Origin: Rhizobiaceae bacterium
GTDB taxonomy: Bacteria; Pseudomonadota; Alphaproteobacteria; Rhizobiales; Rhizobiaceae
DNA: 40,738 nt
NCBI GenBank assembly: GCA_014238155.1
Contig: JABABQ010000016.1
Span: 1 to 40,738, forward strand
Direction: 5' to 3'
Position numbers and translations under genes: made by a program. This document shows positions 1 through 40,738 of this stretch, piece after piece. The notes beneath the pieces were generated by a model. The model was given only the letters and a program-made list of their open reading frames with translations, had not been told where the DNA came from and did not search any database. Each line of letters opens with the position of its first letter. Within the stretch, counting starts at the first letter, position 1.

Positions 1-1164
1 AAGCGCTATTGGGGCAGGCATTTTTGGGGGAGAGGTTATTTTTCGACAACCAATGGCGCGATCACAGAAGATCTCGTCCTTCAGTACCTGGAACAGCACT
101 CAGACAAATCTACCGGCGCCAGCCGGTAGTGGTTTAAAACCGGAAATTTTCGACAGATTGGCAGGGAACTGGGAGTTCGATATCTGTTGAGTGGCAGCAT
201 TCGACGCTCTGGTGACCGGATCAGAGTTAGCGCCCAACTGATTGAAGCCGAAACGGGTGAGCGGTTGTGGGGAGATCGCTATGACAGGAGATTGGGCGAT
301 ATTTTTGCCGTCCAGGATGAGATCACTCAAAGCGTGATGGGCTGTTTGCAACCGGAATTATTGTCAGCTGAACTGGATCGAAGCGTTCGCAAACCACCAC
401 AAAATCTGGATGCATGGGAATCTGTTGTCCGAGGCATGTACCTGTACAGCCAACATTCGCAGGACTCCACCTCAAATGCCCTTAGCCTTCTAAAACAGGC
501 AAGTGAGTTGGACGATACTTATGCGCAGGCACTGGCGCTGCAGGCGGTCTGTTTGGTCTGGCGCGCCTTTCAGGGATGGGAGGATATGGGTGAGGCTCTG
601 GAGAAAGGAACCGGTCTCACCAACCGTGCTGTGGTCTTGGATGTGAACGAACCTTGGATTTATATCGCACAATTGTTCATCGAACTGGCTCACAAGTCAG
701 ATGCCGACGCCTCAAGGGCCATTGGTAGAGCAGTCGAATTGAGCCCAAATCTCGCGTATGCCCAAGGTCTCCTTGGATGCAATCATGGTCTGGCGGGACG
801 TACCGATGAGGCTTTGCACCACATTGATCTGGCAGTTCGACTGAGCCCGCGAGACACTTTTATCGATGAGTTTCAGCTATATTACGCGTTCACGTATTTT
901 CAGGCGGGGCGGTATTCAGAGGCGTTGGCATCGGCCCGGGCCGCCGCGGCTCTGCGACCAGAGCATCCAAACATACATGTCTTTGCAATCGCATCTCAGG
1001 CGTTGTTGGGCGACCCGGACGGCGCAAAATCCGACGTATCGATCCTCATGTCCCTGGTTCCCCGTTATTCGGTAACCCACGCCAAAGATACATTTCCTTA
1101 TTATCAAAAAGCAGACCAAGAGCGGCTGGCCGACGGCCTGATTAAGGCAGGTGTGCCGGAATAG
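1..1164 (+). pseudogene. TPR-domain protein, adenylate-cyclase-associated type, 5' part broken
   Basis: The open part (from about 187, TTG, to 1164) encodes the C-terminal half of the TolB-like/TPR module that usually follows an adenylate/guanylate cyclase domain or a DNA-binding domain. The recognisable block GRELGVRYLLSGSIRRSGDR is followed by SAQLIEAETGERLWGDRYDR and then by TPR-like helical repeats (AYAQGLLGCNHGLAGRTDEA, EALASARAAAALRPEHPN). The family homology continues upstream in the same frame (ITEDLV, HSDKSTGASR), but a TAG at 127-129 interrupts it, and the bases before position 60 fit the family poorly. The gene therefore looks inactivated, unless translation restarts at 187. The true N-terminal domain lies outside the window or is lost. 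It is followed by a convergent LysR gene. Family assignment is fairly sure; the pseudogene call depends on that one in-frame stop being real. Confidence 0.6.
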
Positions 1165-1253
1165 AGCGAGCGTTTTTCCAACCGGGGGCAGGCAATAATG
1201 GTTCCATTTACACGGGAACGGTTCTAATCTTCATCATCAATAAGAATGTTGGT

Positions 1254-2195
1254 TCAAGAATTGGGCGCTTGCAGTCGCATTTCGTGATTCTCACATTCTC
1301 CTAATTTCGAGACAAGCTGGTCTTTTAGGAATTGGGTCAGCGCTTGCACTTTCGCAGTCCTGTGCAGATCCATGTGTGTCACCAACCACAGCGTGGCATC
1401 CCATTCTGGCAGAGAAGGGGCCATCTGCATCAGGTCCGGGTTGGAATTTCCGGACAATAACGATAAAAATCCGATCCCCGCACCAGCATGGACCGCGTCT
1501 TCTACGCTTCGGATATCTGAGGCACGGTAAACGATGCAATGATCAGGTACATGCTTGTTCATCCACATTTCAAAAGGCGCACGCGCTGCCGGTGACGTGC
1601 GGCGAATGAAGCGATGATTGACCGTGTCGTCGTCACCACGCAACGGTCCATATTTGTTGACGTATTCCTTGTGGGCGAACATAGACATGGAAAGCCGACC
1701 CACATTTTGAACGATGTTATTTTGCTCTTGCGGCTTTGATCCGGCGCGCAGCGCCACGTGGGCCTCGCCATATTCCAACGCCAAAGTGCGATCTTCACCG
1801 ATGAACGTCATACGAATGTCGGGATAAAGTCGCCCGAACTCAGTAAGCAGCGGCGTGATCTGAGGAGACATTCCGCTAAGCGAAGTTACAACCAAATCAC
1901 CACTTACCGCTTCACTGCGTCCCTTGAGATTGCCGGCAAGCTGCCCCAAAAGGTCTTGCGTTTTTGCAGCCGTATTCATGAGTTCGAGACCAGCTTCCGT
2001 GGGATTGTATCCGCGCGGATTGCGCTGGAACAATTTGCAACCCAGTCTCGCCTCAAGGGCGTCAATATGCCTGATCACGGTTGCATGATGAATGCCGAGA
2101 TGATCGGCAGCCGCGCTCAATGTGCCAAGTCGAGCCACATGATAGGCGATACGGACCTCGTTCCAATCACCGAGCAATTTGTTTTGTTCATTCAT
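1254..2195 (-). CDS. LysR-family transcriptional regulator
   Basis: A cytoplasmic LysR regulator of normal length (313 aa from the ATG at 2195; a TTG at 2231 would add 12 residues). The N-terminal winged helix-turn-helix reads VARLGTLSAAADHLGIHHAT, followed by VIRHIDALEARLGCKLFQR, and the rest is the periplasmic-binding-like effector domain (about residues 90-290). It is divergent from the azoreductase gene, with about 85 bp between the two ATG codons, which is the classical LysR arrangement; it probably controls that gene and itself. An inverted repeat TGTTCA-TTCA-TGAACA (2185-2200) overlaps the ATG. The effector cannot be read from the sequence. I chose the ATG because the 12 extra residues look unlike the family N-terminus. 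Confidence 0.85.
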   Translation of the reverse strand: MNEQNKLLGDWNEVRIAYHVARLGTLSAAADHLGIHHATVIRHIDALEARLGCKLFQRNPRGYNPTEAGLELMNTAAKTQDLLGQLAGNLKGRSEAVSGDLVVTSLSGMSPQITPLLTEFGRLYPDIRMTFIGEDRTLALEYGEAHVALRAGSKPQEQNNIVQNVGRLSMSMFAHKEYVNKYGPLRGDDDTVNHRFIRRTSPAARAPFEMWMNKHVPDHCIVYRASDIRSVEDAVHAGAGIGFLSLLSGNSNPDLMQMAPSLPEWDATLWLVTHMDLHRTAKVQALTQFLKDQLVSKLGECENHEMRLQAPNS

Positions 2196-2280
2196 GAACA
2201 GACTATGTTCATATTTCGAGCTTTTGTTCAAATTCTTAGTAATTATATCCGGTTCTCAAACTGAAACCTGGACCACTGAC

Positions 2281-2895
2281 ATGGCAAAATCACAATTGAA
2301 CATATTAAAAATTGACTCCTCTGGCCGCCACGATGGTTCGGCATCACGTCAATTGACACAACGTTTGGCCGATCGTTTGGCGGCAGAAAATTCGAACGCC
2401 CAAATCGTTTCTCGGGATGTATCCTTTGGCCTTCCAGTCGTTACTGAAGATTGGATTGGTGCAAACTTCACTCCACAAGACCTTCGAAACGACGCTCAAA
2501 AGAACGTGCTCCATCAATCAGATGAACTTGTGTCGGAACTTCACGCTGCGGATGTTTTGGTGATCGGTCTTCCGATATATAATTTTGGTGTTCCTGCAGC
2601 CCTTAAAACCTGGATCGATCTGATATGTCGTGCTGGAGAGACATTCAGCTACTCAGATGCTGGCCCAGAAGGTCTTTTGACGGGAAAACGCGCAATTGTT
2701 GTCGTGGCTTCGGGCGGCGTCCCCGTCGGCTCGCCAGCTGACTTTGCCACCGGTTATCTGACCCAAGTGCTCGGTTTCGTCGGAATCACCGATGTGATTT
2801 ATGTTTCCGCTACCGGTCTCGCAATGGACCCAGAAGCCCCTTTGCGCAGTGCGGAAGCTGAAATTGACATGCTCGACCTGGGGTTGGCAGCATAG
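2281..2895 (+). CDS. azoR: FMN-dependent NADH-azoreductase
   Basis: A flavodoxin-like quinone/azo reductase of 204 aa, the normal length for AzoR. It reduces quinones and azo or nitro compounds with NADH through bound FMN in the cytoplasm. The N-terminal phosphate-binding segment KIDSSGRHDGSASRQLTQRL is clear, as is the flavin loop IGLPIYNFGVPAALKTWID (about residues 97-116). The reading frame is open for 34 codons further upstream, but the family starts just before the first beta strand, so the ATG at 2281 is preferred. It is divergent from the LysR gene at 1254-2195 and probably controlled by it. Physiologically it is likely to protect against electrophilic quinones, which would suit an aromatic-degrading host; that role is inference. 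Confidence 0.9.
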   Translation: MAKSQLNILKIDSSGRHDGSASRQLTQRLADRLAAENSNAQIVSRDVSFGLPVVTEDWIGANFTPQDLRNDAQKNVLHQSDELVSELHAADVLVIGLPIYNFGVPAALKTWIDLICRAGETFSYSDAGPEGLLTGKRAIVVVASGGVPVGSPADFATGYLTQVLGFVGITDVIYVSATGLAMDPEAPLRSAEAEIDMLDLGLAA

Positions 2896-2923
2896 TCTGC
2901 CTGACTTGCGGCTTCCAGATAGG

Positions 2924-3379
2924 TCACTGGAGTTTCTGTAAGGAATACTTTTGCCGGGCCCCGACAACAATTTGATATTTAGTCACATTGCCGTCCCGGC
3001 TGGAAGCCGCAACATTTACTTCGAATGCGTTGATGTCACCAAAGTCCGTCGATACTTCCAGCACATTGCCGTTGCTGAGTTCCTCGACTTTTGCGGTTCG
3101 CGCCAATTCATAATCTTGGCTTTCGGAATTGCTTCTCATCCACTGAATGAACAGTTGATGACTTACATGTTCCACCCCGCCTGAAATGATCACAGCGCGA
3201 AAATATCCTTCATCATCTCCAGTTGACCAGAACCCTCCTGACTGGACGACGTGAATGACAGCTGGCACCAGTTCCGCCTGTTCAAGGGCAAGATCGTCCG
3301 CCGACACGGGCGTTGCAGACAGCATGATGCCCAGCATCAGTATCCATGTGCTTATAAACCTTGAGATACTATTTTTCAT
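2924..3379 (-). CDS. Secreted protein of unknown function
   Basis: A protein of 151 aa with a clear Sec signal peptide (MKNSISRFISTWILMLGIML, cleavage likely after SATPVSA, giving mature DDLALEQAEL). The mature part is about 125 aa, with mixed strand-like segments (FRAVIISGG, VLEVSTDFGDINAFEVNVAA, KYQIVVGARQKYSL) and no cysteine. I do not recognise the family. The reading frame is open for another 35 codons upstream to 3484, but that would bury the signal peptide, so the ATG at 3379 is chosen. It is convergent with azoR, with only 28 bp between the stop codons, and no hairpin terminator is visible there. An exported beta-rich protein is the most that can be said. Confidence 0.65.
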   Translation of the reverse strand: MKNSISRFISTWILMLGIMLSATPVSADDLALEQAELVPAVIHVVQSGGFWSTGDDEGYFRAVIISGGVEHVSHQLFIQWMRSNSESQDYELARTAKVEELSNGNVLEVSTDFGDINAFEVNVAASSRDGNVTKYQIVVGARQKYSLQKLQ

Positions 3380-3676
3380 GACCGATTGCCCATCATTCAG
3401 AACCACAGAACGTCTGTTCAACTTCAGGTTAGCAAAAATCCGCAGATTGGTTTGAAAAATATTCGCTATTAGCGGCCTGATCAAATTAATGGGTCCTGAG
3501 CCAAGACAGCTATCGTCATGATTTCTCGATGCACTGTTTGGTTTTTTTGTATATCCATCACTAGTTGGTTAATTTGATGCGAATATTGAAATTCTTACCA
3601 AATATAATTGTGTTGTAAAACAAAACATATGAGTATATTGTAAACTAGGAAACTTCGTAGTGGATAAAATATTGAT
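3380..3676. other. AT-rich intergenic region
   Basis: Between the divergent secreted-protein gene and the first AT-rich paralog. The composition becomes strongly AT-rich from about 3520. No gene, RNA or convincing sigma-70 promoter with proper spacing is visible; promoters for both flanking genes must lie here. Confidence 0.4.
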
Positions 3677-4072
3677 ATGAAATCGAAGATAAATATTTAT
3701 TATATTTATAGACAATTCTCGATGACTGTCTTCACATTACTATTGTTGATAGATCCAGCGGTTGCTGATGGGACTCACGATGTTAAAGTAAAAATTTTAA
3801 ATAACTCAACCGATAACATTCAAATTTTCACTTATAATCGAAAAGATAGATCTAAAAACAAACCTCATAAGGTTTACTATATTTCAAAAAATGGCAGTAA
3901 ATGGGTAGAGGCTCACGGGCAAGGAAAAAACCGTATACAAATCAAAATAAAACCCAGCAGCTGGGGTGGATCAATTACTGGGTGTTATGACAACAACCTA
4001 ATTTTGTATAATGTTCCACGAAAAGTCACAAATAATAAAACTCTGAAAATATCCGGGTGTGGCAGAATTTGA
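3677..4072 (+). CDS. Small secreted protein, first of two tandem paralogs
   Basis: A protein of 131 aa with an N-terminal signal peptide (hydrophobic core MTVFTLLLLIDPAVA, cleavage before DGTH) and a basic mature domain of about 100 aa. It is clearly paralogous to the gene at 4644-5039. Shared blocks are DGTHxVKVKI, HKVYYISKxG, W-V-x-AHGQGKN and IQIKI, plus a C-terminal cysteine pair (GCYD and SGCG) that probably forms a disulfide in the periplasm or outside. I recognise no known family. Codon use is extremely AT-rich (AAA, AAT, ATA, TTT dominate), unlike neighbouring genes, so recent horizontal acquisition is likely. An alternative start is the ATG at 3722, which gives a more typical signal peptide. 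A beta-sandwich binding or toxin-like role is possible but unsupported. Confidence 0.65.
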   Translation: MKSKINIYYIYRQFSMTVFTLLLLIDPAVADGTHDVKVKILNNSTDNIQIFTYNRKDRSKNKPHKVYYISKNGSKWVEAHGQGKNRIQIKIKPSSWGGSITGCYDNNLILYNVPRKVTNNKTLKISGCGRI

Positions 4073-4643
4073 GATCTGTGGACATTATACTGCAACTCCA
4101 TGATTGTTGCTGCCTGGCACGATAAGGATTCATAGTTGACGACATAGGTCTTCTGTATGGCAACCTGCGCCGGAGTTCATGGGCATGCATCGCATTGCAA
4201 ATCAGATGCCATCGATTCCCTATACCTTCATGTCGGCAATCTGTATCGCTGCAATCGTCATCTTCCGAACCAATCGATGAAGCCCGCGCATAAAATCCCT
4301 TAATGTATGCAGACGCGTGATTGACGTCATTTTCCACTAGTTCACCATGTCGTCCGGTTATCTTGTGATGTGCTTGTAACTAATCTGCCTCATTCGATAT
4401 TTCGGCACCAAACCGGCATCTTTCAGAATTTTTGCTACAGTGCTGATGGGAGCCACTAACTCTTCTCAAGTCAGCTTCCGTGTATTTTTTTGATGCAAAG
4501 TTTTGTGTTTTTACGCATTTCCAGAACTTGTTATTCTATCTAGATCGTATGTTGGGAATTCAGTCCAAATATATTTGCATTGTTTTGTGATATGTAAGAG
4601 TATGTCCAAAATCATGTGACCACGTAAAGAAAGAAAAGCAGCA
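4073..4643. other. Intergenic region with possible degraded mobile-element sequence
   Basis: A 571-bp stretch between the two paralogs with no intact gene. On the minus strand around 4340-4500 short stretches look like broken coding sequence (KKYTEADLRRV in one frame, then STVAKILKDAGLVPKYRMR in the next), interrupted by frameshifts and stops. This resembles a dead helix-turn-helix or transposase fragment, but I cannot assign it to a family. The final 150 bases are AT-rich and should hold the promoter of the second paralog. Confidence 0.3.
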
Positions 4644-5039
4644 ATGTCGATAAAAAAAGTCGTATTCAATATTTTGAGTAATTTATCTTTGGCTATTGTA
4701 TTTTCCTCATTGTTAATTAGATCTGCAATGTCAGATGGAACTCATGGTGTTAAAGTTAGGGTTACAAACAACGCCAACAGGGAAATTCAAGTTGTAACTT
4801 TTAATGCAAAAGATAAGAATAAAAGCATTCCTCATAAAGTATATTATATTTCAAAGGATGGAACTAGATGGGTGAAGGCTCACGGGCAAGGCAAAAATCA
4901 TATACAAATTAAAATACAACCCAGAGGCCAGGTTATGTCCACTGTGGGATGTTATGATGGTGCTGGAAACATGTACAATGCCGCATTAGATGTCAGTAAT
5001 GGCAAATTTCTGGTAATATCCGAGTGCGGTCCAGTTTAG
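4644..5039 (+). CDS. Small secreted protein, second of two tandem paralogs
   Basis: A protein of 131 aa, exactly the length of its paralog at 3677-4072. The signal peptide (NILSNLSLAIVFSSLLIRSA, cleavage near AMS) precedes a basic domain starting DGTHGVKVRV. The most conserved stretch is PHKVYYISKDGTRWVKAHGQ followed by GKNHIQIKIQP; cysteines in VGCYD and SECG are kept. The N-terminal thirds have diverged more than the mature domain, as expected if the mature fold is under selection. Codon use is AT-rich like its paralog, and the gene ends directly next to an IS5-type transposase remnant. Function is unknown. It was probably duplicated after or during transfer of this island. Confidence 0.65.
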   Translation: MSIKKVVFNILSNLSLAIVFSSLLIRSAMSDGTHGVKVRVTNNANREIQVVTFNAKDKNKSIPHKVYYISKDGTRWVKAHGQGKNHIQIKIQPRGQVMSTVGCYDGAGNMYNAALDVSNGKFLVISECGPV

Positions 5040-5040
5040 G

Positions 5041-5536
5041 CTCAGGCCTCATTAAACCTACCATATTACGGTTGCGGCGAGTGTTGTTTCCACCATGTAT
5101 ATGTCGCGCATCGGCCGTAGTGGGTTTTAGTGCGGCTCGATACTCATCACTGTAACAGCCCTTGTCGGCAATCATGACCTGCGCATCAGGCAAAGCAGGA
5201 TAGGTGTCGTGGCGCATATGTGTTGGAATCCTGGCTTGATGTTAGCCCCATGATGATGGGTTTTCCCTCACCATTGACGACAGCATGCAGTTTTGAGTTC
5301 AGGCCGCTATTGGACCGCCCGAAATGGCGGAGTACATCTGTTTTTTAAATGCTGGACGCCGTTCGGTGTGCTTTGAGATGGGTGGCATATGTCATCAAGG
5401 TTCCCGGCTTGCTGTCCTCACACACCAGGCCGCTGAAAATACGCACGCAGTCCACCAAATTGACCATCAGATGACCAAAACATATCAAATAATGACAAAC
5501 CGTGATCGATTGCCAAACTGAATCAGAATTGCACAA
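5041..5536 (-). pseudogene. IS5-family (IS427-like) transposase remnant
   Basis: Pieces of an IS5/IS427-type DDE transposase are found in order on the minus strand but in different frames. They are, from upstream, IFSGLVCE and ATHLKAHRTASSI (just before a stop), then RSNSGLNSKLHAVVNGEGKP around 5250-5310, then LPDAQVMIADKGCYSDEYRA around 5140-5200, then a trace of the following basic segment NTRRNRN. The second and third catalytic-region motifs (KLHAV, ADKG) are recognisable. At least two frameshifts and a stop are present, and the N-terminal third and C-terminal end are missing. It cannot encode an active enzyme. I did not find its terminal inverted repeats. It marks the AT-rich paralog pair as part of an old mobile or rearranged region. 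Confidence 0.7.
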
Positions 5537-5609
5537 TCATTAAAAAGACACTAAACAATGCGGCCCGAGCCTAGCAAGATAGCGATGCGAGCGCTGCGAA
5601 AAGACAATT

Positions 5610-5635
5610 CATACTGACAGTATGCTGTCAGTATG
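5610..5635. promoter_or_regulatory. 11-bp perfect inverted repeat upstream of SRPBCC gene
   Basis: CATACTGACAG, spacer TATG, then CTGTCAGTATG: two perfect 11-bp arms, ending 42 bp before the preferred start at 5678 and overlapping an alternative ATG at 5633. Size and symmetry are typical of TetR- or PadR-type operators. No such regulator is encoded nearby, so the cognate protein is elsewhere or lost. Confidence 0.6.
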
Positions 5636-5677
5636 TCACTGATAGAAACAATCAGTACCGGAACTGAGACCCGCAAT

Positions 5678-6142
5678 ATGATACACCATGAACGCATTCT
5701 GGAAATAGACGCCACGCAGGACGAGGTATGGGCCGTGATTGGCCGCTATATGCATATTGACGAATTTGCACCATTTATTGCTTCAGTCGATGCGCTGACA
5801 GACGGAAAGGATGGAATGGGGTCGAAACGGCGCTGCCATTTCGACAACGGCAGTTCTCTGATTGAAGAAGTCATTGAGTGGCAGCCAAATCGTGGTTTTC
5901 GAGTGCGTCTGTCGGATTTGGATCCAATGCCCATGCAGGAAGCGCTCGCAGAGATTTCCGTAGCACCACTGGAAAACAGCCGGTCCAGGGTAACGTGGTC
6001 GATGGACTATCGTGTGAAGTATGGACCTATCGGGTGGTTGCTGGGCCAAACTGTGATGAAGCTGATGATGGGCAAGGTTTTGTTGGCCAATCTGAATGGG
6101 CTGGCCGAAAGGGTTCGATCGAATCAAATGGCGGCCGCATAA
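5678..6142 (+). CDS. SRPBCC (START/polyketide-cyclase-like) family protein
   Basis: A single-domain helix-grip protein of 154 aa from the ATG at 5678. The start of the domain (MIHHERILEIDATQDEVWAV) and its end (a long C-terminal helix, MKLMMGKVLLANLNGLAERV) match the SRPBCC fold, which binds hydrophobic ligands in a central cavity. Members act as cyclases, lipid carriers or unknown binding proteins; nothing here fixes the ligand. An upstream ATG at 5633 would add 15 non-homologous residues and sits inside the palindrome at 5610-5635, so it is less likely. The gene is convergent with a ruined MFS transporter gene; SRPBCC and MFS genes are often neighbours under TetR control, so this may be the last intact part of a former detoxification cassette. 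Confidence 0.75.
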   Translation: MIHHERILEIDATQDEVWAVIGRYMHIDEFAPFIASVDALTDGKDGMGSKRRCHFDNGSSLIEEVIEWQPNRGFRVRLSDLDPMPMQEALAEISVAPLENSRSRVTWSMDYRVKYGPIGWLLGQTVMKLMMGKVLLANLNGLAERVRSNQMAAA

Positions 6143-6160
6143 GCCAACTGATGTGAACGG

Positions 6161-6707
6161 TCATCTCGTCAATCGCCAACCTGCCAGACACGAGATCAAA
6201 GCAAATGGTACGAACGCGATAAAGATCCAAAATGCAGCCGCCTGCGCGGTGTCTGGTGTTACATCCGCTCCGAAACCAAATGAATTGGCGGCAATTCCTG
6301 CAGCCGCAGCCCCGAATGCGAATCCAACTTGTTGCATTGTAGGGGCGGCTGAAGCGGTTTGATCGACTTCTGTTTCAACAGCGTTATCATGACGTCCCAA
6401 ATTTGGTGATACAGCCAGCGCCACGGCGATGAATACCGCAGCCTGGAATGCGACAGCAATGAAGGCCCATCGCCAGCTTCCAAAAGTGGCGAATGTGCCG
6501 CCAACCAACGGACCCGCAAATGCCGACATATGCAAGCGCAACCAGATAACCTCCGCCAAATTCTCGAACGACACTTGGCAAAGTAGTTGCGGCCAGCAAG
6601 TTGCTCGCGGCGTGAAGCCAGACAGCGAAGCACAATGGTGCAAGACGAGCCCCGCGATCTTCAGAAAAGAGCGAGGATCTCCTCGTTGTAGTTTTCTTTG
6701 ATTTCAA
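6161..6707 (-). pseudogene. MFS multidrug-type transporter, frameshifted and internally deleted
   Basis: The N-terminal membrane segment RLAPLCFAVWLHAASNLLAA, followed by TTLPSVVREFGGG, reads in one frame from 6707 to about 6550. Then the frame changes and the protein resumes with GPLVGGTFATFGSWRWAFIA (the transmembrane 5-6 region of 14-helix drug exporters). After NLGRHD it jumps to a C-terminal part, MQQVGFAFGAAAAGIAANSF, ending in AGWRLTR. An intact member has about 450-500 residues; here only about 180 codons remain. Two internal segments (roughly helices 2-4 and 7-11) are missing in addition to the frameshift. It cannot make a working transporter. It lies downstream of the HxlR gene on the same strand, which may once have controlled it. 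Confidence 0.7.
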
Positions 6708-6862
6708 CTTGCGCGCCTGATCTGTCGTTTGATTCAGCGCATTCTAAAAGTTGAAGTTAAGTTTACGTCAATAGGGGTTTTTTAAGATCGACAGAGACGG
6801 CATATTGGCCGGACCACGCCGAACCATGAGCTTTAACCGGCCAGCTCCGCACTGATGGCAAT

Positions 6863-7570
6863 CTATTCTGCCGCTGGCATTCGCCCATATTTGGCCATCG
6901 GGCTGCAGGTATACCAGGTGCTGAACGTCGCAACTTCCTTGGTGTCGCCATCCAATCGAATACTTTCATCACCAATAGCGTTGCTCAGACTGACGTGCCC
7001 AAGCCACAGCTCCACCAGCGTTCGTATGCTGGAAGCTACCCACAGATCAACCTCGTGCCCCGGATTCTTGACGCAAACGTCCACATCATCGTTTTCAAAG
7101 ACAAGCCAATAAAAACGGCGATCGGTTGGTACGCCCTGAAGTTGGAATTCGACAACGCGTCTGGAATCAACCTGATGCGCTTGCGACAGGATAGATTGTC
7201 GCAGCTCCCAGAAGAGTACGTCTGAATCAAGATTCTTGTCATCGGTAATTTCTCGACGCAACCACTTTTGAGCCCACATTCCCATCTTATCCAAAACCGG
7301 AAACAATTCCTTTCCGGACTCGGTGAGGGTGTAACTGTGCCCTCGCTTGCCATCCTTTGATCTCTTGTCAATGATCCCGGCGTGTTCGAGTTCCTTCAGC
7401 CTGCGGGATAACAGGGCTGACGACATTCGCGGGAGGCTCGCCTGAAGTTCGCTATAACGAGTTGCACCGCAGAACAGGCTCCGCAGAACAAGTGGTGTCC
7501 ATCGTTCAGCCATTACTTCGGCTGCGACAGCGATGGGGCAATACTGCCCAAATCCTCGTGTGTTTTCCAT
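6863..7570 (-). CDS. HxlR-family regulator with C-terminal ligand-type extension
   Basis: A protein of 235 aa from the ATG at 7570. The first 110 residues are an HxlR/MarR-like winged helix: the signature YCPIAVAAEVMAERWTPLVL precedes RSLFCGATRYSELQASLPRM and then a wing, RSKDGKRGHSYTLTESGKEL. HxlR proteins are usually about 120 aa; the extra 120 residues (FQLQGVPTDRRFYWLVFEND onward) resemble the SCP2-like sterol-carrier extension found in longer HxlR members and may sense a hydrophobic ligand. The gene is divergent from the monooxygenase gene at 7860, so that operon is the likely target. A frame extension to 7654 lacks family similarity and is not used. An inverted repeat lies 35 bp upstream at 7605-7623. 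Confidence 0.8.
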   Translation of the reverse strand: MENTRGFGQYCPIAVAAEVMAERWTPLVLRSLFCGATRYSELQASLPRMSSALLSRRLKELEHAGIIDKRSKDGKRGHSYTLTESGKELFPVLDKMGMWAQKWLRREITDDKNLDSDVLFWELRQSILSQAHQVDSRRVVEFQLQGVPTDRRFYWLVFENDDVDVCVKNPGHEVDLWVASSIRTLVELWLGHVSLSNAIGDESIRLDGDTKEVATFSTWYTCSPMAKYGRMPAAE

Positions 7571-7604
7571 GGATACAAAGTTAGCTGAACATTTTTGACC
7601 AAAC

Positions 7605-7623
7605 AACTTCAGAATGTGAAGTT
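7605..7623. promoter_or_regulatory. Candidate HxlR operator
   Basis: AACTTCA-GAATG-TGAAGTT, perfect 7-bp arms with a 5-bp spacer, between the divergent HxlR and monooxygenase genes. Similar half-sites (TTGAAGTT) occur at about 6749-6760, upstream of the broken MFS gene. The link to HxlR is inference from position. Confidence 0.45.
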
Positions 7624-7859
7624 CAGGGAAATTCGTAAAATCGTTTGATATCAACGGATTGAATGAATTCTTGCCGCTTGGGTGAATAATTGTGGCGCGC
7701 TTATCAACTTTTGCGCTTTACATGCAGAAGTAGTCAAAGCCATCCCAAACTGAGAGATTGCGTTTACTGAACCGGCTTCGTTGGCATGGCTTGCGACTGG
7801 TACAACTCGCTGCATGACGTTGAAAAGCTTCTTGCTGCTGCCGAACAAGGAAGGTCAAT

Positions 7860-8993
7860 ATGATGACTATCAACCTCAAAAAAATTGCACAAGAACTGTC
7901 ACCCAAGTTTGAAGAGAATGCAGAGCATCTTGATGAAAACGATGAATTTGCGGCTGCAAATTATGCAGGTTTACGTGAACATGGTGTGTTTGCCGCGCTG
8001 GTCCCGACCAAGTATGGCGGCGGCGGTGCAACTCATTCACAGATGTGCACTTTTGTTCGCACGATCGCACATGTTTGCCCATCAACGGCCCTCTCACTTT
8101 CGATGCATCAGCATTTGGTATCGGCAGCAGTGTTCAACGACGCGGCTGGTCGCCCCGGCAAGAAACTGTTGGAGAAGGTGGCTGGTGGTGACATTGTTCT
8201 CGTCAGCACTGGCGCCAACGATTGGTTGGAATCCAACGGTACGGCGATCCAGGTCAACGGAGGGTATGAGGTCACAACGGTCAAACCGTTTGCCAGTGGT
8301 TCACCTGATGGCGACCTTCTGATTACGTCCTGTGCCTATGATGATCCTGAAGAAGGGCCGCAGGTTTTACACTTTCCGGTGCCGTTGAAGGCCGATGGCA
8401 TTTCGTTCCTGAACGATTGGAAGACCGTGGGAATGAGGGCCACCGGATCCCAGACATTGAAACTGAACAGCGTGTTTGTCCCCGACGAATCCATTGTTCT
8501 CAGGCGCCCACGCAGCGGTTTTCACCCAGTCTATGGCGTGATTTTAGGTGTCGCCCTGCCATTGATCATGTCTGCCTATACCGGTGTCGCGGAAGCCGCC
8601 GCCAACATTGCGCGAAACAAAGCTGCCGCGCGTTCGGGCGACCCTGTCACACCGTTTCTGGTCGGCGAAATGGAAAACCTGCTGACCACAGCTCAACTGG
8701 CGCATTCAGATATGGTGCGAATTGCCAACGACTTGCGTTTCGAACCAAGCATCGAACTCGCCAGTCAAATGTTGGTGCGCAAAACGATTTGCGCAAACAG
8801 TGTCATTGCTACCTGTGAGAAAGCCATGGAAGCCGTCGGCGGAGCGGGTTTCTTTCGGGGCCTGGGGCTTGAACGCAGATTGCGTGATGCACATGCCGGT
8901 CAATTCCACCCACTACCCGAAAAGCGCCAACATCTGTTTACCGGAAGACTGTCAATGGGGCTCTCACCAGTGTCTGACACCGTCAAGTCTTAA
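7860..8993 (+). CDS. Acyl-CoA-dehydrogenase-fold flavin-dependent monooxygenase
   Basis: A cytoplasmic protein of 377 aa with the three-domain acyl-CoA dehydrogenase fold: N-terminal helices (REHGVFAALVPTKYGGGGAT), a middle beta domain (WKTVGMRATGSQTLKLNSVF) and a C-terminal four-helix domain (AMEAVGGAGFFRGLGLERRL). The C-terminus (DAHAGQFHPLPEKRQHLFTG) lacks the IYEGTSEIQ-type ending of true acyl-CoA dehydrogenases and resembles group D monooxygenases such as DszC and HsaA, which use reduced flavin and O2 to hydroxylate their substrate. The gene directly downstream encodes a flavin reductase, the usual partner. A good ribosome binding site (AAGGAAGG) precedes the ATG. It is divergent from the HxlR regulator. 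The substrate is unknown; a real acyl-CoA dehydrogenase remains possible but is less likely given the partner gene. Confidence 0.8.
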   Translation: MMTINLKKIAQELSPKFEENAEHLDENDEFAAANYAGLREHGVFAALVPTKYGGGGATHSQMCTFVRTIAHVCPSTALSLSMHQHLVSAAVFNDAAGRPGKKLLEKVAGGDIVLVSTGANDWLESNGTAIQVNGGYEVTTVKPFASGSPDGDLLITSCAYDDPEEGPQVLHFPVPLKADGISFLNDWKTVGMRATGSQTLKLNSVFVPDESIVLRRPRSGFHPVYGVILGVALPLIMSAYTGVAEAAANIARNKAAARSGDPVTPFLVGEMENLLTTAQLAHSDMVRIANDLRFEPSIELASQMLVRKTICANSVIATCEKAMEAVGGAGFFRGLGLERRLRDAHAGQFHPLPEKRQHLFTGRLSMGLSPVSDTVKS

Positions 8994-9045
8994 CCGGTTG
9001 CGGCGCCCGAAACGCCCGAAAGAGTTAGAAAAAGAAAGCAAGCTC

Positions 9046-9663
9046 ATGAAGAACGATGTTGAAAATCACAAATTGAATAGTCGTGATCGGTTCCTGGAGG
9101 CAATGAGCCGCCTTTCATCCGCAGTCAGTGTTGTCACATCAGATGGGGCCATAGGTCGGGTCGGGGTCACGGTTTCGTCGTTGGTATCAGTCTCCGCCGA
9201 CAGTGCAAAACCCACCGTTTTGGTTTGCATTCACAAATCAAGTTCCTCCTGTCCGGTGATATTGGGGAATGGTGTGTTTTGCGCCAACATTCTGGCGCAC
9301 GATCAATTACATGTTGCAGATGCTTTTGCCGGAAGGGCTGGCAATCAATATGGATCAAAGTTTGCCTTGGCAACCTGGTCGAGTGGAAAGATTGGCGTTC
9401 CACGTCTTGTCGGCAGCCTGGCTGCCCTTGAATGTCGGATCGCAGATCAAAAAGTCATCGGACAACACCACGTGATATTCGGTGAGGTGCAGAATATATT
9501 GTTCGGTGTTTCTGGTTCCCCTTTGATTTATTCCAGTCGTAAATATGCAACCACAGCAGGGCTGGGGCACCTAGCCAATTCTTTGGGGAAGATCACCAGC
9601 GAGAAGATGCTTTTTGAAGGTGAAAGGGTGGACGGTACCAATGATCGTACAGCAATTTGTTAG
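9046..9663 (+). CDS. Flavin reductase (NAD(P)H:flavin oxidoreductase component)
   Basis: A protein of 205 aa with the flavin-reductase split beta-barrel domain. Indicators are AMSRLSSAVSVVTSDGAIGR, then GVTVSSLVSVSADSAKPTVL, FCANILAHDQLHVADAFAGR and LAALECRIADQKVIGQHHVI, as in HpaC, HsaB and RutF. It would reduce FMN or FAD with NAD(P)H and hand the reduced flavin to the monooxygenase encoded 52 bp upstream. The ORF is open far upstream in this frame (overlapping the monooxygenase), but homology begins just after the ATG at 9046, preceded by a weak purine-rich stretch. It ends 27 bp from the convergent Rieske ferredoxin gene. The function as a reductase is well supported; which flavin it uses is not visible. 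Confidence 0.85.
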   Translation: MKNDVENHKLNSRDRFLEAMSRLSSAVSVVTSDGAIGRVGVTVSSLVSVSADSAKPTVLVCIHKSSSSCPVILGNGVFCANILAHDQLHVADAFAGRAGNQYGSKFALATWSSGKIGVPRLVGSLAALECRIADQKVIGQHHVIFGEVQNILFGVSGSPLIYSSRKYATTAGLGHLANSLGKITSEKMLFEGERVDGTNDRTAIC

Positions 9664-9687
9664 CGGCGGACCGGAAATTGGATGGAC

Positions 9688-9709
9688 GGTTCAAATGTAT
9701 ATTTGAACC
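9688..9709. terminator. Perfect hairpin between convergent genes
   Basis: Arms GGTTCAAAT and ATTTGAACC with loop GTAT. It covers the last codons and stop of the Rieske ferredoxin gene and lies 24 bp past the flavin-reductase stop. No T-run follows on either strand, so it may be a stem-loop that stabilises 3' ends rather than a classical terminator. Confidence 0.4.
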
Positions 9710-10008
9710 ATGCCATTCCGTTCACGTGCTTCGATCATTCGAAGTTTTACCCGCGCCGGTGCCGCGAGTGCTTCGCCGCTGCGTGCATCAAAAAGACCCT
9801 GATGCAGCGGACATTCAATGTTTACGCCGTCAAAATATCCATCGCACAGATTGGCAGCACCGTGGGTACAGCGGGCCATTGATACGGTGATACCTTGTAT
9901 GGTGTCGAAAATAGCCAGTTCCCGAGATCCAAATGTTACAGGCGTAACGTCACCCTTCAACAGATCGGTAATCGCGATCACGTCCTGCCAGCTCCTTTCA
10001 CGTGCCAT
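9691..10008 (-). CDS. Rieske [2Fe-2S] ferredoxin
   Basis: A small soluble electron carrier of 105 aa. The cluster ligands are Cys47-Thr-His49 (ARCTHGAANL) and Cys66-x2-His69 (ECPLHQGLFD), with standard 16-residue spacing, as in biphenyl- or naphthalene-dioxygenase ferredoxins. The ATG at 10008 has a GGAG site about 9 bp upstream and overlaps the end of the desaturase gene by 11 bp, indicating translational coupling; an ATG at 10029 is possible but lacks a binding site. It is the second gene of a two-gene operon with the membrane di-iron protein, so it should supply that enzyme with electrons. It could also serve the Rieske oxygenase at 22287, which has no ferredoxin of its own. A reductase for it is encoded at 24384-25604. 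Confidence 0.85.
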   Translation of the reverse strand: MARERSWQDVIAITDLLKGDVTPVTFGSRELAIFDTIQGITVSMARCTHGAANLCDGYFDGVNIECPLHQGLFDARSGEALAAPARVKLRMIEARERNGMVQIYI

Positions 10009-10972
10009 TCGAGGGGTTCTCCAAGGCATCGCTACGGTTTTTGCGGCCGGTCAACTGACTGAGGATATCAATGTGAGCGCCCAGATAGCCTCGCTCCTCC
10101 ACCTGAACAATATTCTTAAGTTTTTCATGCAGACTGGGCAGCGCATAGAACGGCACAGACGAAGCATAATGATGTTCCGCATGATAGTTCATGTTCCAGC
10201 ACAGAAATTGCATTGGGCGCGTTACATAATTGGTGCGCGTGTTTTCCTTCATGTCGCGCACACAGGGCTTGCCGACATGTTCGGTCATGCGAATAAAACG
10301 CATAACCGGCTCACCCATTAGAACCGGTAACCACCAATACCAAACCGGCGCCCACCAGCTGAAAACCACGCAAACAACAATAAGCGTCATATAGAACGCA
10401 CTCATTAAGCGTGCCTCCCAAATCACAGTTTTGTATTCCTCCTTTGGAATGAAGCGCTGTTCTTCTTCAGAAAGTTTTCCCAAGACATGGTGGAAAAGTT
10501 CGGAAAACTTGTTTTTCCAGTAGGGTATCGACGACAAATACCAAAAATAGCCGGCCAGATCTTTGGGCGGTTCTATCAATTCCGGGTCATCGCCATGGAG
10601 CTGGGTATAGGTGTGATGATCGCAGTGTTCGTATCGAAAATGTCGGTTGGGCAACATAATAATAAGCCCGCATAAATTGCCCACAAAATCATTTAGCCAG
10701 CGGGTTTTGAATACAGTGTAGTGGCAGCATTCATGTTGAAGCGAAAAGTGGTGCACCAGGATAATGCCGTGCAGAAACATGGCCGGCCAAACCCACAAGG
10801 TTCCCAGCGTCATTTTGATCAGGAATCCTGTCGCAAGCAGGACCGTAATCCAGATTGCCAAGTGACGGAAAGCCGGTCCGTTGGAACGCTTCATCAGGCC
10901 CTTTAATTCGGGTCGGGTCAAAGTTCCATCGTTCAATGCTTGGGTGACAGGAGTAAGAACTTCTGCAGGCAT
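9998..10972 (-). CDS. Membrane di-iron fatty-acid-desaturase-type oxygenase
   Basis: A membrane protein of 324 aa from the ATG at 10972 (site GAGGA). The three histidine boxes of the desaturase/hydroxylase superfamily are all present: His80-ECC-His84, His116-CD-His119-His120 and His264-AE-His267-His268. Hydrophobic segments lie at about residues 38-60, 62-78, 98-110, 190-207 and 208-222. Such enzymes desaturate or hydroxylate unactivated C-H bonds with O2. The Rieske ferredoxin encoded next to it is the expected electron donor, and this partner is commoner for hydroxylases than for lipid desaturases. The neighbours (regulator with cupin domain, RidA-like, deacylase, importer) suggest a small-molecule substrate rather than membrane lipid. 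The exact substrate cannot be told from the sequence. Confidence 0.85.
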   Translation of the reverse strand: MPAEVLTPVTQALNDGTLTRPELKGLMKRSNGPAFRHLAIWITVLLATGFLIKMTLGTLWVWPAMFLHGIILVHHFSLQHECCHYTVFKTRWLNDFVGNLCGLIIMLPNRHFRYEHCDHHTYTQLHGDDPELIEPPKDLAGYFWYLSSIPYWKNKFSELFHHVLGKLSEEEQRFIPKEEYKTVIWEARLMSAFYMTLIVVCVVFSWWAPVWYWWLPVLMGEPVMRFIRMTEHVGKPCVRDMKENTRTNYVTRPMQFLCWNMNYHAEHHYASSVPFYALPSLHEKLKNIVQVEERGYLGAHIDILSQLTGRKNRSDALENPSNGT

Positions 10973-11043
10973 AAATTAATCCTCAATCGAATAACGTAAA
11001 TTATCCTATCAGGAAAAAATTATCATTAGAAGAAAAAATTGTA

Positions 11044-11634
11044 CTATTTTACTATCACGGTCAAAAACCTGACATCCCCAGCGGAAATTGTTTGCGGCCC
11101 ATGTGGCATTTCACTGTCAAATGTAAGCGAGTCACCAGCACTCATCTGGTAAGATTCTTCGCCAATGCGATAGGTCATTTCGCCTTCAATCATGTGAATG
11201 AACTCGATGCCGGGATGCAGAAATAGCGGCTGCCCGGCGGCACTATTCTTGATGGTGATCAAATAGCATTCAGCATCGTTTCCATTTGCGGATACACGGC
11301 CAATCAACTGATAATTATGACCGTAAGTGCTGCCGGTTCGGCGTGTTTCAATCCCTGCATTTGCCTTCACGTAGGATATTTCCTTACGTTCAACAGTTGC
11401 AGCAAACAGATTTGCAATGGGCACGCCCATACCATTGGCCAGTGCATCAAGCGTTGACAGAGAGGCCGATACCTGCCCGCGTTCGATTTTTGAGATCATC
11501 GCGCTTGAAACGCCCGAAAGGGCTGAAAACTCCGCCAGCGTATGGTTTTGGTCGATCCGAAATTGATGGACAGCCTCGCCAACATTTTCTTCAAGGCTTT
11601 TGGGCGGATTTGCAGGTTTTTCTACCGAACTCAT
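11044..11634 (-). CDS. XRE-family regulator with C-terminal cupin domain
   Basis: A protein of 196 aa. Residues about 18-75 form a Cro/C1-type helix-turn-helix (LAEFSALSGVSSAMISKIER, GQVSASLSTLDALANGMGVP). Residues about 115-195 form a small cupin (LFLHPGIEFIHMIEGEMTYR, SAGDSLTFDSEMPHGPQTIS). This architecture, as in PuuR and related regulators, controls amine, polyamine and amino-acid catabolic operons by binding a small effector in the cupin. It lies upstream of the desaturase-ferredoxin pair on the same strand (71 bp gap) and divergent from the RidA-deacylase operon, so it probably controls one or both. Two overlapping palindromes at 11763-11792 are candidate operators. Confidence 0.85.
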   Translation of the reverse strand: MSSVEKPANPPKSLEENVGEAVHQFRIDQNHTLAEFSALSGVSSAMISKIERGQVSASLSTLDALANGMGVPIANLFAATVERKEISYVKANAGIETRRTGSTYGHNYQLIGRVSANGNDAECYLITIKNSAAGQPLFLHPGIEFIHMIEGEMTYRIGEESYQMSAGDSLTFDSEMPHGPQTISAGDVRFLTVIVK

Positions 11635-11762
11635 GAGGCCAAACCTACTTGGAGACCGGCAGAATACAAGGCCCTCATTTTAGAAAGCGTTTGCCCTGGA
11701 TTGATTCCATATAGCTGTGAACGGCTGTAGCCCGACGTGGAAAAACAACTCCATTGACCGTC

Positions 11763-11792
11763 TGAACATTAGTAGATTATGTTCATACATAA
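11763..11792. promoter_or_regulatory. Two overlapping palindromes in divergent XRE / RidA region
   Basis: First: TGAACAT, 9-bp spacer, ATGTTCA (11763-11785). Second, overlapping: TTATGT-TCAT-ACATAA (11777-11792). Both have perfect arms. They lie 103-132 bp upstream of the RidA-like start and 129 bp upstream of the XRE-cupin start, a plausible operator position for either. Confidence 0.5.
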
Positions 11793-11894
11793 CGCCAATT
11801 GCAACTTCTTTGGCCGGAGGAAGGTCGACCGTCCATACTGGAAGTTCGGTCCACGGGCATATTGATGGATACCAAAAATTTGAAGGAAGCCGCG

Positions 11895-12290
11895 ATGTCA
11901 CGAAAGCACATTCACATTTACGAAACGCGCTATGATGCGGTCGCAAAATATTCCAAAGCCATTCGTGCCAGCGGCGACTTTGTGTTTATGCAAGGCCAGG
12001 TTGGCACACTTCTTGATGGTACATTGATTGGAGAAAATGACCCCGGTGCACAGGCGCACCAGGCTTGTGCCAACATAAAACGCTGGATGGAGGAAGCTGG
12101 AGGTTCGCTCGGGGATGTTTGCAAACTGACGGTTTACGTAACCGACATCTCCTACCGGGCTCCGGTCTACAAGGCGATCAACGAATGGTTTGAGGGCGTG
12201 CATCACTGCTCGACTGGGGTTGTGGTGCAAGGTCTGGCAGATCCTTCCTTGCTGGTAGAAATTGACGCCATGGCCGTCATTGATGTCTAG
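11895..12290 (+). CDS. RidA/YjgF-like (Rid family) protein without the catalytic arginine
   Basis: A protein of 131 aa from the ATG at 11895, which has a strong ribosome binding site (GAAGGAAG, 5 bp away). Upstream ATGs in frame lack both a site and homology. The Rid fold is clear: FVFMQGQVG, AHQACANIKRWMEEAGGSLG, VCKLTVYVTDISYRAPVYKA, VEIDAMAVI. Rid proteins form trimers; those with an arginine in the PAR-SCV motif hydrolyse reactive enamines and imines. Here that segment reads HHCSTGVVVQGL, so Ser or Thr replaces the arginine, which places it in a non-archetypal Rid subgroup whose activity is unknown. It is the first gene of an operon with the DoeB-like deacylase (65 bp apart). A role with imine or N-acyl intermediates of that pathway is inference. 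Confidence 0.8.
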   Translation: MSRKHIHIYETRYDAVAKYSKAIRASGDFVFMQGQVGTLLDGTLIGENDPGAQAHQACANIKRWMEEAGGSLGDVCKLTVYVTDISYRAPVYKAINEWFEGVHHCSTGVVVQGLADPSLLVEIDAMAVIDV

Positions 12291-12306
12291 ATGGTCGCCC
12301 AAAGTC

Positions 12307-12332
12307 ATTGGATTGAATACTTGCAATCCAAT
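12307..12332. promoter_or_regulatory. Perfect 9-bp stem-loop between RidA-like and DoeB-like genes
   Basis: ATTGGATTG, loop AATACTTG, CAATCCAAT. It occupies the 65-bp gap inside the operon, 24 bp before the start of the deacylase gene. No T-run follows, so RNA stabilisation or processing is likelier than termination. Confidence 0.4.
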
Positions 12333-12355
12333 TCCACTGGCAAAGTGAGACAACC

Positions 12356-13351
12356 ATGAGCAAAAGTGCTGTTACGTCGACAATCGACCTGTCTGCCGAG
12401 GGCAGACTTGTGGGTGATTTAAGGGTGAAGTGGTCGGATAATACAAATCCACTTGGATATCACCCCGTGCCGATCATCAGCTTGAAGCGTGGTGCCGGAC
12501 CAGTGATTTTGATGATTGGCGGCACGCACGGAGATGAGTTCGAAGGTCCCTCAGCATTGATGCGGTTGGTTGATGATCTGTCCTTGGAAGATATCACCGG
12601 CCAGGTCATAATTATTCCCGGCTTAAATGCGCCCGCGGTCAGATTATCCAGCAGGGTTTCGCCTTTGGATAATGTCAACTTGAACCGGGCATTTCCCGGC
12701 AATCCAGCGGGGAGCATTTCTGAACAAATCGCATATTATGTTGAAACAGAATTGTTTCCGATGGCCGATGCAGCTGTTGATTTGCATTCCGGTGGCAAGG
12801 CGTCAGTATTTGCTGCTTGTACCCTGGCCACCCGCACAAAGGATGCGGATCTTTATGCGCGCAATCTTGAATTGGCCAAGCAATTCGGTCTGCCTCTGGT
12901 CTGGGTGCTTGGCGGATTTAATGATTCCCGCTCGCTCAACTCTGCTGCTGAAAGAGCTGGCGTTCCCATGATAGCAACTGAACTTGGTGGAGGTGGGGGC
13001 GTCGATCCGGAAATAACCAACAAGACGGAGGCCGGTCTTCACGCCATCATGAGTTTCACCGGCGTATTGGCTGGTAAGACAACGCCAGTTGAGAAGCCGC
13101 GCCTCGTCGAAATTAAATCAGCCGACCACAGTCTGCATGCTGATACAGAGGGCGTGTTTGACCGCATGGCAAGCGCCGGTCAGATCGTCAAAGCCGGGCA
13201 GGTTGCCGGTCGTCTTCACTGCGTGTCGGAACCAAAACGTGCCTCGCAAACAGTTCTTTTCCCCCATGATGGCTATGTATTAGCGCATACCAATCGAGGC
13301 TATGTCAGTCGTGGCGAAATGTTGATGTTGGTCGTTCAGGAAGTAGGATAA
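12356..13351 (+). CDS. Succinylglutamate desuccinylase/aspartoacylase-family deacylase, DoeB/EutE-like
   Basis: A zinc-dependent amidohydrolase of the M14-like AstE/AspA family, 331 aa, the length of DoeB (N-alpha-acetyl-diaminobutyrate deacetylase of ectoine breakdown). Zinc ligands His58 and Glu61 sit in GGTHGDEFEGP, His144 in VDLHSGGK, and the catalytic Glu209 in IATELGGGGG; the arginine-rich substrate motif LNLNRAFPG is kept. The C-terminal beta domain (about 265-331) is complete. It would remove an acyl group from an N-acyl amino acid. However, no ectoine hydrolase (DoeA/EutD) is encoded beside it, and its neighbour is an unusual Rid protein, so the substrate may be an N-acyl product of another ring-opening route. 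Family is sure; ectoine specificity is not. Confidence 0.85.
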   Translation: MSKSAVTSTIDLSAEGRLVGDLRVKWSDNTNPLGYHPVPIISLKRGAGPVILMIGGTHGDEFEGPSALMRLVDDLSLEDITGQVIIIPGLNAPAVRLSSRVSPLDNVNLNRAFPGNPAGSISEQIAYYVETELFPMADAAVDLHSGGKASVFAACTLATRTKDADLYARNLELAKQFGLPLVWVLGGFNDSRSLNSAAERAGVPMIATELGGGGGVDPEITNKTEAGLHAIMSFTGVLAGKTTPVEKPRLVEIKSADHSLHADTEGVFDRMASAGQIVKAGQVAGRLHCVSEPKRASQTVLFPHDGYVLAHTNRGYVSRGEMLMLVVQEVG

Positions 13352-13355
13352 TCGT

Positions 13356-13373
13356 CGCCCAATGCCTTGGGTG
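13356..13373. terminator. Weak hairpin between convergent deacylase and permease genes
   Basis: CGCCCAA-TGCC-TTGGGTG, seven pairs with one G-U, followed on the plus strand by GATTGAGTTTTA. It lies just after the deacylase stop. A very similar sequence (TCGCCCAAAGTCATTGGATTGA) begins at 12295 after the RidA-like gene. Confidence 0.4.
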
Positions 13374-13393
13374 GATTGAGTTTTACAGCAGTT

Positions 13394-14263
13394 TTATCGT
13401 TTCTCAAGCCGCCTGAATAGCAAAGATAACCCAAAACAAATCACGAAGTAGAACGCTGCAGCCACAAGCCAGGCTTCAAATATCAAGCGGGTCGAAGCGA
13501 CGAGTTCGACTGTTTTGAAAGTGAGTTCCTGAACCGAAATCAGGGATACCAATGAGCTGTCCTTGACGAGACTGATGAATTGGTTGGCGAGCGGTGGCAA
13601 AACTTTGCGCAGAGCCTGCGGCAGAATTATGAAGCGCATTTCTTGCAACTGGCTCATACCGATGGAGCGGGCGGCCTCGCGCTGACCAACGCCAATGGAT
13701 TGAATGCCTGCCCGCACGATTTCGCCAACAAATGCGCTTTCAAACAAGGCCAGCACAATGACGCCGGAAATAAGTGAGGGAAATCTTCGCATGTCCCCGA
13801 ACAGGAATGTCCAGATTGCGTTGTCTTCCTGACGGGCAATGCCCCGTGCCCAGCTTTCCATGTTCAGCGCGACAATCAGTTGTTCAGACAAGAAAAAGAA
13901 AAATATGAAAATGACAACGACCGGCGGAACATTGCGCAGAAACTCAAGATAGGTTCGCGCCAGCATGCGTACGGTCAGGTTTGTAGAACAGCGCGCCACG
14001 CCAAGGATGACGCCCAGTATCAGCGCCAGAAATCCAGCATAAATACTGATGCGAACGGTAGAAACCAAACCCTGCATCAACAGGTTGGCCACCCAGCGGT
14101 CTTCCGATTCCTTATAGCGGAATATGTAGTTTGGGATCTTTTCCCAGCGCCAATCGTAATTCAGCGCTCCCTCGATGCGCGCAACGATGGTTACCGTCGC
14201 CACAATCAGCAGCGCCAATATCACGTAATCCAGCCAATGGAAGCGCTTGAGGGAATTAAGCAT
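13394..14263 (-). CDS. Polar amino-acid ABC transporter, permease subunit 2
   Basis: An inner-membrane permease of 289 aa of the His/Glu/Gln-type family. After a long N-terminal segment there are about five transmembrane helices. The EAA-type cytoplasmic loop that docks the ATPase reads GIQSIGVGQREAARSIGMSQ, followed by FIILPQALRKVLPPLANQFI, diagnostic of this family. It forms the channel with the other permease of this operon (15198-16025). It is the last of four genes and is set off from the binding-protein gene by a strong hairpin, so it may be made in smaller amount. It converges on the deacylase gene. Confidence 0.9.
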   Translation of the reverse strand: MLNSLKRFHWLDYVILALLIVATVTIVARIEGALNYDWRWEKIPNYIFRYKESEDRWVANLLMQGLVSTVRISIYAGFLALILGVILGVARCSTNLTVRMLARTYLEFLRNVPPVVVIFIFFFFLSEQLIVALNMESWARGIARQEDNAIWTFLFGDMRRFPSLISGVIVLALFESAFVGEIVRAGIQSIGVGQREAARSIGMSQLQEMRFIILPQALRKVLPPLANQFISLVKDSSLVSLISVQELTFKTVELVASTRLIFEAWLVAAAFYFVICFGLSLLFRRLEKR

Positions 14264-14289
14264 CGGGCTCTTTCAAAGCGTGTTGAATT

Positions 14290-14313
14290 CGGGTGGGCAC
14301 AAATGCCCACCCG
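14290..14313 (-). promoter_or_regulatory. Intercistronic stem-loop downstream of binding-protein gene
   Basis: Perfect 10-bp stem CGGGTGGGCA / TGCCCACCCG with a CAAA loop, between the binding-protein stop (14329) and the second permease start (14263). No U-run follows. Such stems protect the 3' end of binding-protein mRNA and lower expression of the gene after it. Confidence 0.6.
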
Positions 14314-14328
14314 CGGTGTCAGATAAGC

Positions 14329-15165
14329 CTAGTTTTCAGCAACTTTGTCTTTCCACTCTTCGCCTTTGAACCAGTAGTCATTGCGGTCCTTGAGCCAGCC
14401 GACACGTGTTTTGATGCCGATCCAGTTGTTGAAGTAGTTTTCGGCATCTGGATCGCCTTTGCGGAAAGCAAATGCCTCACCAGCAGCCTGAAAAGTCTCA
14501 TCAAATGGTACGTAAAGAACATCGGAGTATCGGCGTGCTTCTTCAGATGGAGCAGGTTCGGATGCCATCGTGGCATGGGCATTTCCGTTCAGCACTTCCT
14601 GTGTAGCGGCACCATCTTCATCAAACAGCAGCAATTGAGCATTTGGAAACATTGACGCAATAACTGCAGCCGGAGTTGCACCGCGACGGGCGGAAAAAGT
14701 CACGTCCGCGTTGTTGTAACTCTCCAAAGTGAAACCTTTGGTCATCGCCTTGTTTGCAAGAATGGTCATTCCGGAAAACGCATAAGGGTCAGAAAAAGCG
14801 ACCGTCAGGTTGCGCTGAGGGGTGATCGACATGCCGCTGATGATCACGTCAAACTTGCCGGAAACCAGAGCCGGAATAATGCCGTCCCAGGAGGTTGGAA
14901 TAAATTCAACTTCAACACCCATATCCTTGGCCAGTTCGCGGCCTACATCGAGTTCAAAACCAACCAGTTCGCCGTTCAGGTCGCGCATCGACCACGGGCG
15001 AAAGAGTGACAGGCCGATCTTTAGAACGCCATTTTTCTTAATGGATTCAATAACGCTTTCGCTAGATAAGTTCTGGCGTGTATTTTGTGCGCTGGCCGGC
15101 AAAGCCAATGCCAGCGCAACTATGGATGCGAGAGCAAGCCCCGCAATGCGTCTGGTGATATTCAT
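14329..15165 (-). CDS. Polar amino-acid ABC transporter, periplasmic binding protein
   Basis: A periplasmic solute receptor of 278 aa, family 3. The signal peptide (MNITRRIAGLALASIVALAL, cleavage after PASA at about residue 26) is followed by the family start GVLKIGLSLFRPWSMRDLNG and LVGFELDVGRELAKDMGVEV, then SWDGIIPALVSGKFDVIISG and RNLTVAFSDPYAFSG. The site that in amino-acid receptors holds the carboxylate (serine plus arginine in ISGMSITPQR) is present, so the ligand probably carries an alpha-carboxylate. The binding site AAGGAGAG precedes the ATG. It is the third gene of the operon, between the two permeases. The exact ligand cannot be predicted. Confidence 0.9.
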   Translation of the reverse strand: MNITRRIAGLALASIVALALALPASAQNTRQNLSSESVIESIKKNGVLKIGLSLFRPWSMRDLNGELVGFELDVGRELAKDMGVEVEFIPTSWDGIIPALVSGKFDVIISGMSITPQRNLTVAFSDPYAFSGMTILANKAMTKGFTLESYNNADVTFSARRGATPAAVIASMFPNAQLLLFDEDGAATQEVLNGNAHATMASEPAPSEEARRYSDVLYVPFDETFQAAGEAFAFRKGDPDAENYFNNWIGIKTRVGWLKDRNDYWFKGEEWKDKVAEN

Positions 15166-15197
15166 GATAGTCTCTCCTTGTGGTTTATTTCTGTATT

Positions 15198-16025
15198 TCA
15201 GTTTTGGACGGCGTATTTTTTCTCAAGCACCGATACTCCAACGGACAATATCAACGTGATGACCATGTAAACCGCCGCGATGGTGAACCAGATTTCAAAG
15301 CTCATATATGTATCGGAAATGATGTTCCGGCCGATTGTAGTCAGCTCCGCCACGGCAATGACGCTAACGATGGCCGAGCTTTTAACCAGATGCACAACTT
15401 CGCCGGTCAGCGGTGGCAACATGAATTTAATCGACTGGGGCAGAACGATGTAACGATAGGCTTGTCCGGTGGACATGCCGATGGAACTTGCGGCTTCCCA
15501 CTGGCCCCTGGCAACAGATTCAATGCCCGCCCGGAAGATTTCGGAAATGAGAGCAGCGTGAAACACTGCCAGGCATAAAATGCTGGCGGTGTAACGATCC
15601 AATCCAAATACCGGACCGAGTACGTAGTAAAACAGGTAAAGCAGAACCAGAATTGGCATATTGCGGACGAATTCAAGGAAACCAATTGCCGTGGCTTTGC
15701 CGATTATCAGGCCCGACAGACGCAGCAGCGCAATGACAAGCCCCAAAATCGTTGCGAAAACAAAGGCCGTCCCCGAAAGCTGCAAGGTCTTGACCAGGCC
15801 GATTGATATTTCGCCCCATTGAAAACCATCATCAGTGAGCGAATAGAAGTATTTTGGGATGCGGTACCATTGCCAATTGTAGCCCATGGCTTGGGCACCG
15901 GCGTAAGCGCTCCAAATGATGCTGGAAATAACAGCAAGATACAACGCAACCGAAAACGGAACGGAATTCACAAGCGACTTCAGGCTCACAGCTTTGTTGC
16001 GTTGAGATGCTGTCGATTGTCCCAT
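15198..16025 (-). CDS. Polar amino-acid ABC transporter, permease subunit 1
   Basis: An inner-membrane permease of 275 aa, homologous to the protein encoded at 13394-14263. The docking loop reads GIESVARGQWEAASSIGMST, then GQAYRYIVLPQSIKFMLPPL. Hydrophobic helices lie at about residues 25-50, 75-100, 110-135 and 240-265. It starts only 3 bp after the ATPase gene ends, so the two are translationally linked. With the second permease it forms a heterodimeric channel. Confidence 0.9.
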   Translation of the reverse strand: MGQSTASQRNKAVSLKSLVNSVPFSVALYLAVISSIIWSAYAGAQAMGYNWQWYRIPKYFYSLTDDGFQWGEISIGLVKTLQLSGTAFVFATILGLVIALLRLSGLIIGKATAIGFLEFVRNMPILVLLYLFYYVLGPVFGLDRYTASILCLAVFHAALISEIFRAGIESVARGQWEAASSIGMSTGQAYRYIVLPQSIKFMLPPLTGEVVHLVKSSAIVSVIAVAELTTIGRNIISDTYMSFEIWFTIAAVYMVITLILSVGVSVLEKKYAVQN

Positions 16026-16028
16026 ACC

Positions 16029-16775
16029 TCAATGCTCCAAAATTTGACCGAGAAATAGCTTGCAACGCTCGCTTTCGGGATTTGTGAAGAATTTCTCCGG
16101 TTCCGCGACTTCAACGATCCGACCCGCTTCCATGAAAACCATCGTGTCGGCAACTTTTCGCGCAAACCCCATTTCGTGAGTGACGCAAACCATCGTAATC
16201 CCAGTATCCGCCAACTCGACCATCACGTCGAGAACTTCGTTGATCATCTCCGGATCGAGCGCCGAGGTAGGTTCATCAAACAACATGATCCGTGTTTCCA
16301 TGCAAAGCGAGCGCGCTATCGCAACGCGCTGCTGCTGACCACCAGAAAGTTGGGCAGGATATTTGTCAGCCTGTTCAGGAATGTGGACACGCTCCAAATA
16401 TTGGCGGGCCAATCGTTCAGCTTCAGCTTTGGCAATTTTGCGCACTTGAATCGGGCCAATGGTCAAATTTTCCAGAATTGTAAGGTGGGGAAAAAGATTG
16501 AATTGCTGAAACACCATGCCAACTTCCTGGCGCAGGGTTTTGAGCTGTTTGGATCCTTCTTCTACCGAAATCCCATCGACAATTATTGACCCTGAACTGT
16601 GAAACTCGAGGCCATTCATGCAACGAATCAAGGTGGATTTGCCCGATCCGGACGGTCCGCAGATCACCACACGCTCGCCCTGGCTGACACTGAGACTCAC
16701 CTCAGATAAAGCTTGAAAGTTGCCGTAAAACTTGTCGACATTCGATACAGTGATCATTTCGTCACGTGCACTCAT
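16029..16775 (-). CDS. Polar amino-acid ABC transporter, ATPase subunit
   Basis: A cytoplasmic ATPase of 248 aa, normal for GlnQ/HisP-type subunits. Walker A is GPSGSGKST (residues 40-48), the Q-loop is at Gln90, the signature is LSGGQ (143-147), Walker B is IMLFDE (163-168) and the switch histidine is in VTHEMGFARK. It is the first gene of the four-gene import operon (ATPase, permease, binding protein, permease). A 16-bp motif shared with two other promoters of this locus lies 36 bp upstream at 16811-16826. Confidence 0.92.
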   Translation of the reverse strand: MSARDEMITVSNVDKFYGNFQALSEVSLSVSQGERVVICGPSGSGKSTLIRCMNGLEFHSSGSIIVDGISVEEGSKQLKTLRQEVGMVFQQFNLFPHLTILENLTIGPIQVRKIAKAEAERLARQYLERVHIPEQADKYPAQLSGGQQQRVAIARSLCMETRIMLFDEPTSALDPEMINEVLDVMVELADTGITMVCVTHEMGFARKVADTMVFMEAGRIVEVAEPEKFFTNPESERCKLFLGQILEH

Positions 16776-16810
16776 ATCGGTCGCTTTCTAATAAGCCTAA
16801 GTTATTCCTA

Positions 16811-16826
16811 TTATGTCTGTGTTTAT
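16811..16826 (+). promoter_or_regulatory. Candidate HutC-type GntR operator, copy 1 (ABC importer)
   Basis: TTATGTCTGTGTTTAT, 36 bp upstream of the importer ATPase start. It matches copies 2 and 3 at 13 of 16 positions each. The three copies share TTATGTCT and the TTAT end. Confidence 0.5.
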
Positions 16827-16924
16827 TTTTGTTTGGCAACCCCCTTTTTTTGACCATGGCTTTGGCCACCTAGGAGGTTCAAATATATAGTAATATCTGG
16901 GTTAATTGGACAATCGACGGGTAG

Positions 16925-18286
16925 TCAGCGACTGGTAAGTCCTCCGATTTTCTGGTCTGCAATCCGTTTTGCGATGAAAAGAGACATCATCAATCCTGTC
17001 ACCACAGCCAATGCTATACCGAGGCGCACACCCAGTAGTTCCAAATCAAAGACCTGCGTAAACAGCCAAATGAACAAGGCAATGCCAATCCCCTGTCGAT
17101 ATATGCCGATCCACATCGTCCAAACGGCCTTCTTCAGCGCCTGCAGGAGTGAGTTTACCGAAAACAAGACAACATAAATTGGTAATACAACCGCCTCAAC
17201 CTGTAGGAACAGCCCACCAATGCGGACAACTTCGGGATCGTCTGAAAACAAACTGGTGGCAAAACCGCCGAAAAACCACAGAAGAGGAAAAGCCGCGGTG
17301 GTCGCCAGAACGCCCAATGTCCAACATCGCCGGAACGATTGTCGGACACGGTCATAGTCCTGTTTGCCATAATTTTGCGCGGCAATCGGCACGAGGGCAA
17401 TGGTGATTCCCACCGCAGGCAACAAGAATAATTGCTCAATGCGCAGTGAAATTCCGTAGGCTGCGAGTGCCTCCTCGCCATAATCCTTCAGTGCAAACTG
17501 CACCACAAATCCGCTGGCAAAATTTATCAGAAGGGCCAGCGCGGCTGGCGAGGCCTGACTAGCGATCTCCCAGTATTTTGTCGCCACAGGTTTAAATTCT
17601 CGCCATTGTAAATTCTGCATCATCGCTCGTGAGAATATTTTGAAAAGCAGAAATACGGCAACTCCGGTCTGGCTGAGAACAGTCGCCAGCGCGATGCCGT
17701 TAAAACCCATGCCCGGCACCAGACCAGGCAGACCAAACATCAGCAATGGGTTGAGCAAAATATTTGCAAAGAATGCGACGACCAGAGCCCGTTGCATGGA
17801 AACCGTGTCTCCGCGTGCCTGCAATATGCCGTTTGCCGTATAGGCAAGAACGAAGCCGGGCAGGGACAGGATCAACCAGTAAAAATAAGACAATCCAGCC
17901 TCGCGATATGGACCGGGTTGCGATACCAGCGCGATCAGCAGCGGGCCAAGCAAAAGCGCAATTATGATTGATGCGAGCGTCGCGCAGACGGCCAGACCTA
18001 TACCCTGCGCCGCGAGACGTCTGGCATCGGCGATATCTTTGCGCCCCCTGGCATTTCCAACCAACGCACTCATCGCGGAGCCGAGGCCAAATCCCACCGC
18101 AATGAGCACAAAAAACGCCTGAAATCCGACGGCCAGTCCGGCTTGTGCCTGCGTTCCAAAGAACCCTGCATAGAACGTATCGACGATGTTATAGAGGGTG
18201 CTGAACAACATTCCGATCGCCGCCGGGATAGCAAGCCTACGGAAATGACCGTTGATCGGCCCAGTCGTCAGGTCTTCTTCAATCAT
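16925..18286 (-). CDS. MATE-family efflux transporter
   Basis: A multidrug-and-toxin-extrusion protein of 453 aa with about 12 transmembrane helices, the normal size. The N-terminal helix 1 region FRRLAIPAAIGMLFSTLYNI and VDTFYAGFFGTQAQAGLAVG are typical, as is the repeat start in the second half, LLPAVGITIALVPIAAQNYG. It exchanges cations for organic compounds at the inner membrane. It sits between a HutC-type GntR gene and an amino-acid importer on the same strand, with a shared motif upstream (18358-18373), so it probably exports a toxic substrate analogue or intermediate of the same pathway. That role is inference. Confidence 0.9.
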   Translation of the reverse strand: MIEEDLTTGPINGHFRRLAIPAAIGMLFSTLYNIVDTFYAGFFGTQAQAGLAVGFQAFFVLIAVGFGLGSAMSALVGNARGRKDIADARRLAAQGIGLAVCATLASIIIALLLGPLLIALVSQPGPYREAGLSYFYWLILSLPGFVLAYTANGILQARGDTVSMQRALVVAFFANILLNPLLMFGLPGLVPGMGFNGIALATVLSQTGVAVFLLFKIFSRAMMQNLQWREFKPVATKYWEIASQASPAALALLINFASGFVVQFALKDYGEEALAAYGISLRIEQLFLLPAVGITIALVPIAAQNYGKQDYDRVRQSFRRCWTLGVLATTAAFPLLWFFGGFATSLFSDDPEVVRIGGLFLQVEAVVLPIYVVLFSVNSLLQALKKAVWTMWIGIYRQGIGIALFIWLFTQVFDLELLGVRLGIALAVVTGLMMSLFIAKRIADQKIGGLTSR

Positions 18287-18357
18287 CGAGGATAATTTCC
18301 CGCCGGGAAATCAGAAATACACAAAAGCCGGCAGTGTTAAAATGCACACATACGACT

Positions 18358-18373
18358 TTATGTCTATTGTTAT
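18358..18373 (+). promoter_or_regulatory. Candidate HutC-type GntR operator, copy 2 (MATE gene)
   Basis: TTATGTCTATTGTTAT, 72 bp upstream of the MATE start and downstream of the GntR gene. It agrees with copy 3 at 14 of 16 positions. Confidence 0.5.
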
Positions 18374-18459
18374 TAATGGTCGTCGGATCGGAGCGCGGTT
18401 CTCCGGCAGAAGTTGAGCGATATTTGGTGCGTGTCCCAATGTACTGATATTCGGGTCAA

Positions 18460-19149
18460 TCAGAAGCGGGTCGTCATCTTGTAATCTCGAGAGAAATAGA
18501 GCCGCGCATAGGTTACGCATGTCTTATCCAACCATGTCGTGCGCTCGGCTGTGAAGATAGCCGTATTCTCCGATGTGTTCAAAAAATTCGCAATATCCGT
18601 TGTTGCATTGGTTGCAGAAAACACCAATTCGCCGTCAGTAAACGGCACTTCCCGCACCAGCCATTCATTTGGGCCAATGTCTTCAAAATCGAAACTCGCA
18701 GCGTTGGGAACCGCAGCAAGATTGATCCAGCGATCTTCATACTGATAGGGAGTGCGATTGCCATAATGCATACATTTTAGCTGTAAGATTTTTTGATTTT
18801 TCGAAAGTCCAATTCGCGAACGCAACCAGCCGGGAGCTACAATCATCTCCCGTTCGACCAACACGTAGCTATAGTCTGCTCCACTATTGGTGATCTCCTC
18901 ACGAATGATCGGTATCGAGAACTGCGCCCGGCGCGTTGGAGAAGATTTTACTTTCGTTCCTGCTTTACGTTTGCGTTCGAGAATGCCCTCATCAACCAGT
19001 TCGCGCATTGCCCGGTTTACGGTCGCCCGTGCGCATCCAAACTCTTTGGCCAACTCTATCTCGCCTGGAAGGTTAGCTCCGGGGGGCCATGTATTATCTC
19101 GGATTCGCCGAAGTACATCTGCCTTAATGTCGTGATAACTTGTTCGCAA
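18460..19149 (-). CDS. GntR-family regulator, HutC type (UTRA domain)
   Basis: A regulator of 229 aa. Residues 1-70 form the GntR winged helix (GANLPGEIELAKEFGCARAT, VNRAMRELVDEGILERKRKA); residues about 85-229 are a UTRA ligand domain (PYQYEDRWINLAAVPNAASF, TAERTTWLDKTCVTYARLYF, ending KMTTRF). HutC proteins repress histidine-use operons and respond to urocanate; this one is next to hutD and divergent from a NicX/M29-like gene, so a related heterocycle or amino-acid effector is plausible. The only in-frame start near the domain is TTG at 19149, with no good ribosome binding site, so the exact start is unsure. The copy of the shared motif at 19170-19185 lies just upstream, consistent with autoregulation. 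Confidence 0.85.
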   Translation of the reverse strand: MRTSYHDIKADVLRRIRDNTWPPGANLPGEIELAKEFGCARATVNRAMRELVDEGILERKRKAGTKVKSSPTRRAQFSIPIIREEITNSGADYSYVLVEREMIVAPGWLRSRIGLSKNQKILQLKCMHYGNRTPYQYEDRWINLAAVPNAASFDFEDIGPNEWLVREVPFTDGELVFSATNATTDIANFLNTSENTAIFTAERTTWLDKTCVTYARLYFSRDYKMTTRF

Positions 19150-19169
19150 TTTGGGGCCAATCAGAATTA

Positions 19170-19185
19170 TTATGTCTATACTTAT
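19170..19185 (+). promoter_or_regulatory. Candidate HutC-type GntR operator, copy 3 (GntR / NicX-like divergent region)
   Basis: TTATGTCTATACTTAT. Its core GTCTATAC has the GT-N4-AC form expected for HutC-subfamily regulators. It lies 21 bp upstream of the GntR start and 181 bp upstream of the NicX-like start. Confidence 0.6.
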
Positions 19186-19365
19186 ATGCCTTTTTGACTA
19201 GTACCCGCAAGAGTGACCTGAACATTTCATAAGTTTTTCTAATGCCGCACATAATTGCTGGATTATGGTGTGGTGCTGGTTAAGTTGGTAGGAGTGAGTG
19301 CGAAGGGTCAGCTCTTGCTCTTGAAATTTGGGTGCTGGTTTGTTCGCATTTGAAGGGAAACATGA

Positions 19366-20478
19366 ATGTACGATGCGTCGCAAACCCGGATCACAGCGGG
19401 CGCACGAAATCTTTTGATTAACTGCGCTGAATGCAGGCCTGGGCAATTGCTTCTGGTTGTGCATGAAACCGAAGCGGACGGGTATTACGATCCCGAGCTG
19501 ACGACTGAGATCGTAAAAAACGCGCAAGAGCTTGGTCTTCATACTGAGCTTTATGGGGTGCCTTTACTGAGAGATGTCAGCGACCCAAGCGCAATCCTGA
19601 AATCCAAGATCGAAGCTGCGGATTGCACATTGTATCTGGCGCGATTGGGTGACCAACTCCGGTTTCGAGGTGATGGTGCGTCCACCAATCAAATAATCAG
19701 CTATGCGCTGGATCGCGAAATGCTGGCTTCGCCCTTTGGCACAATTGACTACCGGGTGTTTGAGGAACTTAAGAATCTGGTCAACCGCGCCGTCGCCAGG
19801 GCCTCCGAGATTCATGTAACTTGTCCTGCAGGGACGGATTTTCGGGGCAGGCCTATGGAGTTTTCAGAAACCAGTGGGGATACAATCCTCAAGCGTTTTC
19901 CATTGTCAATTTTCACGCCGATTCCCGCCAGGGGTTTTTCCGGACGTATCGCCCAAAATGGGTTCCTTACAGGAACTGGTTCGAACTATTATTTGCCGTG
20001 GTCGTGCGAGATAAGGGAAACGCTTTTTGTAAATTTTGAAGACTCCCGAATAACAGGATTTGACGGGACACAAAGAGACATGGAAGCTGCCAAGAAACAC
20101 TATGAATTTGTCGGCAACAAATACGGCATCGACACATATTGCGTCCATTCCTGGCATGCAGGCATTCACCCGGGATGCGAATTTGTTGAACCGGCAGGCC
20201 GCTATTTTGAGCGCTGGAGCGGTAGCGCCTTTGGCAATCCGCGGCTTCTGCACTTCCACACATGCGGCGACTATCCGCCCGGAGAGATTTCGCTGAATTT
20301 GCTGGATCCAACCGTGCGCATTGACGGTGTGGAAATCTGGCAGGACGGCAGGTTGATCCCCGACAGGTTGCCGGGCGGTCGTGAGCTTTTGGGAGCAAAT
20401 CCTGAATTGTACGCCGCCTTCCAAGACCCGGCGACGCGGGTTGGTCAGTCCGAAAGTGGCCGGCTGGTATATGGGTGA
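19366..20478 (+). CDS. M29/NicX-like metalloenzyme superfamily protein
   Basis: A protein of 370 aa related to the superfamily shared by M29 aminopeptidases and NicX (2,5-dihydroxypyridine 5,6-dioxygenase). Indicators are an N-terminal Rossmann-like domain (LINCAECRPGQLLLVVHETE, KNAQELGLHTELYGVP), the middle motif EIHVTCPAGTDFRGRPMEFS, and the C-terminal strands EISLNLLDPTVRIDG. In M29 enzymes and NicX an H-x-D pair in the last part binds metal; here the aligned positions read GEISLN, so that pair looks replaced. Nearby histidines (H261, H264, H268, H296, H298) and D302 might form a different site. It starts after a good site (GAAGGGA) and overlaps hutD by 8 bp. A ring-opening or hydrolytic role on a heterocycle is possible; peptidase annotation should be doubted. 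Confidence 0.65.
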   Translation: MYDASQTRITAGARNLLINCAECRPGQLLLVVHETEADGYYDPELTTEIVKNAQELGLHTELYGVPLLRDVSDPSAILKSKIEAADCTLYLARLGDQLRFRGDGASTNQIISYALDREMLASPFGTIDYRVFEELKNLVNRAVARASEIHVTCPAGTDFRGRPMEFSETSGDTILKRFPLSIFTPIPARGFSGRIAQNGFLTGTGSNYYLPWSCEIRETLFVNFEDSRITGFDGTQRDMEAAKKHYEFVGNKYGIDTYCVHSWHAGIHPGCEFVEPAGRYFERWSGSAFGNPRLLHFHTCGDYPPGEISLNLLDPTVRIDGVEIWQDGRLIPDRLPGGRELLGANPELYAAFQDPATRVGQSESGRLVYG

Positions 20479-21037
20479 GCCCAGGCTGATCAATACCGAT
20501 GATTTGCCACCGGTACCGTGGAAAAACGGTGGCGGGGTTACTCGTGAGATTGCTCAGGACATTGGACCCGATGGCATCATCTGGCGTTTGAGCATGGCGG
20601 ATGTTGAGACGGAAGGTGCGTTTTCAATTTTTCCTGGACTGTCACGCATATTGACCGTGATTGAAGGGGATGGGCTGGAATTGTGCAGCGCTGATCAAGA
20701 GCGTGAAGTTCCTTACTGCAGGCCGTTTGCTTTTTCCGGTGACACACCAATCCGCAGCGTTTTGCGCGGCGGTCGCATTCGCGATTTCAATGTCATTTTT
20801 GACAACACTGTGATCGACGCCGAAGTGAGTATTCTTGACGGGCCAACACAAATTGATTTAAGGCCCGGGGCCGACTTGACCTATGCGATATTTGGCGTTG
20901 TCGGAGATTATTCTTGCAACAATGTGGGTGCGAAAAAGGGGACGGCTGTGCTTATCAATGATGGGTCGGCGAGCGTGGAATTACCCCTTGCCAGCAAACT
21001 GCTTGTTGTCAGACTCAAAAACCGCATAAGCCTGTAG
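20471..21037 (+). CDS. hutD: HutD-family cupin protein
   Basis: A bicupin-type protein of 188 aa. The diagnostic start PVPWKNGGGVTREIAQ and WRLSMADVETEGAFSIFPGL define the HutD/Ves family. HutD occurs in histidine-utilisation operons and is thought to limit over-induction, perhaps by binding a pathway intermediate such as formylglutamate or urocanate. Here no hutH, hutU or hutI is nearby; hutD instead overlaps the NicX-like gene (ATG inside the last codons of that gene), so both are surely co-translated. Together with the HutC-type regulator this shows hut-style control lent to another pathway. Confidence 0.85.
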   Translation: MGEPRLINTDDLPPVPWKNGGGVTREIAQDIGPDGIIWRLSMADVETEGAFSIFPGLSRILTVIEGDGLELCSADQEREVPYCRPFAFSGDTPIRSVLRGGRIRDFNVIFDNTVIDAEVSILDGPTQIDLRPGADLTYAIFGVVGDYSCNNVGAKKGTAVLINDGSASVELPLASKLLVVRLKNRISL

Positions 21038-21048
21038 GGCAGCAGAGT

Positions 21049-21960
21049 TTATCCAGGCGCCTTGGCGGCTTCCTCATGGATCCACGATCGAAATGCCTGC
21101 ACTGAATTGGATTGCAGTGCCGCATGCTGACAGACAAACCAATAGGAAAACTGCGACTGGGCGAATTCGCCAAACGGATAAACCAGGGTGCCGTTACCTA
21201 TGGCGTCCTTGACCAGCGGGCTGCGCCCCATCGCAACACCCAAACCGTTAATAGCTGCCTGAATGACCAGATTTGCCTGTCCGTATTTTCGAGCGCGCGT
21301 AAAGTGTGGCAGATTGAGGTTGTTTTCCTTGGCCCAGAATTCCCAGTTTGAAATACTTCTGGGTGTTTCGAGAGTGTCCTGCAAAATGACGTGGTTGTTC
21401 AGATCAGAAATACTGTCCAGGCCCTTTGCGACAATGGGAGAGCAGACGGGGGCCATGGATTCCGACATAAGTTTTTCTGCGTGCATGTTGTTAAAACCGC
21501 CACCGCTGTATGAAATGATAATGTCTGCCTGACCCGATACGGGATCCAACGACTTGGGGTCAGTGGAAATGGAAATGGGTATTTCTGGATTAATTTCATC
21601 GAATTCAAGTAACCGTGGCAGAAGCCACACGAATGCAAACCCAGGGGGGGCTGCGACATGAATCCCTCGGTTTTGGGAGGATTTCGCATTGCGTAAGTCG
21701 TCGCAAACCAGTTCAACAGCTCCAAAGCCGTCACGTATTGACCGGGCCAACAAAGCACCGGTTTCAGTTGGCAATGTGTGAGGATTTTGTCGAATGAGCA
21801 ATCGGTGTCCCAACCATTCTTCGAGCAGTTTGATGTGTTGGCTGACCGCACTTTGCGTCACGTTTAGTTCATCAGCGGCACGTCCAAAGCCCTGCAACCG
21901 GACCACGGATTCCAACGTTCGCAATGCATTGAAAGGAAGTGTTTTTAGCATTTCTGTCAC
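21049..21960 (-). CDS. LysR-family regulator (GcvA-like)
   Basis: A protein of 303 aa. The HTH domain (LPFNALRTLESVVRLQGFGR, AADELNVTQSAVSQHIKLLE, EWLGHRLLIR) is of the GcvA type, followed by a normal substrate-binding domain. A GTG at 21960 preceded by GAAGGA (6 bp away) is the best start; an ATG lies three codons in. The stop is 11 bp from the hutD stop, convergent. It is divergent from the Rieske oxygenase gene (326 bp between starts), where two palindromes fit LysR binding, so it most likely activates that gene. Confidence 0.88.
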   Translation of the reverse strand: MTEMLKTLPFNALRTLESVVRLQGFGRAADELNVTQSAVSQHIKLLEEWLGHRLLIRQNPHTLPTETGALLARSIRDGFGAVELVCDDLRNAKSSQNRGIHVAAPPGFAFVWLLPRLLEFDEINPEIPISISTDPKSLDPVSGQADIIISYSGGGFNNMHAEKLMSESMAPVCSPIVAKGLDSISDLNNHVILQDTLETPRSISNWEFWAKENNLNLPHFTRARKYGQANLVIQAAINGLGVAMGRSPLVKDAIGNGTLVYPFGEFAQSQFSYWFVCQHAALQSNSVQAFRSWIHEEAAKAPG

Positions 21961-22286
21961 GTTGATCCTTCAAGCCACAAGATCGGTCGCAAATCCGTCA
22001 TGACTGCTGCCAGAAGGGAAGCTGGATTTGCACAAGCTCTCATTTCCATCACTCAATTATGAATGGACATAAATATTTTAAGGTCATGATTTCCCTGTGG
22101 CAAGGTAATGTCGATCTGTCGGCTCAATTTACCTCACGGGCTGTCCAACCATGTTCTGGTTGGCGAAGGCGCCCTCACGGCAAAGCGACTATTAGAATTT
22201 CTAATGCCCACTATTGAGAGACGACGGTGGCGCGTTACCGCTATTGTCCCTAAACTTGCTTCAAAGGTTTTGAGATGGAGAGACAT
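21961..22286. promoter_or_regulatory. Divergent LysR / Rieske oxygenase control region with two palindromes
   Basis: Two symmetric elements are visible: TTATG-AATGGA-CATAA (22057-22072) and ATTAGAA-T-TTCTAAT (22191-22205), the second with exact T-N11-A spacing as in LysR boxes. A further perfect hairpin, CCAACCA-TGTTC-TGGTTGG (22145-22163), may form in the leader RNA. No gene is supported in this 326-bp stretch. Confidence 0.5.
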
Positions 22287-23324
22287 ATGTTCCTACGCAA
22301 TTGCTGGTACGTCGCCGGGTGGAGCAAAGATTATGAACAATGTCTCAAGGCACAGACATTATTGGGCGAGAACATTGTCTTTTATCGGCAGGCCGACGGA
22401 AAGCCCGCGGCACTTGAAGATGCCTGTCCTCACCGCAAATTGCCCTTGTCGATGGGACAACTTGAGGATGATCATGTCGTATGTGGTTATCACGGGCTGA
22501 CTTTCGACTGCACCGGCCATTGCATCGATTCTCCCACTCAACGTGGCATGACACCGCGCCGGGCCGTCGTTCGATCCTATCCCGTTGTTGATCGCTATCG
22601 CCTGCTTTGGATTTGGATGGGTGACCCCGATAAAGCCGATCCCGATGAGATTTTCAAAATCGAGAATTTTGACAATACCGATTGGGGCTATACCGATGGC
22701 GGTTTGCTGCCGATCGCCTGCAACTACCTATGGGTGACCGACAATTTGCTCGACCCAAGTCATGTGGCATGGGTGCATGTCACTTCATTTGCAGGTGGCG
22801 GGACGGATGATCAACCGCTCGACATGGAAAAGACCGAACGTGGCGTCATCGTATCGCGCTGGATACATGACCAACCAGCTTCGCCGTATTACAAGGATCT
22901 GGTGAAGTTTGAGGGAAACTGCGATCGCAAGCAGCATTACGAAATGTGCTACCCGGCAATTGCTCTCAACATGTCGGTTTACTCACCCGTTGGTACCGGA
23001 GGGCCCGATAAGCCGGCAGTCGACAAGACTTACGTCAACATCTCCTATAATTTCATGACACCGGTGGATGAAGACAATACCCAGTATATCTGGTTCCAGC
23101 ACCGCAATACCGACCCCAACGATAAGGCCATTTCCAAAAAAATGAATGACGGGGCGATCATGGCTTTCAACGAGGACAAGGAAATTCTTGAGGCGGTTCA
23201 CAAGGGAATGCGGGATAAGGTCACACGCAACATTGATCTCGGTCTGGATCTCGGGGCGAAGACATTTCGATTGCAGCTGCAGCGACTGATCGATGCTGAA
23301 AACAAAGTAACCGAAGCGGTTTAG
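22287..23324 (+). CDS. VanA-type Rieske non-heme iron oxygenase
   Basis: A protein of 345 aa from the ATG at 22287, with GGAGAG 5 bp upstream (an ATG at 22275 is less fitting, since the family begins MFLRNxWYVAxW). Rieske ligands are C47-P-H49 and C66-x2-H69; the mononuclear iron site is in TDNLLDPSHVAWVH (D156, H159, H164) with a distal aspartate or glutamate. The layout is that of vanillate O-demethylase and related aromatic demethylases or hydroxylases. VanA normally pairs with a VanB reductase; none is adjacent. Electrons could come from the FAD reductase at 24384-25604 through the ferredoxin at 9691-10008. Its stop overlaps the convergent amidohydrolase stop. The product would be a catechol or hydroxylated acid. 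Confidence 0.88.
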   Translation: MFLRNCWYVAGWSKDYEQCLKAQTLLGENIVFYRQADGKPAALEDACPHRKLPLSMGQLEDDHVVCGYHGLTFDCTGHCIDSPTQRGMTPRRAVVRSYPVVDRYRLLWIWMGDPDKADPDEIFKIENFDNTDWGYTDGGLLPIACNYLWVTDNLLDPSHVAWVHVTSFAGGGTDDQPLDMEKTERGVIVSRWIHDQPASPYYKDLVKFEGNCDRKQHYEMCYPAIALNMSVYSPVGTGGPDKPAVDKTYVNISYNFMTPVDEDNTQYIWFQHRNTDPNDKAISKKMNDGAIMAFNEDKEILEAVHKGMRDKVTRNIDLGLDLGAKTFRLQLQRLIDAENKVTEAV

Positions 23325-24343
23325 CTCAAAGCTCTCTGCCGAAGCTTTTCAAGATGGGTGAACAAATCATCTGCAGTCCTCCACGCTATTTGTGATTTTT
23401 CATCATCGGTGAGGTCGGCAGGTGCCAACGCGTGAGCAAACGGATCGTCCTTGAAGATTGGATAGTCCGACCCCAGCATTATCCTGTCCGCACCAAAAAG
23501 TTTTACCGCTGCCTCCAGCGCCCGTGGGCCCAGCGAAGCACAGTCATACCATAAGCGGCGCAGTCGCTCCGTGGGGAACGGTTCATCGGGATTGCGGTGC
23601 CGAGCGATGCTTTCGATTCGCTCAAATATAAACGGCAGCGTTCCACCGAGATTGACGACCTGGAAAGTGATATTTGAATAGGCGTCCAACATATCCGACA
23701 GAATAACGGTCATGGCGACCTGCGCGGCGCTCGACTGCAACTCGATGGCAGACAGTCGGTACTGCACATTATCCGCTGGTCGGGCGGGGGGCTCCTGTCC
23801 CACTTTCAATCCCGGATGAAGCATGATGTGGCAACCATATTCATTTGCGGCTTCCAGCAATGGCCGCATCTCATCAGACTCTTCCAACGTGTTGAAATAG
23901 TTTGATGGCAGGATGATTCCGGGCAGGCCGAGATCGCGTCGTATGCGTTTAACTTCTGCGCAGGCAAGGTCCATATCGTCCAGCGGCAGACCCGCCAATC
24001 CAATCAACGCACCGTCTGTTTCCTGGGTCAACTGCGCCAGATGATCATTGTATTTGGAGATCGCTGCAGAGATTTCATTCGCGGGTAAGAGATCAACCCC
24101 CAAGGCCCCAGGAAAGGTCAACAGGCGTTGGGTTAATCCCGCTTCCCTCATTTCGGCCAGCCCAACGTGATGGTCATAGTAGTGCTCGGTGAATGGAAAT
24201 TCGCCGTTCATGGCAATCATGACGATCACGCCATCTTCCCGGGTTCGCAGATAGGGACGCTTTTGACGGGCTTTCAGGGTGTCCACCAAGCCGCCACCAT
24301 AAAAGTGGGAATGCATGTCAATTCGTCTGTTGCTTTGGTCCAT
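23321..24343 (-). CDS. Amidohydrolase-family protein (ACMSD-like)
   Basis: A metal-dependent TIM-barrel hydrolase or decarboxylase of 340 aa. The N-terminal metal motif is D-M-H11-S-H13; further likely ligands are H177-region (GCHIMLHPGLK) and the aspartate of IMLGSDYPIF. The order and length fit the ACMSD subgroup of amidohydrolases (aminocarboxymuconate-semialdehyde, 5-carboxyvanillate and resorcylate decarboxylases), which remove a carboxyl group from aromatic or muconate acids without O2. A good site (AGAGGA) precedes the ATG. It is the second gene after the ferredoxin reductase (40 bp gap, same strand). In context it may decarboxylate a product of the Rieske oxygenase; hydrolysis of a lactone or amide is the alternative. 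Confidence 0.8.
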   Translation of the reverse strand: MDQSNRRIDMHSHFYGGGLVDTLKARQKRPYLRTREDGVIVMIAMNGEFPFTEHYYDHHVGLAEMREAGLTQRLLTFPGALGVDLLPANEISAAISKYNDHLAQLTQETDGALIGLAGLPLDDMDLACAEVKRIRRDLGLPGIILPSNYFNTLEESDEMRPLLEAANEYGCHIMLHPGLKVGQEPPARPADNVQYRLSAIELQSSAAQVAMTVILSDMLDAYSNITFQVVNLGGTLPFIFERIESIARHRNPDEPFPTERLRRLWYDCASLGPRALEAAVKLFGADRIMLGSDYPIFKDDPFAHALAPADLTDDEKSQIAWRTADDLFTHLEKLRQRALS

Positions 24344-24383
24344 CTGGACTGTCCTCTTGCGGAGATGACCTAAAATCGATTGC

Positions 24384-25604
24384 TCATATCAATGATTTCA
24401 AATCTATATCTAGATTTGATACTGCAGCGGGGTCAGGTGATTTTCCATTTTCGATCAATCGTCTGCCAACCATAAATTCACGCGGTGCGTTCATGGCGTC
24501 TACAGCCAATAGCTTATCACCCGAATAATACCAGTGCGAGACGGTTACTGGAATGTCGCCGTCACTGCCGCCGCCGCCGCGAGTAATGACACGATCAAAA
24601 CCGGTATTCAGCCCTGCAATCTGTAATTTTACATCAAACTGATCGGACCAGAACCAAGGTTTGGCGACATACTCGATCTGGCTGCCCAAGATATTTGCGG
24701 CTATCGCTTCGGCCTGGCCGATGGCGTTCGGAACACTCTCCAGTCTGATCCGCCTCCGGTTAAATGGAAACGAAGCGCAGTCGCCGGCAGCCCAAATGTG
24801 GGGTAGGGATGTGCGGCCAAATGCATCTGTCTCGATACCATTTTGGAATTTGGCACCGGCTTTTTCAGCCAAGAGTGTGTTGGGACGGATGCCAATTCCG
24901 ACAAGCACAAAGTCGACGTCCAAAGTATCGCCGTTGGACAGTACTGCGCCGCTAACGCGTGTTTCGCCTAGCAGTCGCTCCAATCCGACGCCCTCGCGGA
25001 TCGTGACACCATGGCTTTGATGAAGGTGCCTGAAGTAGTCGGAAGTTTCAGGGGCTGCAACACGTTGCAATATACGTTCAGCCATCTCAACGACTGTGAC
25101 ATTGAGGCCCTTCTTGGCCGAAACTGCTGCAGCTTCCAGACCGATATAGCCACCGCCGACAATCAGGACTTTGCTACCTTTTACAAATTCCGGGCCCATC
25201 GCATCAATATCAGCAAGCGCTCGGATGGCGTAAACGCCGTCTAATGTTCCACCAATTGAAGCCGGTAATCTGATCGGTGATGAGCCGGTGGTCAGGATCA
25301 GTTCATCATAAGAGATTGTTTCATCTTGAGCGGACACGGTTTGCGTCTCCGCATCGATAGATGTGACCAAAGCTCCTAACATCAAACGAATGTCATTTGC
25401 TGCGTAGCTGGCTTCTGATTTTAGGAGCAGACGGTCACTTCCAATCTCGCCAAGCAGATAGCCTTTTGACAAGGGCGGTCGCTGGTAAGGCGGGAAGGTT
25501 TCTTCGCCGATCAGCGTAATGGCACCCTTATGCCCGAGGCTGCGAAGCTTGAATGCAGCGGAACATCCCGCCTGTCCCGTTCCAATGATGACGACATGTG
25601 TCAT
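24384..25604 (-). CDS. FAD-dependent ferredoxin reductase (rhodocoxin/putidaredoxin-reductase type)
   Basis: A protein of 406 aa. It has two dinucleotide folds: FAD motif VIIGTGQAGCSAAFKLRSLG near residue 5 and NAD motif VLIVGGGYIGLEAAAVSAKK near residue 146. Further landmarks are LTTGSSPIRLP, the IWAAGDCASFPF FAD segment, and a C-terminal reductase domain starting near WFWSDQFDVKLQIAG. Such enzymes move electrons from NAD(P)H to [2Fe-2S] ferredoxins of oxygenases. Neither gene next to it encodes a ferredoxin; the Rieske protein at 9691-10008 is the only one in the window. It heads an operon with the amidohydrolase. A palindrome-like TTAAGT-CCAG-ACATAA lies 16 bp upstream of its start. Confidence 0.9.
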   Translation of the reverse strand: MTHVVIIGTGQAGCSAAFKLRSLGHKGAITLIGEETFPPYQRPPLSKGYLLGEIGSDRLLLKSEASYAANDIRLMLGALVTSIDAETQTVSAQDETISYDELILTTGSSPIRLPASIGGTLDGVYAIRALADIDAMGPEFVKGSKVLIVGGGYIGLEAAAVSAKKGLNVTVVEMAERILQRVAAPETSDYFRHLHQSHGVTIREGVGLERLLGETRVSGAVLSNGDTLDVDFVLVGIGIRPNTLLAEKAGAKFQNGIETDAFGRTSLPHIWAAGDCASFPFNRRRIRLESVPNAIGQAEAIAANILGSQIEYVAKPWFWSDQFDVKLQIAGLNTGFDRVITRGGGGSDGDIPVTVSHWYYSGDKLLAVDAMNAPREFMVGRRLIENGKSPDPAAVSNLDIDLKSLI

Positions 25605-25619
25605 GAGTTTTAGTGTTTA

Positions 25620-25635
25620 TTAAGTCCAGACATAA
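25620..25635. promoter_or_regulatory. Candidate operator upstream of ferredoxin reductase
   Basis: TTAAGT-CCAG-ACATAA, a near match (10 of 12 fixed positions) to TTATGT-N4-ACATAA at 11777-11792. The palindrome CATAATTATG follows closely at 25636-25645 region. Regulator unknown; the neighbouring LysR or IclR gene could encode it. Confidence 0.35.
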
Positions 25636-25758
25636 CATAATTATGAGCAATTTAAATCGACAGGCATTCCTTGTCAAGAAGTCAACGAGTTGGCAATTGT
25701 CAAACCAATGACGCCAGTCGCAGATGGGATACTCGGCATCCAAAGTGATACCGGCAGT

Positions 25759-26499
25759 TTAGATTTTGTCCTGCAATTGCTGGATTGTTGCTTCCAGTTG
25801 TTGCTTGGCTTGATGGACAAATTCCGGGTCAAATCGGCTGAGCATGCCAAATACTGAAATCGACAGTTCCATTTGGCCTTCCTTATTTTTCAAAGGCATG
25901 GATATGGCTGCAATATCGGGCTCGTTTTCTCCCAGATTTACGGCATAGCCTTGTCGTTGGATCAGATGCAACTCGTCATCCATTTGGTTGGGCACTACAG
26001 CTTCTCTGTCTGAAATGGTCAGAGCTGAAAGACGTTTGACTCTTTCCGGCTCAGACATCTGCGCCAACCAAAGTTTTCCTTGGGCTGACCGGTTCAGCGG
26101 CAATAGCGTTCCGACTTTGATGTGAACCGAAATTGCCCTGCGGGAATTGGCCACCGCGATGCAGGTCGGGCCGTAGCGTGACAGGCGGCAGGCCATGACA
26201 GACTCGTTTAAATGGCCGCTGAGCGCCTCCAATTTGGGTGTTACCACGGCGGCAATTGAATTTGCCTCTTCGGCCAACCATCCCAGCCTTCCAATCTTCG
26301 GGCCAAGGGCAAACGTGCCGCGTCGGATGCTCCTCAGCGCACCAACTTGTTCCAGCGTCATCAAAAGACGGTGCGCCGTCGCGTTGTTCATCTGAAGATT
26401 TTCGGCAACCAACGCGCTGTCGATTTGCTGTCGCTGTTCGGTGAACAGTGACAGAATTTCAAATCCTTTGACAATCGATCCATTCAGCGGTGTTGCCAT
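25759..26499 (-). CDS. IclR-family transcriptional regulator
   Basis: A protein of 246 aa from the ATG at 26499 (a TTG at 26544 would add 15 residues of low complexity). The N-terminal winged helix reads IVKGFEILSLFTEQRQQIDS, then NLQMNNATAHRLLMTLEQVG; the remainder is the IclR effector domain (SVMACRLSRYGPTCIAVANS, VGTLLPLNRSAQGKLWLAQM). Many IclR proteins control aromatic-acid catabolism (PcaR, MhpR). It is divergent from the aldehyde dehydrogenase gene, with a large imperfect palindrome between them, so it most likely controls the dehydrogenase-decarboxylase operon. Confidence 0.88.
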   Translation of the reverse strand: MATPLNGSIVKGFEILSLFTEQRQQIDSALVAENLQMNNATAHRLLMTLEQVGALRSIRRGTFALGPKIGRLGWLAEEANSIAAVVTPKLEALSGHLNESVMACRLSRYGPTCIAVANSRRAISVHIKVGTLLPLNRSAQGKLWLAQMSEPERVKRLSALTISDREAVVPNQMDDELHLIQRQGYAVNLGENEPDIAAISMPLKNKEGQMELSISVFGMLSRFDPEFVHQAKQQLEATIQQLQDKI

Positions 26500-26551
26500 A
26501 GATCTACCTGGTTTTGTCGCCGTGCTGACGATGCTTGACTCCAAGACCCGT

Positions 26552-26591
26552 ATCTTAAATAATATGAGAAATCAATCTCAATATATAAGAT
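26552..26591. promoter_or_regulatory. Large imperfect inverted repeat between IclR and aldehyde dehydrogenase genes
   Basis: Outer arms ATCTTA and TAAGAT enclose inner arms TGAGA-AATCAA-TCTCA. The two halves (ATCTTAAATAATATGAGA and the reverse complement ATCTTATATATTGAGA) differ only by a small insertion and few substitutions. It ends 13 bp before the dehydrogenase ATG. This fits an IclR operator that blocks or activates the promoter. Confidence 0.55.
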
Positions 26592-26604
26592 TTAGGATAT
26601 ATCG

Positions 26605-28053
26605 ATGGACATTGGATTGCTGATAGACAACACCGATGTTCCAGCTGACGGAGATGGTCAGTTTGAGCGCAGGTCGCCGGTATCCGGTAAAATTGCTACC
26701 AAGGCTGCAGCCGCCGGTAAGCAGGATGTTGATGCTGCGGTCAAGGCCGCGGCCAAGGCGTTTCCGGCCTGGTCGAGCATGGGGCCGGGCCTGCGCCGAA
26801 AGATACTCAATGACTGTGCCGATGCCCTGGAGGCCCGGACTGCTGACTTTATTACATTGGGTCAGGAAGAGACCGGTGGCACCGCCCCGTGGTATGGATT
26901 CAATGTCATGCTGGCCGCAGGCATGTTGCGCGAAGCTGCTTCAATGACAACGCAGATTAAAGGCGAAATCATCCCGTCAAATAAGCCCGGCACATTGTCT
27001 ATGGGCTATCGTCAACCGGTCGGTGTGCTGGTTGGCATGGCGCCCTGGAATGCCCCCATCATTCTGGGAGTACGTTGCTTTGCCATGCCCTTAGCCTGCG
27101 GCAATACACTCGTCATGAAGGCATCGGAAAAATGCCCCGGGCTTCATCGTTTGATCGGTGACTGCATGGTTGAAGGTGGATTGCCAAAGGGTGTTTTGAA
27201 CATCATCACCCACTCCGCAAAAGCTGCACCTGATGTCGTCAACGCGTTGATTGACCATCCTTTGACGCGGCGGATTAATTTTACCGGTTCCACACGTGTG
27301 GGCCGGATCATTGCTGAACGGGCGGCGAAACATCTCAAACCGTGTTTACTGGAACTGGGTGGTAAGGCCCCGTGTATTGTATTGGAGGATGCCGACATCG
27401 ATGCTGCGGTGAAGGGCGCAGCCTTTGGTGCGTTCATGAATCAGGGTCAGATCTGCATGTCGACAGAAAAGATCATCGTCGTTGAAGAAATTGCCGATGC
27501 GTTTTGCGCGGCGTTCGTCGAAAAGGCAGAAAGCCTCAAAACCGGTAATCCGGACGAGCAGGTTCACCTGGCCTCGGTGGTTGATCGCGATACAATCGAT
27601 CATGTCGCCAAGCTAATTGATGATGCAACTTCGAAAGGCGCGCAGGTCCTGGCTGGCGGTTCGCCCAAAAAAGGTACAATTATGCCGGCCACAATTGTCG
27701 CCGATGTGACGCCAAAGATGGACATCTATGCGGCCGAAAGCTTTGGACCTATCACGACCATCATTCGTGCCCGGGACGAGGATCATGCAGTCGATATTGC
27801 CAATGACACCGAATATGGCTTGAGTTCCGCTGTTTTCACCCAGAACATTCAGCGCGGGTTGGAAATCGCAAAACGATTGCAAACCGGCATCGCCCACATC
27901 AATGGCCCTACCGTGGGCGATGAAGCGCAGATGCCATTTGGTGGCACCAAGGCAAGCGGGTATGGCCGCTTTGGTGGAACCGCCGCGATCGATGAGTTTA
28001 CCGAATTGCGCTGGATCACCATAGAAGATCCCGACCAGCATTATCCAATTTAG
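26605..28053 (+). CDS. Aromatic aldehyde dehydrogenase (vanillin/benzaldehyde type)
   Basis: An NAD(P)-dependent aldehyde dehydrogenase of 482 aa. Catalytic Cys284 sits in NQGQICMST, the general base Glu250 in LLELGGKAP, and the oxyanion Asn149 in APWNAP; the cofactor loop is FTGSTRVG. The C-terminus (HINGPTVGDEAQMPFGGTKA, SGYGRFGG, EFTELRWITI) is typical of vanillin, salicylaldehyde and benzaldehyde dehydrogenases rather than aliphatic ones. It would oxidise an aromatic aldehyde to the acid. It is followed 17 bp later by a benzoylformate-decarboxylase-like gene whose product would be just such an aldehyde. It is controlled from the region shared with the IclR gene. Confidence 0.9.
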   Translation: MDIGLLIDNTDVPADGDGQFERRSPVSGKIATKAAAAGKQDVDAAVKAAAKAFPAWSSMGPGLRRKILNDCADALEARTADFITLGQEETGGTAPWYGFNVMLAAGMLREAASMTTQIKGEIIPSNKPGTLSMGYRQPVGVLVGMAPWNAPIILGVRCFAMPLACGNTLVMKASEKCPGLHRLIGDCMVEGGLPKGVLNIITHSAKAAPDVVNALIDHPLTRRINFTGSTRVGRIIAERAAKHLKPCLLELGGKAPCIVLEDADIDAAVKGAAFGAFMNQGQICMSTEKIIVVEEIADAFCAAFVEKAESLKTGNPDEQVHLASVVDRDTIDHVAKLIDDATSKGAQVLAGGSPKKGTIMPATIVADVTPKMDIYAAESFGPITTIIRARDEDHAVDIANDTEYGLSSAVFTQNIQRGLEIAKRLQTGIAHINGPTVGDEAQMPFGGTKASGYGRFGGTAAIDEFTELRWITIEDPDQHYPI

Positions 28054-28070
28054 TCAGGATCGATTGCACC

Positions 28071-29801
28071 ATGCTTCAAAAAATGACATTGGATTCAAAC
28101 ATCTCTGCCGGCGGTGCCCTGTTCGGTAAGTTGAAGGCGCTTGGTGTTGATTATGTATTTGCAAATTCCGGCACAGACTTTCCGCCGATCATTGAAGGGC
28201 TGATTGAGGCGCGCGAGAAGGGTGTTGAATTGCCGACAGCGATCACCGTGCCGCACGAGCATGTCGCCGTTGGCATGGCGCATGGATATTATCAGATCTC
28301 TGGTCGCCCGCAGGCGGTTTTGCTGCATACCAATGTGGGTCTGTCGAATGGAGCAACGGGTGTCATCAATGCCGCCTGTGATCAAATACCAATGTTCTTG
28401 ATGTCCGGGCGAACGCCTGTCACCGAGGCTGACCGGTTCGGAGCGCGCACCGTGCCCATCGGTTGGGGGCAGGAAATGTATGATCAAACGGCGCTGGTGC
28501 GTGAGGCGTGCAAGTGGGACTATGAATTGCGGTTTCCAGAACAGGTTGCCGAGGTTCTCGACCGGGGTTGGGCAATATCGAATTCAACACCCAAGGGACC
28601 GGTCTATCTCAGCCTGCCGCGAGAAGTATTATGCGAGCCCTGTCCCTTTGATGGGTTGGATCAGCCTTCGCGCATGGCACCAGCCCACACTTTGCCGTCA
28701 AACCAGTCGATGGAACAGGCCGCCAAATTATTGGCCAATGCCAAGCGTCCGCTGATCATTGCCCAGCGCGGAGCAGGTTCCCAACAGGCGTTCGATGCAC
28801 TAACCGAATTTGTCGAAAGCCGGGCGATTCCCGTTTCTCATTACTGGGCCAATCAGATTTCCATTCCGATGACCAGCCCGAGCCACGTTGGCTGGGTCCC
28901 GGGTCCGTTGTTGGCGGATGCCGATGTGATTCTCGTGGTCAATGCTCTGGCGCCTTGGTGGCCGGATAAGTTTGCGCCATCCGAAGACGCAAAAATAATA
29001 CATCTGGGTCCCGACCCACTGTTTGCACGTTCAACCCCGATCAGAAACTTCCGCTCCGACATCACTCTGTCTGGCGATACTGATGCTGCCCTGCTGGAGT
29101 TGATTGCCAAGGTTGGTTTGCATCCCATTGACCGCACCTCAATCGAAATGCGGCGCAGGCGCATCACCGATACAGGCTCAGGCGAGCGGGTGCGAATTGC
29201 CGATGAAGCGAAGTCTGGCAACGGTGGTCCCATGTCAAAGGAGTGGGTCAGCCATTGCCTCAGTCAGGCAATCCGCGGCCGTAAGGTCAGCGTGTTCCAC
29301 GAATTGGGCTGCCCGCTGCCAGCTTTGCAGCTGGACGACCATCTCAGCTATTTTCAGGAACCGCATTCCGGCGGGTTGGGCTGGGGAGTGCCGGCGGCCA
29401 TGGGTGCGCAACTGGCCGACCCGGGCCGGCTTGTATTCGCTACGGTGGGTGATGGTAGTTACATGTTTGCCAATCCGACCGTATGCCATCAGGTCTGCGA
29501 GGCACTTCGTCTGCCAATCGTCATTCTCGTGCTCAACAATGAAGAATGGGGTGCGGTTCGACATTCTGTAGAAAGCCTCTATGAAGGCGGTCGGGCAACA
29601 AAGGCCAACGAAGTGCCTTTGACATCGCTTCAGCCAAGCCCGGATTTTACGATGACTGCAAAAGCCAGCCGGGCACATGCGGAAAATATCACTGAGGGTG
29701 ATGATCTCCCAGCCGCCCTCAATCGTGCCATTCACATTGCGACACAGGAAAAGCGGCAGGTTCTGCTCAACATCGCGATTCGACGAACGAGCCCGCACTG
29801 A
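28071..29801 (+). CDS. Thiamine-diphosphate enzyme, benzoylformate-decarboxylase-like
   Basis: A protein of 576 aa with the three ThDP-enzyme domains. The activating Glu63 is in TVPHEHVAVG. His86, in LLHTNVGLSNG, aligns with the catalytic His of benzoylformate decarboxylase (HSAAGTGN). The ThDP/Mg motif GDGSYMFAN runs to LVLNNEEW. Decarboxylases of this group turn 2-oxo acids into aldehydes; acetolactate-synthase-like carboligases share the fold, so a ligase role is the alternative. Co-transcription with an aromatic aldehyde dehydrogenase supports decarboxylation of an arylglyoxylate to aryl aldehyde and then to the acid, as in mandelate breakdown. The protein is about 45 residues longer than BFD, mainly in the middle domain and the linker after MRRRRITDTG. 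Starts at 28071 or 28083 are both possible. Confidence 0.8.
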   Translation: MLQKMTLDSNISAGGALFGKLKALGVDYVFANSGTDFPPIIEGLIEAREKGVELPTAITVPHEHVAVGMAHGYYQISGRPQAVLLHTNVGLSNGATGVINAACDQIPMFLMSGRTPVTEADRFGARTVPIGWGQEMYDQTALVREACKWDYELRFPEQVAEVLDRGWAISNSTPKGPVYLSLPREVLCEPCPFDGLDQPSRMAPAHTLPSNQSMEQAAKLLANAKRPLIIAQRGAGSQQAFDALTEFVESRAIPVSHYWANQISIPMTSPSHVGWVPGPLLADADVILVVNALAPWWPDKFAPSEDAKIIHLGPDPLFARSTPIRNFRSDITLSGDTDAALLELIAKVGLHPIDRTSIEMRRRRITDTGSGERVRIADEAKSGNGGPMSKEWVSHCLSQAIRGRKVSVFHELGCPLPALQLDDHLSYFQEPHSGGLGWGVPAAMGAQLADPGRLVFATVGDGSYMFANPTVCHQVCEALRLPIVILVLNNEEWGAVRHSVESLYEGGRATKANEVPLTSLQPSPDFTMTAKASRAHAENITEGDDLPAALNRAIHIATQEKRQVLLNIAIRRTSPH

Positions 29802-29841
29802 CCGTCTGTCTCCGCTTCGGTGGAATGTTTGGCTTTGCGCG

Positions 29842-29869
29842 TTGAATGGTCACGATTGACCCCTATATC
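29842..29869 (+). promoter_or_regulatory. Possible sigma-70-type promoter for the small lipoprotein
   Basis: TTGAAT, 16-bp spacer, TATATC, ending 61 bp before the lipoprotein ATG. Reasonable match; no further support. Confidence 0.3.
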
Positions 29870-29930
29870 CCGACAATGCGACAGGGGCGACCATGGGGGC
29901 GTCAACGTTACGGACAAAGGGATCCTGATA

Positions 29931-30080
29931 ATGAACTCGAAAATTCTTCACAGCTCAAAACTTCTGTTGCTTGGCTTGTGCCTGTTCAGCATTGCGGGCT
30001 GCGTCAGCAATCCAGCCGATCTGGAGCGCGCCAAGCAACACCGTGAAAGTCTCGAAGAAGCCAACCGAAGCAACAGATAG
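29931..30080 (+). CDS. Small lipoprotein
   Basis: A 49-residue protein, too short for many gene finders. The start MNSKILHSSK is followed by a hydrophobic core LLLLGLCLFS and a lipobox IAG-Cys24, then a 25-residue polar tail VSNPADLERAKQHRESLEEA NRSNR-like that is charged and likely helical. The lipid-modified mature peptide would be anchored in a membrane. A ribosome binding site (AAAGGGAT) sits 8 bp upstream. Function is unknown; entericidin-like or envelope structural lipopeptides look similar. It stands alone between the ThDP enzyme gene and a 918-bp gap. Confidence 0.65.
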   Translation: MNSKILHSSKLLLLGLCLFSIAGCVSNPADLERAKQHRESLEEANRSNR

Positions 30081-30998
30081 ACGCTGGGCTGCGACACAAT
30101 GTCCTAACTTGCGGATTGGGAGGTTGAGTCAAAAGCCAATACCGGAGGGTGAGGCCTGGCGGGTCTGCCCCGTTTAATGTCTAAACGTGATTGCCGGTAA
30201 ATATGGACATCCAATATACTAAAGCGTCTGCATATTGGCGGGCAGCCAATGTTAGGTTTCAGTTGAAAATGCATGAATGGATACTTGCAATATACAACAA
30301 TCCATATTGTGAAATTATGAATGTGATGGATCAAAAAATGGATTACTCGATTTCTGTTAGCGACCTCGATTGCTATCTATCAATTTGATATTTAAAGATT
30401 TATTGAAGACTCTGTCCAACTGTTTGAGCTCTTGGCGAGATGTTAAAAAGTTGGTTCTTCGCAAAGTGGTTATCCTCTATTGAAGCTTTCAGCACCAGCA
30501 GTTCAACACTCCGGCGAAGATTCCGTCTATTTATCTTTGCTGTTAGAGGCACCAGGAGCAGGGCTGCAAGATATCGGATTCATAATCGAGGATGGAACAG
30601 ATTTAGTTTCGAATTCAAATGGTTAAAGGGTGGGTGATTCGCGTTTGGTGTGACGGATATCAGGCAAAACTTTGTATGATTACCTGCAAATACTCTGACG
30701 TTTTTGCGTGTAAAGTGCTGCAATTTAACAACACACGCGCAAATTAGACTCCGCAACCCAGTGTGGGGTCGCAAAAAATACATACACGAATATGCATGGT
30801 GAATCTTGACGAATAAATCTGTATTCAATACACAGATAAAGTGACATCCAGCTATGCCGGTATCGATTCTCGCCGTCCTGTTTACTTTATAAAAATGTTG
30901 CAACGAATAGTATATGTGCGTATCTAAATTAGCCGATTACTAAAATTTGCAGCAGAAGCTGTACGGGCGCGCTCATCGAATCGCTTGGGGACCTTTAA
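30081..30998. other. 918-bp gene-poor region before the type I secretion operon
   Basis: Several short open frames exist but none has a good start, ribosome binding site or recognisable family. One 59-codon frame at 30447-30626 without ATG has protein-like composition (SGEDSVYLSLLLEAPGAGLQ) and could be a gene remnant. The 3' half is AT-rich and must hold the secretion operon promoter. No RNA gene recognised. Confidence 0.4.
30898..30926 (+). promoter_or_regulatory. Possible promoter of the type I secretion operon
   Basis: TTGCAA, 17-bp spacer, TATCTA, ending 72 bp before the TolC-like ATG. Spacing is right; match to consensus is moderate. Confidence 0.3.
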
Positions 30999-32480
30999 AT
31001 GCCGTTTAATTTGAAACAAACCTTTATGACCGGCCGTTCGGGGCAAGGTCGTTTTAAAGTCACATTAGCTGCGGGTGTCGCCCTGCTGGCTCTTAGTTCA
31101 ACTTCGTCCCACGGTGTCAGTCTCAAAGATGCTGTGTCAGTTGCATTGGACTCCAATCCAAATATTGGCGAAGCAATTGAAAGCCGCGAGGCAATCGAAT
31201 TTGAGCTGCGTCAGGCCAGGGGCCTGCTTCTGCCGTCAATCGATCTGGAAGCGGGTGCTGGTGTACGCCGCCTCGATAATCCGTCACGTCGGGCCATTGA
31301 TCGCGAAGACGACACTCTTGAGCCCGTTGACGTGGGTGTTCGAATTACCCAAAAATTGTTCGATGGTGGTCGGATCCGCGCCGAGATGGACCGTCAGGCT
31401 TCCAGAGTAGACAGCGCGTCATTCCGTGTCCTTGAGCGTTCGCAATATATTGCCCTGCAGGTGGTTCGCGAATATTTGGAATACATGCTGCAGGCTCGGA
31501 TCGTTAGTGCATCGGCAGAGAACTTGCGTCGCCATCGCGGCATCGCCAACAACATTCGTACCGGCAGTGCTGGCGGAACTTTGACAGAAGCTGACAGCCA
31601 GCAGGCCAGAGAAAGAGTTCTCTCGGCTCAGGCCAAGTTGCAATCTGCCGAAGAGGAGCTCGTCGCGGCTCGTATTCGTTTTCGTCGTTTGACTGGAATT
31701 CCTATCGGAACCACCAAGCATCCTGGTTCTTACGCCCGTCATATCCCGGGAAGCCTTTCCAAGGCAATCGGTATGGGCCGGACCAATAACCCACGAGTTC
31801 ATCTGGCCCGTGCCGATGTCGATGTAGCAAATGCGCAAGTCGATGCTGCCAAGGCTGACAAATTGCCATCGGTTACTCTCGAAGGCCGTGCCAGAACTGG
31901 TCACGACATTGACGGCGCTGATGGCCGCACATCTGACCTCGAGGGTCGGATTGTGATGCGGTGGAACCTGTATCGCGGCGGTATCAAAGTCGCAAATGAG
32001 CAGGAGCAGGTGCGCCGCGCAAGCGAACAGCGCATGATTTTGCATCAGGTTCATCGCCAGATTGAAGAAGCCGTTCGGACTTCCTGGGATCGTCGTCAAA
32101 AACAGGCTCGCCTGGCAAATACACTGAACATTCAGGCCCGTGAAAATTCCCGTCTGGTAAACTCTTACCAGCAGCAATTCTCAGTTGGTCAGCGTTCATT
32201 GCTGGACGTTCTGGATGCTCAAAATACACGCTACAATGTTGATGTTCTCGCCAAGACCGCACGCTATGCGTCGCTGTTTGCGGAATATCGTCTGTTGGCA
32301 TCAACCGGCCAGTTGCTGGATGTGATGAAGTTGAAAGCACCTGCACAAAGCGAAGCTTATGCCAGAGCTGAATTCAACGTACCGGAGACAGTAGCTGCCG
32401 AAACCCATCGCCGGACACCGTCACGTCAGGTCAACAATCTTCCTATGGATCTGCTGGCACCGCTAAGACGCAAGAACTAA
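30999..32480 (+). CDS. TolC-family outer-membrane channel of type I secretion
   Basis: An outer-membrane efflux protein of 493 aa. A signal-like segment (FKVTLAAGVALLALSSTSSH, cleavage near HGVS) is followed by two TolC repeats: SLKDAVSVALDSNPNIGEAI and LSKAIGMGRTNNPRVHLARA mark the start of each half. The typical motif LPSVTLEGRARTG and the terminal helix SVGQRSLLDVLDAQNTRYNV are present. The last 60 residues are a low-complexity periplasmic tail. A site GGGGA precedes the ATG. It heads an operon with the ABC exporter (32 bp later) and the HlyD-like adaptor, so it is the dedicated outer channel, like LapE. Family is certain. Confidence 0.9.
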   Translation: MPFNLKQTFMTGRSGQGRFKVTLAAGVALLALSSTSSHGVSLKDAVSVALDSNPNIGEAIESREAIEFELRQARGLLLPSIDLEAGAGVRRLDNPSRRAIDREDDTLEPVDVGVRITQKLFDGGRIRAEMDRQASRVDSASFRVLERSQYIALQVVREYLEYMLQARIVSASAENLRRHRGIANNIRTGSAGGTLTEADSQQARERVLSAQAKLQSAEEELVAARIRFRRLTGIPIGTTKHPGSYARHIPGSLSKAIGMGRTNNPRVHLARADVDVANAQVDAAKADKLPSVTLEGRARTGHDIDGADGRTSDLEGRIVMRWNLYRGGIKVANEQEQVRRASEQRMILHQVHRQIEEAVRTSWDRRQKQARLANTLNIQARENSRLVNSYQQQFSVGQRSLLDVLDAQNTRYNVDVLAKTARYASLFAEYRLLASTGQLLDVMKLKAPAQSEAYARAEFNVPETVAAETHRRTPSRQVNNLPMDLLAPLRRKN

Positions 32481-32512
32481 TCCTTATTCGGGGAGACTGG
32501 AAAGGATAGATC

Positions 32513-34726
32513 GTGGACAATGGGCGGGTTCCCGATCTGGAGTCAAATCCGGATTCGGGTGATGATGGCGGCGACCATGTGTCCGAAGGCGGTTTTTTAG
32601 GTGCATTTCAGGCTCTTGTTGGTTTCTTCGGCAGGCCCAATTCCGAGACTGTTCTTTTTTCCGGCTATCCCATTGACCTGGACGCTCCTACTTTTGATGA
32701 AATAGACCGTGCAGCGGCGCGCAGTGGCCTGCACGCTGATCGTTTTGATGGTGCTCCAAAAAAACTATCAGATGCGGATTTGCCAGCTTTGATCCTGTGC
32801 AAGGATGGCCGTGTATTTGCGCTACTGGAAAAAGTGGGTCGCAATCGCTTCAGTTCTCACAGTGGGGAAATCTCCAAAAAAGAATTGCGCTCCCTGGACG
32901 CCGAAATGGTTCTGTCGTTTTCGGCTGTCTATCTCAATTCCAGCGATCGGGCTGATGTTGCAGGTCACAAAGAATATGAAAACAAGCATTGGCTTCGCAG
33001 CTCGCTGGCGCCATTCTGGAAAGCTTACCTGAACGTCGCTTTAGCGGCCTTGTTCATCAACATGATAGCGGTAGCTACGCCTATATTCGTCATGAATGTT
33101 TACGATCGAATTCTACCAAATGAGGCAATATCATCTCTTTGGGTATTGGCCGCCGGTGTGTCTGCAGCCCTGCTTTTTTCTCTTTTGCTGCAAAAGTCTC
33201 GCTCAGCAATAATTGATTATACTGGCCGGGAGGCCGATCGGAAACTGGCCTACACGCTCTTTGAAAAGGTTCTGCATTCGAAGTTAAGCCACCGACCTGC
33301 ATCAACCGGAGAATTTGCCAGTCGACTGGGTCAGTACGAGTTTGTGCGGGAGTTTTTTACGTCAAACACGATCAGCGTGCTGATCGACTCTGTCTTCGTT
33401 TTTGTTTTCCTGGCGGTGATTTATTACCTGACCGGATGGATCGCGGCCATCCCGGCCATTGCATTTGTTCTGGTCGTCATTGTAGGTCTGATCGCCCAAC
33501 ATCGCATCGGTAAACGCGTGGCACGGGCCGCCAATGAAGCCGCAGAACGCCATGCGTTGCTGGTTGAAAGTGTTGCTACCATTGAAACGGTAAAGGCTCT
33601 TCGCGCCGAATCTCACTTACTGAGAAAATGGTCTTTCCTAACCAATAATTCGTCCAAAACGTCAGAAGACATCAAACAGATATCGTCAGGTGCGGCCAAT
33701 ACCACGTCATTTATTCAACAGATGGTCACAGTTGCGATTGTGGTGTGTGGGGCTTACGCCTTTGCCGCAGGCGAGATCTCCACCGGGGCTATCATTGCAA
33801 CGGTGATGTTGTCCAGCCGTGCAGTTGCTCCACTGGGCCAGATTTCCATGACCTTGGCAAGAATTCGCCAAGTGATGCTTTCCATACGCATCCTTAGTGG
33901 CATCATGGAACAGCCGGAAGACCGACCTCTGTCTACCGGCTTCGTAAACCGGGAAGTCAATTCTGGGCAAGTCAGGCTGGACGATGTGGAATTCATCTAT
34001 CCGGGCACCGATAATGCCGTTCTCAGCAACGTCAATATTGACATTCAGGCTGGCGAACGCGTCGGGATTATAGGCAAAATTGGGTCGGGGAAAACGACTC
34101 TGGGCAAGCTGTTGGGTGGTTTGTTTGAACCGACGGCAGGCCGGCTGCTTCTGGACGGCATTGATATACGACAATATCACCTGCATGAAGTCAGAAAAGC
34201 AGTTGCCTTTGTTGGTCAGGCGTCGGACCTGTTCACCGGCACACTGAAGGAAAATCTGCTGATAGCAAAACCCGATGCGACTGACGCAGAAATTATAGCA
34301 GCTGCGCAAAAGGCCGGGGTTGACGAATTTGCATCGCGCCACCCACGCGGGTTTGACATGCCGGTTGGAGAACGTGGTGACAATCTGTCTGGCGGCCAAA
34401 AACAGGCGGTAACCATTGCCAGACTTCTCATGAACCAGCCAAAAGTTGTATTTCTCGATGAGCCATCGGGGGCTATGGATATGGCGTCTGAACGCAGACT
34501 AATAGGTAGTCTAAAAAAGTCATTTGCGCCGGACACCACTCTTATCATTTCCACGCATCGTTACAGCCTGTTGGAAATGGTTGACCGAATCATCGTCATC
34601 GATAATGGCAGAATAGTTGCCGATGGCACCAAAGAAGGCGTGCTCGCGGATCTGGCCAAACGGGCAAAGGCTGCCCAAAGCAAAGCGGCAAAGCAGCAAA
34701 CGGAAACTCAATTACAATCAGGTTGA
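32513..34726 (+). CDS. Type I secretion ABC transporter (LapB-like, with peptidase-like domain)
   Basis: A fused exporter of 737 aa. Residues about 55-150 resemble the C39-like domain (LPALILCKDGRVFALLEKVG) without the catalytic cysteine, a substrate-docking module typical of RTX exporters. Then come six transmembrane helices (about 175-440) and an ATPase domain: Walker A GKIGSGKTT near 521, signature NLSGGQKQA near 625, Walker B VVFLDEP near 645, and switch His in STHRYSLL. It starts with GTG after GGAAAGGA. It would drive export of a large calcium-binding protein; the one partly encoded at 38582-40738 is the obvious candidate. The first 40 residues are acidic and Gly-rich with no known function. 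Confidence 0.92.
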   Translation: MDNGRVPDLESNPDSGDDGGDHVSEGGFLGAFQALVGFFGRPNSETVLFSGYPIDLDAPTFDEIDRAAARSGLHADRFDGAPKKLSDADLPALILCKDGRVFALLEKVGRNRFSSHSGEISKKELRSLDAEMVLSFSAVYLNSSDRADVAGHKEYENKHWLRSSLAPFWKAYLNVALAALFINMIAVATPIFVMNVYDRILPNEAISSLWVLAAGVSAALLFSLLLQKSRSAIIDYTGREADRKLAYTLFEKVLHSKLSHRPASTGEFASRLGQYEFVREFFTSNTISVLIDSVFVFVFLAVIYYLTGWIAAIPAIAFVLVVIVGLIAQHRIGKRVARAANEAAERHALLVESVATIETVKALRAESHLLRKWSFLTNNSSKTSEDIKQISSGAANTTSFIQQMVTVAIVVCGAYAFAAGEISTGAIIATVMLSSRAVAPLGQISMTLARIRQVMLSIRILSGIMEQPEDRPLSTGFVNREVNSGQVRLDDVEFIYPGTDNAVLSNVNIDIQAGERVGIIGKIGSGKTTLGKLLGGLFEPTAGRLLLDGIDIRQYHLHEVRKAVAFVGQASDLFTGTLKENLLIAKPDATDAEIIAAAQKAGVDEFASRHPRGFDMPVGERGDNLSGGQKQAVTIARLLMNQPKVVFLDEPSGAMDMASERRLIGSLKKSFAPDTTLIISTHRYSLLEMVDRIIVIDNGRIVADGTKEGVLADLAKRAKAAQSKAAKQQTETQLQSG

Positions 34727-34747
34727 CGAGCAATACCGTCAATCGTC

Positions 34748-36046
34748 GTGTCGAGATTATTTTTTATGAGCAATTCGGTGCCAATATTTGCGCGATTGAC
34801 TGTTCCGCTGACGGCGCTACTGCTATCGGCTGCGGTCGGCTGGGCGTCCTACACGGAAATTGACGAAGTTACCCGTGGTGAAGGAAAAATTATCCCGGCC
34901 ACAAAAACCCAGTCTATTCAGGCAACTGAACCCGGCGTCGTCAAACAGATCGAAGTCAGGCTGGGCCAGGTTGTCAGCAAGAACGATCTGATTGTCCGCC
35001 TCGATGATACGTCGACATCGGCCAATCTTGGTGAAACTGTCGCCAGACGCCGGTCGCTGCAGGCACGCATTGCCAGGCTCAGTCTGGAGGAGATCGGTGC
35101 TTTTGATACGCCATATTATTGTCCGGACAGTCTGGTCAAAGACGCGCCTCAGATCTGTGATAATGAAGCAAGGTTGTTTAATGCCCGGCGCGAAAACTTT
35201 CTCAACCGGGTCCAGGTGCTCACCCAACGCGAGATTCAACGCAAAGCGGAACTGACTGAAGTAAATTCCAATATCTCCCGGCTAACAAGCAATCTTGAAA
35301 TCAGTCGGCGAGAACTCGAACTGATACGGCCAATGGCCAAGAGACGGTTGATTGCAAAGACCGAATTGATCCGCGTTGAGCGTGATGTTTCTGAATCGAG
35401 CGGCCAACTGGCGTTGGCAGAAGAATCCGTTGTGCGCATCAAGGGCGCAATTCAGGAGGCCAGTCTGCAGGTGAAGGAGATTGGTCTGCAAATGCAGCAG
35501 GAAGCTCTTGATCAGAAAACCCAGGCGCTCGCTGAACTATCCGTCCTGGACGAATCCGCCCGCGGTGCTGCAAATCGCGTGGCGCGCACCGACATCAGGT
35601 CACCGGTCGACGGTGTGATAAATTCGCTGGCGGTTAACACGATCGGTTCTTTTGTTCAGCCAGGATCGGTCATTGCCGAAGTGGTACCAACTTCCGACGA
35701 ACTGCTTGTTGAAGTTCGGATTTCTCCCCGCGACGTTGCGTTCATTCGCGTCGGCCAACCGGCGCTGGTGAAGGTCAGCGCTTATGATTTTTCGATCTAT
35801 GGTGGACTGGACGCGCTGGTCAGCACGGTTACCGCCGACAGTGTTGTCGACCAACAAACGGGCGAGCCCTTTTTCCAGGTACTGGTCCGGACCAATCGTG
35901 CTTTTCTGGAATATGGTGGTCGGGAATACAAGATTACTCCGGGCATGATTGGCAGTGCCGACATCATAACCGGACGCAAATCCATTCTTCATTACCTGCT
36001 CAAGCCAATTAACAAGGCCCGCCAGGAAGCTTTGACGGAACGTTGA
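34748..36046 (+). CDS. HlyD/LapC-like membrane-fusion protein of type I secretion
   Basis: A periplasmic adaptor of 432 aa from GTG at 34748 (an ATG six codons on is equally possible). One N-terminal membrane helix (FARLTVPLTALLLSAAVGWA) is followed by the lipoyl half VVKQIEVRLGQVVSKNDLIV, a long coiled coil (about 110-270, rich in Glu, Arg, Leu), the second lipoyl half RTDIRSPVDGVINSLAVNTI and a beta-barrel segment (DELLVEVRISPRDVAFIRVG). It links the ABC protein to the TolC-like channel. Starts 21 bp after the ABC gene. Standard member of the family. Confidence 0.92.
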   Translation: MSRLFFMSNSVPIFARLTVPLTALLLSAAVGWASYTEIDEVTRGEGKIIPATKTQSIQATEPGVVKQIEVRLGQVVSKNDLIVRLDDTSTSANLGETVARRRSLQARIARLSLEEIGAFDTPYYCPDSLVKDAPQICDNEARLFNARRENFLNRVQVLTQREIQRKAELTEVNSNISRLTSNLEISRRELELIRPMAKRRLIAKTELIRVERDVSESSGQLALAEESVVRIKGAIQEASLQVKEIGLQMQQEALDQKTQALAELSVLDESARGAANRVARTDIRSPVDGVINSLAVNTIGSFVQPGSVIAEVVPTSDELLVEVRISPRDVAFIRVGQPALVKVSAYDFSIYGGLDALVSTVTADSVVDQQTGEPFFQVLVRTNRAFLEYGGREYKITPGMIGSADIITGRKSILHYLLKPINKARQEALTER

Positions 36047-36047
36047 T

Positions 36048-36668
36048 ATGGAGCAGCAGGAGCAGACAGGAAAGTTCGGTCCTCTTGAAAAAGATGAATT
36101 CCAGCCGGTCTACCGGGCTGTAACCACCCAATCCGGTCGTCATGGAATTCGGCTGGAGCAATCATATTGGAACACGTTGAAACGCATAGCCGAAGAGGAA
36201 AATTGCAAGCTGGGAGAGCTTGTCGAAGAACTGACCAATATTGATACAGGCAACAAAAATCTGACTTCCGCATTGCGGGTGTCTTGTCTTAACTGGACCG
36301 AAGAGCGGTTACAGGCACTGGAGGCCCTCAACAGCGACCAAATGATCCGCAACATCATTTATGCTTGCCCCACTTCGGCACTGGCGCTGTCAGCCGACAA
36401 ACGGCTGCATTCGTTCAATCAACCTTTGTTGCGTTTGATTACCGACACGTTTTCTATTCTTGATCCCGAATTCATCCCGGCCCGCCTGCGATTGGTAATG
36501 GACGTTCAGATCGAAACGCTGATTGAGCGACTGTCGAAAAATGAAAATCGACCCATAAAGGTCGGCATCGCGCTCGGCATTGATGACCGTCGCATGAGAG
36601 GGCAGTTGAACGTCCTCCTGGCACCAAGCTCAAGAAGAAATGTCGTATTGGGTTTTCTGCTGCCATAG
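36048..36668 (+). CDS. Ribbon-helix-helix domain protein in secretion operon
   Basis: A protein of 206 aa that starts one base after the HlyD gene stop, so it is translationally linked. Residues about 20-65 carry an alphaproteobacterial ribbon-helix-helix type domain (HGIRLEQSYWNTLKRIAEEE, NCKLGELVEEL). The following 140 residues are helical (LSADKRLHSFNQPLLRLITD, RLRLVMDVQIETLIERLSKN) and end in a hydrophobic LGFLLP. I know no function for this second part. Being encoded as the last gene of a type I secretion operon suggests either regulation of export or of the cargo gene. It converges on the LpoA-like gene with no visible terminator in the 27-bp gap. Confidence 0.75.
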   Translation: MEQQEQTGKFGPLEKDEFQPVYRAVTTQSGRHGIRLEQSYWNTLKRIAEEENCKLGELVEELTNIDTGNKNLTSALRVSCLNWTEERLQALEALNSDQMIRNIIYACPTSALALSADKRLHSFNQPLLRLITDTFSILDPEFIPARLRLVMDVQIETLIERLSKNENRPIKVGIALGIDDRRMRGQLNVLLAPSSRRNVVLGFLLP

Positions 36669-36695
36669 CGGTCAAAACCAATACCATAGATCGTG

Positions 36696-37898
36696 TCAGA
36701 AGCCCTCTTGGCCCTCCTGCGCGACCTTTAGTGCACCATTGTCGATAACAGAGATCTGATACAGCCGTTGAGCAGCACCATTGGTGCCGAATCTAAACAA
36801 TCCGGTGGTTCCCCTAAATCCTGCTGCAGCACCGATCTGACGACGCGACAGACCTTCAGCCCCCTTGGCGCGGACAAGGCCGGAAGCCATGGCAATGAGA
36901 TCGTAGGCATAGGCTGCAGACGACGAAAATTTTTGAGAATAGGTTTTTGTATATCGACCAGAGATCAAGGACGTGCCGGACGTATCGCGGGTGGCAATGA
37001 CGGTTCCTTGCAGGGCTGGGGACTTTAGCAAGGTCGACGGCCAGTCTTCACGGCCAACCAGAACAAGATTTTTGTATCTGTCGTTGTTTTTCAGTTCAGC
37101 CGCAATATTTGCGATGATATTTTCGCTGCCAGCAAAAGCCACGATATCGGCTTTTCGCAGCTTTGCAGCAAACAATTTGACAAAATCCGCAGATTGCGGC
37201 GCGCCCACATAGGGCGCAATGCCGGCGACAGTAATGCTGTTATCCAGCTCAAGTTTCACTTTGTTCATCACCATTGTTGCACTGGCCTGCGGTGCGATGA
37301 TCAATACTTTTTTCTTCTTGCCACCTGCTGCATGGCGAATTCCGGCAGCAAGACCATCGACTGCTCGGGGCAGAAAACTGTAGATCCCCTTCCCACCTGT
37401 CGCGCCCAAAGCAATGACGGGAGGTGAATTTTCAGAAACTAATGCGCTGACGCTTGATATTGACCCGGCATCGCCCGGTACAATCAGCAAACTGGGTTTT
37501 TTGGAAAGTTCAGCATTGGCCAGGGTTTTCACCTGTTCAGGACTACCTTTTGCATCAAGAACGGTCAATTTGATGGCCTTGGCCCCGAGATCTTTCACCG
37601 CCATGGCGGCACCATTTCGATATGCCAGACCCGTCAGAACCGGGCCGTTGGCGCTGGTTCGATTGACAATCATTGACACTTTGACGGCCCCCGAGCCAAA
37701 GGTTTCAATCGATCCTCTTGGTGTCGCGCCACTGGTGCCGGCATTCAGTCCTTTGAGGGAATCATCAATTGAAATGGACTGACACGAAGCCAGTGTACCG
37801 GCGATCAACAGCACCAACAGGGACGTCATCTGACGCGACGCTCCTCGCTGGAACCTTGCAATGGTGCCCAACAAATTTAGCCTGTCCAAAATGCGCAT
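36696..37898 (-). CDS. LpoA-like penicillin-binding-protein activator / periplasmic-binding lipoprotein
   Basis: A lipoprotein of 400 aa. The ATG at 37898 follows GGAGG; the lipobox is LAS-Cys39 after a hydrophobic core SLLVLLIAGT. An alternative start MTSLLVLLIA at 37829 gives a shorter signal. The mature part has a type I periplasmic-binding fold (LTGLAYRNGAAMAVKDLGAK, LIVPGDAGSISSVSALVSEN, YAYDLIAMASGLVRAKGAEG), as in LpoA C-terminal domain and in leucine-type ABC receptors. In alphaproteobacteria such proteins are annotated as penicillin-binding-protein activators. No ABC transporter gene is adjacent, which supports the activator reading. It normally neighbours rsmI, which is not seen here. 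Confidence 0.75.
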   Translation of the reverse strand: MRILDRLNLLGTIARFQRGASRQMTSLLVLLIAGTLASCQSISIDDSLKGLNAGTSGATPRGSIETFGSGAVKVSMIVNRTSANGPVLTGLAYRNGAAMAVKDLGAKAIKLTVLDAKGSPEQVKTLANAELSKKPSLLIVPGDAGSISSVSALVSENSPPVIALGATGGKGIYSFLPRAVDGLAAGIRHAAGGKKKKVLIIAPQASATMVMNKVKLELDNSITVAGIAPYVGAPQSADFVKLFAAKLRKADIVAFAGSENIIANIAAELKNNDRYKNLVLVGREDWPSTLLKSPALQGTVIATRDTSGTSLISGRYTKTYSQKFSSSAAYAYDLIAMASGLVRAKGAEGLSRRQIGAAAGFRGTTGLFRFGTNGAAQRLYQISVIDNGALKVAQEGQEGF

Positions 37899-38121
37899 CA
37901 CACCTCCAATGCTCGATCAACAGAATCAAGCTTATCAGATTTGTCAGCGTCAATTGTCAATTAATTAGTGACCGCCCCGAAGAGCGGTGTTCCTGTTCAT
38001 GCCATTGAAAATAGGAGATAAAAGGGAATTCCTCAGAAATTAACCCGATTCTATGGGCTACTCACTGTCCAGACAGATGAGCGCCATTGCGCGCAGACGA
38101 TCAACACGGCGCAATAAAAAA
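37899..38121. other. Intergenic region upstream of LpoA-like gene
   Basis: About 220 bp with no supported gene; it should hold the promoter of the LpoA-like gene. A hairpin CCGC...GCGG-like sequence near 37973-37990 (GACCGCCCCGAAGAGCGGT) is short. Nothing else seen. Confidence 0.3.
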
Positions 38122-38146
38122 TGGACCGCTGTGGTTCAGCGGTCCA
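38122..38146 (-). terminator. Rho-independent terminator of the small secreted-protein gene
   Basis: Perfect 10-bp stem TGGACCGCTG / CAGCGGTCCA with a 5-base loop, followed on the minus strand by TTTTTTATT. It lies 9 bp past the stop of the gene at 38155-38526. A T-rich stretch on the other side would make it work in both directions. Confidence 0.85.
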
Positions 38147-38154
38147 AAATTTTA

Positions 38155-38526
38155 TTAGTATAGATAGTGCTGCATCCGGCGGAAAAAGCATTCACACCTG
38201 TTGAGATATGGCTCGTCGCGGTAATTCGACTGCAAATAACCATATGCCTTACCGCAGGCAATTTTTGCTTCAGACGCCCAGACCCATGCAGCTGCACGAT
38301 CATTGATGAATCTTGGATCCTCAGCCACCGAAACGGCTTCGTTCATGATATCAACTACCGTTTTCGTCAGCTGAGAATTGGTCTCAACTTCCAGCAGCGC
38401 TGCAGGCTGCAGTGGAATGCAGATATTGGTCGGTCTGCTCAGATCCGCTGCCTGCACCATTGAGGTCGACAACATAGTCAGCCCAACTAGTGCCGCAACC
38501 GGCTTCCCAATGTTTAAAACACGCAT
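38155..38526 (-). CDS. Small secreted protein of unknown function, downstream of the large adhesin
   Basis: A protein of 123 aa with a signal peptide (VAALVGLTMLSTSMVQA, cleavage before ADLSRP). The mature 95 residues are helical and hold four cysteines (NICIPLQ, KIACGKAYGYLQS and the pair NRCECFF). The cysteine and CIP plus CGKAYGYL layout recalls the Rap1a/Tai immunity-type fold, but I am not sure. A good site (GAGGA) precedes the ATG. It lies 55 bp downstream of the large secreted-protein gene on the same strand and is followed by a strong terminator, so the two may share an mRNA. It could be a periplasmic helper for the adhesin or independent. Confidence 0.65.
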   Translation of the reverse strand: MRVLNIGKPVAALVGLTMLSTSMVQAADLSRPTNICIPLQPAALLEVETNSQLTKTVVDIMNEAVSVAEDPRFINDRAAAWVWASEAKIACGKAYGYLQSNYRDEPYLNRCECFFRRMQHYLY

Positions 38527-38581
38527 TCTATATTCCTCTAAACTACATGCTTGGCTCTATATCAGATAGATATGCTCTGCG

Positions 38582-40738
38582 CTAGACCACATCGTCACTG
38601 GTGCTGCCGTTTCCATCATTGAACAGGATCTTGATGGTTTCGTCACCCAGACCTGTCCCAACATTGGCAACAACCGCGCCGCCGCCATCACTGGCGTTAC
38701 CTGCAGCGTCAACTGACAGGTCTCCGGTTTCACTGTTGTAGTGGACCACATTGGCCGCTTCAACATCGGTGTCCGATGCCAGTGTCAGGATGTCCGACAG
38801 GTCGATTTCATCGATACCCGCCTGGAACTCGGCGATGATTTCCGCTGCAGCTGCACCGTCAATCACATAGGTTTGAGCTTCCTGACCTGAATTGTCGGCA
38901 TCAAGTCCGCCGGCAATAGCACCGTCAATCTCACCCTGGGTGTAATTGGCAAAGGCTACATCGCCCACAAGTCCGGTGCTGCCATCGGCATTGATATATT
39001 CCGAATAACCAAAGGTTGTCACCGATCCATCTTCTGAGACAGATTGATTGCCATCATTGGTCAGTCCGATTGATTCAATGCCCAGATCGCTCAGCGAGGT
39101 GAATTCGCCTTCATCTGTAACACCGTCACTATCCGCATCCTGCCAGACGCCGAACTTGTCGAACTGTTCGTCGGCGGCGGTCAGTTGACCATCGTGATTG
39201 GTGTCGAATGCCATGGCCAGACCTTCAAGGTCGGTCTCGGCGCCATCTGCATATTGCGAGAAGACAATTTCCGAACCGTCATTGACCTTGCCGTCGCCGT
39301 TAAGGTCAATAGCAAGAAGTCCGTCATCGGCACCAACCCAGGCGGTATGTTCCAGGTTTCCGTCACCGTCATAGTCAAAGGCTACGGTTGAAGTGGACAA
39401 ATCGGTTGTTTCAATACCGTCTCCGTCGAGATCGAGAATGACAGGTGGAGTTGAACCTTCAGGAACCAAACCAACTGCAATTTCACCACTTGCCGTGTCC
39501 CCATCTGCATCCGCGATAGCAACATCGAATAGCATGTTGAGGGGGCCACCTTCATTTGTCTGCTCTAACAAAAACTTGTTAATATTGAAGCCATCTTTTG
39601 TGCCACCTGCATCAACCAGATTCTCTAGTTCGATTTGGTTATATCCATCTGCACTCCGTATAGTCACAACATCGTCGTCCTGAAAGCCCGATACCACGTA
39701 GTCGCCCATCCCATCGAGGGTAACCAAATATGGATCACCACCTACCATGGTTGTGACATTGGGCGTCAGATCGAGTGACACCCCATTCACCAGAATTTCT
39801 GAGATAGTATCCTGGTTTCTTGGACTGTCTGTGAGTGCGTCAGAGTGGTCATCAGGGGTGGTTGGAGGATCTGGATCATCACTATCGGCATCGTATATTC
39901 TAAATACAATGTTGGTACCCAGTCCATCATCTTCTGCTTCTGGAATAGTAAAAGTAAATCCGTTTGCTGTGTAGTGTTCAAAGTAATTGTATACTTGATC
40001 ACCAAAGTTCGAGCCAGGAATTGATAGATCTTTGACTAAGTCTATCCGTATTATCTCACCATCCGTTATGCCAGCGCCATTATTTTGAACAGAAATTTTT
40101 CCTTGCGAAACGTTAACAGTCTCAGGGTCCCCGTTTGCTTGGGTGGCAGATATCAATATATCCTGACTTTCACCACCAGCATTTTGCGGCCCATCAATTA
40201 AGGCAAATCTGGGATTGCCGGGGGAAGTAATTGCCAGAGATGTGAAGTCGATTCCTGAACCATCATCAAGCTTTGCATCAAAGTCTATTGTGTAGGTATC
40301 CATGTCTGGTTTAAGTGTGATGGTAAAGACGGTATTTCCATTGGCTTCGGCAGTGAGAACTTGTGTTCCAAATCCGCTCAGCGTCACAGCAAAACCACCC
40401 GAGGTCACAGGATCTCCGGAAGTGTCGAGAAGAGGTGCACCATCTGATTCTGGTGATCCTCCATTGATGCCGGTAAAATAAACAGTGCCAGTTTGGTCGG
40501 CTCCGACGTTACCGAAGAAGTCGAGCGCCTCAGTGGCGACCCCCATTCCGTCATTTTCAATGCTTGATGCCGCATCAGGATTGATGGCATTCGGCACATC
40601 GTCTTCGACATTGACCAGAACAGTGCCCGCCGCGTTGAGCGTGACAACATCGCCATCAGCATCGGTTGCGACAAACACACCTGATCTGGAAAGATCGATA
40701 CCAAGGTCCTCATTATCACCACCCAGGGTGTTGTTAAT
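38582..40738 (-). CDS. Large calcium-binding type I secreted protein, C-terminal part (5' end outside window)
   Basis: The frame is open to the window edge, so only the last 718 or so residues are seen. The N-terminal visible part has repeats of the T1SS-143/adhesin kind (VATDADGDVVTLNAAGTVLV, NVEDDVPNAI). Around the middle there are five aspartate-rich calcium loops (DLDGDGIETTD, DYDGDGNLEHT, DLNGDGKVNDG, DTNHDGQLTAADE, DADSDGVTDEGE). The end (EIDLSDILTLASDTDVE, VHYNSETGDLSVDAAGNA, IKILFNDGNGSTSDDVV) is the kind of C-terminal signal read by type I exporters. The composition is acidic and almost free of cysteine, as expected for an extracellular adhesin or matrix protein. The LapB/C/E-like operon at 30999-36046 is the probable exporter. 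Ligand and true length are unknown. Confidence 0.85.
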   Translation of the reverse strand: MNNTLGGDNEDLGIDLSRSGVFVATDADGDVVTLNAAGTVLVNVEDDVPNAINPDAASSIENDGMGVATEALDFFGNVGADQTGTVYFTGINGGSPESDGAPLLDTSGDPVTSGGFAVTLSGFGTQVLTAEANGNTVFTITLKPDMDTYTIDFDAKLDDGSGIDFTSLAITSPGNPRFALIDGPQNAGGESQDILISATQANGDPETVNVSQGKISVQNNGAGITDGEIIRIDLVKDLSIPGSNFGDQVYNYFEHYTANGFTFTIPEAEDDGLGTNIVFRIYDADSDDPDPPTTPDDHSDALTDSPRNQDTISEILVNGVSLDLTPNVTTMVGGDPYLVTLDGMGDYVVSGFQDDDVVTIRSADGYNQIELENLVDAGGTKDGFNINKFLLEQTNEGGPLNMLFDVAIADADGDTASGEIAVGLVPEGSTPPVILDLDGDGIETTDLSTSTVAFDYDGDGNLEHTAWVGADDGLLAIDLNGDGKVNDGSEIVFSQYADGAETDLEGLAMAFDTNHDGQLTAADEQFDKFGVWQDADSDGVTDEGEFTSLSDLGIESIGLTNDGNQSVSEDGSVTTFGYSEYINADGSTGLVGDVAFANYTQGEIDGAIAGGLDADNSGQEAQTYVIDGAAAAEIIAEFQAGIDEIDLSDILTLASDTDVEAANVVHYNSETGDLSVDAAGNASDGGGAVVANVGTGLGDETIKILFNDGNGSTSDDVV

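What the first reader, a model, noticed from the sequence alone, without database searches (positions are those of the whole stretch)
16811..19185. Three near-identical 16-bp elements link an ABC importer, a MATE exporter and a HutC-type regulator/NicX-like operon
TTATGTCTGTGTTTAT (16811), TTATGTCTATTGTTAT (18358) and TTATGTCTATACTTAT (19170) agree pairwise at 13-14 of 16 positions. They have the same orientation and lie 21-72 bp upstream of the minus-strand starts of the importer ATPase, the MATE and the GntR gene. The third also faces the divergent NicX-like/hutD operon. The core GTCTATAC fits the GT-N4-AC form known for HutC-subfamily GntR operators. The simplest reading is a self-contained regulon of uptake, export, sensing and enzymes. 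The GntR product as its reader is inference.
Basis: partly seen in the sequence, partly recalled or inferred. Interest (0 to 1): 0.75.

Follow-up and report, generated by a model that had tools for sequence, protein, structure and literature searches.

The report
HutC operators of a histidine regulon
The repeated 16-bp elements very probably belong to a set of binding sites for HutC, the bacterium's histidine-breakdown switch, which here seems to control both the ordinary histidine genes elsewhere in the genome and a neighbouring set of transport and oxygenase genes whose job is unproven.

Summary
The three elements exist as described; exact matches to their shared pattern occur nowhere else in the 4.8-Mb genome. 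They belong to a larger operator set. A matrix built only from other species' hutF/hutI promoters scores four window sites (11777, 19170, 22057, 25620) at 20-22 bits; the best of 399,700 background positions reaches 11.3. The genome's best match lies between hutF and hutI-hutH on another contig. The window GntR passes the HutC equivalog cut-off and is the only HutC-like protein found in this genome. So these are, very probably, HutC operators. The regulon is not self-contained: the core hut genes lie elsewhere. In relatives L028 and L030 hutF and hutIHGU sit between LysR and Rieske; the window lacks them but keeps their operator. Not seen in the papers I searched: HutC sites at a Rieske oxygenase, its probable reductase and an amidohydrolase. 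I infer, without biochemical proof, that these process modified histidines. 'NicX-like' could not be verified. All binding claims are computational.

The parts
18460..19149 (-). HutC repressor (GntR/UTRA), proposed reader of all sites
   Evidence: TIGR02018 HutC equivalog 273.5 bits against cut-off 220; GntR + UTRA domains; the 6 other matches in the genome are partial or at 23-37% identity
19170..19185 (.). Strong HutC operator in the hutC / 19366-ORF divergon (hutC promoter)
   Evidence: 20.6 bits, 0 of 399,700 background positions as good; related sequence at the same distance (-34 to -37) in L027-L030, with the exact half AGACATAA in L029 and L030 only
22057..22072 (.). Strong HutC operator between LysR and Rieske; same 16-mer as the hutF/hutI operator of Rhodobacteraceae relatives
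   Evidence: 22.0 bits; TTATGTCCATTCATAA exact in L027, L028, L029, L034 and one mismatch in L030, each time between hutI and hutF; similarity extends modestly beyond the 16-mer (27 bp at 89% with L027, 32 bp at 84% with L028)
25620..25635 (.). Strong HutC operator 15 bp upstream of the ferredoxin-reductase/amidohydrolase operon
   Evidence: 20.5 bits, 0 of 399,700 background positions as good; distance
11777..11792 (.). Strong HutC operator between cupin-HTH (-) and RidA/DoeB-like (+) genes
   Evidence: 22.3 bits, 0 of 399,700 background positions as good; not seen in L028
16811..16826 (.). Asymmetric HutC-site candidate over the importer promoter
   Evidence: Weak on the symmetric matrix (5.7 bits, 35 of 399,700 as good), but the only 0-mismatch genome match to the form of relatives' hutC promoters; similar in L028, decayed in L034; overlaps a promoter-like site, but such sites are no commoner here than in shuffles (4 against 3.6)
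18358..18373 (.). Borderline HutC-site candidate upstream of MATE
   Evidence: 10.7 bits, 3 of 399,700 as good, and a non-promoter window position (2182) scores 11.5; absent upstream of MATE in L028
16029..16775 (-). ABC importer ATPase (polar amino acid type)
   Evidence: PF00005
15198..16025 (-). ABC importer permease
   Evidence: PF00528
14329..15165 (-). ABC importer solute-binding protein, family 3
   Evidence: PF00497; ligand unknown
13394..14263 (-). ABC importer permease
   Evidence: PF00528
16925..18286 (-). MATE-family exporter
   Evidence: PF01554
19366..20478 (+).
   Evidence: No Pfam or NCBIfam family and no PDB relative; homologues in hut clusters L027, L028, L030, L034 and beside hutU in L151
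20381..21037 (+). HutD (true start probably downstream of the listed GTG)
   Evidence: PF05962
21049..21960 (-). LysR regulator next to the 22057 operator
   Evidence: PF00126/PF03466
22275..23324 (+). VanA-type Rieske oxygenase
   Evidence: PF00355 + PF19112; homologues in 11 of 57 HutC loci and about 850 bp downstream of hutU in same-genus G004 and G008
23321..24343 (-). Amidohydrolase_2, ACMSD-like
   Evidence: PF04909; nearest solved structures ACMSD
24384..25604 (-). FAD-dependent ferredoxin reductase, probable partner of the Rieske enzyme (pairing inferred)
   Evidence: PF07992 + PF14759
11799..12290 (+). RidA-family protein (true start probably the ATG near 11895)
   Evidence: PF01042
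12356..13351 (+). AstE/AspA-family deacylase (DoeB-like)
   Evidence: PF24827; TIGR02994 210.8 bits, below its cut-off 402.7
11044..11634 (-). Cupin-HTH regulator
   Evidence: PF07883 + PF01381

Best explanation
The elements are operators of HutC, the GntR-family repressor of histidine utilization, encoded at 18460-19149. HutC dimers bind 16-bp sites of the form TTATGTMTAKACATAA that overlap promoters and block RNA polymerase; urocanate (or another histidine-derived effector) releases them. In this genome HutC controls, at a distance, the hutF and hutIHGU genes on contig C13. In the window it controls its own promoter, the Rieske gene, the ferredoxin-reductase/amidohydrolase operon and probably the cupin-HTH/RidA-DoeB divergon and the amino-acid importer, with MATE uncertain. 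The window locus resembles a Rhodobacteraceae hut cluster from which hutF and hutIHGU are missing while their shared operator persists in front of Rieske. Shown by computation: motif, conservation, genome-wide specificity, HutC identity, absence of the hut genes from the window. Inferred: binding, repression, urocanate response, accessory-gene function, and the deletion/transfer history.
For: HutC equivalog score above cut-off; no second HutC-like protein found in the genome. Best genome match to the palindrome outside the window is at hutF/hutI, with hutH next to it. In other genomes 49 of 50 measured head-to-head hutF/hutI gaps carry the palindrome at 10 of 14 positions or better; the one miss, L037, shows a 21-bit site when the whole locus is scanned. 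Matrix from the 25 distinct ones of those 49 sites: four window sites at 20-22 bits, best of 399,700 background positions 11.3; 10 window positions at 8 bits or more against a mean of 3.0 (largest 6) for 30 column-permuted matrices. Consensus TTATGTMTAKACATAA with at most 2 mismatches: 6 places in the genome, 4 in the window and 1 at hut. hutC-promoter site at the same distance in 4 relatives, in varying strength. R41, T43, R46, A47 of the DNA-binding domain identical in 62 of 62 proteins. HutC-subfamily consensus GTMTAKAC is published (PMC4494728, passages); published HutC regulons include HutD and ABC transporters (PMC5343134, passages).
Against: No binding or expression data. On the matrix 16811 scores only 5.7 bits and 18358 10.7, below an intra-ORF window position at 2182 with 11.5. 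In the relatives only L030's hutC-promoter site reaches 13 bits; those of L027, L028 and L029 and L028's importer site do not. Upstream of hutC, 23 of 56 loci reach 10 of 14 and 7 reach 12; L031 and L034 give 8 and 9; no shuffle control was run there. 18358 is not conserved in L028, 11777 was not seen there. The core of 16811 overlaps a -10-like box, and L034 keeps promoter-like parts while the operator half decays. The backwards-pattern control gave more loose hits than the real patterns in G000, so only the top matches carry the argument. The TTAWGTCYRKACWTAW pattern was drawn from window sites. The assembly has 77 contigs and is 97.75% complete, so a second HutC could be missing.
Confidence: 0.86

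Rival explanations
1. The three elements are only similar -10 promoter boxes (AGACATAAT) of AT-rich promoters and no common regulator reads them.
For: CATAAT forms a -10-like hexamer at 16811; the ATPase promoter keeps -35/-10-like parts in L034 while the operator half decays.
Against: Exact pattern found only in this window in 4.8 Mb; palindromic sites at 22057 and 25620 score far above background; 49 of 50 measured hutF/hutI gaps in other genomes carry the palindrome.
Confidence: 0.06
2. Another regulator of the cluster (LysR 21049-21960, IclR 25759-26544 or cupin-HTH 11044-11634) reads the sites.
For: These regulators lie next to some of the sites.
Against: The palindrome sits at hutF/hutI across Rhodobacterales and Rhizobiales, while in the 57 loci held, one search lists a LysR relative in 8, the cupin-HTH in 1 and the IclR in none. 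HutC is present because the loci were found with it. GT-N4-AC is the HutC-subfamily form.
Confidence: 0.03
3. HutC reads the strong palindromes only; 16811 and 18358 are chance or relic half-sites and neither importer nor MATE is in the regulon.
For: Symmetric matrix scores 5.7 and 10.7 bits, 35 and 3 of 399,700 background positions as good; MATE site not in L028.
Against: 16811 is the only 0-mismatch genome match to the asymmetric form from relatives' hutC promoters and is similar in L028; the consensus was written after 16811 was known, so this is suggestive only.
Confidence: 0.3

Closest known systems
HutC regulon of histidine utilization in Proteobacteria (Leyn et al. 2016, PMC5343134, passages read)
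   Same: HutC-family repressor; core hut enzymes and HutD among targets; ABC importers and lineage-specific additions are usual.
   Different: The passages read name no Rieske oxygenase, ferredoxin reductase, ACMSD-like amidohydrolase, MATE or anything like the 370-aa protein; here hutC and these genes lie apart from the core hut operon.
Pseudomonas HutC with Phut operator TGTA-N2-TACA (PMC12977541, passages read)
   Same: Same regulator family, TGT-N4-ACA spacing, urocanate release, more than one site class and weaker secondary sites.
   Different: Operator here is longer, with GTMTAKAC at its centre and TTA/TAA ends.
GntR/HutC-subfamily operators NyGTMTAKACNy (Suvorova et al. 2015, PMC4494728, passages read)
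   Same: 19170 core GTCTATAC and the C13 site core GTATAGAC fit exactly.
   Different: 11777, 22057, 25620, 16811 and 18358 cores depart from it by one or more bases.

Membership tests
HutC (TIGR02018) | Score above the curated equivalog cut-off | tested here: met
   273.5 bits against 220
HutC (TIGR02018) | GntR winged helix plus UTRA effector domain | tested here: met
   PF00392 and PF07702 over their cut-offs
HutC regulon | Operator at the hut genes of the same genome | tested here: met
   C13:46878 between hutF and hutI-hutH, 25.7 bits; binding itself untested
HutC regulon | Regulator gene linked to hut genes (usual, not required) | tested here: not met
   In this genome hutC is on C58 and the hut operon on C13; no hutC remnant in the 18-kb C13 stretch. 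Linked in 54 of 57 fetched loci.
HutC regulon | Operator follows GTMTAKAC | tested here: inconclusive
   Exact at 19170 and C13:46878; departures at 11777, 22057, 25620, 16811, 18358
HutC regulon | Urocanate or histidine-derived effector releases DNA | not testable with these tools
   Needs protein and DNA
NicX / M29 dioxygenase (19366-20478) | Sequence or fold match to NicX/M29 | tested here: inconclusive
   No Pfam or NCBIfam match at 1e-3, no PDB relative; model mean pLDDT 51.5, not searched further
Rieske demethylases (VanA/DdmC type) | Rieske plus VanA_C domains | tested here: met
   PF00355 and PF19112; 7qwt and DdmC are the nearest solved chains
Rieske demethylases (VanA/DdmC type) | Demethylation of a histidine derivative | not testable with these tools
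   Needs enzyme assay

The most novel reading that the evidence does not exclude
In this lineage HutC governs, besides the core pathway, an undescribed feeder route. A VanA-type Rieske oxygenase with its reductase, an AstE/AspA-type deacylase and a dedicated importer would strip N-methyl or N-acyl groups from modified histidines and pass the histidine to a hut operon elsewhere in the genome. The feeder locus would have arrived as a Rhodobacteraceae hut cluster whose HutC replaced the resident one, after which the duplicated core genes were lost.
Probability: 0.28. Interest if true: 0.6.

Novelty: new member of a known kind. Interest (0 to 1): 0.42.

Why it matters
It turns a vague repeat into a proposed regulon with a named reader, a computed operator consensus for alphaproteobacterial HutC, and a testable list of targets. 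The recurrent Rieske-hut linkage gives an uncharacterised oxygenase family a narrow substrate hypothesis (histidine derivatives). The locus is also a readable case of a local regulator whose regulon lies in two places, with its core target genes missing from beside it.

Tried and rejected
'Self-contained regulon': rejected by the C13 site. 'NicX-like': tried Pfam, NCBIfam, PDB sequence search and one structure prediction; the model (pLDDT 51.5) was too poor, so no fold search was run. C1:65968 (16.1 bits) was looked at: it lies at the start of an ORF that I read as patatin-like, after one I read as HisI (both by eye, no family search); left as a candidate. Simple recent transfer of the whole window cluster: the HutC tree fits it (nearest relative a Boseongicola MAG at 83%), but Rieske homologues of 71-85% occur in three same-genus genomes with no site of 7 bits or more in the stretches held, so the Rieske gene may be older in the genus and the history stays open. 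A hutC remnant after hutU in C13 was sought and not found. In the literature searches that bear on Rieske with hut or methylhistidine I saw only listings and abstract openings; none of what I saw named a Rieske enzyme in a hut operon.

Errors of my own: the hutI query was out of frame by one base; one search repeats it correctly and only one search is used for counts. In one search hutF was represented by an antisense ORF chosen by length; searches use the real hutF. On re-checking I lowered the main confidence from 0.88 to 0.86, because several relatives' hutC-promoter sites score under 13 bits and the similarity around 22057 hardly extends beyond the 16-mer.
Full report
Observation. The three 16-mers are at the stated places, 35, 71 and 20 bp upstream of the minus-strand ATPase, MATE and GntR starts. 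Counted by eye, their pairwise identity is 13, 13 and 14 of 16. TTATGTCTNNNNTTAT without mismatch occurs 3 times in the 4,796,840-base genome, all 3 in the 40,738-base window; with at most one mismatch 14 places, 4 of them in the window, against 11 for the backwards control. If three places were scattered at random, all falling in the window has probability about 6e-7; the pattern was drawn from the sites, so this flatters them.

A better motif. Treating the element as a palindrome exposed further sites. TTATGTCTAGACATAA with up to 3 mismatches gives 4 window matches against 0.08 expected: 11777, 19170, 22057 and 25620. All four are intergenic.

Genome-wide. TTAWGTCYRKACWTAW (drawn from window sites) with at most 1 mismatch hits 5 places in the genome: 4 in the window and C13:46878. 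The last lies between an ORF that reads as HutF (L010:123-1481, minus) and one that reads as HutI (ATG at L010:1569, plus), followed by HutH. HutH at C13:48166-49662 scores 689.8 bits, over its curated cut-off. The names HutF, HutI, HutG and HutU on C13 are my reading of the sequences and order; only HutH was scored against a family. The backwards control gave more loose matches than the real pattern (34+32 against 13+15 at 2 mismatches; 27+27 against 15+15 at 3 mismatches), so matches with 2-3 mismatches elsewhere are not evidence.

The reader protein. The GntR product has GntR and UTRA domains and scores 273.5 bits on the HutC equivalog model, cut-off 220. Its genome has 7 matches to it at E<=0.001: itself and six that are partial or at 23-37% identity. 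A search of genome contigs with it gave 57 loci. Hut genes lie nearby in 54 of the 57 (not in L035, L079, L083); for five of these (L031, L041, L042, L061, L065) the only signal is an antisense ORF over hutF, confirmed as hutF.

Operator in other genomes. Between hutF and hutI, 50 head-to-head gaps could be measured out of 58 loci with a hit (7 lacked one gene, 1 was not head to head). 49 of 50 hold a palindrome of at least 10 of 14 positions with p below 0.05 in 200 mononucleotide shuffles; three are at 10 (L053, L065, L071). The miss, L037, has a site of 21 bits when the whole locus is scanned. Upstream of hutC itself the motif is patchy: 23 of 56 loci reach 10 of 14, 7 reach 12 or more (13 in L049, L052, L055, L056, L082), and of the 23 at 8 or less, 19 are Rhizobiales by record title (no shuffle control). 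Many of these may have hutC in an operon with hutF (inference).

Independent matrix. A matrix from the 25 distinct hutF/hutI sites, none from the window's genome, scores 11777 at 22.3, 22057 at 22.0, 19170 at 20.6, 25620 at 20.5 and C13:46878 at 25.7 bits. The best of 399,700 background positions from 20 stretches of the same genome is 11.3. C1:65968 scores 16.1, 18358 10.7 (3 background positions as good) and 16811 5.7 (35 as good). A window position inside an ORF (2182) scores 11.5, above 18358. Ten window positions reach 8 bits, against a mean of 3.0 and a maximum of 6 for 30 column-permuted matrices. The consensus TTATGTMTAKACATAA, written from other genomes' sites, finds 6 places at 2 mismatches or fewer, 4 in the window; P about 8e-8 for 4 or more of 6.

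The weaker sites. In gene orientation 16811 reads ATAAACACAGACATAA. The hutC promoters of L029 and L030 read ATAAATACAGACATAA and ATAAATATAGACATAA, and L027 ATAAACACGTACATAA. A consensus from these, ATAAAYAYAGACATAA, has one 0-mismatch match in the genome, 16811; 19170 follows with 1 mismatch, and 18358 is among seven places with 2. Total hits are 9 against 5 for the backwards control. I wrote that consensus after seeing 16811, so it is supportive, not independent. L028 has a similar site upstream of its ATPase; L034 keeps only promoter-like parts. TTGCCA-N18-CATAAT overlaps 16811, but promoter-like sites are no commoner in this stretch than in shuffles (4 against 3.6). The MATE site is not in L028, and 11777 was not seen there.

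What the window locus is. In L028 the order is Rieske-hutU-hutG-hutH-hutI | TTATGTCCATTCATAA | hutF-LysR-[370-aa protein]-hutC-MATE-importer-DoeB-like-cupin-HTH-desaturase. L030 also has the hut genes between Rieske and LysR; L027 shows no LysR and L034 a different order. The window has the L028 order without hutF and hutIHGU. The operator in front of its Rieske gene is the same 16-mer (other strand). Similarity goes only a little beyond it (27 bp at 89% with L027, 32 bp at 84% with L028), so descent from the hutF/hutI promoter is likely, not proven. The core hut genes on C13 are 76% identical in DNA to those of same-genus G003. There a hutC lies beside hutU on the opposite strand; at C13 it is missing, no remnant was found, and similarity to G003 resumes just beyond its place. 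The window HutC is nearest to Rhodobacteraceae proteins (83% to a Boseongicola MAG), while the six other HutC proteins from same-genus genomes fall elsewhere in the tree (quick tree, SH-aLRT supports only). The simplest history is that a Rhodobacteraceae-type cluster came in, its HutC took over the resident hut operator, and redundant parts were lost. This is inference; Rieske homologues in three other genomes of the genus (71-85%) without HutC sites in the stretches held complicate it.

Mechanism. HutC bound at sites over promoters would repress; urocanate would release it, as for Pseudomonas HutC (PMC12977541, passages). In the hutC promoter a related sequence lies 34-37 bp before the gene in the window and L027-L030. 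ATAARTAYAGACATAA holds in three of the five (window, L029, L030) and partly in L027 and L028; of the four relatives only L030 reaches 13 bits on the matrix. By eye it overlaps a TTG-N18-TATAAR promoter. Residues R41, T43, R46 and A47, in what I take for the recognition helix, are identical in 62 of 62 homologues and N45 in 61, which fits one shared operator.

Accessory genes. The Rieske protein has Rieske and VanA_C domains. Its nearest solved relatives are 7qwt and dicamba O-demethylase, with SxtT-type enzymes and the NdmA/NdmB N-demethylases further off. The ferredoxin reductase and amidohydrolase (ACMSD-like) lie in line behind one strong site. Rieske homologues occur in 11 of 57 HutC loci (L027, L028, L030, L034, L035, L038, L039, L044, L046, L065, L075) and about 850 bp downstream of hutU in same-genus G004 and G008. 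In L065 the Rieske gene has a 24-bit HutC site 16 bp upstream. In L044 the neighbours include a reductase with NAD-binding and 2Fe-2S domains (VanB-like, my label), an AstE/AspA-type deacylase and an oligopeptide-type ABC importer. From this I infer a route for modified histidines; the substrate is a guess from enzyme families and neighbours.

Comparison with the literature. Published HutC regulons contain the core enzymes, HutD and varied transporters (PMC5343134, passages), and the HutC-subfamily consensus is NyGTMTAKACNy (PMC4494728, passages). The operator and regulator are therefore a known kind. The Rieske, reductase and amidohydrolase targets are not in the passages I read, nor in the listings. 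RegPrecise itself could not be consulted.

Noticed in passing
G000:C1:65968-65983 (L014:1501-1516): A 16.1-bit HutC-like site at the start of an ORF that reads as patatin-like, just after one that reads as HisI (histidine biosynthesis); labels by eye. May be chance.
   Followed up: partly
L118, L161, L162, L151, L160: Rieske oxygenase about 850 bp downstream of hutU in two same-genus genomes; the 370-aa protein family next to hutU in L151 and divergent from a Rieske gene in L160. Both families turn up near hut genes in several lineages.
   Followed up: partly
L065:10909-10924: A 24-bit HutC site 16 bp upstream of a Rieske gene that is 53% identical to the window's, in Xinfangfangia.
   Followed up: partly
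L044:18014-18029 and L075:18011-18026: HutC sites of 20-21 bits about 80 bp upstream of HutD genes.
   Followed up: partly
window 30999-36668: Outer-membrane efflux protein, ABC transporter/ATPase, HlyD-type adaptor and a small RHH_4 protein in a row: looks like a type I secretion set, with no strong HutC site.
   Followed up: no
window 25759-29801: IclR regulator (PcaR/PobR-like), aldehyde dehydrogenase and a TPP-dependent enzyme; no strong HutC site in front of these genes, so probably a separate unit.
   Followed up: no
window 20381: The listed HutD ORF start overlaps the preceding gene; an ATG near 20471 is a likelier start.
   Followed up: no
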